The notes beneath the pieces were generated by a model. The model made no database searches and was not told the origin of the DNA. It saw only the letters and a list, made by a program, of their open reading frames with translations. From Bacteroidia bacterium (lineage in GTDB: Bacteria; Bacteroidota; Bacteroidia; JADZBD01), in NCBI GenBank assembly GCA_020054095.1, contig JAGVMA010000058.1, positions 1 through 33,891 on the forward strand: a stretch of 33,891 nucleotides of DNA, in the 5' to 3' direction. Positions 1 through 33,891 of the stretch are shown here, in pieces (positions within the stretch are counted from its first letter, which is position 1; every line of letters begins with the position of its first letter). The position numbers were made by a program, and so were the translations under genes.

Positions 1-2
1 AT

Positions 3-554
3 AAAAAAGCCCCAGATGCAAAATCAAAAGATGTTATCGCATTTAATCTTTTAAGCACTGTTTTTAACGAAATACTTTATCAAGAAATAAGAGCAAAAAA
101 AGGATACACCTATGGAATTGGGTTAAGCTATAGCACCGCAAACAACAATGGAATATACACCGTTGCAACAATGGTACGGGATGAAGTTACATACGATTGC
201 ATTCAAGAATTCGACAGATTATTAAACGAATTTTTCACCAAAGGAATCAGCCAGCAAGATTTAGACAAGGCAAAAACTCAACTGAGGGGGGGGGCATTGG
301 CAATAGAAACTCCTGCTGAATTTGTTAGCATCATAAATCCTCAAGTTTACTCAGAATACGAAAAACGCAAACAGTATTTTGTTGAATTAGAGAAAATAGA
401 TTTAGAAACGGTTAATAAAGTGGTAAAAAAATACTTTACCCCCGATTCATACAAGCTTATTATTGCCGGAGACGAAACAAAACTTACAGAACAACTGAAT
501 AAAATAAGTGGACTTGTGAAATTTAACCTTAAGGATATAGAAATAGATAATTAA
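3..554 (+). CDS. M16 family zinc peptidase (insulinase/processing-protease-like), C-terminal part
   Basis: The gene enters from the left edge, so only its last 183 residues are visible. The frame is open from base 3 and the first in-frame ATG (171) lies inside the domain, so it is not a start. The visible part contains LYQEIRAKKGYTYGIG, the hallmark of the catalytically inactive C-terminal M16 repeat that closes over substrate, followed by the usual KTQL...ETPAEF helix and a C-terminal VVKKYFTPDSYKLIIAGD strand. Bacteroidota M16 proteins are normally exported proteases. The zinc site (HxxEH) would be in the missing N-terminal half, or in a separate partner subunit. A run of nine G bases (286-294) lies in the frame and encodes Arg-Gly-Gly without breaking it. 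The family call is firm; whether this half carries activity cannot be seen. Confidence 0.9.
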   Translation, partial: KKAPDAKSKDVIAFNLLSTVFNEILYQEIRAKKGYTYGIGLSYSTANNNGIYTVATMVRDEVTYDCIQEFDRLLNEFFTKGISQQDLDKAKTQLRGGALAIETPAEFVSIINPQVYSEYEKRKQYFVELEKIDLETVNKVVKKYFTPDSYKLIIAGDETKLTEQLNKISGLVKFNLKDIEIDN

Positions 555-575
555 CAAAAAATATCTTTTGTAAAC

Positions 576-635
576 ATGGCAAATATTACTACATTCGCAG
601 TCCCAAAAGTAAAGGAGGTATATTTATTATGTTAA
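576..635 (+). other. possible 19-codon upstream ORF overlapping the rpsU start
   Basis: An ATG at 576 opens a 19-codon frame that runs through the rpsU Shine-Dalgarno sequence and ends with TAA at 633-635, just past the rpsU ATG in another frame. A TATCTTTTG box at 562-570 would put a transcript start close to 576, so the frame might be leaderless. It has no similarity I recognise and may be chance. Confidence 0.25.
611..619 (+). promoter_or_regulatory. perfect Shine-Dalgarno sequence of rpsU
   Basis: AAAGGAGGT is complementary to the 3' end of 16S rRNA over nine bases and ends about 10 nt before the rpsU ATG. Other genes in the window (for example xerC, hpf, murF, the porP-like gene) have nothing comparable. 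In Bacteroidota the anti-SD is known to be sequestered on the ribosome by bS21 with bS6 and bS18, and rpsU itself keeps a strong SD as an autoregulatory site. Confidence 0.9.
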
Positions 636-820
636 TAGTACAAGTAAAAGAAGGCGAACCAATAGAGAAAGCGCTAAAAAAATTCAAGAAGAAATTCGAG
701 AAAACAGGCGTTGTTCGAGAGTTGCGCAGACGTCAATCGTTCACCAAAAAATCTGTTGCTCGCAGAGAAGAGATTAAAGGGGCAATTTATCGTCAACATC
801 TCAATATCCAGCAAGATTAG
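629..820 (+). CDS. rpsU: 30S ribosomal protein bS21
   Basis: A 63-residue protein with the full bS21 pattern: MLIVQVKEGEPIEKALKKFK at the N-terminus, then a basic stretch containing RELRRRQSFTKKS and KSVARREEIKGAIYR. bS21 binds the 30S platform close to the 3' end of 16S rRNA. In Bacteroidota it helps hide the anti-Shine-Dalgarno sequence, so it controls the initiation mode of the whole ribosome population. The start is fixed by the SD at 611-619. It is followed by a strong intrinsic terminator and by xerC and hpf on the same strand, the usual Bacteroidota order. The likely regulation is a feedback loop: ribosomes lacking bS21 can use the SD and make more bS21. Confidence 0.97.
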   Translation: MLIVQVKEGEPIEKALKKFKKKFEKTGVVRELRRRQSFTKKSVARREEIKGAIYRQHLNIQQD

Positions 821-840
821 TTTATATTACATAGTATCTG

Positions 841-869
841 AAAAACCCGAACCTAAAGTTCGGGTTTTT
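841..869 (+). terminator. intrinsic terminator after rpsU
   Basis: Arms 841-852 (AAAAACCCGAAC) and 858-869 (GTTCGGGTTTTT) pair over 12 bp around a 5-nt loop, with T-rich sequence on the 3' side. It separates rpsU from xerC, so rpsU is probably made largely as a short monocistronic mRNA. Confidence 0.9.
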
Positions 870-937
870 GCATTTTTTAACATTTTTAAATAAAACTTTT
901 TTGATATATATTCGTTTAACTAATTAATTGAGTTAAC

Positions 938-1822
938 ATGAATGAATGGACTGAAAGATTTGTAGGGTATCTGAAAAACGAAAAACGCTTTTCTGCTAAC
1001 ACAGTTAGTGCCTATCAAGCTGATTTAATTCAATTTCGCGATTACATAAGTATTCAATATCAAATTGAGTCAATTTCAGAGCTCAACCATTACCTTATAA
1101 GGTCTTGGATAGTTTCGCTTATGGATAGCGGAACAAGTGCACGCACGGCAAACAGAAAAATCACCACTTTAAAAACATTTTACCGCTTTCTACTACGCGA
1201 AAAAGTGGTGGATAAAAATCCGATGCTTAAAATACAATCTCCTAAAGTAGAAAAGCGCTTGCCCGTTTTTTTAGAGGCAAGCAGCATGAATGAATTACTT
1301 GAGGAAATAAAATTTGATACAGATTTTGCCGGCACACGCGATAAATTAATATTAGAGCTGTTTTACGGAACCGGCATGCGCTTAAGCGAGCTTATTGGCA
1401 TTAAGTTATCTGATATTGATTTCAGTAAACAAACAATTAAAGTGCTTGGTAAAAGAAATAAGGAACGCATCATTCCAATACACCACACTTTAACCAATTC
1501 GATAAAAAAATACCAAAGTGCATTAAGCCAAATTGAGCAAAAAGCCAATTTTCTTTTTGTGAATGAAGCCGGAGAGCAATTAGGACGGCACTTGGTTTAT
1601 GGTACTGTAAAAAAATATTTGAGCTTGGTTACCACGTTAAATAAAAAAAGTCCGCATGTGCTAAGACACACTTTTGCTACCCACATGCTTAACAATGGTG
1701 CCGATTTAAATGCGATAAAAGAAATATTAGGCCACGCCAATTTAGCGGCCACTCAAGTTTACACCCATAATTCAATAGAAAAATTAAAAAATGTGCATAG
1801 CAAAGCACACCCAAAAGCATAA
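938..1822 (+). CDS. xerC: site-specific tyrosine recombinase XerC
   Basis: A 294-residue tyrosine recombinase of normal XerC/D length. The N-terminal SAM-like core-binding domain is about residues 1-90 (NEKRFSANTVSAYQADLIQF). The catalytic domain has every expected residue: Arg148 in GTGMRLSEL, Lys172 in LGKRNKERIIPI, His240 and Arg243 in HVLRHTFATHML, His266 in EILGHANL, and nucleophile Tyr275 in TQVYTHNS. XerC with XerD resolves chromosome dimers at dif beside the FtsK translocase. It lies between rpsU and hpf, a conserved Bacteroidota order, so it is housekeeping and not the integrase of a mobile element. No SD precedes the ATG. A promoter could not be placed confidently. Confidence 0.95.
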   Translation: MNEWTERFVGYLKNEKRFSANTVSAYQADLIQFRDYISIQYQIESISELNHYLIRSWIVSLMDSGTSARTANRKITTLKTFYRFLLREKVVDKNPMLKIQSPKVEKRLPVFLEASSMNELLEEIKFDTDFAGTRDKLILELFYGTGMRLSELIGIKLSDIDFSKQTIKVLGKRNKERIIPIHHTLTNSIKKYQSALSQIEQKANFLFVNEAGEQLGRHLVYGTVKKYLSLVTTLNKKSPHVLRHTFATHMLNNGADLNAIKEILGHANLAATQVYTHNSIEKLKNVHSKAHPKA

Positions 1823-1857
1823 TTCAAATAATTATTAACCTAAAAAAAACAAGAGCC

Positions 1858-2157
1858 ATGACTGTAAAAATTCAATCAGTGCACTTTGATGCCGACAAAA
1901 AGTTGCTTTCACACGTAGAGGAAAAAGTAAATAAACTCAATACATTTTTCGATGCCATTATTGGCAGCGATGTAACCTTGAAAATTGACAAATCGAGCAG
2001 TACAGATAATAAAGTTGCTGAAATTCGGGTACAAATTCCGGGTAACGATTTATTTGCAAAGCGCCAATGCCGCACTTTTGAAGAAGCTACCGATACAGCT
2101 GTACAAGCACTAAAGCAACAAATAAAAAAGCACAAAGAGAAAATAAAAGGACTTTAA
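1858..2157 (+). CDS. hpf: ribosome hibernation-promoting factor (short HPF/RaiA type)
   Basis: A 99-residue protein covering a single S30AE domain: MTVKIQSVHFDADKKLLSHV, then KVNKLNTFFDAIIGSDVTL and a central IRVQIPGNDLFAK strand, ending in a basic helix (QQIKKHKEKIKGL). HPF binds the 30S decoding and tRNA sites in starved cells and promotes inactive ribosome dimers. The length matches the short form without the C-terminal dimerisation domain found in long HPF. It starts 35 nt after xerC and is probably co-transcribed with it. A long perfect hairpin follows. In many Bacteroidota, tRNA genes and tuf come next; here they do not. Confidence 0.94.
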   Translation: MTVKIQSVHFDADKKLLSHVEEKVNKLNTFFDAIIGSDVTLKIDKSSSTDNKVAEIRVQIPGNDLFAKRQCRTFEEATDTAVQALKQQIKKHKEKIKGL

Positions 2158-2159
2158 TC

Positions 2160-2202
2160 CTTTCCTTTGTACGGGCGCATTTAGCTCCCGTACAAAGGAA
2201 AG
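2160..2202. terminator. 16-bp perfect hairpin between convergent genes
   Basis: Arms 2160-2175 (CTTTCCTTTGTACGGG) and 2187-2202 pair perfectly around an 11-nt loop. It sits 2 bp after the hpf stop and 1 bp before the stop of the convergent SiaC-like gene. It lacks a clear T run on either side but is well placed to act as a bidirectional terminator or as 3'-end protection for both mRNAs. Confidence 0.75.
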
Positions 2203-2203
2203 A

Positions 2204-2581
2204 CTAATTATCACCGGTAGAGTAGTTAAATTTCAAACCTGTAATTTCTTCAAATATAAATCCCGACTCCTCTAAGTCGCTGTCATCATTATCCACTACC
2301 CAATTTACTGTGATGTGGGGCTTAATTTCTGGCTTGTTTGATACTTTTAAAAACAGATAGAGTAAATATTTTGAACTGCTTGTGTTAAAGTAATTAAGAT
2401 AAACTTCTATCAGTAATGCTTTATTTTTTTTTAAATATTCGTCTAAAGCAGCGAAAACGGGGTCAAAAATTTCCTTAGGATCTTCGGCTGTGCAGATGCC
2501 TTTTAGCTTTAGCTTTTTGGCATTAATATCAAATATAACTTCAGGTGAATTATCTGTTGCCGCTATTCTCAAATCGTTCAT
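2204..2581 (-). CDS. SiaC family regulatory phosphoprotein (DUF1987)
   Basis: A 125-residue single-domain protein. Three family features are visible: an N-terminal LRIAATDNSPEVIFD strand, KGICTAEDPKEIFDPVFAALDEYL (the G-x-s-x-P-e-D-p-x-x-F-y pattern), and the central LNYFNTSSSKYLL motif with Thr67-Ser70, followed by VNWVVDNDDSDLEESG. In Pseudomonas SiaC the Thr in this motif is phosphorylated by SiaB and dephosphorylated by the PP2C phosphatase SiaA, and unphosphorylated SiaC activates a diguanylate cyclase. No SiaB kinase or intact phosphatase is encoded here, so the partners are elsewhere or different. The family assignment is from pattern recall and fairly sure; the downstream target is unknown. 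Confidence 0.8.
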   Translation of the reverse strand: MNDLRIAATDNSPEVIFDINAKKLKLKGICTAEDPKEIFDPVFAALDEYLKKNKALLIEVYLNYFNTSSSKYLLYLFLKVSNKPEIKPHITVNWVVDNDDSDLEESGFIFEEITGLKFNYSTGDN

Positions 2582-2644
2582 ATAGGCAACAAATATTCAA
2601 AAAAAACTAATAGGTAAAAATGTAAAACAAAAAAAATCGACCAA

Positions 2645-3082
2645 TTAGTCCATATCTTCTGCACGTATCATACTATCGTCCCAAACGAGCATGTGCACAA
2701 AACCCACACATAAGCCCCCAATACCCTCTTCTATCGCATGCCAAGTAACATCAATCATAAGCTCGCCAGCATTTATTTCGCGCGTAAACGATACCCCGAA
2801 TACTAATGTAACGATGTAAAAAAGCACACCACAAAGTGAGCCCACAACCAATCCTTTCAATAATAAATTGCGAGAAACTTTGTTGAAAATTTTTAAAGAG
2901 AACGCCTTTGCAACTACCGCTCCCACCAATAAATAAACAATGGCTGCAAATGCCAAGAATAATGGTAATGGATAACTAATAAAACGCAAGTCATTAAGCA
3001 TTATGCCATGCCAAAAATAGGAAAGCAAAAACATAATGATTGATGCAATTATCCAAGAAATAAAAAACTTTTTATTACTCAT
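2645..3082 (-). CDS. small integral membrane protein, function unknown
   Basis: A 145-residue protein with four likely transmembrane helices: about residues 7-27 (ISWIIASIIMFLLSYFWHG), 36-60, 74-97 and 118-136. The first helix ends in WHG and the third segment is glycine-rich (GLVVGSLCGVLFYIVTLVFG). A loop carries WHAIEEGIGGLCVGFVHM. I do not recognise a family of known function. It starts 26 bp upstream of a TAAATTTG box (3116-3109) and is divergent from the lipoprotein gene at 3168, sharing an intergenic region with a dyad. It is followed by the SiaC-like gene on the same strand after 63 nt, so the two may be co-transcribed. Confidence 0.7.
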   Translation of the reverse strand: MSNKKFFISWIIASIIMFLLSYFWHGIMLNDLRFISYPLPLFLAFAAIVYLLVGAVVAKAFSLKIFNKVSRNLLLKGLVVGSLCGVLFYIVTLVFGVSFTREINAGELMIDVTWHAIEEGIGGLCVGFVHMLVWDDSMIRAEDMD

Positions 3083-3108
3083 AAACCCGAGCTACATTAA
3101 TGCTGTGG

Positions 3109-3116
3109 CAAATTTA
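3109..3116 (-). promoter_or_regulatory. -7 box of the membrane-protein gene
   Basis: Read on the minus strand the bases are TAAATTTG, an exact match to the Bacteroidota -7 consensus TAnnTTTG. The ATG lies 26 nt downstream at 3082, which fits a short untranslated leader. I could not see a good -33 TTG at the right distance. Confidence 0.5.
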
Positions 3117-3139
3117 CAAAATGATTTTATCATTGTAAA
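3113..3139. promoter_or_regulatory. dyad in the divergent promoter region (possible operator)
   Basis: TTTACAAAATGAT (3113-3125) and ATCATTGTAAA (3129-3139) form an imperfect palindrome around TTT. It covers the minus-strand -7 box and the plus-strand -33 TTG, where a repressor would block both promoters. This is a placement argument only; no cognate regulator is encoded nearby. Confidence 0.4.
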
Positions 3140-3162
3140 TAAATGTATTTTAGGTACATTTA
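3133..3162 (+). promoter_or_regulatory. promoter of the lipoprotein/DUF5723 operon
   Basis: TTG at 3133-3135, a 19-nt spacer and TACATTTA at 3155-3162 match the Bacteroidota pattern TTG-N(17-23)-TAnnTTTG with one mismatch. The predicted transcript start falls at about 3168, which is the GTG start codon itself, so the mRNA may be leaderless. Confidence 0.45.
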
Positions 3163-3167
3163 CGTAC

Positions 3168-4751
3168 GTGAAAAAGAAAAGTACATTTTTAATTATTGTT
3201 TTATTTGCGCTTGTGTACGCTTGCCGAAAAGAATTTGGCGGGCCAAGGTGGGATACCAATATACTTGCCCCCATTTTACACACAAATTTTGGTATCAATA
3301 ACCTCATTGCCGATTCGTTGTTAGATATAAATAACGACCAATCTGTTACACTTGTATTCGATAACACGGTTTTTAATCTAACTGCCGATACAATTGTAAA
3401 AATTCCGGATACTACGCTAAGTTATGTTTACACTACGCCTATTACGCTCAACTATAATCCGGGCGATTATGTTATAAACTCGGTTTCGCAAAGTACATTT
3501 AATTTTAACGGACCTGAATTAAGAAGAGCTACCATTCGATCGGGCTACATAAATGTTTTTATCAAAAACGAAATAAGAGAAAAAGTAATTGTTATCTATC
3601 AGTTACCCGATGCAGAGAAAAACAGCGTTCCGTTTTCCAAAACTTTTATAGTACCCGCAAAAGTTGGAAACACGCCCGGCACTTTTACTGATACTTTTAA
3701 CTTAAACGGATACGAAATTGATATGCGCGGACAGATGGGAAGTAGTTTCAATACGCTTCGCACAAATTACTCTGCACAAATTGATCCTGCCTCTACCCAA
3801 TCAAATATACAAGTTCTGCCTGGCGATTCGGTTGCACTTTACAATAGTTTTATTGATGTGATTCCGCAATATGCACAAGGATACTTCGGCACAGGCACTT
3901 ATTCATATAGCGATACATCTGCATTTGATGTGTTTGCAAATATTGTTGGTGGCTCGCTCCTACTCGATTCTGTTCGCATGAATTTGCAAATTGACAATAG
4001 CGTGGGCGCTGATGCAAAAGTTAAAATAAATGGGCTCACATCCATTAATACTTACAATAACTCTTCCGTTTCGCTCACCAATCCTGTAATTGGCAGCAGT
4101 ATAAATATTACTCGCGCATTTGATGCTAACGGAACTGTGGTGCCCACTATCTATTCTTTCTTTTTAGATAATGGAAATTCAAATATTAAAAACTTAGTAG
4201 AAAATTTACCTAACAAAATTGGATACAGCATAGATGCAGAAATTAATCCGCTTGGAAATGTTTCGGGTGGGCACGATTTTATTTATTACGGTGGCGGGAT
4301 AAAAGTAAATTTGAATGCCGAAGTGCCACTGTACCTTGCAGCAGGTAATTTAACATTTGCTGATACAATTGCTTACGATATTTCTGTGGACGACCAAGAT
4401 GTGGACAATGCCACACTCACCGTTTATGCCGAAAACGGGTTTCCGTTTGAGGCACGCATACGCTTGTTTATTTTAAATGACAATAACTTAATAGTGGATT
4501 CACTAATGCCTTTAATTAACACTATTGATAACGCTCCGGTGAATAGCAGCTATATTGTTACTCAACCCAAATTAACCAAACTCGTAATTCCAATCAATGC
4601 ACAAAAAATGCAAAACCTTTACAATTACAAAAAAATATACATCCGCATAAGCTTCAATACGGTTGACTATCCGCAACTGATAAAAATATACGAGTATTAT
4701 AAAATTGATGTGAAACTTGTTGGCGATTTTTTTTACAACGTAAATCATTAG
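3168..4751 (+). CDS. large exported lipoprotein, family unknown
   Basis: I chose the GTG at 3168. The first 12 or so residues then form a lipoprotein signal (KKKSTFLIIVLFALVYAC, lipidated Cys at 19) and the mature protein begins CRKEFGGPRWDTN. The more upstream ATG (3036) would overlap the divergent gene and bury the signal. The 527-residue protein is rich in Asn, Asp and beta-branched residues and looks like an all-beta surface or periplasmic protein. I recognise no enzymatic motif. The next gene begins 3 nt after its stop and encodes an outer-membrane barrel, so the two probably form an outer-membrane complex. It has no obvious SusE/SusF or sorting-domain signature. It is real by length and signal; function unknown. 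Confidence 0.8.
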   Translation: MKKKSTFLIIVLFALVYACRKEFGGPRWDTNILAPILHTNFGINNLIADSLLDINNDQSVTLVFDNTVFNLTADTIVKIPDTTLSYVYTTPITLNYNPGDYVINSVSQSTFNFNGPELRRATIRSGYINVFIKNEIREKVIVIYQLPDAEKNSVPFSKTFIVPAKVGNTPGTFTDTFNLNGYEIDMRGQMGSSFNTLRTNYSAQIDPASTQSNIQVLPGDSVALYNSFIDVIPQYAQGYFGTGTYSYSDTSAFDVFANIVGGSLLLDSVRMNLQIDNSVGADAKVKINGLTSINTYNNSSVSLTNPVIGSSINITRAFDANGTVVPTIYSFFLDNGNSNIKNLVENLPNKIGYSIDAEINPLGNVSGGHDFIYYGGGIKVNLNAEVPLYLAAGNLTFADTIAYDISVDDQDVDNATLTVYAENGFPFEARIRLFILNDNNLIVDSLMPLINTIDNAPVNSSYIVTQPKLTKLVIPINAQKMQNLYNYKKIYIRISFNTVDYPQLIKIYEYYKIDVKLVGDFFYNVNH

Positions 4752-4754
4752 CGT

Positions 4755-6005
4755 GTGATAAGATATTTTTTATACGTTTTTCTATTATTTTTTTCAGTTA
4801 ACGCCTGCTTGGCACAGGCAGATAGTACAGGCAGTGTAAAACCCTATTGGGAAATTGAACTTAATGCCGATTATTTTGTTAACTCCAATGCTATCACTAC
4901 TCAATTTGTAAACACGGTTTACAAAAGCGGATTTATAGATGAAGTTTTAAAAAACAATGTTTCAGGTAAACTAAAATACAGCAACCGCATAGGTGCTGAT
5001 GTAAACACCGGATTTGCATTAACCCGAAAACCCGATTCGCTGTTTGGTCGCACAGATATTACATGGAGTATTGGCTTACGTAATCGCATACATGCTGATG
5101 CCGTTTTTTCGCGCGATTTTTTTAAAGTACTCATGTATGGCAACAAGCAATACGAAAATAATTTTGCCGATTTGGGAAACACTGCAGTTAATTTTTTAAG
5201 CTATCAGCAGTTACGCGCTTCACTGGAGTTTGAGGGCGACACCTCTGGCGGTGCTTTCGGGTTTGCGTTTTCGTTTTTAAAAGGGCAAAGCAATACCATG
5301 ATTGACATTGACCGCGCTAAAATGTTTACAGCACTTGGCGGAACATATATTGATTTAGACATTGCCGCCACCATGCGAACCACCGATACCACAAAAACAG
5401 GACTTAGCGCATTTAACGGCTTAGGATTTTCTACCGATTTGTATTACGAAATACCTTACGTTACTTGGTATGGCGATGGTATATTACGGGTAGATGTAAG
5501 GGATTTAGGTTTAATTTTTTGGAACAATAAATCGCGCTATTATCAAATTGACTCTAATTACAATTACACGGGAATAGAAGTGCAAAATCTACTTGGTAAC
5601 GATGGCGGAATTATTCCCACATTTAATCAGGATAGTATTTTACAGGCAAATATGAAACAACGCAACGAAGGTTATAATACTATTTTACCCGGCATCATTA
5701 GCATAACTGCTCAAACCTATTATGGCAAAAAATGGATTGTTGAAAAAGGAATAAACTATCGCTATAAAGCTAATTGCAAACCCTATTATTATGTAGGTCT
5801 AACATATATGCCTACCGAAAAACTACTATTTGCAGCCACCACAGCTTATGGCGGTTACGGAAATTTTAATGCCGGTGCCGAAATTGAAATTACATTTCCT
5901 GCACAAATTAAATTGCACATTGATAGCTATTATATTAACGGATACATTTTTTCCGAAAAACAGTCGGCACAAGGAATTAGTATTGCTTTGAGTAAAAGAT
6001 TTTAA
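4755..6005 (+). CDS. DUF5723-like outer-membrane beta-barrel protein
   Basis: A 416-residue protein with a signal peptide (IRYFLYVFLLFFSVNACLA, cleavage near residue 20) starting at GTG 4755; no upstream ATG is available. It has alternating aromatic/polar strands, a central DVRDLGLIFWNNKSR strand, GIEVQNLL, a late ILPGIISITAQTYY segment, and a C-terminus ending in KRF (terminal Phe, typical of outer-membrane barrels). The pattern of the middle and end resembles DUF5723 proteins of Bacteroidota, which are uncharacterised. The gene follows the lipoprotein gene by 3 nt and precedes another barrel gene by 1 nt, so all three form one operon. The barrel call is sure; the DUF assignment is from memory. 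Confidence 0.75.
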   Translation: MIRYFLYVFLLFFSVNACLAQADSTGSVKPYWEIELNADYFVNSNAITTQFVNTVYKSGFIDEVLKNNVSGKLKYSNRIGADVNTGFALTRKPDSLFGRTDITWSIGLRNRIHADAVFSRDFFKVLMYGNKQYENNFADLGNTAVNFLSYQQLRASLEFEGDTSGGAFGFAFSFLKGQSNTMIDIDRAKMFTALGGTYIDLDIAATMRTTDTTKTGLSAFNGLGFSTDLYYEIPYVTWYGDGILRVDVRDLGLIFWNNKSRYYQIDSNYNYTGIEVQNLLGNDGGIIPTFNQDSILQANMKQRNEGYNTILPGIISITAQTYYGKKWIVEKGINYRYKANCKPYYYVGLTYMPTEKLLFAATTAYGGYGNFNAGAEIEITFPAQIKLHIDSYYINGYIFSEKQSAQGISIALSKRF

Positions 6006-6006
6006 A

Positions 6007-6656
6007 ATGTCAAAAATGAAAAACAATTTCGTTATTTTAGTCATTGTATTTTTCACAAATTCTCACTATTCATTTGCAATAAAACAAGATAGTACAAAGA
6101 TAAATTGTATCTCAATCGGATTCAATTCTTGGCCACTCACAATTAGAAAATTTGAAGCTCGCATTGAAAACATGTATTATTTTTTTAGACGTGAACAACA
6201 TTTATTCAACATAAACTATTACTTCAATTGTAAATCAAAATTTTTATTTAAAACTTCTATAAGCGAAAACTACAATGTGTCAGGAAGCGAATTTGGAAAA
6301 ACGCTAAAAATTGGGTCTCTACTCCCTGAAATAGGCGTACAAAAGGGAAACGAAAAAATATTAGAACAGGCATTGAAACAAGTATTGTAAGTAACTTCTA
6401 CGGACATAAATTCATGTCAAATAGCGGCTATAGAAAAGAGAGATACTTGGGCGTAGGTGTCAGGCAACTGCTAACTGCAGCATTTCACTACAAAAGAATA
6501 TTTATTTCAACAGAAGCTGGTTTTATGTTGGCATATGGTAAACAGAACTTTGAATATAACTACCCACAAACATATTATTTAAATATTGCAGAACATTCAT
6601 TTAGTGGAAGATGGAGTGTATTAGGCTTAAAGTTGGGTTGGATGATACGCAGCTAA
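6007..6656 (+). pseudogene. outer-membrane beta-barrel gene broken by a one-base frameshift
   Basis: Two reading frames (6007-6390 and 6414-6656) are halves of one gene. The first has a signal peptide (KNNFVILVIVFFTNSHYSFA) and barrel-like strands, but after GNEK it runs into ILEQALKQVL and stops. In the next frame the same bases read RTGIETSIVSNFYGHKF and continue smoothly into SNSGYRKERYLGVGVRQLL and a barrel-like C-terminus. Adding one A to the A6 run at 6353-6358 restores GNEKNIRTGIETS and a 216-residue protein. The gene starts 1 nt after the DUF5723 gene and its TAA overlaps the cdd stop on the other strand (6653-6656). The cause may be a real mutation, a slippage-prone tract or a sequencing error; the sequence alone cannot say which. 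Confidence 0.75.
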
Positions 6657-7126
6657 AACTCCCCATCAAATGCTAAAGGCAATAATCCGGCAGCGCTTTT
6701 TACAACAAATATTTTTCCTGAAAGCGAGTGTAAAATAACTTCCATATTCGTTCCTCCTAATTTTTCGTACTCAACTATAACCTGCCTACAAGCACCACAT
6801 GGCGTTAATGGATTTGCAGATTTAGTATCAGATGTACTTATCGCAATTGCTTTAACCGTTTTGTTTTTATGATTAGAATTGGCAGCAAATAGTGCAACAC
6901 GCTCGGCACATAAGCCCGAAGGAAAAGCTAAATTTTCTTGGTTATTGCCCGTTACAATTGTACCATCGCTTAACAAAACTGCTGCTCCCACATTAAATTT
7001 TGAGTATGGAGCATAAGCATTCTCTACCGCAGCTATGGCTGATGAAAGCAGATGCTTTTTCTCTGCACTTAATTCATTATCCGAATTTAGTACAGCTACA
7101 TTAAGTTTTATTTCCATGTAATTCAT
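6653..7126 (-). CDS. cdd: cytidine deaminase
   Basis: A 157-residue zinc-dependent deaminase that converts cytidine and deoxycytidine to uridine and deoxyuridine for pyrimidine salvage. The substrate strand AYAPYSKFNVGAAVLLSDG precedes the catalytic SGLCAERVAL motif (zinc ligand Cys73, proton-shuttling Glu75) and PCGACRQVI (zinc ligands Cys110 and Cys113). Length and motif spacing match the homotetrameric bacterial type with a Cys3 zinc site. An internal Met at position 4 is an alternative start. It follows the remnant of a decayed gene by 3 nt and may have inherited that gene's transcript. Its stop codon overlaps the stop of the convergent barrel gene. Confidence 0.96.
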   Translation of the reverse strand: MNYMEIKLNVAVLNSDNELSAEKKHLLSSAIAAVENAYAPYSKFNVGAAVLLSDGTIVTGNNQENLAFPSGLCAERVALFAANSNHKNKTVKAIAISTSDTKSANPLTPCGACRQVIVEYEKLGGTNMEVILHSLSGKIFVVKSAAGLLPLAFDGEF

Positions 7127-7129
7127 CGG

Positions 7130-7522
7130 TTATGCTATTTTGCTTTCTACCCAATTTATAAATTTAAAATAAGTTTCCACACGCTGCTCATACAAGTTGC
7201 TATCAAGCGCACTTAAATTTTGTAATCGCTTTTTAAACGATTGCCTGATATTAGTATGGTCAAAATCTTTTCTAAAAAAATAGAGCATTGATTTTTCAAA
7301 CTCAAAAAGAGGATCGAAGCTATCTAATTTTTTAGAGTTGCACCTTGGCATTGGTTAATTCTATTTTTGGTTTTTATTCTGCTTGCTTATATATTCCATC
7401 AAATAGTCTCAAATATTTAAACACAGACGCATCGCCATTACGCTGGCAGTATTTTTAAAATATCCCTTTTCATCCGATGTAAGCGAGAGTAATATGCTAT
7501 GTAAATGAACAATGGGTCTCAT
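7130..7522 (-). pseudogene. remnant of a decayed protein gene upstream of cdd
   Basis: A 73-residue open frame (7130-7351) containing DPLFEFEKSMLYFFRKDF and ending RVETYFKFINWVESKIA looks like the C-terminus of a larger helical protein. Upstream on the same strand, ATG 7522 opens LSLTSDEKGYFKN. After a frame change at about 7442 this continues as RNGDASVFKYLRLFDGIYKQAE, stopping at TAA 7376-7374. These read as an N-terminus of the type S-x-x-E-K-x-Y-F-K ... Y-L-x-L-F-D-x-I, common in a helical Bacteroidota family of unknown function. The middle of the gene is gone and several stops lie between the pieces. The call rests on joining fragments by eye. An intact stand-alone 73-residue gene is the alternative. 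Confidence 0.5.
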
Positions 7523-7770
7523 CCTGCTTAAAAGAATAAAGCTTTGCTATTTTCGATAATCTATGCGGTAGATTCAAGTCTAAGAAATATAATTCTAAAA
7601 GTAAGAACATTTTTGATTGCAGAAATATTTAACACTTACACTTTACTTGCGTCATTAATACACCATAGCTATGCAGTAATTTTTATAATTATCGAAATGG
7701 ACGTGATATCAAAATAAATTCATAAACAAATTGGCAGAAACTTTTTACATAAATTTAACGAATTAATGGT
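7523..7770. other. intergenic stretch between two gene remnants, nothing recognised
   Basis: About 250 AT-rich bases between the divergent remnants. I see no open frame with protein-like composition, no tRNA-like fold and no strong hairpin. It presumably held the promoters of the two decayed genes. Confidence 0.4.
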
Positions 7771-8386
7771 ATGAAAAAAACCACTCTGCTCATTTGAACC
7801 GCTTTATAGGCAGCGATTATAAATGCACAAAGTTCTAATAGCGATAGCCATACCATTGTTGGCTCATCGGTTATACACATCATTGGTTTTATACTTTGTT
7901 GCAGCCCTATCTATTTAGTAACGCCAACCTCGACCCTATTATTGACAGCTTAGCTAACCGAATTAGAAACGATGTATATGCCGACCCGAATAAATTTTTT
8001 ACCAATCAGCAATTTGAGGATAATCAAAGTATGAATATTACAAGTCAAGGAAATTATCCGGGATTAAAATCATTTATTACCAATCGCAGAAACTCTCTTA
8101 TGAGTTCGTTGGCTCCCTTTGGCTGCTACCTTAGCACTAACGATAATACTCGTAATAGTTATTTTTCAGTTTTCCCTAATCTGCAACAGATAATGTAACA
8201 CTGAAATTTGAAACCACAGAGGAAAGAATAAATGTGAAAATTTTCGACCTGCTTGGCAATATTGTTTTTGAGCAATATGCAGAAAACACTAACCAACTAA
8301 ACATAAGCACATCTTTTCTTTCATCGGATTTATTTTCAATTACTATAAACAATACATCGTTTAAAAAACCGGAAGTAATACGCTAA
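7771..8386 (+). pseudogene. decayed CotH-type T9SS cargo gene
   Basis: ATG 7771 starts a broken signal peptide (MKKTTLLI, two stops, then AAIINAQ). After a jump, frame 7896-8198 encodes NRIRNDVYADPNKFF and YPGLKSFITNRRNSLMSSLAPFGCY, which resembles the end of a CotH kinase domain (PGLKxFIxxRRxxL). At YFSVFPN the frame is lost. Bases 8180-8386 in another frame give SATDNVTLKFETTEERINVK, then IFDLLGNIVFEQ and a normal stop, which is a T9SS type A sorting domain continuing the FPN(P) motif. So signal, kinase tail and sorting tail survive, but the core is deleted and at least two frame breaks are present. The remnant differs from the intact CotH gene 48 bp downstream, so it is not a recent duplicate. 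Confidence 0.7.
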
Positions 8387-8433
8387 AAAAACGGTAAAAA
8401 TTTTGTAAGTTTAGCAACAAAAAAACTATCGCT

Positions 8434-11400
8434 TTGAAAAAAATTTTACTCCTCACATTGCTTGTTTTAATTAACAGTAGTTTAACGCGAGCACAAATTG
8501 TAATTAACGAAGTATCGAGTGCGAGCGATGTTAATTTTTTAGATGAAGATGGCGATATGGAAGATTGGATTGAGCTTTACAACAGTTCTAACGCAGCAAT
8601 AAATCTTAACGGCTACAAAATAAGCAGAGTAGAAAATGGTGACACCAACTCATGGAAATTCCCTTCCATTATCATAAAACCCTACGACCATCTCACTGTT
8701 TATTGCTCCAAAAAAAACAGAAATATTTATTTCGATCATTGGGAAGTTCCGCTTTATCCGCAATTAAATTGGAAATATTTTGTAGGCACAGTTAACCCAC
8801 CGTCTAACTGGTACACCACCGGTTTTAACGATGGCACTTGGTTTAGCGGCCCGGCAAGTATTGGCTATGGTGATGGTGATGACGCTACAACTACACCACC
8901 AACGATGTCGGTTTTTATGCGCAGCAGTTTTAACATTACCGATACAAGTAAAATAGTTGCAGGTGCATTTCTAACCGATTTTGATGATGGCTTTGTTGCG
9001 TATCTAAATGGAGTTGAAGTAGCGCGCTATAATGTAGGCGTGCAAGGCGATTACCCATCTAATTCCGTTTCGGCCTATGATGAGCATGAAGCGCAATTTT
9101 ACCAGAATGGCGATTTATCAGGCATCTTTTACTTCGCTCCTGAAATAATTAACTCAGTAAAACAACCCGGCACCAATGTGTTTGCAATACAAACACATAA
9201 TTTTTCGGGAGGCACCGATGATTTAACACAACTGCCATATTTATTAATAGGCGTTAACGATACAAATGTAACCTACTACCCATTTGCTGCCGATGTGCGC
9301 CTGCATACCGATTTTAATCTAAACAGTACGGGCCAAACCATTATTTTAAAAAACGCTAACGGAACAATAGTTGACCAAGAACTAATTGGCGCCATGCAAA
9401 TGAACGATTCGCGTGGCAGACAAACTGATGGAGGAACAAACTGGTGCTTGTTTGATATAGCGAGCCCCGATACAACCAACAACAATTCTGTTTGCTATAC
9501 CGATTATGCAACTGCACCGGTTATTAGTTTACAATCAGGTTTTTATCCAACTAACCAAACCACTTCCATAGCAAGCACCACAAGCGGAACCATACGCTAT
9601 ACTACCGATGGCAGCGACCCTACAAATTTTTCTTTAGTTTACAGCAATCCTATTTCTATCGGCACTAATATGAGTTTGCGTGCGCGCGTTTTTCCATCAA
9701 ACTTTAATTTCCTGCCAAGTAAAATTGTAACCAATAATTATTTTATTAACGAGAATGTTACACTGCCGGTTGTGTCGCTAACATCCGATCCATTTAATCT
9801 TTTCGATAATAACTTTGGAATTTATATGCTTGGCCCAAATGCCGATAGCACCAACATTCCATTTTATGGCGCAAATTTTTGGAACGAATGGGACCGCCCT
9901 GCCAACATCGAATTTTTTGATAAACAGAAGGTTTTTCGTTTTGAAACCGATGCCTCAATAAAAATACAAGGCAACTGGTCGAAAGCTTGGCCGCAAAGAG
10001 GATTTACCATCAGAACAAAAGATAATTATGGCGGCACAGATATAAATTACACCATGTTTCCGGATAAGCCGCAAGTAAATAAATTAAAAGCATTTAATGT
10101 GCGCAATGCCGGCAGCGATTGGAACACCGGCCATATCCGTGATCGTTTTAACCATAAAACAATTAAAAAAACGCATGTAGATATTATGGATGCCGAGCCT
10201 TGCTTGCTTTTTATTAATGGGCAATATTGGGGTGTGTATGAATTGCGCGAGCGACAAGACAAAAATTACATTGAAGAAAACACAGGCATTGATGCCGATA
10301 AAATTGATTTGCTATCGTTTGATGGAAGTGTGATTGAAGGAACTAACGCTGCATTTATAAACATGGCAACATTCATGTACACTAACAATATGACATTAGC
10401 CCCCAATTACGATTCGGCAAAAGCAATGCTCGACATTGAAAATTTTTGCGATTATTTTATTTCCGAAACACATATTGTAAATATTGATTGGCTTGGCTCA
10501 TACACTAATAACATAAAATATTGGCGGCCCAATAATCCGCCCGGCAAGTGGCGTTATATTTTTTGGGATACAGATGTATCACTTGGCTTGGCTTCATTTT
10601 TTGATGGTGCAGATACTACTAATATGCTACTTAGGGCAATTATGCCTCCCACCTGGAATCCGCATTCCGCAATGCTATACGCGCTGCTTCAAAACACAGA
10701 ATTTCGCTATTACTTTATAAATCGTTATGCCGATTTACTGAACACTATTTTTCATCCCGTTAATCGTCAAAAGCTTTTGTACGCTTTGCGCGATGAAGTA
10801 GCACCCGAAATGACGCGCCATTTTAACAGATGGGGAAATCAATTTAATTGGTCGGGGATAGTGGGGCAATCTAACAATGTGCCACAATGGATGAGCGAAC
10901 TTGGCGAAATAGAACAATTTGATATAAACAGGCAAGCCATTTCGCGTAATCATATTGAATCTATTTTTCAATTAATAGAACAAGTAGATGTTACATTGCA
11001 AACATTGCCTGCCAATGCCGGTATCATTCAAATTAACACCATTATTCCCGATTCATTTCCGTGGACAGGAGTTTATTTTGACGGAGCGCCTGTTACAATG
11101 ACAGCAACTGCAAAACCCGGATATAAATTTTCGCACTGGCAATCAAATACAGTCCAACCTTCGGCATATACCAATGTTTCGCTCACCGTTAATGTAGATA
11201 ATGACGATACGTTCACCGCCTATTACCTGCCGCTTGAATACAGGATGGATGTTTTTCCTAATCCTTTTTCGGATGATGTTACCATTAACTTTGAGCTGCC
11301 TGCCGAAGCGCAAATTGCAATTACACTATTTGATGTGATAGGAAATAAAATTACCGATATAGTTTCAAACACCCAATTTACAGGCATGGGACAGCATAGC

Positions 11401-11508
11401 GTAAAATTTAATGCCAATGCTTATTCGCTTGCCAGCGGAATGTATTTTATAAAAATAAATGCCGGAGATTACTCAAAAACAGTGGAAATTATAAAAACCG
11501 ATGAATAA
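8434..11508 (+). CDS. CotH kinase family surface protein with T9SS sorting domain
   Basis: A 1024-residue modular protein starting at TTG 8434, the only start that keeps the signal peptide (KKILLLTLLVLINSSLTRAQ). In order: a lamin-tail domain (about 22-100, INEVSSASDVNF...DWIELYN, with a second half near 285-345), an inserted jelly-roll-like region (110-275), a chitobiase/HEX C-terminal-type repeat (365-432, GTIRYTTDGSDPT), and a CotH kinase domain (about 440-780). The kinase domain has SDWNTGHIRDRF, NGQYWGVYELRER and WRYIFWDTDVSLG; Asp712 and Asp714 are likely metal ligands. Next come an InlB-like beta segment (860-932, GYKFSHWQ) and a T9SS sorting domain (937-1024, MDVFPNPFSDDVT). CotH proteins are atypical protein kinases acting outside the cytoplasm. 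The protein probably reaches the surface through PorU/PorV. Confidence 0.9.
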   Translation: MKKILLLTLLVLINSSLTRAQIVINEVSSASDVNFLDEDGDMEDWIELYNSSNAAINLNGYKISRVENGDTNSWKFPSIIIKPYDHLTVYCSKKNRNIYFDHWEVPLYPQLNWKYFVGTVNPPSNWYTTGFNDGTWFSGPASIGYGDGDDATTTPPTMSVFMRSSFNITDTSKIVAGAFLTDFDDGFVAYLNGVEVARYNVGVQGDYPSNSVSAYDEHEAQFYQNGDLSGIFYFAPEIINSVKQPGTNVFAIQTHNFSGGTDDLTQLPYLLIGVNDTNVTYYPFAADVRLHTDFNLNSTGQTIILKNANGTIVDQELIGAMQMNDSRGRQTDGGTNWCLFDIASPDTTNNNSVCYTDYATAPVISLQSGFYPTNQTTSIASTTSGTIRYTTDGSDPTNFSLVYSNPISIGTNMSLRARVFPSNFNFLPSKIVTNNYFINENVTLPVVSLTSDPFNLFDNNFGIYMLGPNADSTNIPFYGANFWNEWDRPANIEFFDKQKVFRFETDASIKIQGNWSKAWPQRGFTIRTKDNYGGTDINYTMFPDKPQVNKLKAFNVRNAGSDWNTGHIRDRFNHKTIKKTHVDIMDAEPCLLFINGQYWGVYELRERQDKNYIEENTGIDADKIDLLSFDGSVIEGTNAAFINMATFMYTNNMTLAPNYDSAKAMLDIENFCDYFISETHIVNIDWLGSYTNNIKYWRPNNPPGKWRYIFWDTDVSLGLASFFDGADTTNMLLRAIMPPTWNPHSAMLYALLQNTEFRYYFINRYADLLNTIFHPVNRQKLLYALRDEVAPEMTRHFNRWGNQFNWSGIVGQSNNVPQWMSELGEIEQFDINRQAISRNHIESIFQLIEQVDVTLQTLPANAGIIQINTIIPDSFPWTGVYFDGAPVTMTATAKPGYKFSHWQSNTVQPSAYTNVSLTVNVDNDDTFTAYYLPLEYRMDVFPNPFSDDVTINFELPAEAQIAITLFDVIGNKITDIVSNTQFTGMGQHSVKFNANAYSLASGMYFIKINAGDYSKTVEIIKTDE

Positions 11509-11621
11509 TAATCCTTCACCGATTATATAAATAAACCACTAATAAATAGCTATACTTGTAACTACATAAGTCAAAAAAAATAATAACGCATAACTCATAC
11601 AATTAACTTAAAATTTACACC

Positions 11622-12038
11622 ATGAATAAATTCAAACTGATTACTGTTTTCGCGATTACATTAACACTTGTTATTTCGGCATGCAGCAAAGGAGCAGGCG
11701 AAGGCGGCAAGGCTACTATTTACGGAAAAGTAAGAGCACTTAACTATGACGCAACTTTTACAACACTACAAGCAAGTTACTATGCACAAGAAGAAAACGT
11801 ATTTATCATTTATGGCGATGACAGAAGTTATAGCCAATCAGTAAAAACAAATTACGATGGCACTTATGAGTTTAGGTATTTGCGCCCAGGAAATTACACT
11901 GTAGTAGTTTACTCAAAAGACTCAGCACGGTATAACGGCAACATAATTGCATCAAAAACAGTCGAAGTTGTAAAAGACGTGCAAATAAGTGGCAAGAAAG
12001 ATGAAGTGGAAGTTCCGGAAATTACCATATTGAAATAA
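11622..12038 (+). CDS. small lipoprotein with carboxypeptidase-regulatory-like beta domain
   Basis: A 138-residue lipoprotein. The signal ends LTLVISAC, with lipidated Cys21. The mature part (ATIYGKVRALNYD ... NYDGTYEFRYLRPGNYTVVVYSKDS ... VEVPEITILK) is a single Cna-B/carboxypeptidase-regulatory-like beta-sandwich, with the typical D-G-x-Y-x-F-x-x-L-x-P-G-x-Y core. Such domains are structural or ligand-binding, not catalytic. A TATACTTG box lies at 11551-11558, which could start a transcript separate from the CotH gene 113 nt upstream. It begins a tight run with the next three genes (4-nt gap, then overlaps), so it is probably a structural part of the CotH/VTC/DUF4956 locus. Confidence 0.8.
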   Translation: MNKFKLITVFAITLTLVISACSKGAGEGGKATIYGKVRALNYDATFTTLQASYYAQEENVFIIYGDDRSYSQSVKTNYDGTYEFRYLRPGNYTVVVYSKDSARYNGNIIASKTVEVVKDVQISGKKDEVEVPEITILK

Positions 12039-12042
12039 TTTT

Positions 12043-12660
12043 ATGCGTTTTAACTCAACAACTATTTACGTTTTTATAATTGCATATAGCATCAGCGGAA
12101 GCGCTTTTGCCCAAAGCAGAAAGCAAGTAAAGGCAAATAAAATAAAATCAGTAACTGAAAATACCATCGAGAAAATTAATGGCGCTGAAACAACATACAA
12201 AAGTGGTTATACTGCTTTTGATAAAGATGGAAACACCATTGAAAAAACAGATTACGCTGCTGATGGAAACGTGAAACGAAAACAAACTTTTAAGTTCGAC
12301 AGCAAAGGGAACAAATTAGAAGAAATCAACTTCGACCCCATTTTGCCCGACAAAAACCCGAAAACGGATGCCAACAAAACCGACAAGCGGAATGTAAAAT
12401 TTACATACAAGTATAATGTGAATGATGATAAAACCGAAGAAGTGGAAATAGATGGCGCTACCGGAAAACAAATTAAAAAAACACAATTCTCCTACAATGC
12501 CAATGGCGACAAGTCAATGGAAGTAGTGTATGACGAGAACAACGTACTCGCAAAAAAGTCGGTTTATACGTATGACAAAAAAGGATTGAAGATTGAAAAG
12601 AAAACTTACGATAGCGTCAATAATTTAATAGAAACAAAAAAATACGTGTATCAATATTAA
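12043..12660 (+). CDS. exported YD-repeat-like protein, function unknown
   Basis: A 205-residue protein with a signal peptide (YVFIIAYSISGSAFAQ, cleavage near residue 24). The mature part is highly charged and made of short tandem strands of the form (F/Y)-D-x-K/D-G-N-x-x-E, for example AFDKDGNTIEK, KFDSKGNKLEE, SYNANGDKSMEVVYDENN and TYDKKGLKIEKK. This is the pattern of YD/RHS-type beta repeats, probably periplasmic. No enzymatic residues are recognisable. The start is 4 nt after the lipoprotein gene. Its TAA shares one base with the ATG of the VTC gene (TAATG), so translation of the two is likely coupled. Confidence 0.75.
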   Translation: MRFNSTTIYVFIIAYSISGSAFAQSRKQVKANKIKSVTENTIEKINGAETTYKSGYTAFDKDGNTIEKTDYAADGNVKRKQTFKFDSKGNKLEEINFDPILPDKNPKTDANKTDKRNVKFTYKYNVNDDKTEEVEIDGATGKQIKKTQFSYNANGDKSMEVVYDENNVLAKKSVYTYDKKGLKIEKKTYDSVNNLIETKKYVYQY

Positions 12661-13427
12661 TGAGCATTGCTACTGCAAATACAGTTTTAAACAGTTTTAA
12701 TCCTATCACTTTATCCGAGATGGATAGTGTGAAACTAATGGACAGAACTGATACAAAATTTGTTTTTCACGTTAGTAAGCTGCCGCTGTTGCTCGAAAAA
12801 TTAAAACCACACTACCGCGCCTTAGAAGTAAGCGCGGCACGCATGAGCAAATACGAAACTCTGTATTACGATACAGCTAACTATGATTTATACATGCGCC
12901 ACCAGTGCGGAAAAATGAACAGGTTTAAAATTCGTTCGCGTAAATATGTAGAATCTGATTTATGTTTTTTTGAAATAAAATTCAAGAACAACAAAAAGCG
13001 AACAATTAAAAATAGAATTAAAACCAAAGGCATTGAACAAGAACTTGGCGACAAAAGCAAAAAACTGCTTGCCGAAAGCACAAGCATTGTACCCGATACA
13101 TTAAATGCAGCTTTGTGGGTAAATTATTCGCGCATTACACTGGTAAATAATTTATCGCCCGAGCGCCTAACAATTGATGTGGGTTTGCATTTTATAAAAA
13201 ACAATAACCGTGTAGATTATGGTAACTTGGTAATTGCTGAAGTAAAACAAGACAAAGCAAATTCTATTTCGCCTGTTTTAAGTACCATGAAAGAAATGCG
13301 CATACAAATTGGCTCCATCAGCAAATATTGCCTTGGCGTGATGAGCTGCGTACCCGATATAAAAATGAACAACTTTAAAGAAAACGTACGATACATTCAC
13401 AAAATAATAAACCATCATGCAGCTTAA
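12660..13427 (+). CDS. VTC domain (polyphosphate-polymerase-type) protein
   Basis: A 255-residue cytoplasmic protein that is essentially one VTC domain, the triphosphate-tunnel fold whose yeast member VTC4 makes polyphosphate from ATP. The charged tunnel residues line up by eye: DRTDTKF (29-34), YETLYYDT (65-72), RFKIRSRKY (88-96), FFEIKFK (103-109), YSRITL (156-161), RLTIDVG (169-175), VIAEVKQDK (191-199) and SISKYCLG (219-226). The basic ladder and the tunnel Glu residues are therefore conserved and the enzyme looks active. Whether the product is polyphosphate is not known for bacterial members. It overlaps the upstream gene by 1 base and the downstream DUF4956 gene by 11 bases. The VTC/DUF4956/CotH combination recurs in several phyla, which suggests one pathway. 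Confidence 0.9.
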   Translation: MSIATANTVLNSFNPITLSEMDSVKLMDRTDTKFVFHVSKLPLLLEKLKPHYRALEVSAARMSKYETLYYDTANYDLYMRHQCGKMNRFKIRSRKYVESDLCFFEIKFKNNKKRTIKNRIKTKGIEQELGDKSKKLLAESTSIVPDTLNAALWVNYSRITLVNNLSPERLTIDVGLHFIKNNNRVDYGNLVIAEVKQDKANSISPVLSTMKEMRIQIGSISKYCLGVMSCVPDIKMNNFKENVRYIHKIINHHAA

Positions 13428-14175
13428 ATCATTATCGCTAAAATTGTTTTTATTACTTGCATTTTTAATACCCGCCAGCTATAGCGTGGCACAAATCTTT
13501 CCTGATAATACACAAACGGAAGACATCAGTACCGATAAAAAGAAAAAGAAAAAAGATACAGCCGAAAAAGAAGAAGACTTTTTTCAATTTAAGCTCGATA
13601 AATTTAATTTCTCGTTTTTCTTACGCCTGATAATTGATATAGTAACCATGCTGGTTCTTATCCGTTTTATTTACTTCCCTATTTATCGTAAAAAAGATTT
13701 CTTTTTTACTTTTTTCATGTTCAACATTGTCATCTTTTTTATTACCTACTTGTTAAATAAAGTAGAACTATCAACAGGAGCAGCATTTGGCTTGTTTGCA
13801 GTTTTTTCCATGTTGCGTTACAGAACTGAAGATATATCGGCCAAAGACATGACCTACCTTTTCATTGTTATTGCACTCGGCATTATCACGGCTGTGAACA
13901 AGGGAAATTTGTTTGAAATATGCATCATCAATGCAATAGTAATAGTAATGGTAGTTGCACTCGATGGTAATTTATTTTTGAAAAACGAGATTATTAAAAA
14001 CATACAATACGATAACATAGAATTAGTAAAGCCAGAAAACCAAGCAGCATTACTCGAAGATTTAAAAAAGCGCACGGGTTTAAATATTCACAAAGTAAGT
14101 ATTGGCAAAGTAGATTACCTGCGCGATACTGCCACAGTTAAAATTTATTATTACGAAGAAGCAAGCAAACAATAG
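13417..14175 (+). CDS. DUF4956 inner-membrane protein
   Basis: A 252-residue protein. A signal-like helix (about 8-26, ending YSVAQ) is followed by a Lys-rich segment (KKKKKKDTAEKEED) and four or five transmembrane helices (about 67-90, 95-114, 118-132, 145-160, 165-183). The signature GAAFGLFAVFSMLRYRTEDI and AKDMTYLFIVIALG (119-157) is that of DUF4956. A soluble C-terminal alpha/beta domain (about 195-252, ALLEDLKKRTGLNIHKVSIG) lies in the cytoplasm. DUF4956 genes are very often next to VTC genes. I infer a membrane partner or channel for the VTC product, by analogy with yeast VTC4 that feeds a membrane tunnel. Many family members lack the exported-looking N-terminal extension. Confidence 0.88.
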   Translation: MQLKSLSLKLFLLLAFLIPASYSVAQIFPDNTQTEDISTDKKKKKKDTAEKEEDFFQFKLDKFNFSFFLRLIIDIVTMLVLIRFIYFPIYRKKDFFFTFFMFNIVIFFITYLLNKVELSTGAAFGLFAVFSMLRYRTEDISAKDMTYLFIVIALGIITAVNKGNLFEICIINAIVIVMVVALDGNLFLKNEIIKNIQYDNIELVKPENQAALLEDLKKRTGLNIHKVSIGKVDYLRDTATVKIYYYEEASKQ

Positions 14176-14228
14176 AAAGCACGAAGTATTATGTATAAAG
14201 TTTCAGAATCAGATTTATATACGATAAG

Positions 14229-14957
14229 ATGAAAACAATAATTACAAGTTTTAGTTTACTACTTATTAGCTGTGCAGCCATAGCGCAAGAAAACGACCTT
14301 GGTATGTGGAGCACATTAAACCTTAATTACTCGTTTAATAAAAAGGTGATGGCTTTTTACACGCAAGAATTTAGGTTAAAACAAAATTTTACGCGCATAA
14401 ATTTATTTTACAGCGAATTTGGATTACAATACAAGAAAAGCAAAAATTTTAAAGCGGCACTCTCTTACCGAAATATTCAAAAAGCTTATGACGATGGCTT
14501 TTACGGATTAAAACATCGCATACAATTAGATTTCACGTTTAAGAAAAAAGCGAACAATGTTGGCATAAGTTACCGCTCACGTTTTCAGGGTGAGGTGGGT
14601 TACCCGGGTGCCGATGAGTTTGGAATTAATTTTATTAAAGAATTTTACTGGCGACACAAATTCGATCTTAAATTTGAATTGTCCGACAGCAAACTAACAC
14701 CATATACTGGTACCGAATTACGTTTTATGCTCAGCAACCCGCGCGTGGACGAAATACAAGGATTTAATTTCGACCGCACACGCTTATATGCAGGCACCGA
14801 AATTGCCATTAACAACCGCCACACGTTAGATTTTTATTACCTCTTACAATTCGATTTTCAAACCAATAACCCCATAACACTTTCTATACTTGGTGTAGCT
14901 TACACCATTCAATTGGGTTATGCCGGCAGTGGTGGAAAAGGGAAAGGTGAGGAATAG
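14229..14957 (+). CDS. DUF2490 outer-membrane beta-barrel protein
   Basis: A 242-residue protein with a signal peptide (KTIITSFSLLLISCAAIAQ, cleavage near residue 20). The start of the mature part, NDLGMWSTLNLNYSFNKK, and later strands (YRNIQKAYDDGFYGLKHRIQLD, FYWRHKFDLKFELS, DRTRLYAGTEIAINNRHTLDFYY) are typical of DUF2490, a family of small barrels of unknown function. The end is Gly/Lys-rich and lacks the usual terminal aromatic residue. It follows DUF4956 by 53 nt on the same strand and closes the CotH/VTC locus, giving that locus an outer-membrane component. Confidence 0.85.
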   Translation: MKTIITSFSLLLISCAAIAQENDLGMWSTLNLNYSFNKKVMAFYTQEFRLKQNFTRINLFYSEFGLQYKKSKNFKAALSYRNIQKAYDDGFYGLKHRIQLDFTFKKKANNVGISYRSRFQGEVGYPGADEFGINFIKEFYWRHKFDLKFELSDSKLTPYTGTELRFMLSNPRVDEIQGFNFDRTRLYAGTEIAINNRHTLDFYYLLQFDFQTNNPITLSILGVAYTIQLGYAGSGGKGKGEE

Positions 14958-14959
14958 CC

Positions 14960-16475
14960 CTACACCTTAACCGCAAAAACGCAAACATCATCAAGTTGTT
15001 CGTAATTGGCTTGCCAAGTGGTAAATGTATGTTCTAAATTTTCTTGTTGTTCGGCTATGGGCAAATGAGCAATGGATGCAATTACTTGGTTCATGTTACC
15101 GGGGTTAAAGCCCATTTCATCCGTAAAATACTTTTTTTCGCCCGTTTTACTGTTCCAAATAATTGTTTTGCGATAAACCGAAATCCAAAAATTGCCTTCG
15201 CTATCTTGCGAAAACGATTCTATTGTTTCGTCCGTTAATCCTATTTCAGGATTCATAAATTTTACATTGTCGGTTTTTTCGTCATACGTGTAAAGGCCAT
15301 TGCCTGATAGTATCCAAGTCACTCCATCTTTATCGTAAAAAAAGTCTATAATATTATCATCCGGAAAAAAATATGGAACGTAAATGCTAAAGCCCACAAG
15401 GCCGTTAGCAATCCAAATATTTCCACCGGCATCTTTAGCTGTGGTAAATATTAAGTTATCGGCTAATGATTCGTTACTGTTTTTTTGCGATTGGATGTAA
15501 ACTCCCGATTGGTCATCAGGATTAACTTTTAATATCCCCGAACTTGTTGTGCCTATCCATAAGTTTCCGTTTTCATCTTTTATGCACGAGCGAGTATTTT
15601 CTAAATTAATTACATTATCGTCAACTTTTTTTCCTGATACGCGTTTGGCGGTTTTGTTTTTTGTGTCAAAGAACAGCAATCCACTATAAGTCTCTATCCA
15701 CAAATTATTGTTTTTATCAATTTCAATAAAGTGAACTGCACGTAACATCGCAGTAATACGCAAAACTGCGGCTTTATCTAAATTAATAAAGTAATCTTTA
15801 AAATCAAATGGTGTAAAAGCTTTTTAGAAGGATTAAAAAAACAGGTGCGGAATTATTATCATTCGCACCAAAAAATCCAAGTAAATACTCTTCATCATTC
15901 CACTTAAGCATTTCTTTTACTTGCGAACACGGTATAAGATTGGGTTTTGGCTCGTTAGTTTTCTGAAACTTGTAGTGATGAAACTCCTCTTTCTTTAAAT
16001 CTAACTCTATAAGTTCTTCGCCCCATGTAAGTAGCCACAATTTATTATCATCAAATTGTTTTATTTTAATTATTCCACCTGCTGGAAGTGATTTGGGATT
16101 TTTATCATCATGTAAATAGTGTTTGTATAAATTTTTAGCAGAGTTAAATTTTGTAAGCGCTACTTTATCAAAGTAAGAAATCCATATTTGGTCGCTCTCA
16201 TCTACTACAATAGCGCTGATATTGTTTGATAATATAGAATTAGAATCTTTCTCGTTTTGGAAATATCGCTTAGTGGTATAACCATTGTATGACAAAAAGC
16301 CCTTTTCGGTAACCATCCACATTTTTCCTGATTTATCCTATTGCTGATAAACGCATCGCTTAGTTCCAAAAATACTTGCATCAATATTGTGAAATTTTAC
16401 ATCGGCAATGTTTTGGGCTGCTAATGGTAGCAAAAAAGAGATGTAATAAAAAAATAGTGCTGCTTTAAGTTTCAC
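14960..16475 (-). pseudogene. decayed propeller-SpoIIE phosphatase sensor protein
   Basis: GTG 16475 starts a signal peptide (KLKAALFFYYISFLLPLAAQ) and the mature protein, but codon TAG at 16340-16338 interrupts it after CVYQQ. Reading on, propeller blades of the two-component-regulator type follow (GKMWMVTEKGFLSYNG, DQIWISYF, NNNLWIETYSGLLFFD, GNLWIGTTSSGILKV, GNFWISVYRK). The frame breaks twice near 15800-15841. Adding one base to the A7 run at 15835-15841 and one to the T5 run just before restores VFFNPSKKAFTPFDFKDYF. At the C-terminus the propeller jumps directly to LEHTFTTWQANYEQLDDV, the Q-x-D-D end of a SpoIIE/PP2C phosphatase, so the periplasmic stalk, membrane helix and most of the phosphatase are missing. 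Shorter apparent genes at 14960-15763 and 15804-16322 are pieces of it. Confidence 0.75.
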
Positions 16476-16521
16476 AGTTTACTAAAGTACATATTTTATA
16501 TTTGCTAAAAAAAATTACACC

Positions 16522-16734
16522 ATGCGTAACAGCACCAAACTAAAACTATTGTTGCAGCGTTATTCCTTTCACTTGGATATGAATGGTGATGAGCTATTTG
16601 AGTTGATGATAACTGATAAAAAAGACAATAGCGGACAGCAGTTTGAGGGTAAATCGTATTCGGCTGTGCTGCAAAAAGCTTATAGTTATTTATTAAAAAA
16701 ATTAAACGAAGAGCAACTTAACCAAAATTTTTAA
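16522..16734 (+). CDS. small conserved protein, function unknown
   Basis: A 70-residue charged protein (MRNSTKLKLLLQRYSFHLDM, then DELFELMITDKKDNSG and QFEGKSYSAVLQKAYSYLLK). The pattern of a short helix, a two-strand hairpin and a C-terminal amphipathic helix beginning SAVLxKAY is one I have seen in small Bacteroidota proteins, but it has no named family that I recall. Its 3' end overlaps the convergent DUF7793-like gene by 17 bp. It starts 47 bp from the GTG of the decayed sensor gene on the opposite strand, with which it once shared a divergent promoter region. Confidence 0.65.
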   Translation: MRNSTKLKLLLQRYSFHLDMNGDELFELMITDKKDNSGQQFEGKSYSAVLQKAYSYLLKKLNEEQLNQNF

Positions 16735-17134
16735 GCCATTCTACAGCTTTGGTTGCTGAGTTAAAAAAATTTGCAGGCACTTTAGGTTTGTTCATTTTTA
16801 AATAAAATTGCACTAATATTTTTTGTGCCAATGATTGTATTACAAATGCCTCGGCTGCAATAAAACTTTGGTGTGGTGCTGTGGCTACAAAATCGCGCAC
16901 CTCGGTGGTTACTGTTGTAAATTTTCCGGCAAGGTTTAATATTAGTGCTTTGGGTGTTTCCTTTAACTGCTTTATGGCTTCGTGATTTTGTTTTATCGCA
17001 TCCACATCGTATTCAAAATCATCGGCACTTGTAATTTCTATTATCAAATCGGTTCGCAACCGAATTACGGCATGCGGCAATTTAATTTCTTTTTTATACG
17101 CAATTTTACTTTGGGGCATTGGCGTGTAATACAA
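16718..17134 (-). CDS. SpoIIAA/STAS-like protein (DUF7793 type)
   Basis: A 138-residue cytoplasmic protein. The pattern AVIRLRTDLIIEITSADDFEYDVDAIKQNHEAIKQL, then KALILNLAGKFTTVTTEVRDFV, then AEAFVIQSLAQKILVQFYLK, and finally KPKVPANFFNSATKAVEWLKNF matches the STAS-like fold of DUF7793. The ending P-x-x-F-x-x-x-x-x-A-x-x-W-L is the most characteristic part. These proteins resemble anti-anti-sigma factors but the usual phosphorylated Ser is not obvious. An internal Met at position 6 (MPQSKIAYKK) is an alternative start. It lies 52 nt downstream of ispF on the same strand, so it may be read from the porU-porV-ispF operon. Family recalled with moderate certainty; function unknown. Confidence 0.7.
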   Translation of the reverse strand: MYYTPMPQSKIAYKKEIKLPHAVIRLRTDLIIEITSADDFEYDVDAIKQNHEAIKQLKETPKALILNLAGKFTTVTTEVRDFVATAPHQSFIAAEAFVIQSLAQKILVQFYLKMNKPKVPANFFNSATKAVEWLKNFG

Positions 17135-17185
17135 TGGGGCATAACAATATTAAAGAAACTAAATGATAAAGCGAAATAGATTTTT

Positions 17186-17665
17186 TCAGGCAGAAAAAAT
17201 AATGGCAGCAGCATAAGCGCAAACGCCATCTTCGCGGCCCACATAACCAAGTTTTTCGTTAGTTGTGGCTTTTATTGAAATATCGCCTTCGGATATTTGC
17301 ATTGCTACGGCAAGTGCTATTTGCATTTGCGGTATGTGTGGGTTTATTTTCGGATTTTCTAAACACACGGTAACGTCAATATTTCCGATTGTGTATTTTT
17401 TTTCGCGCAGCAGTTGCACTGTTTTTGCAAGTAAAATTTTGCTGTCGATATTTTTAAATTCCAATGCAGTATTAGGAAAGTGAAAACCTATATCGCGCAA
17501 GTTAGCAGCGCCAAGTAACGCATCGCATATTGCGTGTATCATCACATCGGCATCTGAATGGCCAAAAGCTCCTTTAGTATATTGCAACTGAATACCGCCT
17601 AACCAAAATGGATGATTATCTTTTAACGGATGAACATCGAAGCCAAAGCCAATACGAGGGCGCAT
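17186..17665 (-). CDS. ispF: 2-C-methyl-D-erythritol 2,4-cyclodiphosphate synthase
   Basis: A 159-residue enzyme of the MEP isoprenoid pathway that cyclises 4-diphosphocytidyl-methylerythritol 2-phosphate and releases CMP. Zinc ligands Asp10 and His12 (RIGFGFDVHPL) and His44 (DVMIHAICDAL), the HSDAD loop (36-40), the DIGFHFP motif (58-64) and the C-terminal KATTNEKLGYVGREDG active-site loop are all present. The protein forms trimers in the cytoplasm. Its ATG overlaps the porV stop (TAATG), so it is translationally coupled to an unrelated secretion gene. The window therefore shows an operon porU-porV-ispF. Confidence 0.97.
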   Translation of the reverse strand: MRPRIGFGFDVHPLKDNHPFWLGGIQLQYTKGAFGHSDADVMIHAICDALLGAANLRDIGFHFPNTALEFKNIDSKILLAKTVQLLREKKYTIGNIDVTVCLENPKINPHIPQMQIALAVAMQISEGDISIKATTNEKLGYVGREDGVCAYAAAIIFSA

Positions 17666-18936
17666 TAATTGCTCGGTGTTTCGGATGTTTTCTTTGAACT
17701 GTCTAAATCAAACAGTAAAGAAAAACGCAAAGTGTTTTGCAATGGGTTACGCTGCGTGGTAGGTATTAAATAAGCAAAGTCAAAACCAAACACGGTGTAT
17801 TTAATACCAAAACCAACGGTGAAATATTTACGATTGCCTTTTGTGGCAGCTTCGTTAAAATAACCGGCACGCACAGCAAATAGTTTTCCTTTATCGTTAC
17901 TGTACCAATATTCTACTCCGCCAGCTAAAATATATTCGCGTAATTCTTCTTTAAATCCGGCAGGTGCATCGTTAAATGAGCCAAGCATTCCGCTTACCAC
18001 TCCTCTATTTGGGTCTTTGCCGCTTTCTATAACATAGCCACCTGCAGGATCGGGTATGAAATTACCATTCGAGTCTTTTGCGTAAAGAGGTGGAGTTGGT
18101 ACTAATAGTTTATTAATATCCATTAAAAATGTAATACTGTTATAGTTATCTAATTTCATTTCTAAACCTCCGCCCAAGCGTAAATTAATAGGAATAAAGT
18201 TTTTAATGCCAGAAGATGTGTAAGCAATTTTGGCTCCTAAGTTAGAAATATTGAAGCCCCCCGTAACAACCGATTTTTTCCCGCTTAATTCTACTTGCTT
18301 ATTTTGGTAGAAACCTGATACATCAACCGAAAAGGATGTACCCGGACGGGTAGAGCTTCCACCTGCGTTAGCGTTTCCTGTTAGGTTAGAATATATAAAC
18401 CGTGCTGCACCTCCGCCTGAAAAAAATTCGCCTAATTTAATTCCGTAAGCTGCATCTAATGCAAATTCGTTAGGCCGAAACTGCCCTGTAACATTTCCAA
18501 CAACATCGGTAAAAGTAATATCGCCTAATGAAAAATAGCGAAGCGATGTAGCAAATGTTCCTTTTTTAAAGCGGTGATAATACGAAAGGTATGCTAAGTT
18601 AATATCGGGTACTAATGCACGCAGCCATGGTGTGTACGAAATGCCTAAGCCCATTTTTTTATCCAAGAAAGCAAGTTTAGAGGGATTCCAGTGAATACTG
18701 TTCGCATCGGGTGATGATGCAACGCCTAAATCGCCCATGCCGCCTGCGCGTGAATCGGGAGAAATTAAAAGAAAAGGCACAGATGTGGTAATTGTGTTAA
18801 GCTGACCTAATAATTGACTTGTGGTTAACGAATTACCTTGAGCATTTAAAGAGTTGCCGCCATTTGAGAAAAAAGTATTTGCAAAAATGGCAAGACACAA
18901 TGTAGTGATTTTTATATTGGGCATCATATTCGTCAT
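17665..18936 (-). CDS. porV: type IX secretion system outer-membrane protein PorV
   Basis: A 423-residue outer-membrane barrel of the FadL/PorV type. The mature N-terminus carries the diagnostic TSVPFLLISPDSRAGGMGDLGV and DANSIHWNPSKLAFLDKKMG. The next segment, GLGISYTPWLRALVPDINLA, and RYFSLGDITFTD follow as in other PorV proteins. PorV binds the C-terminal sorting domains of T9SS cargo at the SprA translocon and shuttles cargo to the PorU sortase. The signal peptide is at about residues 1-33; Met4 and Met5 are alternative starts. It is 42 bp downstream of porU and overlaps ispF. This product is the likely acceptor for the CotH protein encoded at 8434. Confidence 0.95.
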   Translation of the reverse strand: MTNMMPNIKITTLCLAIFANTFFSNGGNSLNAQGNSLTTSQLLGQLNTITTSVPFLLISPDSRAGGMGDLGVASSPDANSIHWNPSKLAFLDKKMGLGISYTPWLRALVPDINLAYLSYYHRFKKGTFATSLRYFSLGDITFTDVVGNVTGQFRPNEFALDAAYGIKLGEFFSGGGAARFIYSNLTGNANAGGSSTRPGTSFSVDVSGFYQNKQVELSGKKSVVTGGFNISNLGAKIAYTSSGIKNFIPINLRLGGGLEMKLDNYNSITFLMDINKLLVPTPPLYAKDSNGNFIPDPAGGYVIESGKDPNRGVVSGMLGSFNDAPAGFKEELREYILAGGVEYWYSNDKGKLFAVRAGYFNEAATKGNRKYFTVGFGIKYTVFGFDFAYLIPTTQRNPLQNTLRFSLLFDLDSSKKTSETPSN

Positions 18937-18978
18937 CTAAATTTCTTTGGGTTTTAACTAAACGGTGAATTTATTAAT

Positions 18979-21900
18979 TTATTTTAAAATAACTAATTTT
19001 TCGTACTTGCTGGCCACTTGCCCATCGGCACTTTGAACTTTTATAGCATATACGTAAACCCCTTTTGCAAGCTGATCGCCAAATTCATCTTGTCCGTTCC
19101 ACTCAATTCCTTCGGTGCGATAGCCTTCACATTTCACTTTTTTGTTTATCGTTTTTACTAATTTGCCCGATATAGTCATTACCTGTATTTGAATATCTAA
19201 TTCGCCAAAGGGTTGATTAGATTCAACAAAAAACTGTGTTTTAGATGTAAACGGATTGGGATAGTTTAAAACATTGTCTATCGCCATTTTCTCAGATGAG
19301 GCAACAACAAACCGTGTGGAAACAACAGAGGAGTTATTGTAAACATCCCACACTTTAAGCACTACATTGTGCTCGCCCACGCTCATGTCTTCTAATCTGT
19401 ATTTTACAGCGCCTTTCTTGAAATTGTTTAAATCCGATTGGTAATAATCATTCAGCACAAGCACTTCGTTTGTATTGGCATCAAGCACAGCTGTAATATC
19501 GTGGCCAATGCCGTTACCAACCGTGTTCACGCCATTGGAATCACTAACGATAGCAAAAATATAAGGGTTTTCATCTGTGATGCCGCCATCTACAAATTTT
19601 ATATCATTCATATAAAGTTTCACGTCAGGGCCTGTATTATCTACCGGGGCAGTTAAATCCGTTCCGCCAATAATAATGTTTTCATATACTCCATGTCCAT
19701 CTTCGACTCCGTTATGTGTGTAATAACTTATTTTACCTGGCCCGTATTGATAAGCAATATCTTTAGGCACCACAAATGTGAATGTGAAATCGCCATTAAC
19801 TACACTTGCTTTGCCTTTAAAAAGAATATTTTTTTGCAAACCAAATTTAATTAAAGGGCTAGCGTTAACACCATCGTTAGAGCGAGTGCTTACATTTGCC
19901 ATTTTATCAAAAATGGTAGGGAAGATTATTCCGTTAAAGTTAGTGAGTTTGTTTCCGTTTAAATCGCGTACCTCGCCCGTAACGGTTACTTTACTAAGTG
20001 CTTTTGCAGTATCTGGCACAGAAGGATTAACAGGTACTGTGTTTACAAGTGTGGTTGCCACCCGATATTTTGGGTAAGATAATTTTAGTGCCGGATCGCA
20101 GAGCAAAGTAAAGTTGCGTGTGTTTTCATCGGGGTTGAGGGTTGATTTAGTGAGCATATATAAATCGCCAAGTGCCGGAGTGCGGCCACCCATAATTGTA
20201 TCGAGCAAAGCATATCTAAAAAAATTGTAGTTAAGGGTGAAGTTTGGTCCGGCATAAACTAGGCGTACAGTTGACATTAAGCCGATACCTGCACCTTTGG
20301 GATTAAGAAAAACATATTCTCCGGCCGATGTTCTTACTGGATCGTCCCATCTACTGAATTCGCAGGTTGCGGTAATCCACAATGGCATATTGCAAATGCC
20401 TTCCCACCCATTAATTTGCGAAACTTCAATAATTCGTTCATGCGCTAAGCCCACTTCGCCACCGTGGCCGGTATAGTTAATAATCAATGCACCTTTTTGA
20501 ACACGCTTATTAATTGCATCCACAACATCGGGGTATCTGTTTCCGCCAGGTGTAGATACCTGATTGTAAGCATCAAGATATATTTTATCAATGTTGTAAT
20601 ATAGATAAGTACTATCTACATAATCAGCAATTGCCTCTGCTTGGTTTAAATGCAAGCCACCATCTTCATCATCGGCTATAAAGCAAATCCAATGGCGCCA
20701 ATCACCAAACGGTGTGCAGTTATTCTCATCGCAATTAACAATGTTCGTATAATCAACTGCACCCGGTTGAGATACGTATTTTTTTATTTTGTTGAGTGCC
20801 GATTGTGATTCGCTTTTGGTTTTTACAGGCATACGGCCTATTCCTATGTCAATTTGGTCTAAATCATTAGGGCCATATGCTCCTTCATTAATACCCATCA
20901 TTGCAAAATAATCATCGGCAACATAAGAGCGCGTGGGGTCGAGTGAGTTTTGCGATTGGTAGGTTACAATAAAATTAGTGTTGTTGGCAAGTCTGTTTTT
21001 ATTGTCATAAGAGCCATCGCCATAAAACAGAGCATAATGTGGTAGTTCATTAAAATTTTGAGCACGCGTGTAAAACATTCTCAAAAAATCTCTTATTGCA
21101 GTTGCATCTCGCGCACCTGACGAAAACTCATTAAACACTTGCTGCTCTGTTACTACATGTACTGTTAAACCGTCATTTGTTTGGTGAAGTGTGGCAAGTT
21201 CACTTGCTTCTGAAAGAAATAATGGGTCGCAAATAATTATCATATCTGCTTGCGAAAGGCCATGTAAGTTTTGATTAGCTACTGCGTCAAATAGTGTAGG
21301 TGTTAAAAATGATTGACCGTTAAAAGCAACATATTCTTTAAGAGTATCTGATAATTGAGTGAAGTCAACTGTATTTACATTAAAATTTGATTGTTGAAAT
21401 TTCACTGTTGCAGGATCGGTAACATCCCAAATTTGAATTGCTGAGGTAGCTGATGATAAAACAAACTGTGATACATTTCCGGCACCCACGCTGTTCACAT
21501 CTCTGAAAAAAAGTTGGCTACCATTCATCACCAAGTTTCTGCGAGCGGTAACTTCAATATAATTTAACCAGCCAACATAGCTTGAGGAGTTGGTAGGCGA
21601 TGTACGCGTAACTGTTACCGGGAAATTGGATGTAGATACATTGGCATTAAAGCACGATGAACCCGGATTGGCATAAATTGCAAAATAAGTGTTAACATTA
21701 GTAGCATTTGTATTTATGTTAGATGAACCATTACCTGCACTCACTAAGAAATTAGAAATCACATCCGCTCTTCCTATTAAATCAGTTTTCACATTTACAG
21801 GTGTGCTTACATCTATATTCGGAAAATCAAAGCCGAATGTGTAGCTATTTAAAACATCAAACTGCTCTCCATACCACTCCTTACCCGATTTTATAAGGTT

Positions 21901-22911
21901 GGTAGCATCGCTTTCATGAAATTTGTAATCGTTAAAGGATGTTACAGTATTGGTAACCGAAGCAGTGGACGATGATTGGTTTGAAATTCTTTTTCCTGCC
22001 GATCCGGCATCTAAGGTAATAAAATAATAAGTTGTATCAGAATACCCGTGTGTAACATGCTTGAACTGCCCACAACCTGCCGCATCATAATACCATCTGT
22101 GCTGAGATTGTCCGTAAAACAAAATATAATCTGTCGAATCAAATATGCCTGCGGTGCCGCCATCGAAAACATAAATTGCGTTCTCTTGCAAATCATCTTT
22201 ACGTGGGTCGCTGTTTTTAGCCGGCACTAAACCACCTCCATTTCCATAAAGTTTTATGTTATCCGGATTCGCTCCACTCACACTTACCCCCAGTGTTTGT
22301 AATTGCGTATAAGTAATTTTATAAATTCCATCTTGCGTTAAACCCACTTTATGCCAGTTACCGTTTGCTAATACAGAGTTAGCAACAAAGTTTGACGGTG
22401 ATACTGTTTTCTGAGTAATATCAACTGTTTCAGTAACAGTAAAGTCAAATGAAATTAACTTTTCCCATTTGCCTGTTTGCACATTTTTACGGAAAGGGTT
22501 TATTTTTATAAATGCAAAATATTCTTTTTTTATCTCGGCTACATTAATTTGCGAAAAAGGTAAATCAGCTTGCTTTGAGTTTACAATTTGAGCAGATTTG
22601 CTTTTATCGAAAATTACCTGCTCAGCAGCATTCAGAGGCTCAAATTGCTCATTGGTTATATTTAATTGGCATTTGGGCTGATTTTTTGAACCCAGTTTCA
22701 GTTTTTCATAGTAAAACGGAAGGTAATTGATACTGATATCGTATTGAGCGCCTTCAAAAAACAAATAACTTCGCTCCACTAAATCAATAGAAGTTGATTT
22801 TACGGCTTGTTTCCAAATCAGTTTTCTGTTGTTTGCAAAAGCGCTTAGCGAAAAGAAAACCAATACCATTAATGGCAAAAAATGACGAACTGTTCTTTTA
22901 ATCATATACAT
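18979..22911 (-). CDS. porU: type IX secretion system sortase PorU
   Basis: A 1310-residue exported C25 (gingipain-type) cysteine peptidase that removes the sorting domain of T9SS cargo and attaches cargo to the cell surface. Signal peptide about 1-27 (LPLMVLVFFSLSAFA). The N-terminal beta region is followed by the caspase-like domain (about 555-945), with ALFYGDGSYDNKNR, DIGIGRMPVKT, the catalytic His816 in INYTGHGGEVG and Cys850 in WITATCEFSRWDDP. The C-terminus (about 1215-1310, NVLNYPNPFTSKTQFF ... LAKGVYVYAIKV) is itself a sorting-type domain, which in PorU is retained. Met1 and Met3 (MYMIKR) are equal candidates. A TAAATTTA box (22918-22925) would allow only a very short leader. It heads the porU-porV-ispF operon. 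Confidence 0.95.
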   Translation of the reverse strand: MYMIKRTVRHFLPLMVLVFFSLSAFANNRKLIWKQAVKSTSIDLVERSYLFFEGAQYDISINYLPFYYEKLKLGSKNQPKCQLNITNEQFEPLNAAEQVIFDKSKSAQIVNSKQADLPFSQINVAEIKKEYFAFIKINPFRKNVQTGKWEKLISFDFTVTETVDITQKTVSPSNFVANSVLANGNWHKVGLTQDGIYKITYTQLQTLGVSVSGANPDNIKLYGNGGGLVPAKNSDPRKDDLQENAIYVFDGGTAGIFDSTDYILFYGQSQHRWYYDAAGCGQFKHVTHGYSDTTYYFITLDAGSAGKRISNQSSSTASVTNTVTSFNDYKFHESDATNLIKSGKEWYGEQFDVLNSYTFGFDFPNIDVSTPVNVKTDLIGRADVISNFLVSAGNGSSNINTNATNVNTYFAIYANPGSSCFNANVSTSNFPVTVTRTSPTNSSSYVGWLNYIEVTARRNLVMNGSQLFFRDVNSVGAGNVSQFVLSSATSAIQIWDVTDPATVKFQQSNFNVNTVDFTQLSDTLKEYVAFNGQSFLTPTLFDAVANQNLHGLSQADMIIICDPLFLSEASELATLHQTNDGLTVHVVTEQQVFNEFSSGARDATAIRDFLRMFYTRAQNFNELPHYALFYGDGSYDNKNRLANNTNFIVTYQSQNSLDPTRSYVADDYFAMMGINEGAYGPNDLDQIDIGIGRMPVKTKSESQSALNKIKKYVSQPGAVDYTNIVNCDENNCTPFGDWRHWICFIADDEDGGLHLNQAEAIADYVDSTYLYYNIDKIYLDAYNQVSTPGGNRYPDVVDAINKRVQKGALIINYTGHGGEVGLAHERIIEVSQINGWEGICNMPLWITATCEFSRWDDPVRTSAGEYVFLNPKGAGIGLMSTVRLVYAGPNFTLNYNFFRYALLDTIMGGRTPALGDLYMLTKSTLNPDENTRNFTLLCDPALKLSYPKYRVATTLVNTVPVNPSVPDTAKALSKVTVTGEVRDLNGNKLTNFNGIIFPTIFDKMANVSTRSNDGVNASPLIKFGLQKNILFKGKASVVNGDFTFTFVVPKDIAYQYGPGKISYYTHNGVEDGHGVYENIIIGGTDLTAPVDNTGPDVKLYMNDIKFVDGGITDENPYIFAIVSDSNGVNTVGNGIGHDITAVLDANTNEVLVLNDYYQSDLNNFKKGAVKYRLEDMSVGEHNVVLKVWDVYNNSSVVSTRFVVASSEKMAIDNVLNYPNPFTSKTQFFVESNQPFGELDIQIQVMTISGKLVKTINKKVKCEGYRTEGIEWNGQDEFGDQLAKGVYVYAIKVQSADGQVASKYEKLVILK

Positions 22912-23104
22912 TGAGTGTAAATTTACGTAAAAAATTCATTGTGATTTTGTTTTTTTAAGCAATTGAAAGCAACTGTTTAAGGTATACAACGTCATAGTAG
23001 TTGAAATATTGTGTAAGATTGATTAAATTTCACAAAATGAGTAATAATATTTTAATTGTTAATAATTTATTTGTATTATTGTGCCACTAAAATCGACCCC
23101 ATAT

Positions 23105-24058
23105 ATGTTTAAACGTATACTAACCTTAGTTGCTTTCATTTCTGTAATGGCGAGCGATTCGGTTTGGGCTCAAGACCCTGAGTTTACACAGTTTTATGCC
23201 AATCCGCTTTATTTAAATCCTGCTTTTGCCGGATCGGCACGCTGCCCAAGAATTGCGTTAAACTACCGTAACCAGTGGCCTGCGCTTACAGGAACCTTTG
23301 TTACATATAGCGCTTCGTACGACCAACATTTTGATGCATTAGCAGGCGGTGTTGGTTTTTTAGTTACTAACGATAAAGCCGGTGAAGGAACACTTATAAC
23401 AACCAATATTAGCGGTATATATTCATACCAACTAAATCTTACTCGCGAGTTTTCAATGAAATTTGGCTTCCAGGCCACTTATGCTCAGAAAAAAGTAGAT
23501 TGGGATAAATTAACATTTGGCGATATGATTGACCCTCGCAGGGGATTCGTTTTCACCACTTTAGAGCAACGAAATCAAACTGCAAGATCAAACATTGATT
23601 TGTCGGCAGGTTTATTAGGTTATAGCAAGCGTTATTTCTTCGGTTTTGCAGTTAATCACTTAACCGAGCCCGATGAAGGTTTCTTAGGTCAGTCTAAATT
23701 GCCGATGAAGTACACAGGACATGCCGGAGCAGTTATTCCTCTTGACGGACGTAGTGGCGAAGCAAGTATATCGCCAAACATATTATTCCAAAAACAACAA
23801 GATTTTATTCAGTTAAACTTGGGACTATACGTATCTAAAGGACCAATTGTAGGTGGATTATGGTACAGAAACGAAGATTCTTTTATTGCATTAATAGGAT
23901 TCCAGCAAGGATTAGTAAAAATGGGTTATAGCTATGATGTAACTATCTCTAGATTAGCTAATGCCAGTGCAGGTTCGCATGAAATTTCGTTTCAAATGCA
24001 GTTTACTTGCCGCCCAAAAAAGAAGAAATTCCGTACAGTAAGTTGCCCTTCTTTTTAA
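23105..24058 (+). CDS. PorP/SprF family T9SS outer-membrane protein
   Basis: A 317-residue barrel. I chose ATG 23105 because the signal peptide then begins normally (FKRILTLVAFISVMA ... VWAQ); an in-frame GTG at 23081 would add eight odd residues. The mature start, QDPEFTQFYANPLYLNPAFAGSA, is the PorP/SprF hallmark, followed by RNQWPALTG and ASYDQHFDALAGGVG. Members pair with PorK/PorN rings or with partner surface proteins such as SprB adhesins. It is divergent from porU, with a 193-bp gap, and is followed by gldJ. Because paralogues are numerous, I do not assign a specific symbol. The C-terminus ends TVSCPSF, with a terminal aromatic residue. Confidence 0.93.
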   Translation: MFKRILTLVAFISVMASDSVWAQDPEFTQFYANPLYLNPAFAGSARCPRIALNYRNQWPALTGTFVTYSASYDQHFDALAGGVGFLVTNDKAGEGTLITTNISGIYSYQLNLTREFSMKFGFQATYAQKKVDWDKLTFGDMIDPRRGFVFTTLEQRNQTARSNIDLSAGLLGYSKRYFFGFAVNHLTEPDEGFLGQSKLPMKYTGHAGAVIPLDGRSGEASISPNILFQKQQDFIQLNLGLYVSKGPIVGGLWYRNEDSFIALIGFQQGLVKMGYSYDVTISRLANASAGSHEISFQMQFTCRPKKKKFRTVSCPSF

Positions 24059-24087
24059 ATAAATCAAAATAAATCACTAATATTGTA

Positions 24088-24109
24088 ACCTTAAATTGTA
24101 AATTAAGGT
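24088..24109. promoter_or_regulatory. short dyad upstream of gldJ
   Basis: ACCTTAA (24088-24094) and TTAAGGT (24103-24109) pair around 8 bases between the porP-like gene and gldJ. It could be a weak attenuator or protein site. No T run follows. Confidence 0.25.
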
Positions 24110-24141
24110 ATAAAGTCAATTACAAAAAAACATCATTACAG

Positions 24142-25722
24142 ATGAGCGTTAAAAACTTGACCAGGAAAGCGCTGATATTTTCAGCCCTCGCTGCTTTAAC
24201 AGTAGCTTGTAATAAAGAAACCTCTCCCATAACAGGATGGGATTATAATGATGCCGATAATGGCGGATTTGAGGTTTTACCATACACGGAACAGGAAACA
24301 GGACCAGGACTTGTATTAATAGAGGGCGGCCGTTTTACTATGGGCCGTGTTGAACAGGATGTTCAATACGATTGGAACAATATTCCGCGCACGGTAACTG
24401 TATCATCATTTTACTTAGATGAAACAGAAGTGCGTAATCTCGACTGGTTAGAATACCTTTGGTGGTTGCAACGCGTTTATGCGTTTGACGATGTATTTAA
24501 AGAAGTATTCATTAAAGCATTGCCGGATACATTAGTATGGCGCGATCCACTTGCTTATAACGAACCTTATGTAGAGTATTACCTCCGCCATCCGGCTTAC
24601 CGCGATTATCCTGTGGTAGGTGTTAACTGGTTACAATGTAACGATTTTTGTACTTGGCGTACAGATCGCGTGAACGAGTACATCTTAATCCGCGAAGGCA
24701 TTTTTGATTGGGACTTAGGACAAACACTTGCTAATAACTTTAATACCGATGCCTATTTAGCAGGTAAATTTACGGGTAATGTAAAACAAAATATACCAAA
24801 ACCCGATGGAACCGATCGTCCGGTAAAAATGGAAGATGGTATTTTATTACCGAAGTATCGCCTACCCACAGAGGCAGAGTGGGAATTTGCATCTTTTGGC
24901 TTAATCGGCAACATGTCGCCTGATTACATTATTAAAGAACGTAAAATTTACCCATGGACCGGGCAAGCTATACGTAACCCCGAAGAAAAATTCATTGGTG
25001 ATTTCTTAGCCAACTTTAAACGCGACAAAGGTGATAACATGGGTATTGCCGGTAAATTGAATGATGCCGGAGATATTACTACACCTGTTTTCTCATACTG
25101 GCCTAATGATTATGGATTATATAACATGGCAGGTAACGTGAGTGAGTGGGTTTTAGATACTTATCGTGATTTATCTCCTGAAGATTTCTCTGACTTCCGC
25201 CCATTTCGTGGTAATGTGTTTCAAACATGGATGAAAGACTCAGCAAACGCTAATGATATGATGGTTGACCAAGGTGATTCATTGATTTATGATGCTGAAG
25301 GCAACTTAGTTACTCGTCCGGGCATGTTACTAAAACGGAATGTTGACATCAAATACAAAGACGACCATTTAGATGAGCGCAGAAACTATAAATATGCCGA
25401 CTATATTAACTACTTGGATGGTGACCATAAAAACTCATCTATGTTCTATGATGTGGATGTTCCTCAGGATAATCCAAACTACTTGATGTATCAATACCCT
25501 ATTTCAAAAGATAAGCAACAACAGCCGCGCGAAGAGTTCCAATCATCTATGATAAACAACAAATCGAAAGTTTACAAAGGCGGTTCATGGAAAGATCGCG
25601 CATACTGGATGAGCCCTGGCACACGCAGATATCTTGATCAAAGACAATCTACTGCTTATATCGGCTTCCGTTGCTGCATGACTCGTGTAGGTAGCCCAAT
25701 CGGAAACGGTGGAAAAAAATAG
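24142..25722 (+). CDS. gldJ: gliding motility lipoprotein GldJ
   Basis: A 526-residue lipoprotein (signal ending LAALTVAC, lipid Cys23). The mature start has the GldJ-type TGWDYNDADNGGFEV, then a formylglycine-generating-enzyme (SUMF1) fold from about 55 to 515: LVLIEGGRFTMG, SSFYLDETEVRN, YPVVGVNWLQCNDFCTWR, YRLPTEAEWEFAS, NMAGNVSEWVLD, KVYKGGSWKDRAYW and IGFRCCM. GldJ stabilises the GldK ring component of the T9SS/gliding machinery and is not a true sulfatase-modifying enzyme. It is downstream of a PorP-like gene and immediately upstream of murF, a pairing also seen in gliding bacteria. The large insert between 240 and 470 is normal for GldJ. Symbol assigned on fold, signature and neighbour; GldK would be the main alternative. 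Confidence 0.88.
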   Translation: MSVKNLTRKALIFSALAALTVACNKETSPITGWDYNDADNGGFEVLPYTEQETGPGLVLIEGGRFTMGRVEQDVQYDWNNIPRTVTVSSFYLDETEVRNLDWLEYLWWLQRVYAFDDVFKEVFIKALPDTLVWRDPLAYNEPYVEYYLRHPAYRDYPVVGVNWLQCNDFCTWRTDRVNEYILIREGIFDWDLGQTLANNFNTDAYLAGKFTGNVKQNIPKPDGTDRPVKMEDGILLPKYRLPTEAEWEFASFGLIGNMSPDYIIKERKIYPWTGQAIRNPEEKFIGDFLANFKRDKGDNMGIAGKLNDAGDITTPVFSYWPNDYGLYNMAGNVSEWVLDTYRDLSPEDFSDFRPFRGNVFQTWMKDSANANDMMVDQGDSLIYDAEGNLVTRPGMLLKRNVDIKYKDDHLDERRNYKYADYINYLDGDHKNSSMFYDVDVPQDNPNYLMYQYPISKDKQQQPREEFQSSMINNKSKVYKGGSWKDRAYWMSPGTRRYLDQRQSTAYIGFRCCMTRVGSPIGNGGKK

Positions 25723-25746
25723 ATAATCATTTAGCTACATTTTATT

Positions 25747-25785
25747 AACAAGTCCTCCTCTCAAAGGGAGGACTTGTTATTTTTG
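25747..25785 (+). terminator. intrinsic terminator between gldJ and murF
   Basis: Arms 25747-25758 (AACAAGTCCTCC) and 25767-25778 (GGAGGACTTGTT) form a 12-bp stem with an 8-nt loop, followed by ATTTTTG. It ends only about 10 bp before the murF ATG. The TATTTTTG at 25778-25785 also fits the -7 promoter consensus, so the same bases could start a nearly leaderless murF transcript; this second role is speculative. Confidence 0.85.
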
Positions 25786-25788
25786 CCC

Positions 25789-27105
25789 ATGCCAACTTCC
25801 ATTTCCGATTTATATACCATCTACAGAAAATACCAAAAAGTTTGCACCGATACTCGCAAGCTTGTGCCCAACTCAATATTCTTTGCATTAAAAGGAGATA
25901 AGTTTAATGCAAATGAATTTGCCGAAAAAGCGCTGAAAGAAGGTTGCAGCTATGCAGTAATAGATGATGCGAAATATAAAAAAGGCAATAAATATATTGT
26001 GTTTGATGATGTGTTAACTGCTCTTCAGGATTTGGCAAAATACCACCGCTCAATGCTAACTATACCTATTATTGGCATTACAGGATCAAATGGTAAAACA
26101 ACTACAAAAGAATTAGTGCGTAATGTACTCGCAAAAAAATATCGCACACTTGCCACAGAAGGAAACTTAAACAACCATATAGGTGTGCCGTTAACAATTT
26201 TATCAATTACTGATGAATACGAAATTGCGATAATTGAAATGGGTGCAAATCACCAAGGAGAAATAGAAGCACTTTGCAATATTGCCAAACCCGATTTTGG
26301 TTTAATAACAAACATAGGGAAAGCGCATTTAGAAGGATTTGGCGGAATTACTGGCGTATTAAAAGGCAAAACTGAATTATACCAGCACTTGCAAAAAAAT
26401 AACGGCACCGCATTTTTATATGCCGATAACCCTACGCTGATGAATGTAGCAAAAGGAATGGAACTCTGTACTTATGGAGCATCGGGGCTTTGCAACTTAG
26501 CCGGAAGGTTAATTAATTCAGATAATTTTATTGAATTAAAATGGAGAGGAAAAAAAGACCCTCTCTCGCTTGACGAAAAACCGGTTATAACAACCCAGCT
26601 TACCGGCAAACACAATTACGAAAACATACTTGCCGCATGTTGTATAGGAAATTATTTTAATATTTCTGTAACCGATATTAATGCTGCCATAACCGAGTAT
26701 CTGCCTGCAAATTACCGTTCACAAATAATAAAAAAAGGAACGAATCTTATTTTTATGGACGCATATAACGCAAACCCAACAAGCATGAGCGCTGCAATAG
26801 AATACTTTGCAGCTAATCCGCAAAAAGAAAAATTAGCAATACTTGGCGACATGTTTGAATTAGGAGCATTTGCCGATGAAGAACATAAGGCAATTTTAAA
26901 ACTGCTGAAAGAAAAAAATTTAAAAAATGTGATTTTAGTCGGGCCTAATTTTGTTAAACAAAGCAAAGGAAGCAGTTCGTTCAAAACATTTAACACTACT
27001 GAAGAAGCTGCAAAATTTGTAAAACAGCAGAAAATAAAAAACACATACATTCTTGTAAAAGGCTCGCGCGGTATGAAGTTAGAAAACGTGTCTGAAGCAA
27101 TTTAA
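25789..27105 (+). CDS. murF: UDP-N-acetylmuramoyl-tripeptide--D-alanyl-D-alanine ligase
   Basis: A 438-residue Mur ligase that adds D-Ala-D-Ala to the UDP-MurNAc-tripeptide, the last cytoplasmic step of peptidoglycan precursor synthesis. ATG 25789 gives MPTSISDLYTIYRKYQK; an in-frame TTG further up would start inside the terminator stem. Motifs: KVCTDTRKLVPNSIFFALKG (MurF N-domain), GITGSNGKTTTKE (P-loop, 96-108), TEGNLNNHIGVPLT, EMGANHQGEI (Mg-binding), NIGKAHLEGFG, KHNYENILAA, then FMDAYNANPTSMSAAI and LGDMFELG. It heads a run murF-pabB-tilS with gaps of 9-16 nt. Read-through past the terminator or a promoter inside it is needed for expression. Confidence 0.96.
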   Translation: MPTSISDLYTIYRKYQKVCTDTRKLVPNSIFFALKGDKFNANEFAEKALKEGCSYAVIDDAKYKKGNKYIVFDDVLTALQDLAKYHRSMLTIPIIGITGSNGKTTTKELVRNVLAKKYRTLATEGNLNNHIGVPLTILSITDEYEIAIIEMGANHQGEIEALCNIAKPDFGLITNIGKAHLEGFGGITGVLKGKTELYQHLQKNNGTAFLYADNPTLMNVAKGMELCTYGASGLCNLAGRLINSDNFIELKWRGKKDPLSLDEKPVITTQLTGKHNYENILAACCIGNYFNISVTDINAAITEYLPANYRSQIIKKGTNLIFMDAYNANPTSMSAAIEYFAANPQKEKLAILGDMFELGAFADEEHKAILKLLKEKNLKNVILVGPNFVKQSKGSSSFKTFNTTEEAAKFVKQQKIKNTYILVKGSRGMKLENVSEAI

Positions 27106-27121
27106 TGTAAACTGTATTTTA

Positions 27122-28270
27122 ATGAATACAGACTTTCAATCTTTACTATCGAATAAATATGTTTGTGTTTTAAATGGAAATAACACATCAAGTTCATTTG
27201 TTGCTACCGGCAACGCTGATTCAAAAACAGTAAAGTCAATAGCCGAAATAGAGAAAGGTAAAAACTATTTTGGATACATCTCTTACGATTACAAAAACAA
27301 AATTGAGTATCTCACATCCTGCAATATTGATCATTTAAACTTTGACGAACTGTTTTTTTTCGAGCCGATAGAATTACAGCATTTTAATACGCCAATACAT
27401 TTATCATCAATAAGCAATACAATATCTAATGCCGCAATAGAAATAAAACAAAGGGTTTCGAGGCAAGAATACATTTCAACAGTAAGTAAATTAAAAGAGC
27501 ACATTTCCAAAGGCGATATTTATGAGATAAACTATTGCATTGAGTTTTATGCAGAAAACGCTATGATAAATCCTTTATCGGTTTACAAGAAATTAAATCA
27601 AATTTCAGAAGCGCCTTTTTCGGCATTCCTTAAACTGAATGATAAATACATTATCTCATCGAGCCCTGAGAGATTTATTCAAAAAAAGGGAAATGAAATA
27701 ATTTCACAACCAATAAAAGGCACTGCAAGGCGAGATGACGAAAAAAATGCTGACGATATTTTAAAGGAAGAATTAAAAAACAGCTTAAAAGACAAAACAG
27801 AGAATGTTATGATTGTTGATCTGGTGAGAAACGATTTGTCAAAAATAGCCAAACGCGGAACAGTAAAAGTGGACGAATTATTTGGGCTGTACTCATTTAA
27901 ACAAGTGCATCAATTAATTTCAACAATAAGTAGCGAGTTAAATGAGCAGTTTGATTTTAAAGACATAATACACGCATTGTTCCCAATGGGCTCAATGACT
28001 GGCGCACCAAAAATAAAAACAATGCAGCTAATTGAACAATACGAAAAAACAAAGCGAGGGGTTTACTCCGGTGCGCTTGGATATATAGGCGAAAACGGAA
28101 ATTTTGATTTTAGCGTTGTGATAAGAAGCATATTATACAACAGTAAAAACAAGTATTTATCGTTTATGGTTGGCAGTGCCATCACAGCCCAATCTAATGC
28201 AGAGCAAGAGTATGAAGAATGTTTGCTTAAAGCAAAAGCTATGTTTGAAGTTTTAAGAGATAATAACTAA
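27122..28270 (+). CDS. pabB: aminodeoxychorismate synthase component I
   Basis: A 382-residue chorismate-using enzyme giving 4-amino-4-deoxychorismate for p-aminobenzoate and folate. The catalytic part runs from about 112 (SRQEYISTVSKLKEHISKGD) to the end. SSSPERF (179-185), QPIKGTARRDD (196-206), MIVDLVRNDLSK, HALFPMGSMTGAPK and RGVYSGALGYI are all present. Lys199 in PIKGT separates PabB from anthranilate synthase, which has PIAGT. The N-terminal 100 residues are shorter than in the E. coli enzyme. The glutamine amidotransferase partner (PabA) is not in the window. It starts 16 nt after murF and is followed by tilS after 9 nt. Confidence 0.92.
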   Translation: MNTDFQSLLSNKYVCVLNGNNTSSSFVATGNADSKTVKSIAEIEKGKNYFGYISYDYKNKIEYLTSCNIDHLNFDELFFFEPIELQHFNTPIHLSSISNTISNAAIEIKQRVSRQEYISTVSKLKEHISKGDIYEINYCIEFYAENAMINPLSVYKKLNQISEAPFSAFLKLNDKYIISSSPERFIQKKGNEIISQPIKGTARRDDEKNADDILKEELKNSLKDKTENVMIVDLVRNDLSKIAKRGTVKVDELFGLYSFKQVHQLISTISSELNEQFDFKDIIHALFPMGSMTGAPKIKTMQLIEQYEKTKRGVYSGALGYIGENGNFDFSVVIRSILYNSKNKYLSFMVGSAITAQSNAEQEYEECLLKAKAMFEVLRDNN

Positions 28271-28279
28271 ATTAGAACG

Positions 28280-29605
28280 ATGGTAGAGCAACTTAAAAAC
28301 TTTATAGCATCAGAAAAATTATTTACTGCTGATGACAAAATTTTACTCACCGTTAGCGGTGGAGTAGATTCGGTAGTAATGGCTGAACTATTTCACAAAG
28401 CAGAATTAAAGTTTGCAATAGCACATTGCAATTTTATGTTGCGTGGAAAAGAAGCTGATGATGATGAAAAATTTGTGGAGCAATTGGCAAAGAAATACAA
28501 AGTGTTATTTGCTTGCGAACATTTTGATACTGGAAAATATGCGGCAGAAAACAAACTATCTATTCAAACGGCAGCCCGCAAACTACGATACAATTGGTTT
28601 AATGATATACTAAAAAAACAAAAACTGAATTACATTGCAACTGCTCACCACAAAAACGATGTGCTCGAAACCATGCTCATTAATTTTACCAGAGGCACGG
28701 GTATTGCCGGACTTCACGGTATTTTACCAAAACAAGGCAACATAATAAGGCCACTTTTATTCGCTACAAAAGATAACATTGAACGATTTGCAAAGGAAAA
28801 CAACCTTCCATTTCGATACGATAGCAGTAACAGTTCAGAAAAATACGTGCGAAACAAAATAAGAATGCGTATCATTCCGTTACTGCAAGAAATTAACCCG
28901 TCTATTGAATACACTGCCATTCAAACTTCAAAAAATTTATATGCATCTGAATTGATTTTAAAAAATCATCTGCAGGCAGAACGTCAGCGCTGCATTGAAA
29001 CAAGAGGCAAAAAAATTAACATTAATATAAAAAAACTAAAACAGCTAAACCCGCTTAGCACTTATTTGTTTGAGTTTTTACGCGAATATGGATTTAACTA
29101 TAAATTGACTGAGCAAATTTGCGAATCAATAAATGAAACACCGGGCAAAAAATTTTACTCTGAATCTCATAAACTGATTAAAGACCGAGAGTATTTAATT
29201 TTATCAGAAATAAAAGGCGATGACGAAACCGAAGATGTTTTCGTTAAAAAAACTGAAAAGAAAATTAATTCGCCATTAAAACTTGTGATCGAAAAACAAG
29301 CAATAAATAAAAAATTCACCATTCCATCGGCCAATAATATTGCCTGCTTAGATTATGATAAATTAAAATTTCCGCTAAAGCTGCGCAGGTGGCTGTTTGG
29401 CGACAGGTTTGTGCCGCTTGGTATGACAGGGAAAAAGAAAGTGAGCGATTTTTTAATTGATAATAAGATTAATGTAGATGATAAAGAAGGAGTTTGGTTA
29501 CTGCAATCGGGGCACGAAATATGCTGGGTTATAGGCCACCGAATTGACGACCGCTACAAGATTACACCCGAAACAAAAAAAGCATTTGTAATTGAACTTA
29601 AATAA
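28280..29605 (+). CDS. tilS: tRNA(Ile)-lysidine synthetase
   Basis: A 441-residue enzyme that attaches lysine to C34 of the CAU-anticodon isoleucine tRNA, switching it from Met to Ile decoding; it is essential. The PP-loop is LLTVSGGVDSVVMAELF (SGGVDS at 26-31), followed by AIAHCNFMLRGKEAD, IATAHHKNDVLETMLINFTRGTG, and YVRNKIRMRIIPLL. The C-terminal TilS domain begins near 365 (LKLRRWLFGDRFVPLGM) with KKVSDFLIDNKI and ends CWVIGHRIDDRYKI. The length matches long TilS with both tRNA-binding C-terminal domains. The next gene's ATG overlaps its stop (TAATG). Confidence 0.96.
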   Translation: MVEQLKNFIASEKLFTADDKILLTVSGGVDSVVMAELFHKAELKFAIAHCNFMLRGKEADDDEKFVEQLAKKYKVLFACEHFDTGKYAAENKLSIQTAARKLRYNWFNDILKKQKLNYIATAHHKNDVLETMLINFTRGTGIAGLHGILPKQGNIIRPLLFATKDNIERFAKENNLPFRYDSSNSSEKYVRNKIRMRIIPLLQEINPSIEYTAIQTSKNLYASELILKNHLQAERQRCIETRGKKININIKKLKQLNPLSTYLFEFLREYGFNYKLTEQICESINETPGKKFYSESHKLIKDREYLILSEIKGDDETEDVFVKKTEKKINSPLKLVIEKQAINKKFTIPSANNIACLDYDKLKFPLKLRRWLFGDRFVPLGMTGKKKVSDFLIDNKINVDDKEGVWLLQSGHEICWVIGHRIDDRYKITPETKKAFVIELK

Positions 29606-30147
29606 TGCAGGAAGAAAAAATACTATTTGAAGAAAAACAGTTTTTAGGGTTCAATAAATTTTCAATAATCCGAAGAATGATTATTTGCCTGTTTTGTTTC
29701 ATTGCATACTATTGGTCGCAAAACCCAAAACCGGTTGAAGTATCGGGCATACAAATTGGCTCCTACCCTATTGATACTATTCCTAATTCAGGAGAATTAT
29801 TTTTTCTATTAGGCATAATACTTCTTATAGTTTCGGCATTATTGGTTTTTGTAAAACACCTGCACACCACCACCACCGAAAAAAAAATAATTCTTGTTGG
29901 CCTTTGGACAAAGCGCGGAGTGGTACACATTAATTTTGCAGATATCGTTTCAGTAAAAAAAATCAAATACACTAATCTCAGTTTGAAACAGCCCGTTTTT
30001 AATTTGCACAGCAAAGGAGCAATAAAATTTTATACTTCGGGTAACGAAGCCATAGAACTGATTGATAAAGAAGGTAACACTTATAGAATTGGCAGCCAAC
30101 GCGCGAACGAATTTTACGAAATTGTAAAAAATCAACTAAAAACTTGA
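29605..30147 (+). CDS. membrane protein with C-terminal PH-like domain, function unknown
   Basis: A 180-residue protein with two transmembrane helices, about 21-38 (SIIRRMIICLFCFIAYYW) and 66-85 (FFLLGIILLIVSALLVFV). A soluble C-terminal region follows: KKIILVGLWTKRGVVHINFADIVSVKKI, then AIELIDKEGNTYRIGSQRANEFYEIVKN. The beta-strand pattern with a terminal helix of the form A-x-E-F-x-E-x-V resembles bacterial PH/PH-like domains, but this is inferred from pattern only. The ATG overlaps the tilS stop. I know of no tested function. Confidence 0.7.
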   Translation: MQEEKILFEEKQFLGFNKFSIIRRMIICLFCFIAYYWSQNPKPVEVSGIQIGSYPIDTIPNSGELFFLLGIILLIVSALLVFVKHLHTTTTEKKIILVGLWTKRGVVHINFADIVSVKKIKYTNLSLKQPVFNLHSKGAIKFYTSGNEAIELIDKEGNTYRIGSQRANEFYEIVKNQLKT

Positions 30148-30206
30148 TTTTGTGGTTTTGGCACATTACATTAGCTATTTAATTGCTAACCCTAAAACTG
30201 CTGCCT

Positions 30207-30503
30207 ATGTCAACCACTGTTCCAGTAATTCCACAAAGTATCAGTAAAGAAACTGTTGCATCGCTTAAATTTCCGGATGCAGAAGTGCTGCAAAATGCCG
30301 ATGAAATAAAAAAACGCAGAGCCGAACTTGAACGTGCTTTATCGCTCGGCAATATTGAGCACGGGAAAGTTAAAATTGTTTTTGAAGATGATGATGGCTA
30401 CAAACAAGTGGAAACTACCGTGTGGGGCTTAACCGATAAACGCGTGATTTTAAAAGGCAGCATTCACATTCCTATCCAGCGCATTCACATTGTAAAGATT
30501 TAA
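30207..30503 (+). CDS. small conserved cytoplasmic protein, function unknown
   Basis: A 98-residue protein from ATG 30207; an in-frame TTG at 30183 would add eight residues that look unnatural. It has a predicted N-terminal helix (DAEVLQNADEIKKRRAELERALSLG) and a beta-rich second half (KVKIVFEDDDGYKQVETTVWGLTDKRVILKG, HIPIQRIHIVKI). No signal or membrane segment. Conserved-looking charged features suggest a small nucleic-acid- or protein-binding domain, but I do not recognise it. It is 59 nt after the preceding gene on the same strand and just before the promoter of the DsbD gene. Confidence 0.6.
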   Translation: MSTTVPVIPQSISKETVASLKFPDAEVLQNADEIKKRRAELERALSLGNIEHGKVKIVFEDDDGYKQVETTVWGLTDKRVILKGSIHIPIQRIHIVKI

Positions 30504-30567
30504 ATTCCCTTAGCCAATTGCTAATTATTGTTAAAATGGGTAAAATACTAATGTTGCACCTATATTA

Positions 30568-30602
30568 TTGCGTAGTAGTTTTATATCAATAAATTATCTT
30601 TG
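30568..30602 (+). promoter_or_regulatory. promoter of the DsbD gene
   Basis: TATCTTTG (30595-30602) is an exact match to the Bacteroidota -7 consensus TAnnTTTG. A TTG at 30568-30570 lies 24 nt upstream, one more than usual. Transcription would start near 30608 and give a leader of about 12 nt before ATG 30620. Confidence 0.5.
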
Positions 30603-30619
30603 ATGACCAACAAAAAATT

Positions 30620-32710
30620 ATGCGAAAACAACTGTTATTAATTCTCACCTCCTTTTTAACTCTCAACTTTTTTACCACACATGCACAAGTTAAAATGCCT
30701 GTGAAATGGAATTATTCAGTAAAAAAAACAGCCGATTGCGAATACGAATTAATTTTTACAGCCACTATGGAAAACGGCTGGCACCTCTATTCGCAAATAC
30801 CTACCGAAGATGGCCCGTTACCTACGGTTTTTATTTTTGACAAATCAGCATCGTACAAATTGGTGGGCAAAACCATTGAGCCGAAGCCCATTTCATTACC
30901 CGAACCGGCATTTAACAATGCGATTATCAACTATTTTGAAAAATCGGTAAGTTTTAAACAGAAAATAAAATCACTTACCGATGGAAGCATAACCATAAAA
31001 GGAAATATTGAAGGCATGACTTGTAACGAAGCGCAATGCATACCTTTTACTCCGCCTTTTGATTTTGAATTTAAAATTACCGATGCAAAAAAATGCGTTG
31101 ACACAAATATTGATTCACAAAATAAAAACTCAAGCGATTGTTTTTGTGATACTGCTGCCATTTTAAAAATGGTCAGTACGCAAAAAAACAATTCAGCACC
31201 CGATACATCATCGGCTAACACCTCAGCACAAAAAACAGAAAACAAAGCACCTGCCGAAAACGAAAAAGTATCCGATAAATCGTGGATTGGAATTTTTATT
31301 GAAGGATTTTTAGGCGGCCTACTTGCACTACTTACCCCTTGTGTTTTTCCAATGCTTCCCATGACGGTTAGTTTCTTCATCAAACAAAGTAAAACCAAAG
31401 TAAAAGGAATTTCTAACGCACTTATATATGCCGGCTCTATCATGGCCATATACGTTACTTTAGGATTAGGCGTAACCCTCATTTTTGGCTCCGATGCCCT
31501 TAATGCACTCTCAACCAATGTGTGGTTTAATATTTTCTTTTTTGCACTGCTTGTAGTATTTGCCGCATCGTTTTTGGGCGCATTTGAAATTACACTACCA
31601 AGCTCATTTGTAAATAAAATTGATGCCGCATCAGACAGAGGCGGATTAATAGGAATTTTCCTGATGGCATTTACATTATCGCTTGTTTCATTTTCATGTA
31701 CAGGGCCTATTATTGGAACATTGCTTGTTGAAGCTGCATCCAAAGGAACTGTATCAGGGCCGTTCTGGGGGATGTTCGGATTTTCATCCGCCTTAGCACT
31801 TCCTTTCGGATTGTTTGCAGCTTTCCCTGCATGGCTTAATACCCTGCCTAAATCGGGTGGTTGGTTAAATTCTGTAAAAGTGTTTCTCGGGTTTTTAGAA
31901 TTGGCGTTAGCATTAAAATTTTTATCCAATGCCGATTTAGTAGTACAAGCCGGTTACATTACACGCGAAGTATTTTTAGTTTGCTGGATTGTAATTTTCG
32001 GATTACTCGGAATGTATTTAATGGGCTGGTTTAAATTAGCACACGATAGCGATGTAAAATACCTTTCAGTTTTCAGGCTATCCACTGCTATTTTAGTTTT
32101 TTCATTCACCGTTTACCTCATACCCGGTTTGTGGGGCGCACCTTTAAAACTCATAAGCGGCTTTCCGCCTCCGGGCTTTTACAGCGAATCGCCTAACGGT
32201 TTTGGTAGTAGTGGCGGGCACCATTCAACCTCCGGTTTACCCGAACATGCACACAGCGGCCCACACGGCATAACCACCTTTGATAATTACGAGTATGCTT
32301 TGGCTTATGCTAAATCAGTAAAAAAACCATTGCTTTTAGACTTCACAGGCTGGGCATGTGTTAATTGCCGCAAAATGGAAGAGCAAGTTTGGTCAGACCC
32401 AAAAGTGAAAGAAAAATTAAACAACGATGTAGTATTAGTTTCACTATATGTGGATGAAAAAACCGAACTACCAGCCAGCGAACAAAAAGAAGTGGACTGG
32501 AATGGCAAACGCACACTTAAAACCATAGGCAATAAATGGAGCTATTTGCAAGCCACCAAATACCAATCAAATGCGCAGCCACAGTATTGGATTGTAGATT
32601 ACGATGGAACTCCAATGCACGAATATGCCAGCTACGACCCTAACATACAAAAGTACCTCGATTGGATTGACAGAGGCATAGCAGCATTTAAAAAACGTAA
32701 GGGCAACTAA
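30620..32710 (+). CDS. dsbD: thiol:disulfide interchange protein DsbD (CcdA-type transporter with thioredoxin domain)
   Basis: A 696-residue three-domain protein that carries electrons from cytoplasmic thioredoxin to periplasmic and outer-envelope thiols. Signal 1-22. The N-terminal DsbD-alpha-like domain (about 23-155) ends with [10 protein letters not shown], Cys135 and Cys140. Eight membrane helices (about 222-505) hold Cys241 ([12 protein letters not shown]) and Cys360 ([12 protein letters not shown]). The C-terminal thioredoxin domain (about 555-696) has WACVNC, Cys580 and Cys583. Two unusual features: a Cys-x-Cys pair (174-176, SDCFCD) and Cys159 in the linker before the membrane part, and a His-rich linker (533-549, [16 protein letters not shown]) before the thioredoxin domain. 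A matched dimerisation-like hairpin at 32731-32766 follows. Confidence 0.93.
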
Positions 32711-32730
32711 TTTTCCTTATTTTTGGCTTC

Positions 32731-32766
32731 ATTTTTGAAAGGCAGTAGCAATTGCTTTTCAAAAAT
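32731..32766 (+). terminator. terminator-like hairpin after dsbD
   Basis: ATTTTTGAAAGGCA (32731-32744) pairs with TGCTTTTCAAAAAT (32753-32766) over 14 bp, including one G-T pair, around an 8-nt loop. The stem is largely A/T and there is no long T tail, so this is a probable but not certain terminator between dsbD and the hydrolase gene. Confidence 0.6.
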
Positions 32767-32873
32767 AAACTCATACTTTAGAATCATGAAATAGCCATAT
32801 ACCTTATGCGTACCTGCAAAAATGAATATGGCGTACTCCATTTGACAACTATTAAATCATAAACTAAATACAA

Positions 32874-33593
32874 ATGAAAAAATTAATACTCCCCACTTTA
32901 CTTGCACTAATAAGCGCAAGTTCAATTTTTGCACAAAAAACAATAACATTTTTATCTGGCGATGGCGTTACAATAACTGCCGATGAATATTTTGTTAACG
33001 ACTCACTCCCTTGGATGCTACTTTGCCACCAAGCGAGCTTTAGCCGTGGTGAATACCAACAAACGGCAAAAAAATTTAACAAACTTGGCTATAACTGCAT
33101 GGCTGTAGATTTGCGCTCGGGCTTTGAGTGTAACAATGTGAAAAACAATACTGCCGAAGATGCCGACAAAAAAAATAAACCCACCGAATATTTAGATGCC
33201 GAACAAGATATTGTGGCTGCTATTGACTATTTATTTGAGCGCGGAAAAAGCAAAAAAATAGTTTTAGTGGGCAGTTCTTATTCAGCATCATTGGTGCTTA
33301 AACTTGCAGTTGATAACGAAAAAGTTTCAAAAGTATTAGCATTTAGCCCCGGTGAATATTTTGGCAAAAAACTAACCTTAAAAACATCTATCACTGATTT
33401 AAACATACCCGTTTATGTTGCCTGCTCTGCTAAAGAGCGCGAAAAAGTAGGCGATTTGGTAAAAGATGTGGTAAGCACCAAGAAAACCATTTACGCCCCA
33501 TCAGAAGGTGGCGAACACGGCTCTAAAGCATTATGGAAAACAAACCCTAACGCTACCGATTATTGGATGTCAATAATGATGTTTTTGAAGTAG
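32874..33593 (+). CDS. exported alpha/beta hydrolase (dienelactone-hydrolase-like)
   Basis: A 239-residue protein with a signal peptide (KKLILPTLLALISASSIFAQ, cleavage near 20) and one alpha/beta hydrolase domain. The strand and oxyanion region is WMLLCHQASFSRGEYQQ. The nucleophile elbow is VLVGSSYSASLVLKLA, with Ser135 as likely nucleophile and Ser in place of the final Gly of GxSxG. The catalytic His is probably His215 in EGGEHGSKAL. An acid is likely near residues 185-195 but I cannot fix it. Substrate unknown; exported members of this fold act on esters or peptides. It lies 163 nt after dsbD. The inverted repeat at 33621-33684 follows its stop. Confidence 0.85.
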   Translation: MKKLILPTLLALISASSIFAQKTITFLSGDGVTITADEYFVNDSLPWMLLCHQASFSRGEYQQTAKKFNKLGYNCMAVDLRSGFECNNVKNNTAEDADKKNKPTEYLDAEQDIVAAIDYLFERGKSKKIVLVGSSYSASLVLKLAVDNEKVSKVLAFSPGEYFGKKLTLKTSITDLNIPVYVACSAKEREKVGDLVKDVVSTKKTIYAPSEGGEHGSKALWKTNPNATDYWMSIMMFLK

Positions 33594-33620
33594 TGATAAT
33601 GTTTTTAATAATCACTTGCC

Positions 33621-33684
33621 GTCATGCTTCGACAAGCTCTGCATGACTTCTACGTGTGTCATACTAAGCTTGTCGAAGTGTGAA
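33621..33684. repeat. inverted intergenic repeat pair
   Basis: Two copies of a unit with core CTTCGACAAGCT lie in opposite orientation (33627-33638 and 33667-33678, 12 bp perfect). The left copy is itself bounded by GTCATGC (33621-33627) and GCATGAC (33641-33647). The right copy, read on the minus strand, ends in ATGAC as well. The whole can fold into a large hairpin between the convergent hydrolase and fibronectin-III genes. Its form resembles short dispersed palindromic repeats found between genes in Bacteroidota. Confidence 0.75.
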
Positions 33685-33713
33685 TGAACAATCACTCAAA
33701 CCGCTTTTCTTTT

Positions 33714-33891
33714 TTACAACACCAATAAATCTTTCACTTCGCTAAAAGGGCCCATTTGGTTATTGATAACCACTGCCACACGGAAAAAATAGCGCTTTTC
33801 GCTTTCCAATCCGCTAATGGATGTGCTTGCTTTAACGGTGATGCCTGCATCTGTCCAGCCATCTTCGGCAATATTGGCGCTGTATTGCCAC
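33714..33891 (-). CDS. fibronectin type III domain protein, C-terminal end
   Basis: An open frame entering from the right edge and stopping with TAA at 33716-33714; 58 residues are visible. They begin WQYSANIAEDGWTDAG, continue TVKASTSISGLESEKRYFFRVAV, and end GPFSEVKDLLVL. The G-L-x-x-x-x-x-Y-x-F-R-V-x-A/V core and the strand order are those of the end of a fibronectin type III domain. The gene has no sorting domain after the last FN3 module. Such domains bind or space other modules in secreted or phage-derived proteins. Everything upstream lies outside the window, so the length and role of the protein are unknown. Confidence 0.8.
   Translation of the reverse strand, partial: WQYSANIAEDGWTDAGITVKASTSISGLESEKRYFFRVAVVINNQMGPFSEVKDLLVL

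Follow-up and report, generated by a model that had tools for sequence, protein, structure and literature searches.

What links a surface-exported CotH kinase to a polyphosphate-synthase-like enzyme of the cytoplasm is the question raised by six genes that lie together in the window analysed here (the whole stretch of 33,891 nt). To our knowledge, the power source of bacterial kinases exported to the ATP-poor surface is still an open question. The original prediction placed the six genes on one strand with tightly packed central members, and the reading frames agree with it: all are on the + strand between 8434 and 14957 (Table 1), and from 11622 to 14175 they are separated by 4 nt (LP to repeat protein) or overlap, by 1 nt (repeat protein and VTC) and 11 nt (VTC and DUF4956), with wider gaps on either side (113 nt between CotH and LP, 53 nt between DUF4956 and DUF2490). 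Over 110 loci the VTC and DUF4956 frames have a median spacing of −21 nt, i.e. an overlap (ORF starts assigned mechanically), and the six-gene cassette recurs across many Bacteroidota families. It is one conserved unit that spans the envelope, from the cytoplasmic enzyme to the exported kinase. The neighbours scanned in the window were an integrase, DUF5723, ispF, porV, porU, porP, an FGE-sulfatase domain protein and unassigned ORFs. A role in anti-phage defence was discarded, there being no PADLOC match.

Table 1. Features of the cassette and of the adjoining CotH remnant
Feature	Position	Strand	Basis
Remnant of second CotH gene, now a pseudogene (C-terminal kinase part and frameshifted tail)	7896..8385	+	tblastn
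CotH-family protein kinase, 1024 aa, TTG start	8434..11508	+	Pfam, PDB profile match
LP, small lipoprotein with transthyretin-like beta domain	11622..12038	+	Lipobox, weak Pfam match
Exported basic repeat protein ('YD-like'), 205 aa	12043..12660	+	No Pfam family over cut-off
VTC-domain triphosphate-tunnel protein, cytoplasmic, 255 aa	12660..13427	+	Pfam, Vtc4 profile, fold match
DUF4956 membrane protein	13417..14175	+	Pfam, structure model, remote MgtC relative
DUF2490 protein, probable outer-membrane beta-barrel	14229..14957	+	Pfam; adjoins DUF4956 or LP gene in related loci

Gene presence was scored in 198 genomes of the class and, as replication, in a separate phylum-wide draw. Every one of the 95 class genomes with VTC has DUF4956 and 93 have CotH (Fisher p = 8e-42 and 1.5e-33 respectively), and in the phylum-wide draw each partner is present in 37/37 VTC genomes, 33 of them new (p = 5e-25 and 8e-18), so that the predicted recurrence of the three genes holds far beyond chance at both levels. 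Within families of mixed content the link persists (permutation p <= 5e-5). Genomes with VTC and DUF4956 carry a mean of 4.53 CotH copies against 0.15 in those without DUF4956, and CotH paralogues elsewhere in the genome disappear along with the cassette genes; copies around the cassette were counted with a kinase-only profile, some other proteins sharing the T9SS tail alone. As PorV is nearly universal (189/198 class genomes), loss of T9SS does not explain loss of CotH, and the abundance of CotH with the unit and its near absence without it suggest that the cassette supplies or controls exported CotH kinases. CotH occurs without DUF4956 in 11 class and 26 phylum genomes. Among the control genomes, Bacteroides ihuae has VTC and DUF4956 and lacks CotH, and all three are found together in Corynebacterium glutamicum and Methanosarcina acetivorans.

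Broken cassettes fall into two halves, VTC–DUF4956 and (CotH–)LP/repeat/DUF2490, and genomes retain both, even on different contigs. The first half stays together when split from the second, which when apart consists of LP with DUF2490 and/or the repeat protein, and in two cases CotH too. Of the 198 class genomes 87 have the LP gene, and type A DUF4956 accompanies it in 85 of these. In the genomes surveyed VTC always comes with DUF4956, whereas DUF4956 does occur without VTC: three genomes (two genera, one family) from which VTC is cleanly missing retain LP, repeat protein, DUF4956 and DUF2490, CotH preceding them in one genome, and in most genomes of a second family DUF4956 and CotH are found with no VTC detected. 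DUF4956 therefore does not need VTC.

The window CotH has a signal peptide, LTD and CHB_HEX_C_1 domains, a kinase domain at residues 509-834 (Pfam 3.5e-37) and a C-terminal sorting tail (Por_Secre_tail Pfam 4e-10, TIGR04183 2.3e-10). Judged by this tail and the T9SS genes of the genome (porV, porU, porP and a gldK-like gene are in the same window), the protein is a T9SS cargo. Its profile matches the spore-coat kinase CotH of Bacillus (5jd9, E 7e-41), and comparison by sequence aligns D685 and D712 with the catalytic D228 and D251, both aspartates being kept. It differs from the Bacillus protein in its T9SS tail, LTD and other modules and in having no place in a spore former's coat, and no CotB/CotG-type substrate was identified for it.

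The locus had been proposed as a candidate undescribed system, with CotH, VTC and DUF4956 genes known to recur together. CotH, polyphosphate polymerase and DUF4956 have been published as contiguous genes beside pelDEADAFG in Gram-positive Pel operons of streptococci, clostridia and bifidobacteria, where DUF4832 completes the accessory set (PLoS Pathog 2020, PMC7112168). Of the Bacteroidota six-gene cassette we found no description in the literature, and it differs from the Pel set in lacking Pel genes and DUF4832, in adding LP, the repeat protein and DUF2490, and in having a putative T9SS cargo as its CotH. The Pel association favours a reading in which an exopolysaccharide or matrix polymer is what the unit acts on, by modification or regulation, VTC and DUF4956 being control parts and CotH phosphorylating, for example, a glycan or matrix protein; the six-gene form would then be the counterpart, for an envelope polymer, of the Gram-positive set. 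A type B Bacteroidia locus (its neighbours named in part) fits as well, with an MBOAT acyltransferase and an O-antigen-ligase-like protein adjoining DUF4956-VTC-CotH, but neither the scanned window neighbours nor the cassette itself include a glycosyltransferase, acyltransferase or Pel-like gene, and we consider this reading rather unlikely.

The VTC protein (Pfam 6e-28) matches Vtc4 by profile (3g3q, 5.5e-14), single-sequence PDB searches having given no match for it or for DUF4956. Its structure model (pLDDT 95) has only VTC subunits as its top 13 PDB fold matches. Vtc4 tunnel residues R196, K200, R264, R266, K281 and K294 correspond to R29, K33, R92, R94, K107 and K117, and R361, R373, E426 and K458 (the metal Glu included) to R158, R169, E194 and K222; all ten are invariant in 47 homologues. 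VTC thus looks catalytically competent, and the original description of it as apparently active is borne out as far as fold and tunnel residues go, as predicted from sequence and model. Vtc4 lacks the acidic patch that binds a second metal in the hydrolases (PMC4641920). Position 31 of the window protein is D/E in 47/47 homologues where Vtc4 has Thr198; this is the place of the second Glu in hydrolase ExExK motifs, the first being replaced by R29. Because of this invariant acidic residue, synthesis and hydrolysis are not separable by sequence. The yeast VTC complex shares the tunnel fold and residues, and there too the cytoplasmic enzyme invariably has a membrane partner; the window VTC, however, has no SPX domain and no VTC1-type 3-TM domain, its partner is a 5-TM MgtC-like protein, position 31 is acidic, and its activity is a prediction. 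No biochemistry of bacterial members was found in the literature. The source organism also has PPK1; VTC and PPK1 presence are not associated (p = 0.22), and the idea of VTC as a PPK1 replacement was rejected on this ground.

DUF4956 (Pfam 1.2e-54; structure model pLDDT 83) has five predicted TM helices, a cleavable or sixth N-terminal helix and a C-terminal beta-alpha-beta-beta domain predicted to be cytoplasmic. Against PDB it has no significant sequence relative and its model no significant fold match, the last domain alone weakly resembling ACT domains. The MgtC family model does not recognise the window protein (the MgtC match in its own genome is another gene) and matches one type B DUF4956 gene at 6.3e-4, below the cut-off. 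Profile-profile comparison does join MgtC to type B (97.6%, score 85.3 against a shuffled maximum of 33.7) and type B to type A (96.7%, score 71.9 against 27.0). The direct hhalign comparison of MgtC with type A reaches only 2.5%, which is not significant, and the link is therefore transitive, via type B only. On these profiles DUF4956 is a remote MgtC relative, not a VTC1-type channel subunit, with a membrane region homologous to that of MgtC/SapB and a different gene context. We found no description of the relationship in the literature and know of no MgtC relative that acts as a polymer channel.

In Salmonella, MgtC acts through PhoR to promote phosphate uptake (PMC6658541), and the homology admits a second alternative, in which VTC works as a tunnel phosphatase or senses nucleotides, DUF4956 resembles MgtC in regulating membrane energetics and the handling of phosphate or Mg2+, and the resulting signal adjusts CotH output with no polymer being fed to it. 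The acidic residue at position 31 and the retention of DUF4956 where VTC is lost agree with such sensing, but VTC retains the equivalent of catalytic Lys458 along with every other tunnel residue, the best fold matches are VTC subunits and not hydrolases, and sensing alone does not explain the co-inheritance of LP, the repeat protein and DUF2490; we regard it as unlikely. Joint deletion of an old neighbourhood at the T9SS genes porU-porV-ispF, with no shared function, is very improbable, since although the window and 24/117 loci have porU/porV next to the cassette, most loci lie away from porUV, co-inheritance of the two halves extends across contigs and distant CotH paralogues are lost as well.

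The reading that we prefer, tentatively and as possible rather than probable, is that the six genes form one trans-envelope system serving exported CotH kinases through a phosphate chain made by VTC and passed by DUF4956. Cytoplasmic VTC would convert ATP to the chain, most likely polyphosphate; at the inner membrane DUF4956, its last domain facing VTC, would pass or gate this product (or phosphate status); through periplasm and outer membrane the path would continue by way of LP, the repeat protein and the DUF2490 barrel; and CotH, once exported by T9SS, would use the supply to phosphorylate glycans or proteins of the surface. Here we infer what VTC makes, that it is exported and that CotH uses it. 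Of the model as first proposed, the conserved envelope-spanning unit is supported; against a strict reading of it, VTC-less lineages keep DUF4956 and CotH, and there DUF4956 would need another source, such as PPK1. The fuller version, in which the chain is made and secreted by VTC–DUF4956, led to the surface by LP, the repeat protein and DUF2490, and used there by CotH as donor in place of ATP, we judge improbable. Searching the literature for polyphosphate as a donor to secreted kinases of bacteria turned up nothing relevant.

If true, this fuller version would describe a supply line that bacteria devote to phosphorylating proteins or glycans outside the cell, for which we know of no precedent. 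Since the CotH repertoire of a genome tracks VTC–DUF4956 even for copies elsewhere, the power source of these kinases is directly testable. DUF4956, a family of unknown function, gains a remote relative and a fixed partner, and VTC-like enzymes become possible second bacterial polyphosphate makers beside PPK1.

LP has a lipobox (SAC, followed by SKGAGEGG), its beta domain being assigned from a weak match of transthyretin-like type (2.5e-5, under the cut-off), and the repeats of the supposed YD-repeat protein, which has no Pfam family above cut-off, are discernible only by eye. DUF2490 is assigned by Pfam (9.2e-26). Median net charge is +8 for the repeat protein and +12 for DUF2490 against a background of +1, as a path for a polyanion might have. 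In B. thetaiotaomicron the DUF4956–DUF2490 pair BT3498–99 is given as lower in low iron with P = 0.175 (PMC10434189), and was for that reason left out of the argument. The CotH remnant upstream has a weak Pfam CotH match, and its segment 7899-8180 is 62% identical (tblastn) to an intact CotH found at the same place in a relative, L031.

The original prediction of six genes on one strand (CotH, the small lipoprotein gene LP, a repeat protein, VTC, DUF4956 and DUF2490) was confirmed for every gene and position, as was the tight packing between the start of LP (11622) and the end of DUF4956 (14175), where genes are spaced by 4 nt or overlap. CotH lies 113 nt upstream of LP, and DUF4956 and DUF2490 are 53 nt apart. 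The CotH, VTC, DUF4956 and DUF2490 proteins have firm Pfam assignments, and LP encodes a 138-aa lipoprotein with a weak transthyretin-like Pfam match. The supposed 'YD-repeat' protein (205 aa) does have visible repeats and a signal peptide, but no Pfam family scored above the cut-off.

Features of the window in and around the cassette
Feature	Position	Strand	Remarks
Tyrosine recombinase (phage-integrase family, XerC/D-like)	938-1822
Decayed second CotH gene	7896-8385		Just upstream of cassette; relative L031 has an intact 521-aa CotH in the same place (62% identity)
Six-gene cassette	8434-14957	+
Two Reg_prop (two-component regulator propeller) fragments	14960-16322	-	Apparently one broken regulator gene
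T9SS (type IX secretion system) core genes beside cassette	17186-30147		ispF, porV, porU (peptidase C25), porP/sprF, FGE-sulfatase-domain (gldK-like), further ORFs

The expected recurrence of CotH, VTC and DUF4956 together was borne out when 198 genomes of the class were searched for the three genes. DUF4956 was present in 109/198, VTC in 95/198 and CotH in 113/198; VTC was never seen in a genome lacking DUF4956 (Fisher p 8e-42), and CotH accompanied it in 93 of its 95 genomes (p 1.5e-33). VTC directly preceded type A DUF4956, the subtype of the window, in 88/105 VTC matches, always in the order VTC-DUF4956, and another 10/105 lay beside the divergent type B (six ordered DUF4956-VTC, with CotH coming after the pair in several loci). 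The pattern was repeated in a phylum-wide draw of 198 genomes, where all 37 with VTC (33 of them absent from the class set) had both DUF4956 and CotH.

Genes were then mapped around 116 type A loci (112 once duplicates were removed); these are best search matches, many cut by contig ends, so that the frequencies of same-strand neighbours (VTC 102, DUF2490 88, LP 57, CotH kinase 56, repeat protein 54) and of the complete set (27/112) are not those of a random sample. The commonest six-gene order is that of the window, CotH-LP-repeat-VTC-DUF4956-DUF2490. Broken cassettes mostly follow one pattern of two separate halves: VTC-DUF4956 stays paired (L199, L063), and LP forms a second unit elsewhere together with DUF2490, the repeat protein or both (L193, L194, L202, L203, L205), with CotH immediately upstream of this unit in L193 and L194. 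Of 87 genomes in which LP matched strongly, 85 have type A DUF4956 (p 2e-37), the other two being incomplete (81% and 69%). Retention of both halves on different contigs argues for a shared function, and that the genes form one unit is well shown. LP also varies in form, occurring in tandem multi-domain versions and inside proteins of 677-717 aa (L081, L084, L198, L203).

CotH copy number follows DUF4956. With at most about ten matches scored per genome, class genomes with VTC and DUF4956 averaged 4.53 CotH matches, those with type A DUF4956 without VTC 1.80 and those without DUF4956 0.15; the phylum-wide means were 3.5 and 0.33. Within 21 families containing both states, CotH was present in 57/64 DUF4956-positive vs 6/33 DUF4956-negative genomes (permutation p <= 5e-5). 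This association is not explained by physical linkage, as most CotH copies lie outside the cassette, nor by loss of the T9SS, as PorV is present in 189/198 class genomes. There are exceptions: CotH occurs in the absence of DUF4956 in 11 genomes of the class and in 26 of the phylum draw, among the latter G290 with six copies. VTC is less constant. Three genomes of two genera in family f29 (G028, G070, G104) carry LP-repeat-DUF4956-DUF2490 with VTC cleanly absent between repeat protein and DUF4956 (L089, L190, L191), G070 having two CotH-profile genes upstream, and whole-genome searches found no VTC elsewhere in them. In the phylum draw CotH is kept in 18/22 DUF4956-positive, VTC-negative genomes, mostly of family f79. 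DUF4956, not VTC, is thus the more constant partner of CotH. PPK1 occurs in 7/7 class genomes with type A DUF4956 and CotH but no VTC, which fits substitution for VTC but is not significant, PPK1 being present in 156/198 overall.

The CotH kinase domain matches Bacillus CotH (5jd9, 7e-41), and its D685 and D712 correspond in the alignment to D228 and D251, two residues whose substitution (D228Q, D251A) inactivates the kinase (PMC7821199). Its tail is a T9SS sorting domain, which is also carried by 49 of the 79 CotH genes found close to VTC at related loci; porU/porV adjoin the cassette in 24/117 related loci. The VTC profile matches yeast Vtc4 (5.5e-14), and the 13 best PDB matches of its structure model (pLDDT 95) are VTC subunits. 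Invariant in 47 homologues are R29, K33, R92, R94, E105, K107, K117, R158, R169, E194, K196, S221 and K222, aligning respectively with Vtc4 R196, K200, R264, R266, E279, K281, K294, R361, R373, E426, K428, S457 and K458 (numbering from the 8i6v chain); R264A/R266A/E426N has been used to inactivate Vtc4 (PMC9911596). Phosphate polymerisation by VTC is plausible. However, position 31 is Asp/Glu in 47/47 homologues and Thr198 in Vtc4; in tunnel hydrolases this place is taken by the second Glu of the ExExK motif, which contributes to a second metal site absent from Vtc4 (PMC4641920), so the catalytic direction is not readable from sequence. One VTC match (G312:C10:73350-74027) lies within a 787-aa open frame, possibly a fusion.

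In the DUF4956 model (pLDDT 83) an N-terminal helix and five more helices are followed by a beta-alpha-beta-beta domain at the C-terminus. Under the positive-inside rule, this domain and a loop with conserved R134 and invariant R136 would face the cytoplasm, the side on which VTC lies. The Pfam MgtC model matched one type B gene unprompted (6.3e-4). Profile comparison linked MgtC to type B (97.6%, score 85.3; maximum of 40 block-shuffled controls 33.7, reversed 18.4) and type B to type A (96.7%, score 71.9; controls at most 27.0); the direct MgtC-type A comparison was not significant. In L195 (G008:C136) the DUF4956 match at 5874 (-), which has a candidate VTC neighbour, is part of a frame of 491 aa that may be a fusion or an artefact of the frame.

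Our best reading is that the cassette would be a supply or control line serving exported CotH kinases, in which DUF4956 would export the VTC product and CotH would use it. There is room for a role in a surface polymer, as the CotH-polyphosphate polymerase-DUF4956 trio is known to accompany Pel operons of Gram-positives as an accessory set (PMC7112168) and one type B locus has MBOAT and O-antigen-ligase-like genes. The MgtC link allows for a sensing role as well. A Clostridium perfringens locus has a run of VTC, a DUF4956-sized protein and CotH (PMC2879425). The literature searched, which seldom names DUF4956, yielded no account of the Bacteroidota cassette, its two halves or the CotH-copy dependence, and no statement of a DUF4956-MgtC relation.

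Type A DUF4956 also occurs on contigs (L143, L166, L174) whose records bear the names Methanoperedens, Thioploca and Bifidobacterium, which binning contamination or transfer may explain.

Follow-up and report, generated by a model that had tools for sequence, protein, structure and literature searches.

A conserved operon joins a CotH-family kinase gene with a T9SS sorting domain to VTC and DUF4956 genes in a Bacteroidia bacterium

The CotH protein of B. subtilis reportedly phosphorylates proteins, and in yeast the VTC complex couples polyphosphate synthesis to membrane passage. The core gene set treated here is already published for Gram-positive Pel loci, for which the available part of the paper describes cotH-PPP-DUF4956-DUF4832 accessory genes and suggests, among other options, that protein phosphorylation might regulate Pel (PMC7112168). 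In B. thetaiotaomicron, the pair BT3498-BT3499 is listed only in an iron-response table, and the text mentions neither CotH nor VTC nor polyphosphate (PMC10434189). No description of the module in T9SS bacteria was found among the open-licence papers listed, including the available parts of PMC7112168, PMC11677781, PMC10434189 and PMC6848847. Where kinases outside bacterial cells obtain their phosphate becomes directly testable with the operon described here, which brings together genes for a polyphosphate polymerase, an uncharacterised membrane protein, a putative envelope conduit and a predicted exported kinase.

As shown in Table 1, the window, a stretch of 33,891 nucleotides from a Bacteroidia bacterium, carries a CotH-family gene that is an intact open reading frame with a TTG start and no internal stops. 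The kinase had been predicted to lie between lamin-tail, chitobiase-like and InlB-like modules and to end in a sorting domain, and this architecture was borne out by Pfam and NCBIfam profiles. All five Pfam matches exceeded their own cut-offs. The sorting domain scored 40.3 bits with TIGR04183 (cut-off 23), and the Pfam tail profile Por_Secre_tail (cut-off 27) matched residues 940-1017 with an E value of 4e-10.

The CotH gene is followed on the same strand by genes for a lipoprotein, a lysine-rich secreted protein, a VTC-domain protein (1151 bases downstream of CotH), a DUF4956 protein and a DUF2490 protein. This order was kept in two relatives, L200 from the same family and L202, and the conserved operon is a real find. 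Among 148 VTC loci, the lipoprotein profile matched in 18 and the lysine-rich gene was found in nine, window included, of which eight sequences were aligned. In a tblastn comparison, the remnant upstream of CotH matched L200, whose upstream CotH is intact, at residues 357-454 with 62% identity. The window genome contains seven CotH genes, six of them away from VTC. Scans for promoters and terminators gave sites no more numerous than in shuffles. No fusions among the seven profiled families were found in the open reading frames of the VTC/DUF4956 loci; one long VTC frame (L058) was rejected as a fusion and looks like a spurious extension.

Table 1. Features of the CotH-VTC operon and of T9SS genes in the window.
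Feature	Position	Strand	Evidence
Decayed remnant of second CotH gene	7899..8180	+	tblastn
CotH-family kinase with T9SS sorting domain, 1024 aa (activity predicted)	8434..11508	+	ORF, Pfam, NCBIfam, fold
Putative signal peptide of CotH, residues ~1-20, ends in AQ	8434..8493	+	By eye
Lamin tail domain (LTD) of CotH, residues 18-95	8485..8718	+	PF00932, E 1.7e-14
Chitobiase/hexosaminidase C-terminal-like domain (CHB_HEX_C_1) of CotH, residues 367-421	9532..9696	+	PF13290, E 6.9e-15
CotH kinase domain, residues 509-834	9958..10935	+	PF08757, E 3.5e-37, 129 bits (cut-off 23.8)
E606, conserved glutamate of CotH	10249..10251	+	37/43 VTC-linked, 24/25 control; E in 5jd9
D685, conserved aspartate of CotH	10486..10488	+	40/43 VTC-linked, 25/25 control; D in 5jd9
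D712, invariant aspartate of CotH	10567..10569	+	43/43 VTC-linked, 25/25 control; D in 5jd9
InlB-like B-repeat domain (Flg_new_2) of CotH, residues 879-931	11068..11226	+	PF18998, E 1.5e-6
T9SS type A sorting domain of CotH, residues 940-1021	11251..11496	+	TIGR04183, E 2.3e-10
Lipoprotein (LIPO) with carboxypeptidase-regulatory/transthyretin-like domain	11622..12038	+	Sub-cut-off PF13620; lipobox by eye
Secreted lysine-rich repeat protein (G205)	12043..12660	+	18% Lys, pI 9.2 after signal peptide
VTC-domain (polyphosphate polymerase family) protein	12660..13427	+	PF09359, 98.4 bits (cut-off 23), E 6e-28
DUF4956 protein	13417..14175	+	PF16316, 185 bits
DUF2490 protein, probably of outer-membrane barrel type	14229..14957	+	PF10677, E 9.2e-26
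PorV, T9SS component	17665..18936	-	PF19572, E 1.8e-72
C25 peptidase, probably of PorU type	18979..22911	-	PF01364, E 4.7e-91
PorP/SprF	23081-24058		T9SS part within same window

The nearby VTC gene had been called suggestive, and this point was strengthened by the conserved operon and by the gene content of two genome samples. CotH was present in 42/43 VTC-positive and 54/204 VTC-negative genomes of a phylum sample of 247 genomes (Fisher 1.8e-19), in 32/33 genera with VTC and 40/89 without when the same sample was counted by genus (2.3e-8), and in 23/23 genomes with VTC and 3/17 without in a second sample of 40 relatives from 39 families (2.9e-8), all in tests that ignore shared descent. Of the 73 loci fetched by VTC, 31 had CotH no more than 9 kb from VTC, with about 1.6 expected (18/47 loci with 0.87 expected and 13/26 with 0.70 expected), and the remaining 42 had no CotH near VTC. 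VTC and DUF4956 were found without a CotH match in one genome of the phylum sample (G238) and in the control genome of Bacteroides ihuae. The CotH-VTC link is conserved and is not an accident of the window genome. This recurring partnership suggests that exported polyphosphate may serve enzymes outside the cell.

The AlphaFold2 model of the kinase domain (pTM 0.85) matched B. cereus CotH 5jd9 with a Z score of 34.1 and an rmsd of 2.4 over 328 residues at 15% identity, and matched 5jda with a Z score of 33.8. By sequence and modelled fold, the product is a CotH-family kinase with predicted activity. VTC-linked CotH proteins (43 complete of 50 found) were aligned with an unlinked control set of 25, made up of 20 proteins from VTC-negative genomes and five paralogues of the window genome. 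The original prediction named Asp712 and Asp714 as the pair to mutate. D712 was invariant in both sets, D714 showed no conservation in the alignment, and the other conserved aspartate was D685; we take D685 and D712 to be the catalytic-type aspartates. At the paired lysine columns of the N-lobe, the window protein has Q521/R522, and lysine was found in 23/43 and 27/43 of the VTC-linked proteins as compared with 24/25 and 22/25 of the controls, at columns that vary and are hard to align. Loss of these lysines was dropped as proof of a changed donor because the alignments put the N-lobe columns in different places. The same substitutions could mean that the domain serves adhesion, with little or no catalytic activity, and that its operon link reflects shared regulation only. 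We consider this very improbable, as D712, D685 and E606 are kept in VTC-linked CotH at the frequencies given in Table 1, arginine is a mild change and the alignment at the lysine columns is difficult.

The reading of CotH as a predicted T9SS cargo, also part of the original prediction, is supported by the sorting domain, and PorV, the C25 peptidase and PorP/SprF are the T9SS genes checked within the window; in the C25 peptidase, the Por_Secre_tail match falls below the cut-off. The special status given to this cargo did not hold. Por_Secre_tail was found in 32/43 VTC-linked proteins, 21/25 unlinked controls and 10/20 proteins of another unlinked set (24 found, of which 20 were complete), in which CHU_C had six matches. 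The window genome has five more full-length copies of CotH, and by eye these also end in a T9SS-type tail. The tail as a special feature of the window protein was ruled out, since unlinked CotH is commonly tailed too. The LTD/chitobiase architecture was likewise rejected as a mark of VTC-linked CotH. CHB_HEX was present in 21/43 VTC-linked and 0/25 unlinked proteins of the first control, which was drawn from top-scoring CotH matches, and the first tree contained one LTD clade with all members VTC-linked. With the fairer second set, CHB_HEX was present in 16/20 unlinked proteins, and VTC-linked and unlinked labels were intermixed in the wider tree.

The VTC family alignment contained 18 invariant columns in 34 sequences, conserved basic residues among them, and its profile matched yeast Vtc4 3g3q at an E value of 7.9e-22, with Vtc4 chains as the closest solved structures. 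On this sequence evidence, the product belongs to the VTC-domain polyphosphate polymerase family and would make polyphosphate. A separate PPK1 is present in the genome, and therefore VTC need not be the store-maker of the cell. The DUF4956 model showed five long, membrane-type helices and a C-terminal alpha-beta domain, and an R-x-R motif was invariant in 39 sequences. No solved relative pointing to transport was found for DUF4956 (best Z score 6.0 over 103 residues; best profile E value 0.15), and this absent fold match is not proof of a new fold. Loci from a contig profile scan with a narrower DUF4956 alignment, the best 80 among the matches listed, were given no weight as evidence for VTC-DUF4956 adjacency.

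Among the 148 VTC loci, same-strand partners within 3 kb were HlyD-like in 95, DUF2490 in 28, both in none and neither in 25. One locus (L062) carried CotH-DUF4956-HlyD-like-OEP-VTC in one run, with OEP scoring 63 bits (cut-off 22). HlyD-like and DUF2490 loci had different DUF4956 subfamilies (score groups), and therefore their mutual exclusion may reflect lineage only.

We tentatively propose, at somewhat below an even chance, that the CotH kinase works at the surface as the outer end of a polyphosphate synthesis and export module. In the cytoplasm, VTC would build the polymer from the phosphate of ATP, and DUF4956 would move the chain across the inner membrane. Beyond that membrane, this lineage would rely on the lysine-rich protein, the lipoprotein and the DUF2490 protein, and other lineages on a HlyD-like adaptor, in some cases together with a TolC-like channel. 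CotH would leave the cell by way of Sec and the T9SS; once at the surface, where little ATP is available, it would draw on the exported polyphosphate to phosphorylate proteins or glycans. The proposal is weakened by the loci and genomes given above in which CotH and VTC occur apart, by the six CotH genes of the window genome away from VTC, and by Q521/R522 at the N-lobe lysine columns. It is doubtful, though conceivable, that this scheme powers an entire class of extracellular kinases, with VTC as maker, DUF4956 and HlyD/OEP-type or DUF2490/lipoprotein/lysine-rich partners as exporters and CotH as consumer.

CotH and VTC-DUF4956 may instead serve the same surface structure by different reactions. 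Polyphosphate would then be exported to form a matrix or capsule, and CotH would phosphorylate with ATP, either while still in the periplasm before T9SS export or with ATP released by lysed cells. We regard this as rather unlikely. 5jda is by its entry title a Mg/AMP complex, which hints at a nucleotide donor and against polyphosphate; CotH without VTC is common, as in the 54 VTC-negative genomes out of 204, and the lysine-rich protein is as basic as a polyanion binder might be. However, a matrix polymer alone leaves the presence of CotH in 42/43 and 23/23 VTC genomes unexplained.

A module that feeds CotH with polyphosphate might also have a glycan as its acceptor, and CotH would then act at the surface on an exopolysaccharide, as a sugar kinase or as an enzyme that attaches phosphate. 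The available part of one paper describes the CotH-polyphosphate polymerase-DUF4956 set as attached to Gram-positive Pel loci (PMC7112168), which is consistent with this. Secreted glycoside hydrolases were also found in Neomarinimicrobiota VTC loci, a GH5 protein was confirmed by Pfam in L105 (Por_Secre_tail match just below the cut-off), a T9SS-tailed GH16 protein was likewise confirmed for L104, an Ignavibacteriales locus, and the VTC locus of G238 encodes a Cthe_2159 carbohydrate-binding protein. On the other side, the scanned genes that flank the window operon were one for a cytidine deaminase on its upstream side and Reg_prop genes on its downstream side; no glycan synthesis genes were seen among the scanned ORFs beside it, and no pel genes contiguous with it were found in ORFs scanned up to 25.7 kb. 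The B. subtilis enzyme, as noted above, is said to act on proteins. A glycan acceptor is improbable in our view.

If the export of polyphosphate to CotH is true, DUF4956 and DUF2490 would gain a job, bacterial VTC would shift from a storage enzyme to a supplier of the outside, and it would be clear how bacteria can phosphorylate extracellular proteins or glycans where ATP is lacking.

Compared with the Bacillus CotH spore-coat kinase (5jd9/5jda; PF08757), the window protein shares the kinase fold and the conserved G, N, E and two D residues, but adds the signal peptide and the LTD, chitobiase-like, InlB-like and T9SS modules, and has Q/R in place of the lysine pair. The VTC protein shares the polymerase domain and conserved basic residues with the yeast VTC complex (catalytic subunit Vtc4; 3g3q, 8i6v). 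In contrast to the yeast complex, it has no SPX domain (255 aa, one Pfam match), its membrane partner would be DUF4956, and the proposed direction of the chain is out of the cell. As in the operon, a DUF4956 gene adjoins a DUF2490 gene at BT3498-BT3499 of B. thetaiotaomicron, according to the available part of PMC10434189. The Gram-positive Pel accessory set, as described in the available part of PMC7112168, likewise has the three core families next to one another, whereas no pel gene was found adjoining the window operon, its CotH is a predicted T9SS cargo, and the lipoprotein, lysine-rich and DUF2490 genes are present.

Among 247 genomes drawn evenly from one phylum, taken to be Bacteroidota on the strength of its T9SS genes, 68 matched DUF4956 (PF16316), 43 matched VTC (PF09359, a polyphosphate polymerase family) and 96 matched CotH (PF08757). 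CotH was found in 42 of the 43 VTC-positive genomes versus 54 of the 204 VTC-negative ones (Fisher test uncorrected for descent, 1.8e-19), the two genome sets being compared by hand from printed lists. Counted by genus, CotH was present in 32/33 with VTC versus 40/89 without (Fisher test, 2.3e-8). In a second sample of 40 relatives from 39 families, six of them shared with the phylum sample, CotH occurred in 23/23 genomes with VTC versus 3/17 without (2.9e-8, likewise uncorrected for descent). Two genomes, G238 in the phylum sample and Bacteroides ihuae, one of 14 control genomes, matched VTC and DUF4956 but not PF08757. The G238 locus carries a Cthe_2159 carbohydrate-binding gene directly after DUF2490 (L075, 11059-12552).

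In all, 148 VTC loci were read: the phylum sample contributed 47, the relatives 26 and named records 75, excluding four duplicates and one contig-end fragment. The named-record loci were fetched by DUF4956 (best 80 matches kept) and the other two sets by VTC. DUF4956 was within 3 kb of VTC in all 47 phylum-sample loci and in 23 of the 26 loci of relatives. CotH was within 9 kb of VTC in 18/47 and 13/26 loci, versus 0.87 and 0.70 expected from the number of CotH per genome; the maximum in 200,000 random draws, with genome sizes rounded, was 7 and 6, respectively. CotH was absent near VTC in 42 of the 73 loci of these two sets. In the named set it was near in 24 of 75 loci among the matches listed, in records from Bacteroidota, Ignavibacteria, Neomarinimicrobiota, Zixibacteria, WOR-3, Stahlbacteria and Tritonobacter. 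The original prediction had called the VTC gene near cotH suggestive, and both the pairing across genomes and the excess proximity bear the link out. In five loci (L069, L205, L209, L212 and L214), some with long-branched CotH, the order was DUF4956-CotH-VTC or DUF4956-VTC-CotH, and L205, L212 and L214 had a second CotH.

VTC-linked CotH proteins form no single clade. On a FastTree tree of 110 rows (61 linked, 49 unlinked; long branches flagged), the linked/unlinked label changed 24 times, at least 18 of these forced by starred branches, versus 36 with shuffled labels; therefore, several CotH subfamilies accompany VTC. The near-obligate pairing is most economically read as CotH spending polyphosphate, although it would also follow if CotH and VTC both act on one surface structure. 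Apparent secreted glycoside hydrolases flank VTC-DUF4956 loci of Neomarinimicrobiota (L105, L107, L108, L125, L130, L136 and L178; in L105, Pfam confirmed a GH5 protein), and a GH16 protein with a confirmed T9SS tail was found at an Ignavibacteriales locus (L104). These enzymes hint at extracellular glycans.

Features of the window around the cotH gene
Feature	Start	End	Strand	Remarks
571-aa protein, then DUF5723 protein	3036	6005		571-aa protein without Pfam match
Remnant of first CotH (tblastn)	7899	8180		62% identity to the first CotH of L200 (residues 357-454)
Same remnant, extent by eye	7772	8390		degenerate T9SS-tail-like end
CotH	8434	11508	+	1024 aa, TTG start; signal peptide (by eye), lamin tail, chitobiase/hexosaminidase C-terminal-like, CotH kinase, InlB-like repeat, T9SS type A sorting
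Lipoprotein (LIPO)	11622	12038	+	downstream of CotH, same strand
Secreted protein (G205 family)	12043		+	18% lysine, pI 9.2
VTC	12660		+
DUF4956	13417		+
DUF2490	14229		+

The reading frame predicted for cotH was present at exactly that position, on the + strand, and the predicted layout, a kinase among lamin-tail, chitobiase-like and InlB-like modules with a terminal sorting domain, was confirmed by matches that all exceeded the curated cut-offs, the signal peptide being called by eye. Intergenic gaps from the lipoprotein gene onward were -11 to 53 bases. The cotH gene ends 113 bases before the lipoprotein gene; no terminator-like site was listed in this gap, and scan totals equaled those of shuffles. 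The order CotH-CotH-LIPO-G205-VTC-DUF4956-DUF2490 was found in L200, whose genome is the only one of the relatives to share the family of the window genome, and in L202, from a different family, both with an intact second CotH at the position of the remnant.

The window also encodes PorV, a C25 peptidase, taken as PorU type, and PorP/SprF, so parts of the T9SS are at hand. The genome has seven CotH genes; five of the six paralogues were full length, each with a C-terminal sorting domain, and the sixth, truncated at a contig end, had a sorting-like domain at its C-terminus (all by eye). Por_Secre_tail (Pfam) was matched in 32/43 VTC-linked CotH, 21/25 unlinked CotH and 10/20 of a second unlinked set, which also gave six CHU_C (type B domain) matches, possibly in overlapping proteins. 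Tail-less VTC-linked CotH included lipoproteins (L062, L065, L066 and L073) and membrane-anchored forms (L069 and L151), both by eye. With tailed, lipoprotein and anchored forms, CotH in Bacteroidota looks like a kinase exported by several routes. T9SS cargo status, the headline of the original prediction, is thus ordinary for CotH; the link with VTC is real and is what deserves follow-up.

Among 34 of the 47 VTC sequences in the phylum sample, 18 columns were invariant, mostly lysine, arginine, aspartate and glutamate. The best solved matches of VTC were Vtc4 chains (3g3q, E 7.9e-22), and the window VTC is predicted to be of the catalytic kind. The genome also has PPK1 at another site, which makes VTC a separate, second gene. 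In 95/148 loci, a protein family of about 360 aa was encoded on the same strand within 3 kb of VTC; it was named HlyD-like because 33 scanned members gave HlyD_3 in 18 and HlyD_D23 in 16 (E up to 0.01). DUF2490 was found in 28/148 loci, none of them with HlyD-like, and 25 loci had neither (Fisher test, 7.2e-16). This exclusion may be a product of descent, since the two accompany differently scoring DUF4956 groups. Twelve DUF4956 loci without VTC (L087-L098) had HlyD-like in eight and a gene of about 410 aa in six; the one tested matched OEP, a TolC-type family, below the cut-off (18.5 versus 22 bits). L062 (4358-9803) shows the trans-envelope form of the module most clearly: CotH (lipoprotein), DUF4956, HlyD-like, OEP/TolC-type (63 bits versus a cut-off of 22) and VTC follow one another in a single run.

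The DUF4956 model (pLDDT 82.9) had five long helices together with an alpha-beta domain at the C-terminus. The third of these helices ends at an R-x-R that held the only two invariant residues among 39 aligned sequences. Sequence-profile and structure comparison of DUF4956 gave no good match among solved structures. In L093 (9519-11971), the genes after a DUF4956 that lacks VTC encode a 341-aa protein, which weakly matches the CotH N-lobe (hhalign E 6e-4, probability 28), and a calcineurin-type phosphoesterase. Taken together, a polymerase in the cytoplasm, a protein in the membrane and either of two envelope sets look like an export route, and the data support a module that would synthesize polyphosphate inside and deliver it outside, with CotH as client.

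An AlphaFold2 model of residues 430-861 of the window CotH, built from the 26-row alignment A1 (pLDDT 79.7, pTM 0.85), has the same fold as Bacillus cereus CotH (5jd9, Z 34.1 over 328 residues; 5jda, Z 33.8 over 330); the next-best structure was a PI4K (Z 13.2). Searched against the PDB up to E 0.1, the A1 profile hit 5jd9/5jda alone (E 2e-44). Residues shared with 5jd9 include G513, R569, N595, G600, E606, D685, N693, D712 and R833. Of the proposed pair Asp712/Asp714, D712 held, being invariant in 43/43 VTC-linked and 25/25 control CotH, but D714 was variable in the alignment. D685 was kept in 40/43 and 25/25, respectively; D685 and D712 are what we take to be the published catalytic residues of CotH. 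The window CotH has Q521/R522, and controls mostly have Lys-Lys there (24/25 and 22/25).

The open-licence literature searched gave no description of the module in T9SS bacteria. Gram-positive Pel loci, according to PMC7112168, combine cotH and DUF4956 with a polyphosphate polymerase gene, and regulation by phosphorylation is mentioned there as one possibility. B. thetaiotaomicron BT3498-3499, listed in an iron-response table in PMC10434189, is a DUF4956-DUF2490 pair as in the window operon.
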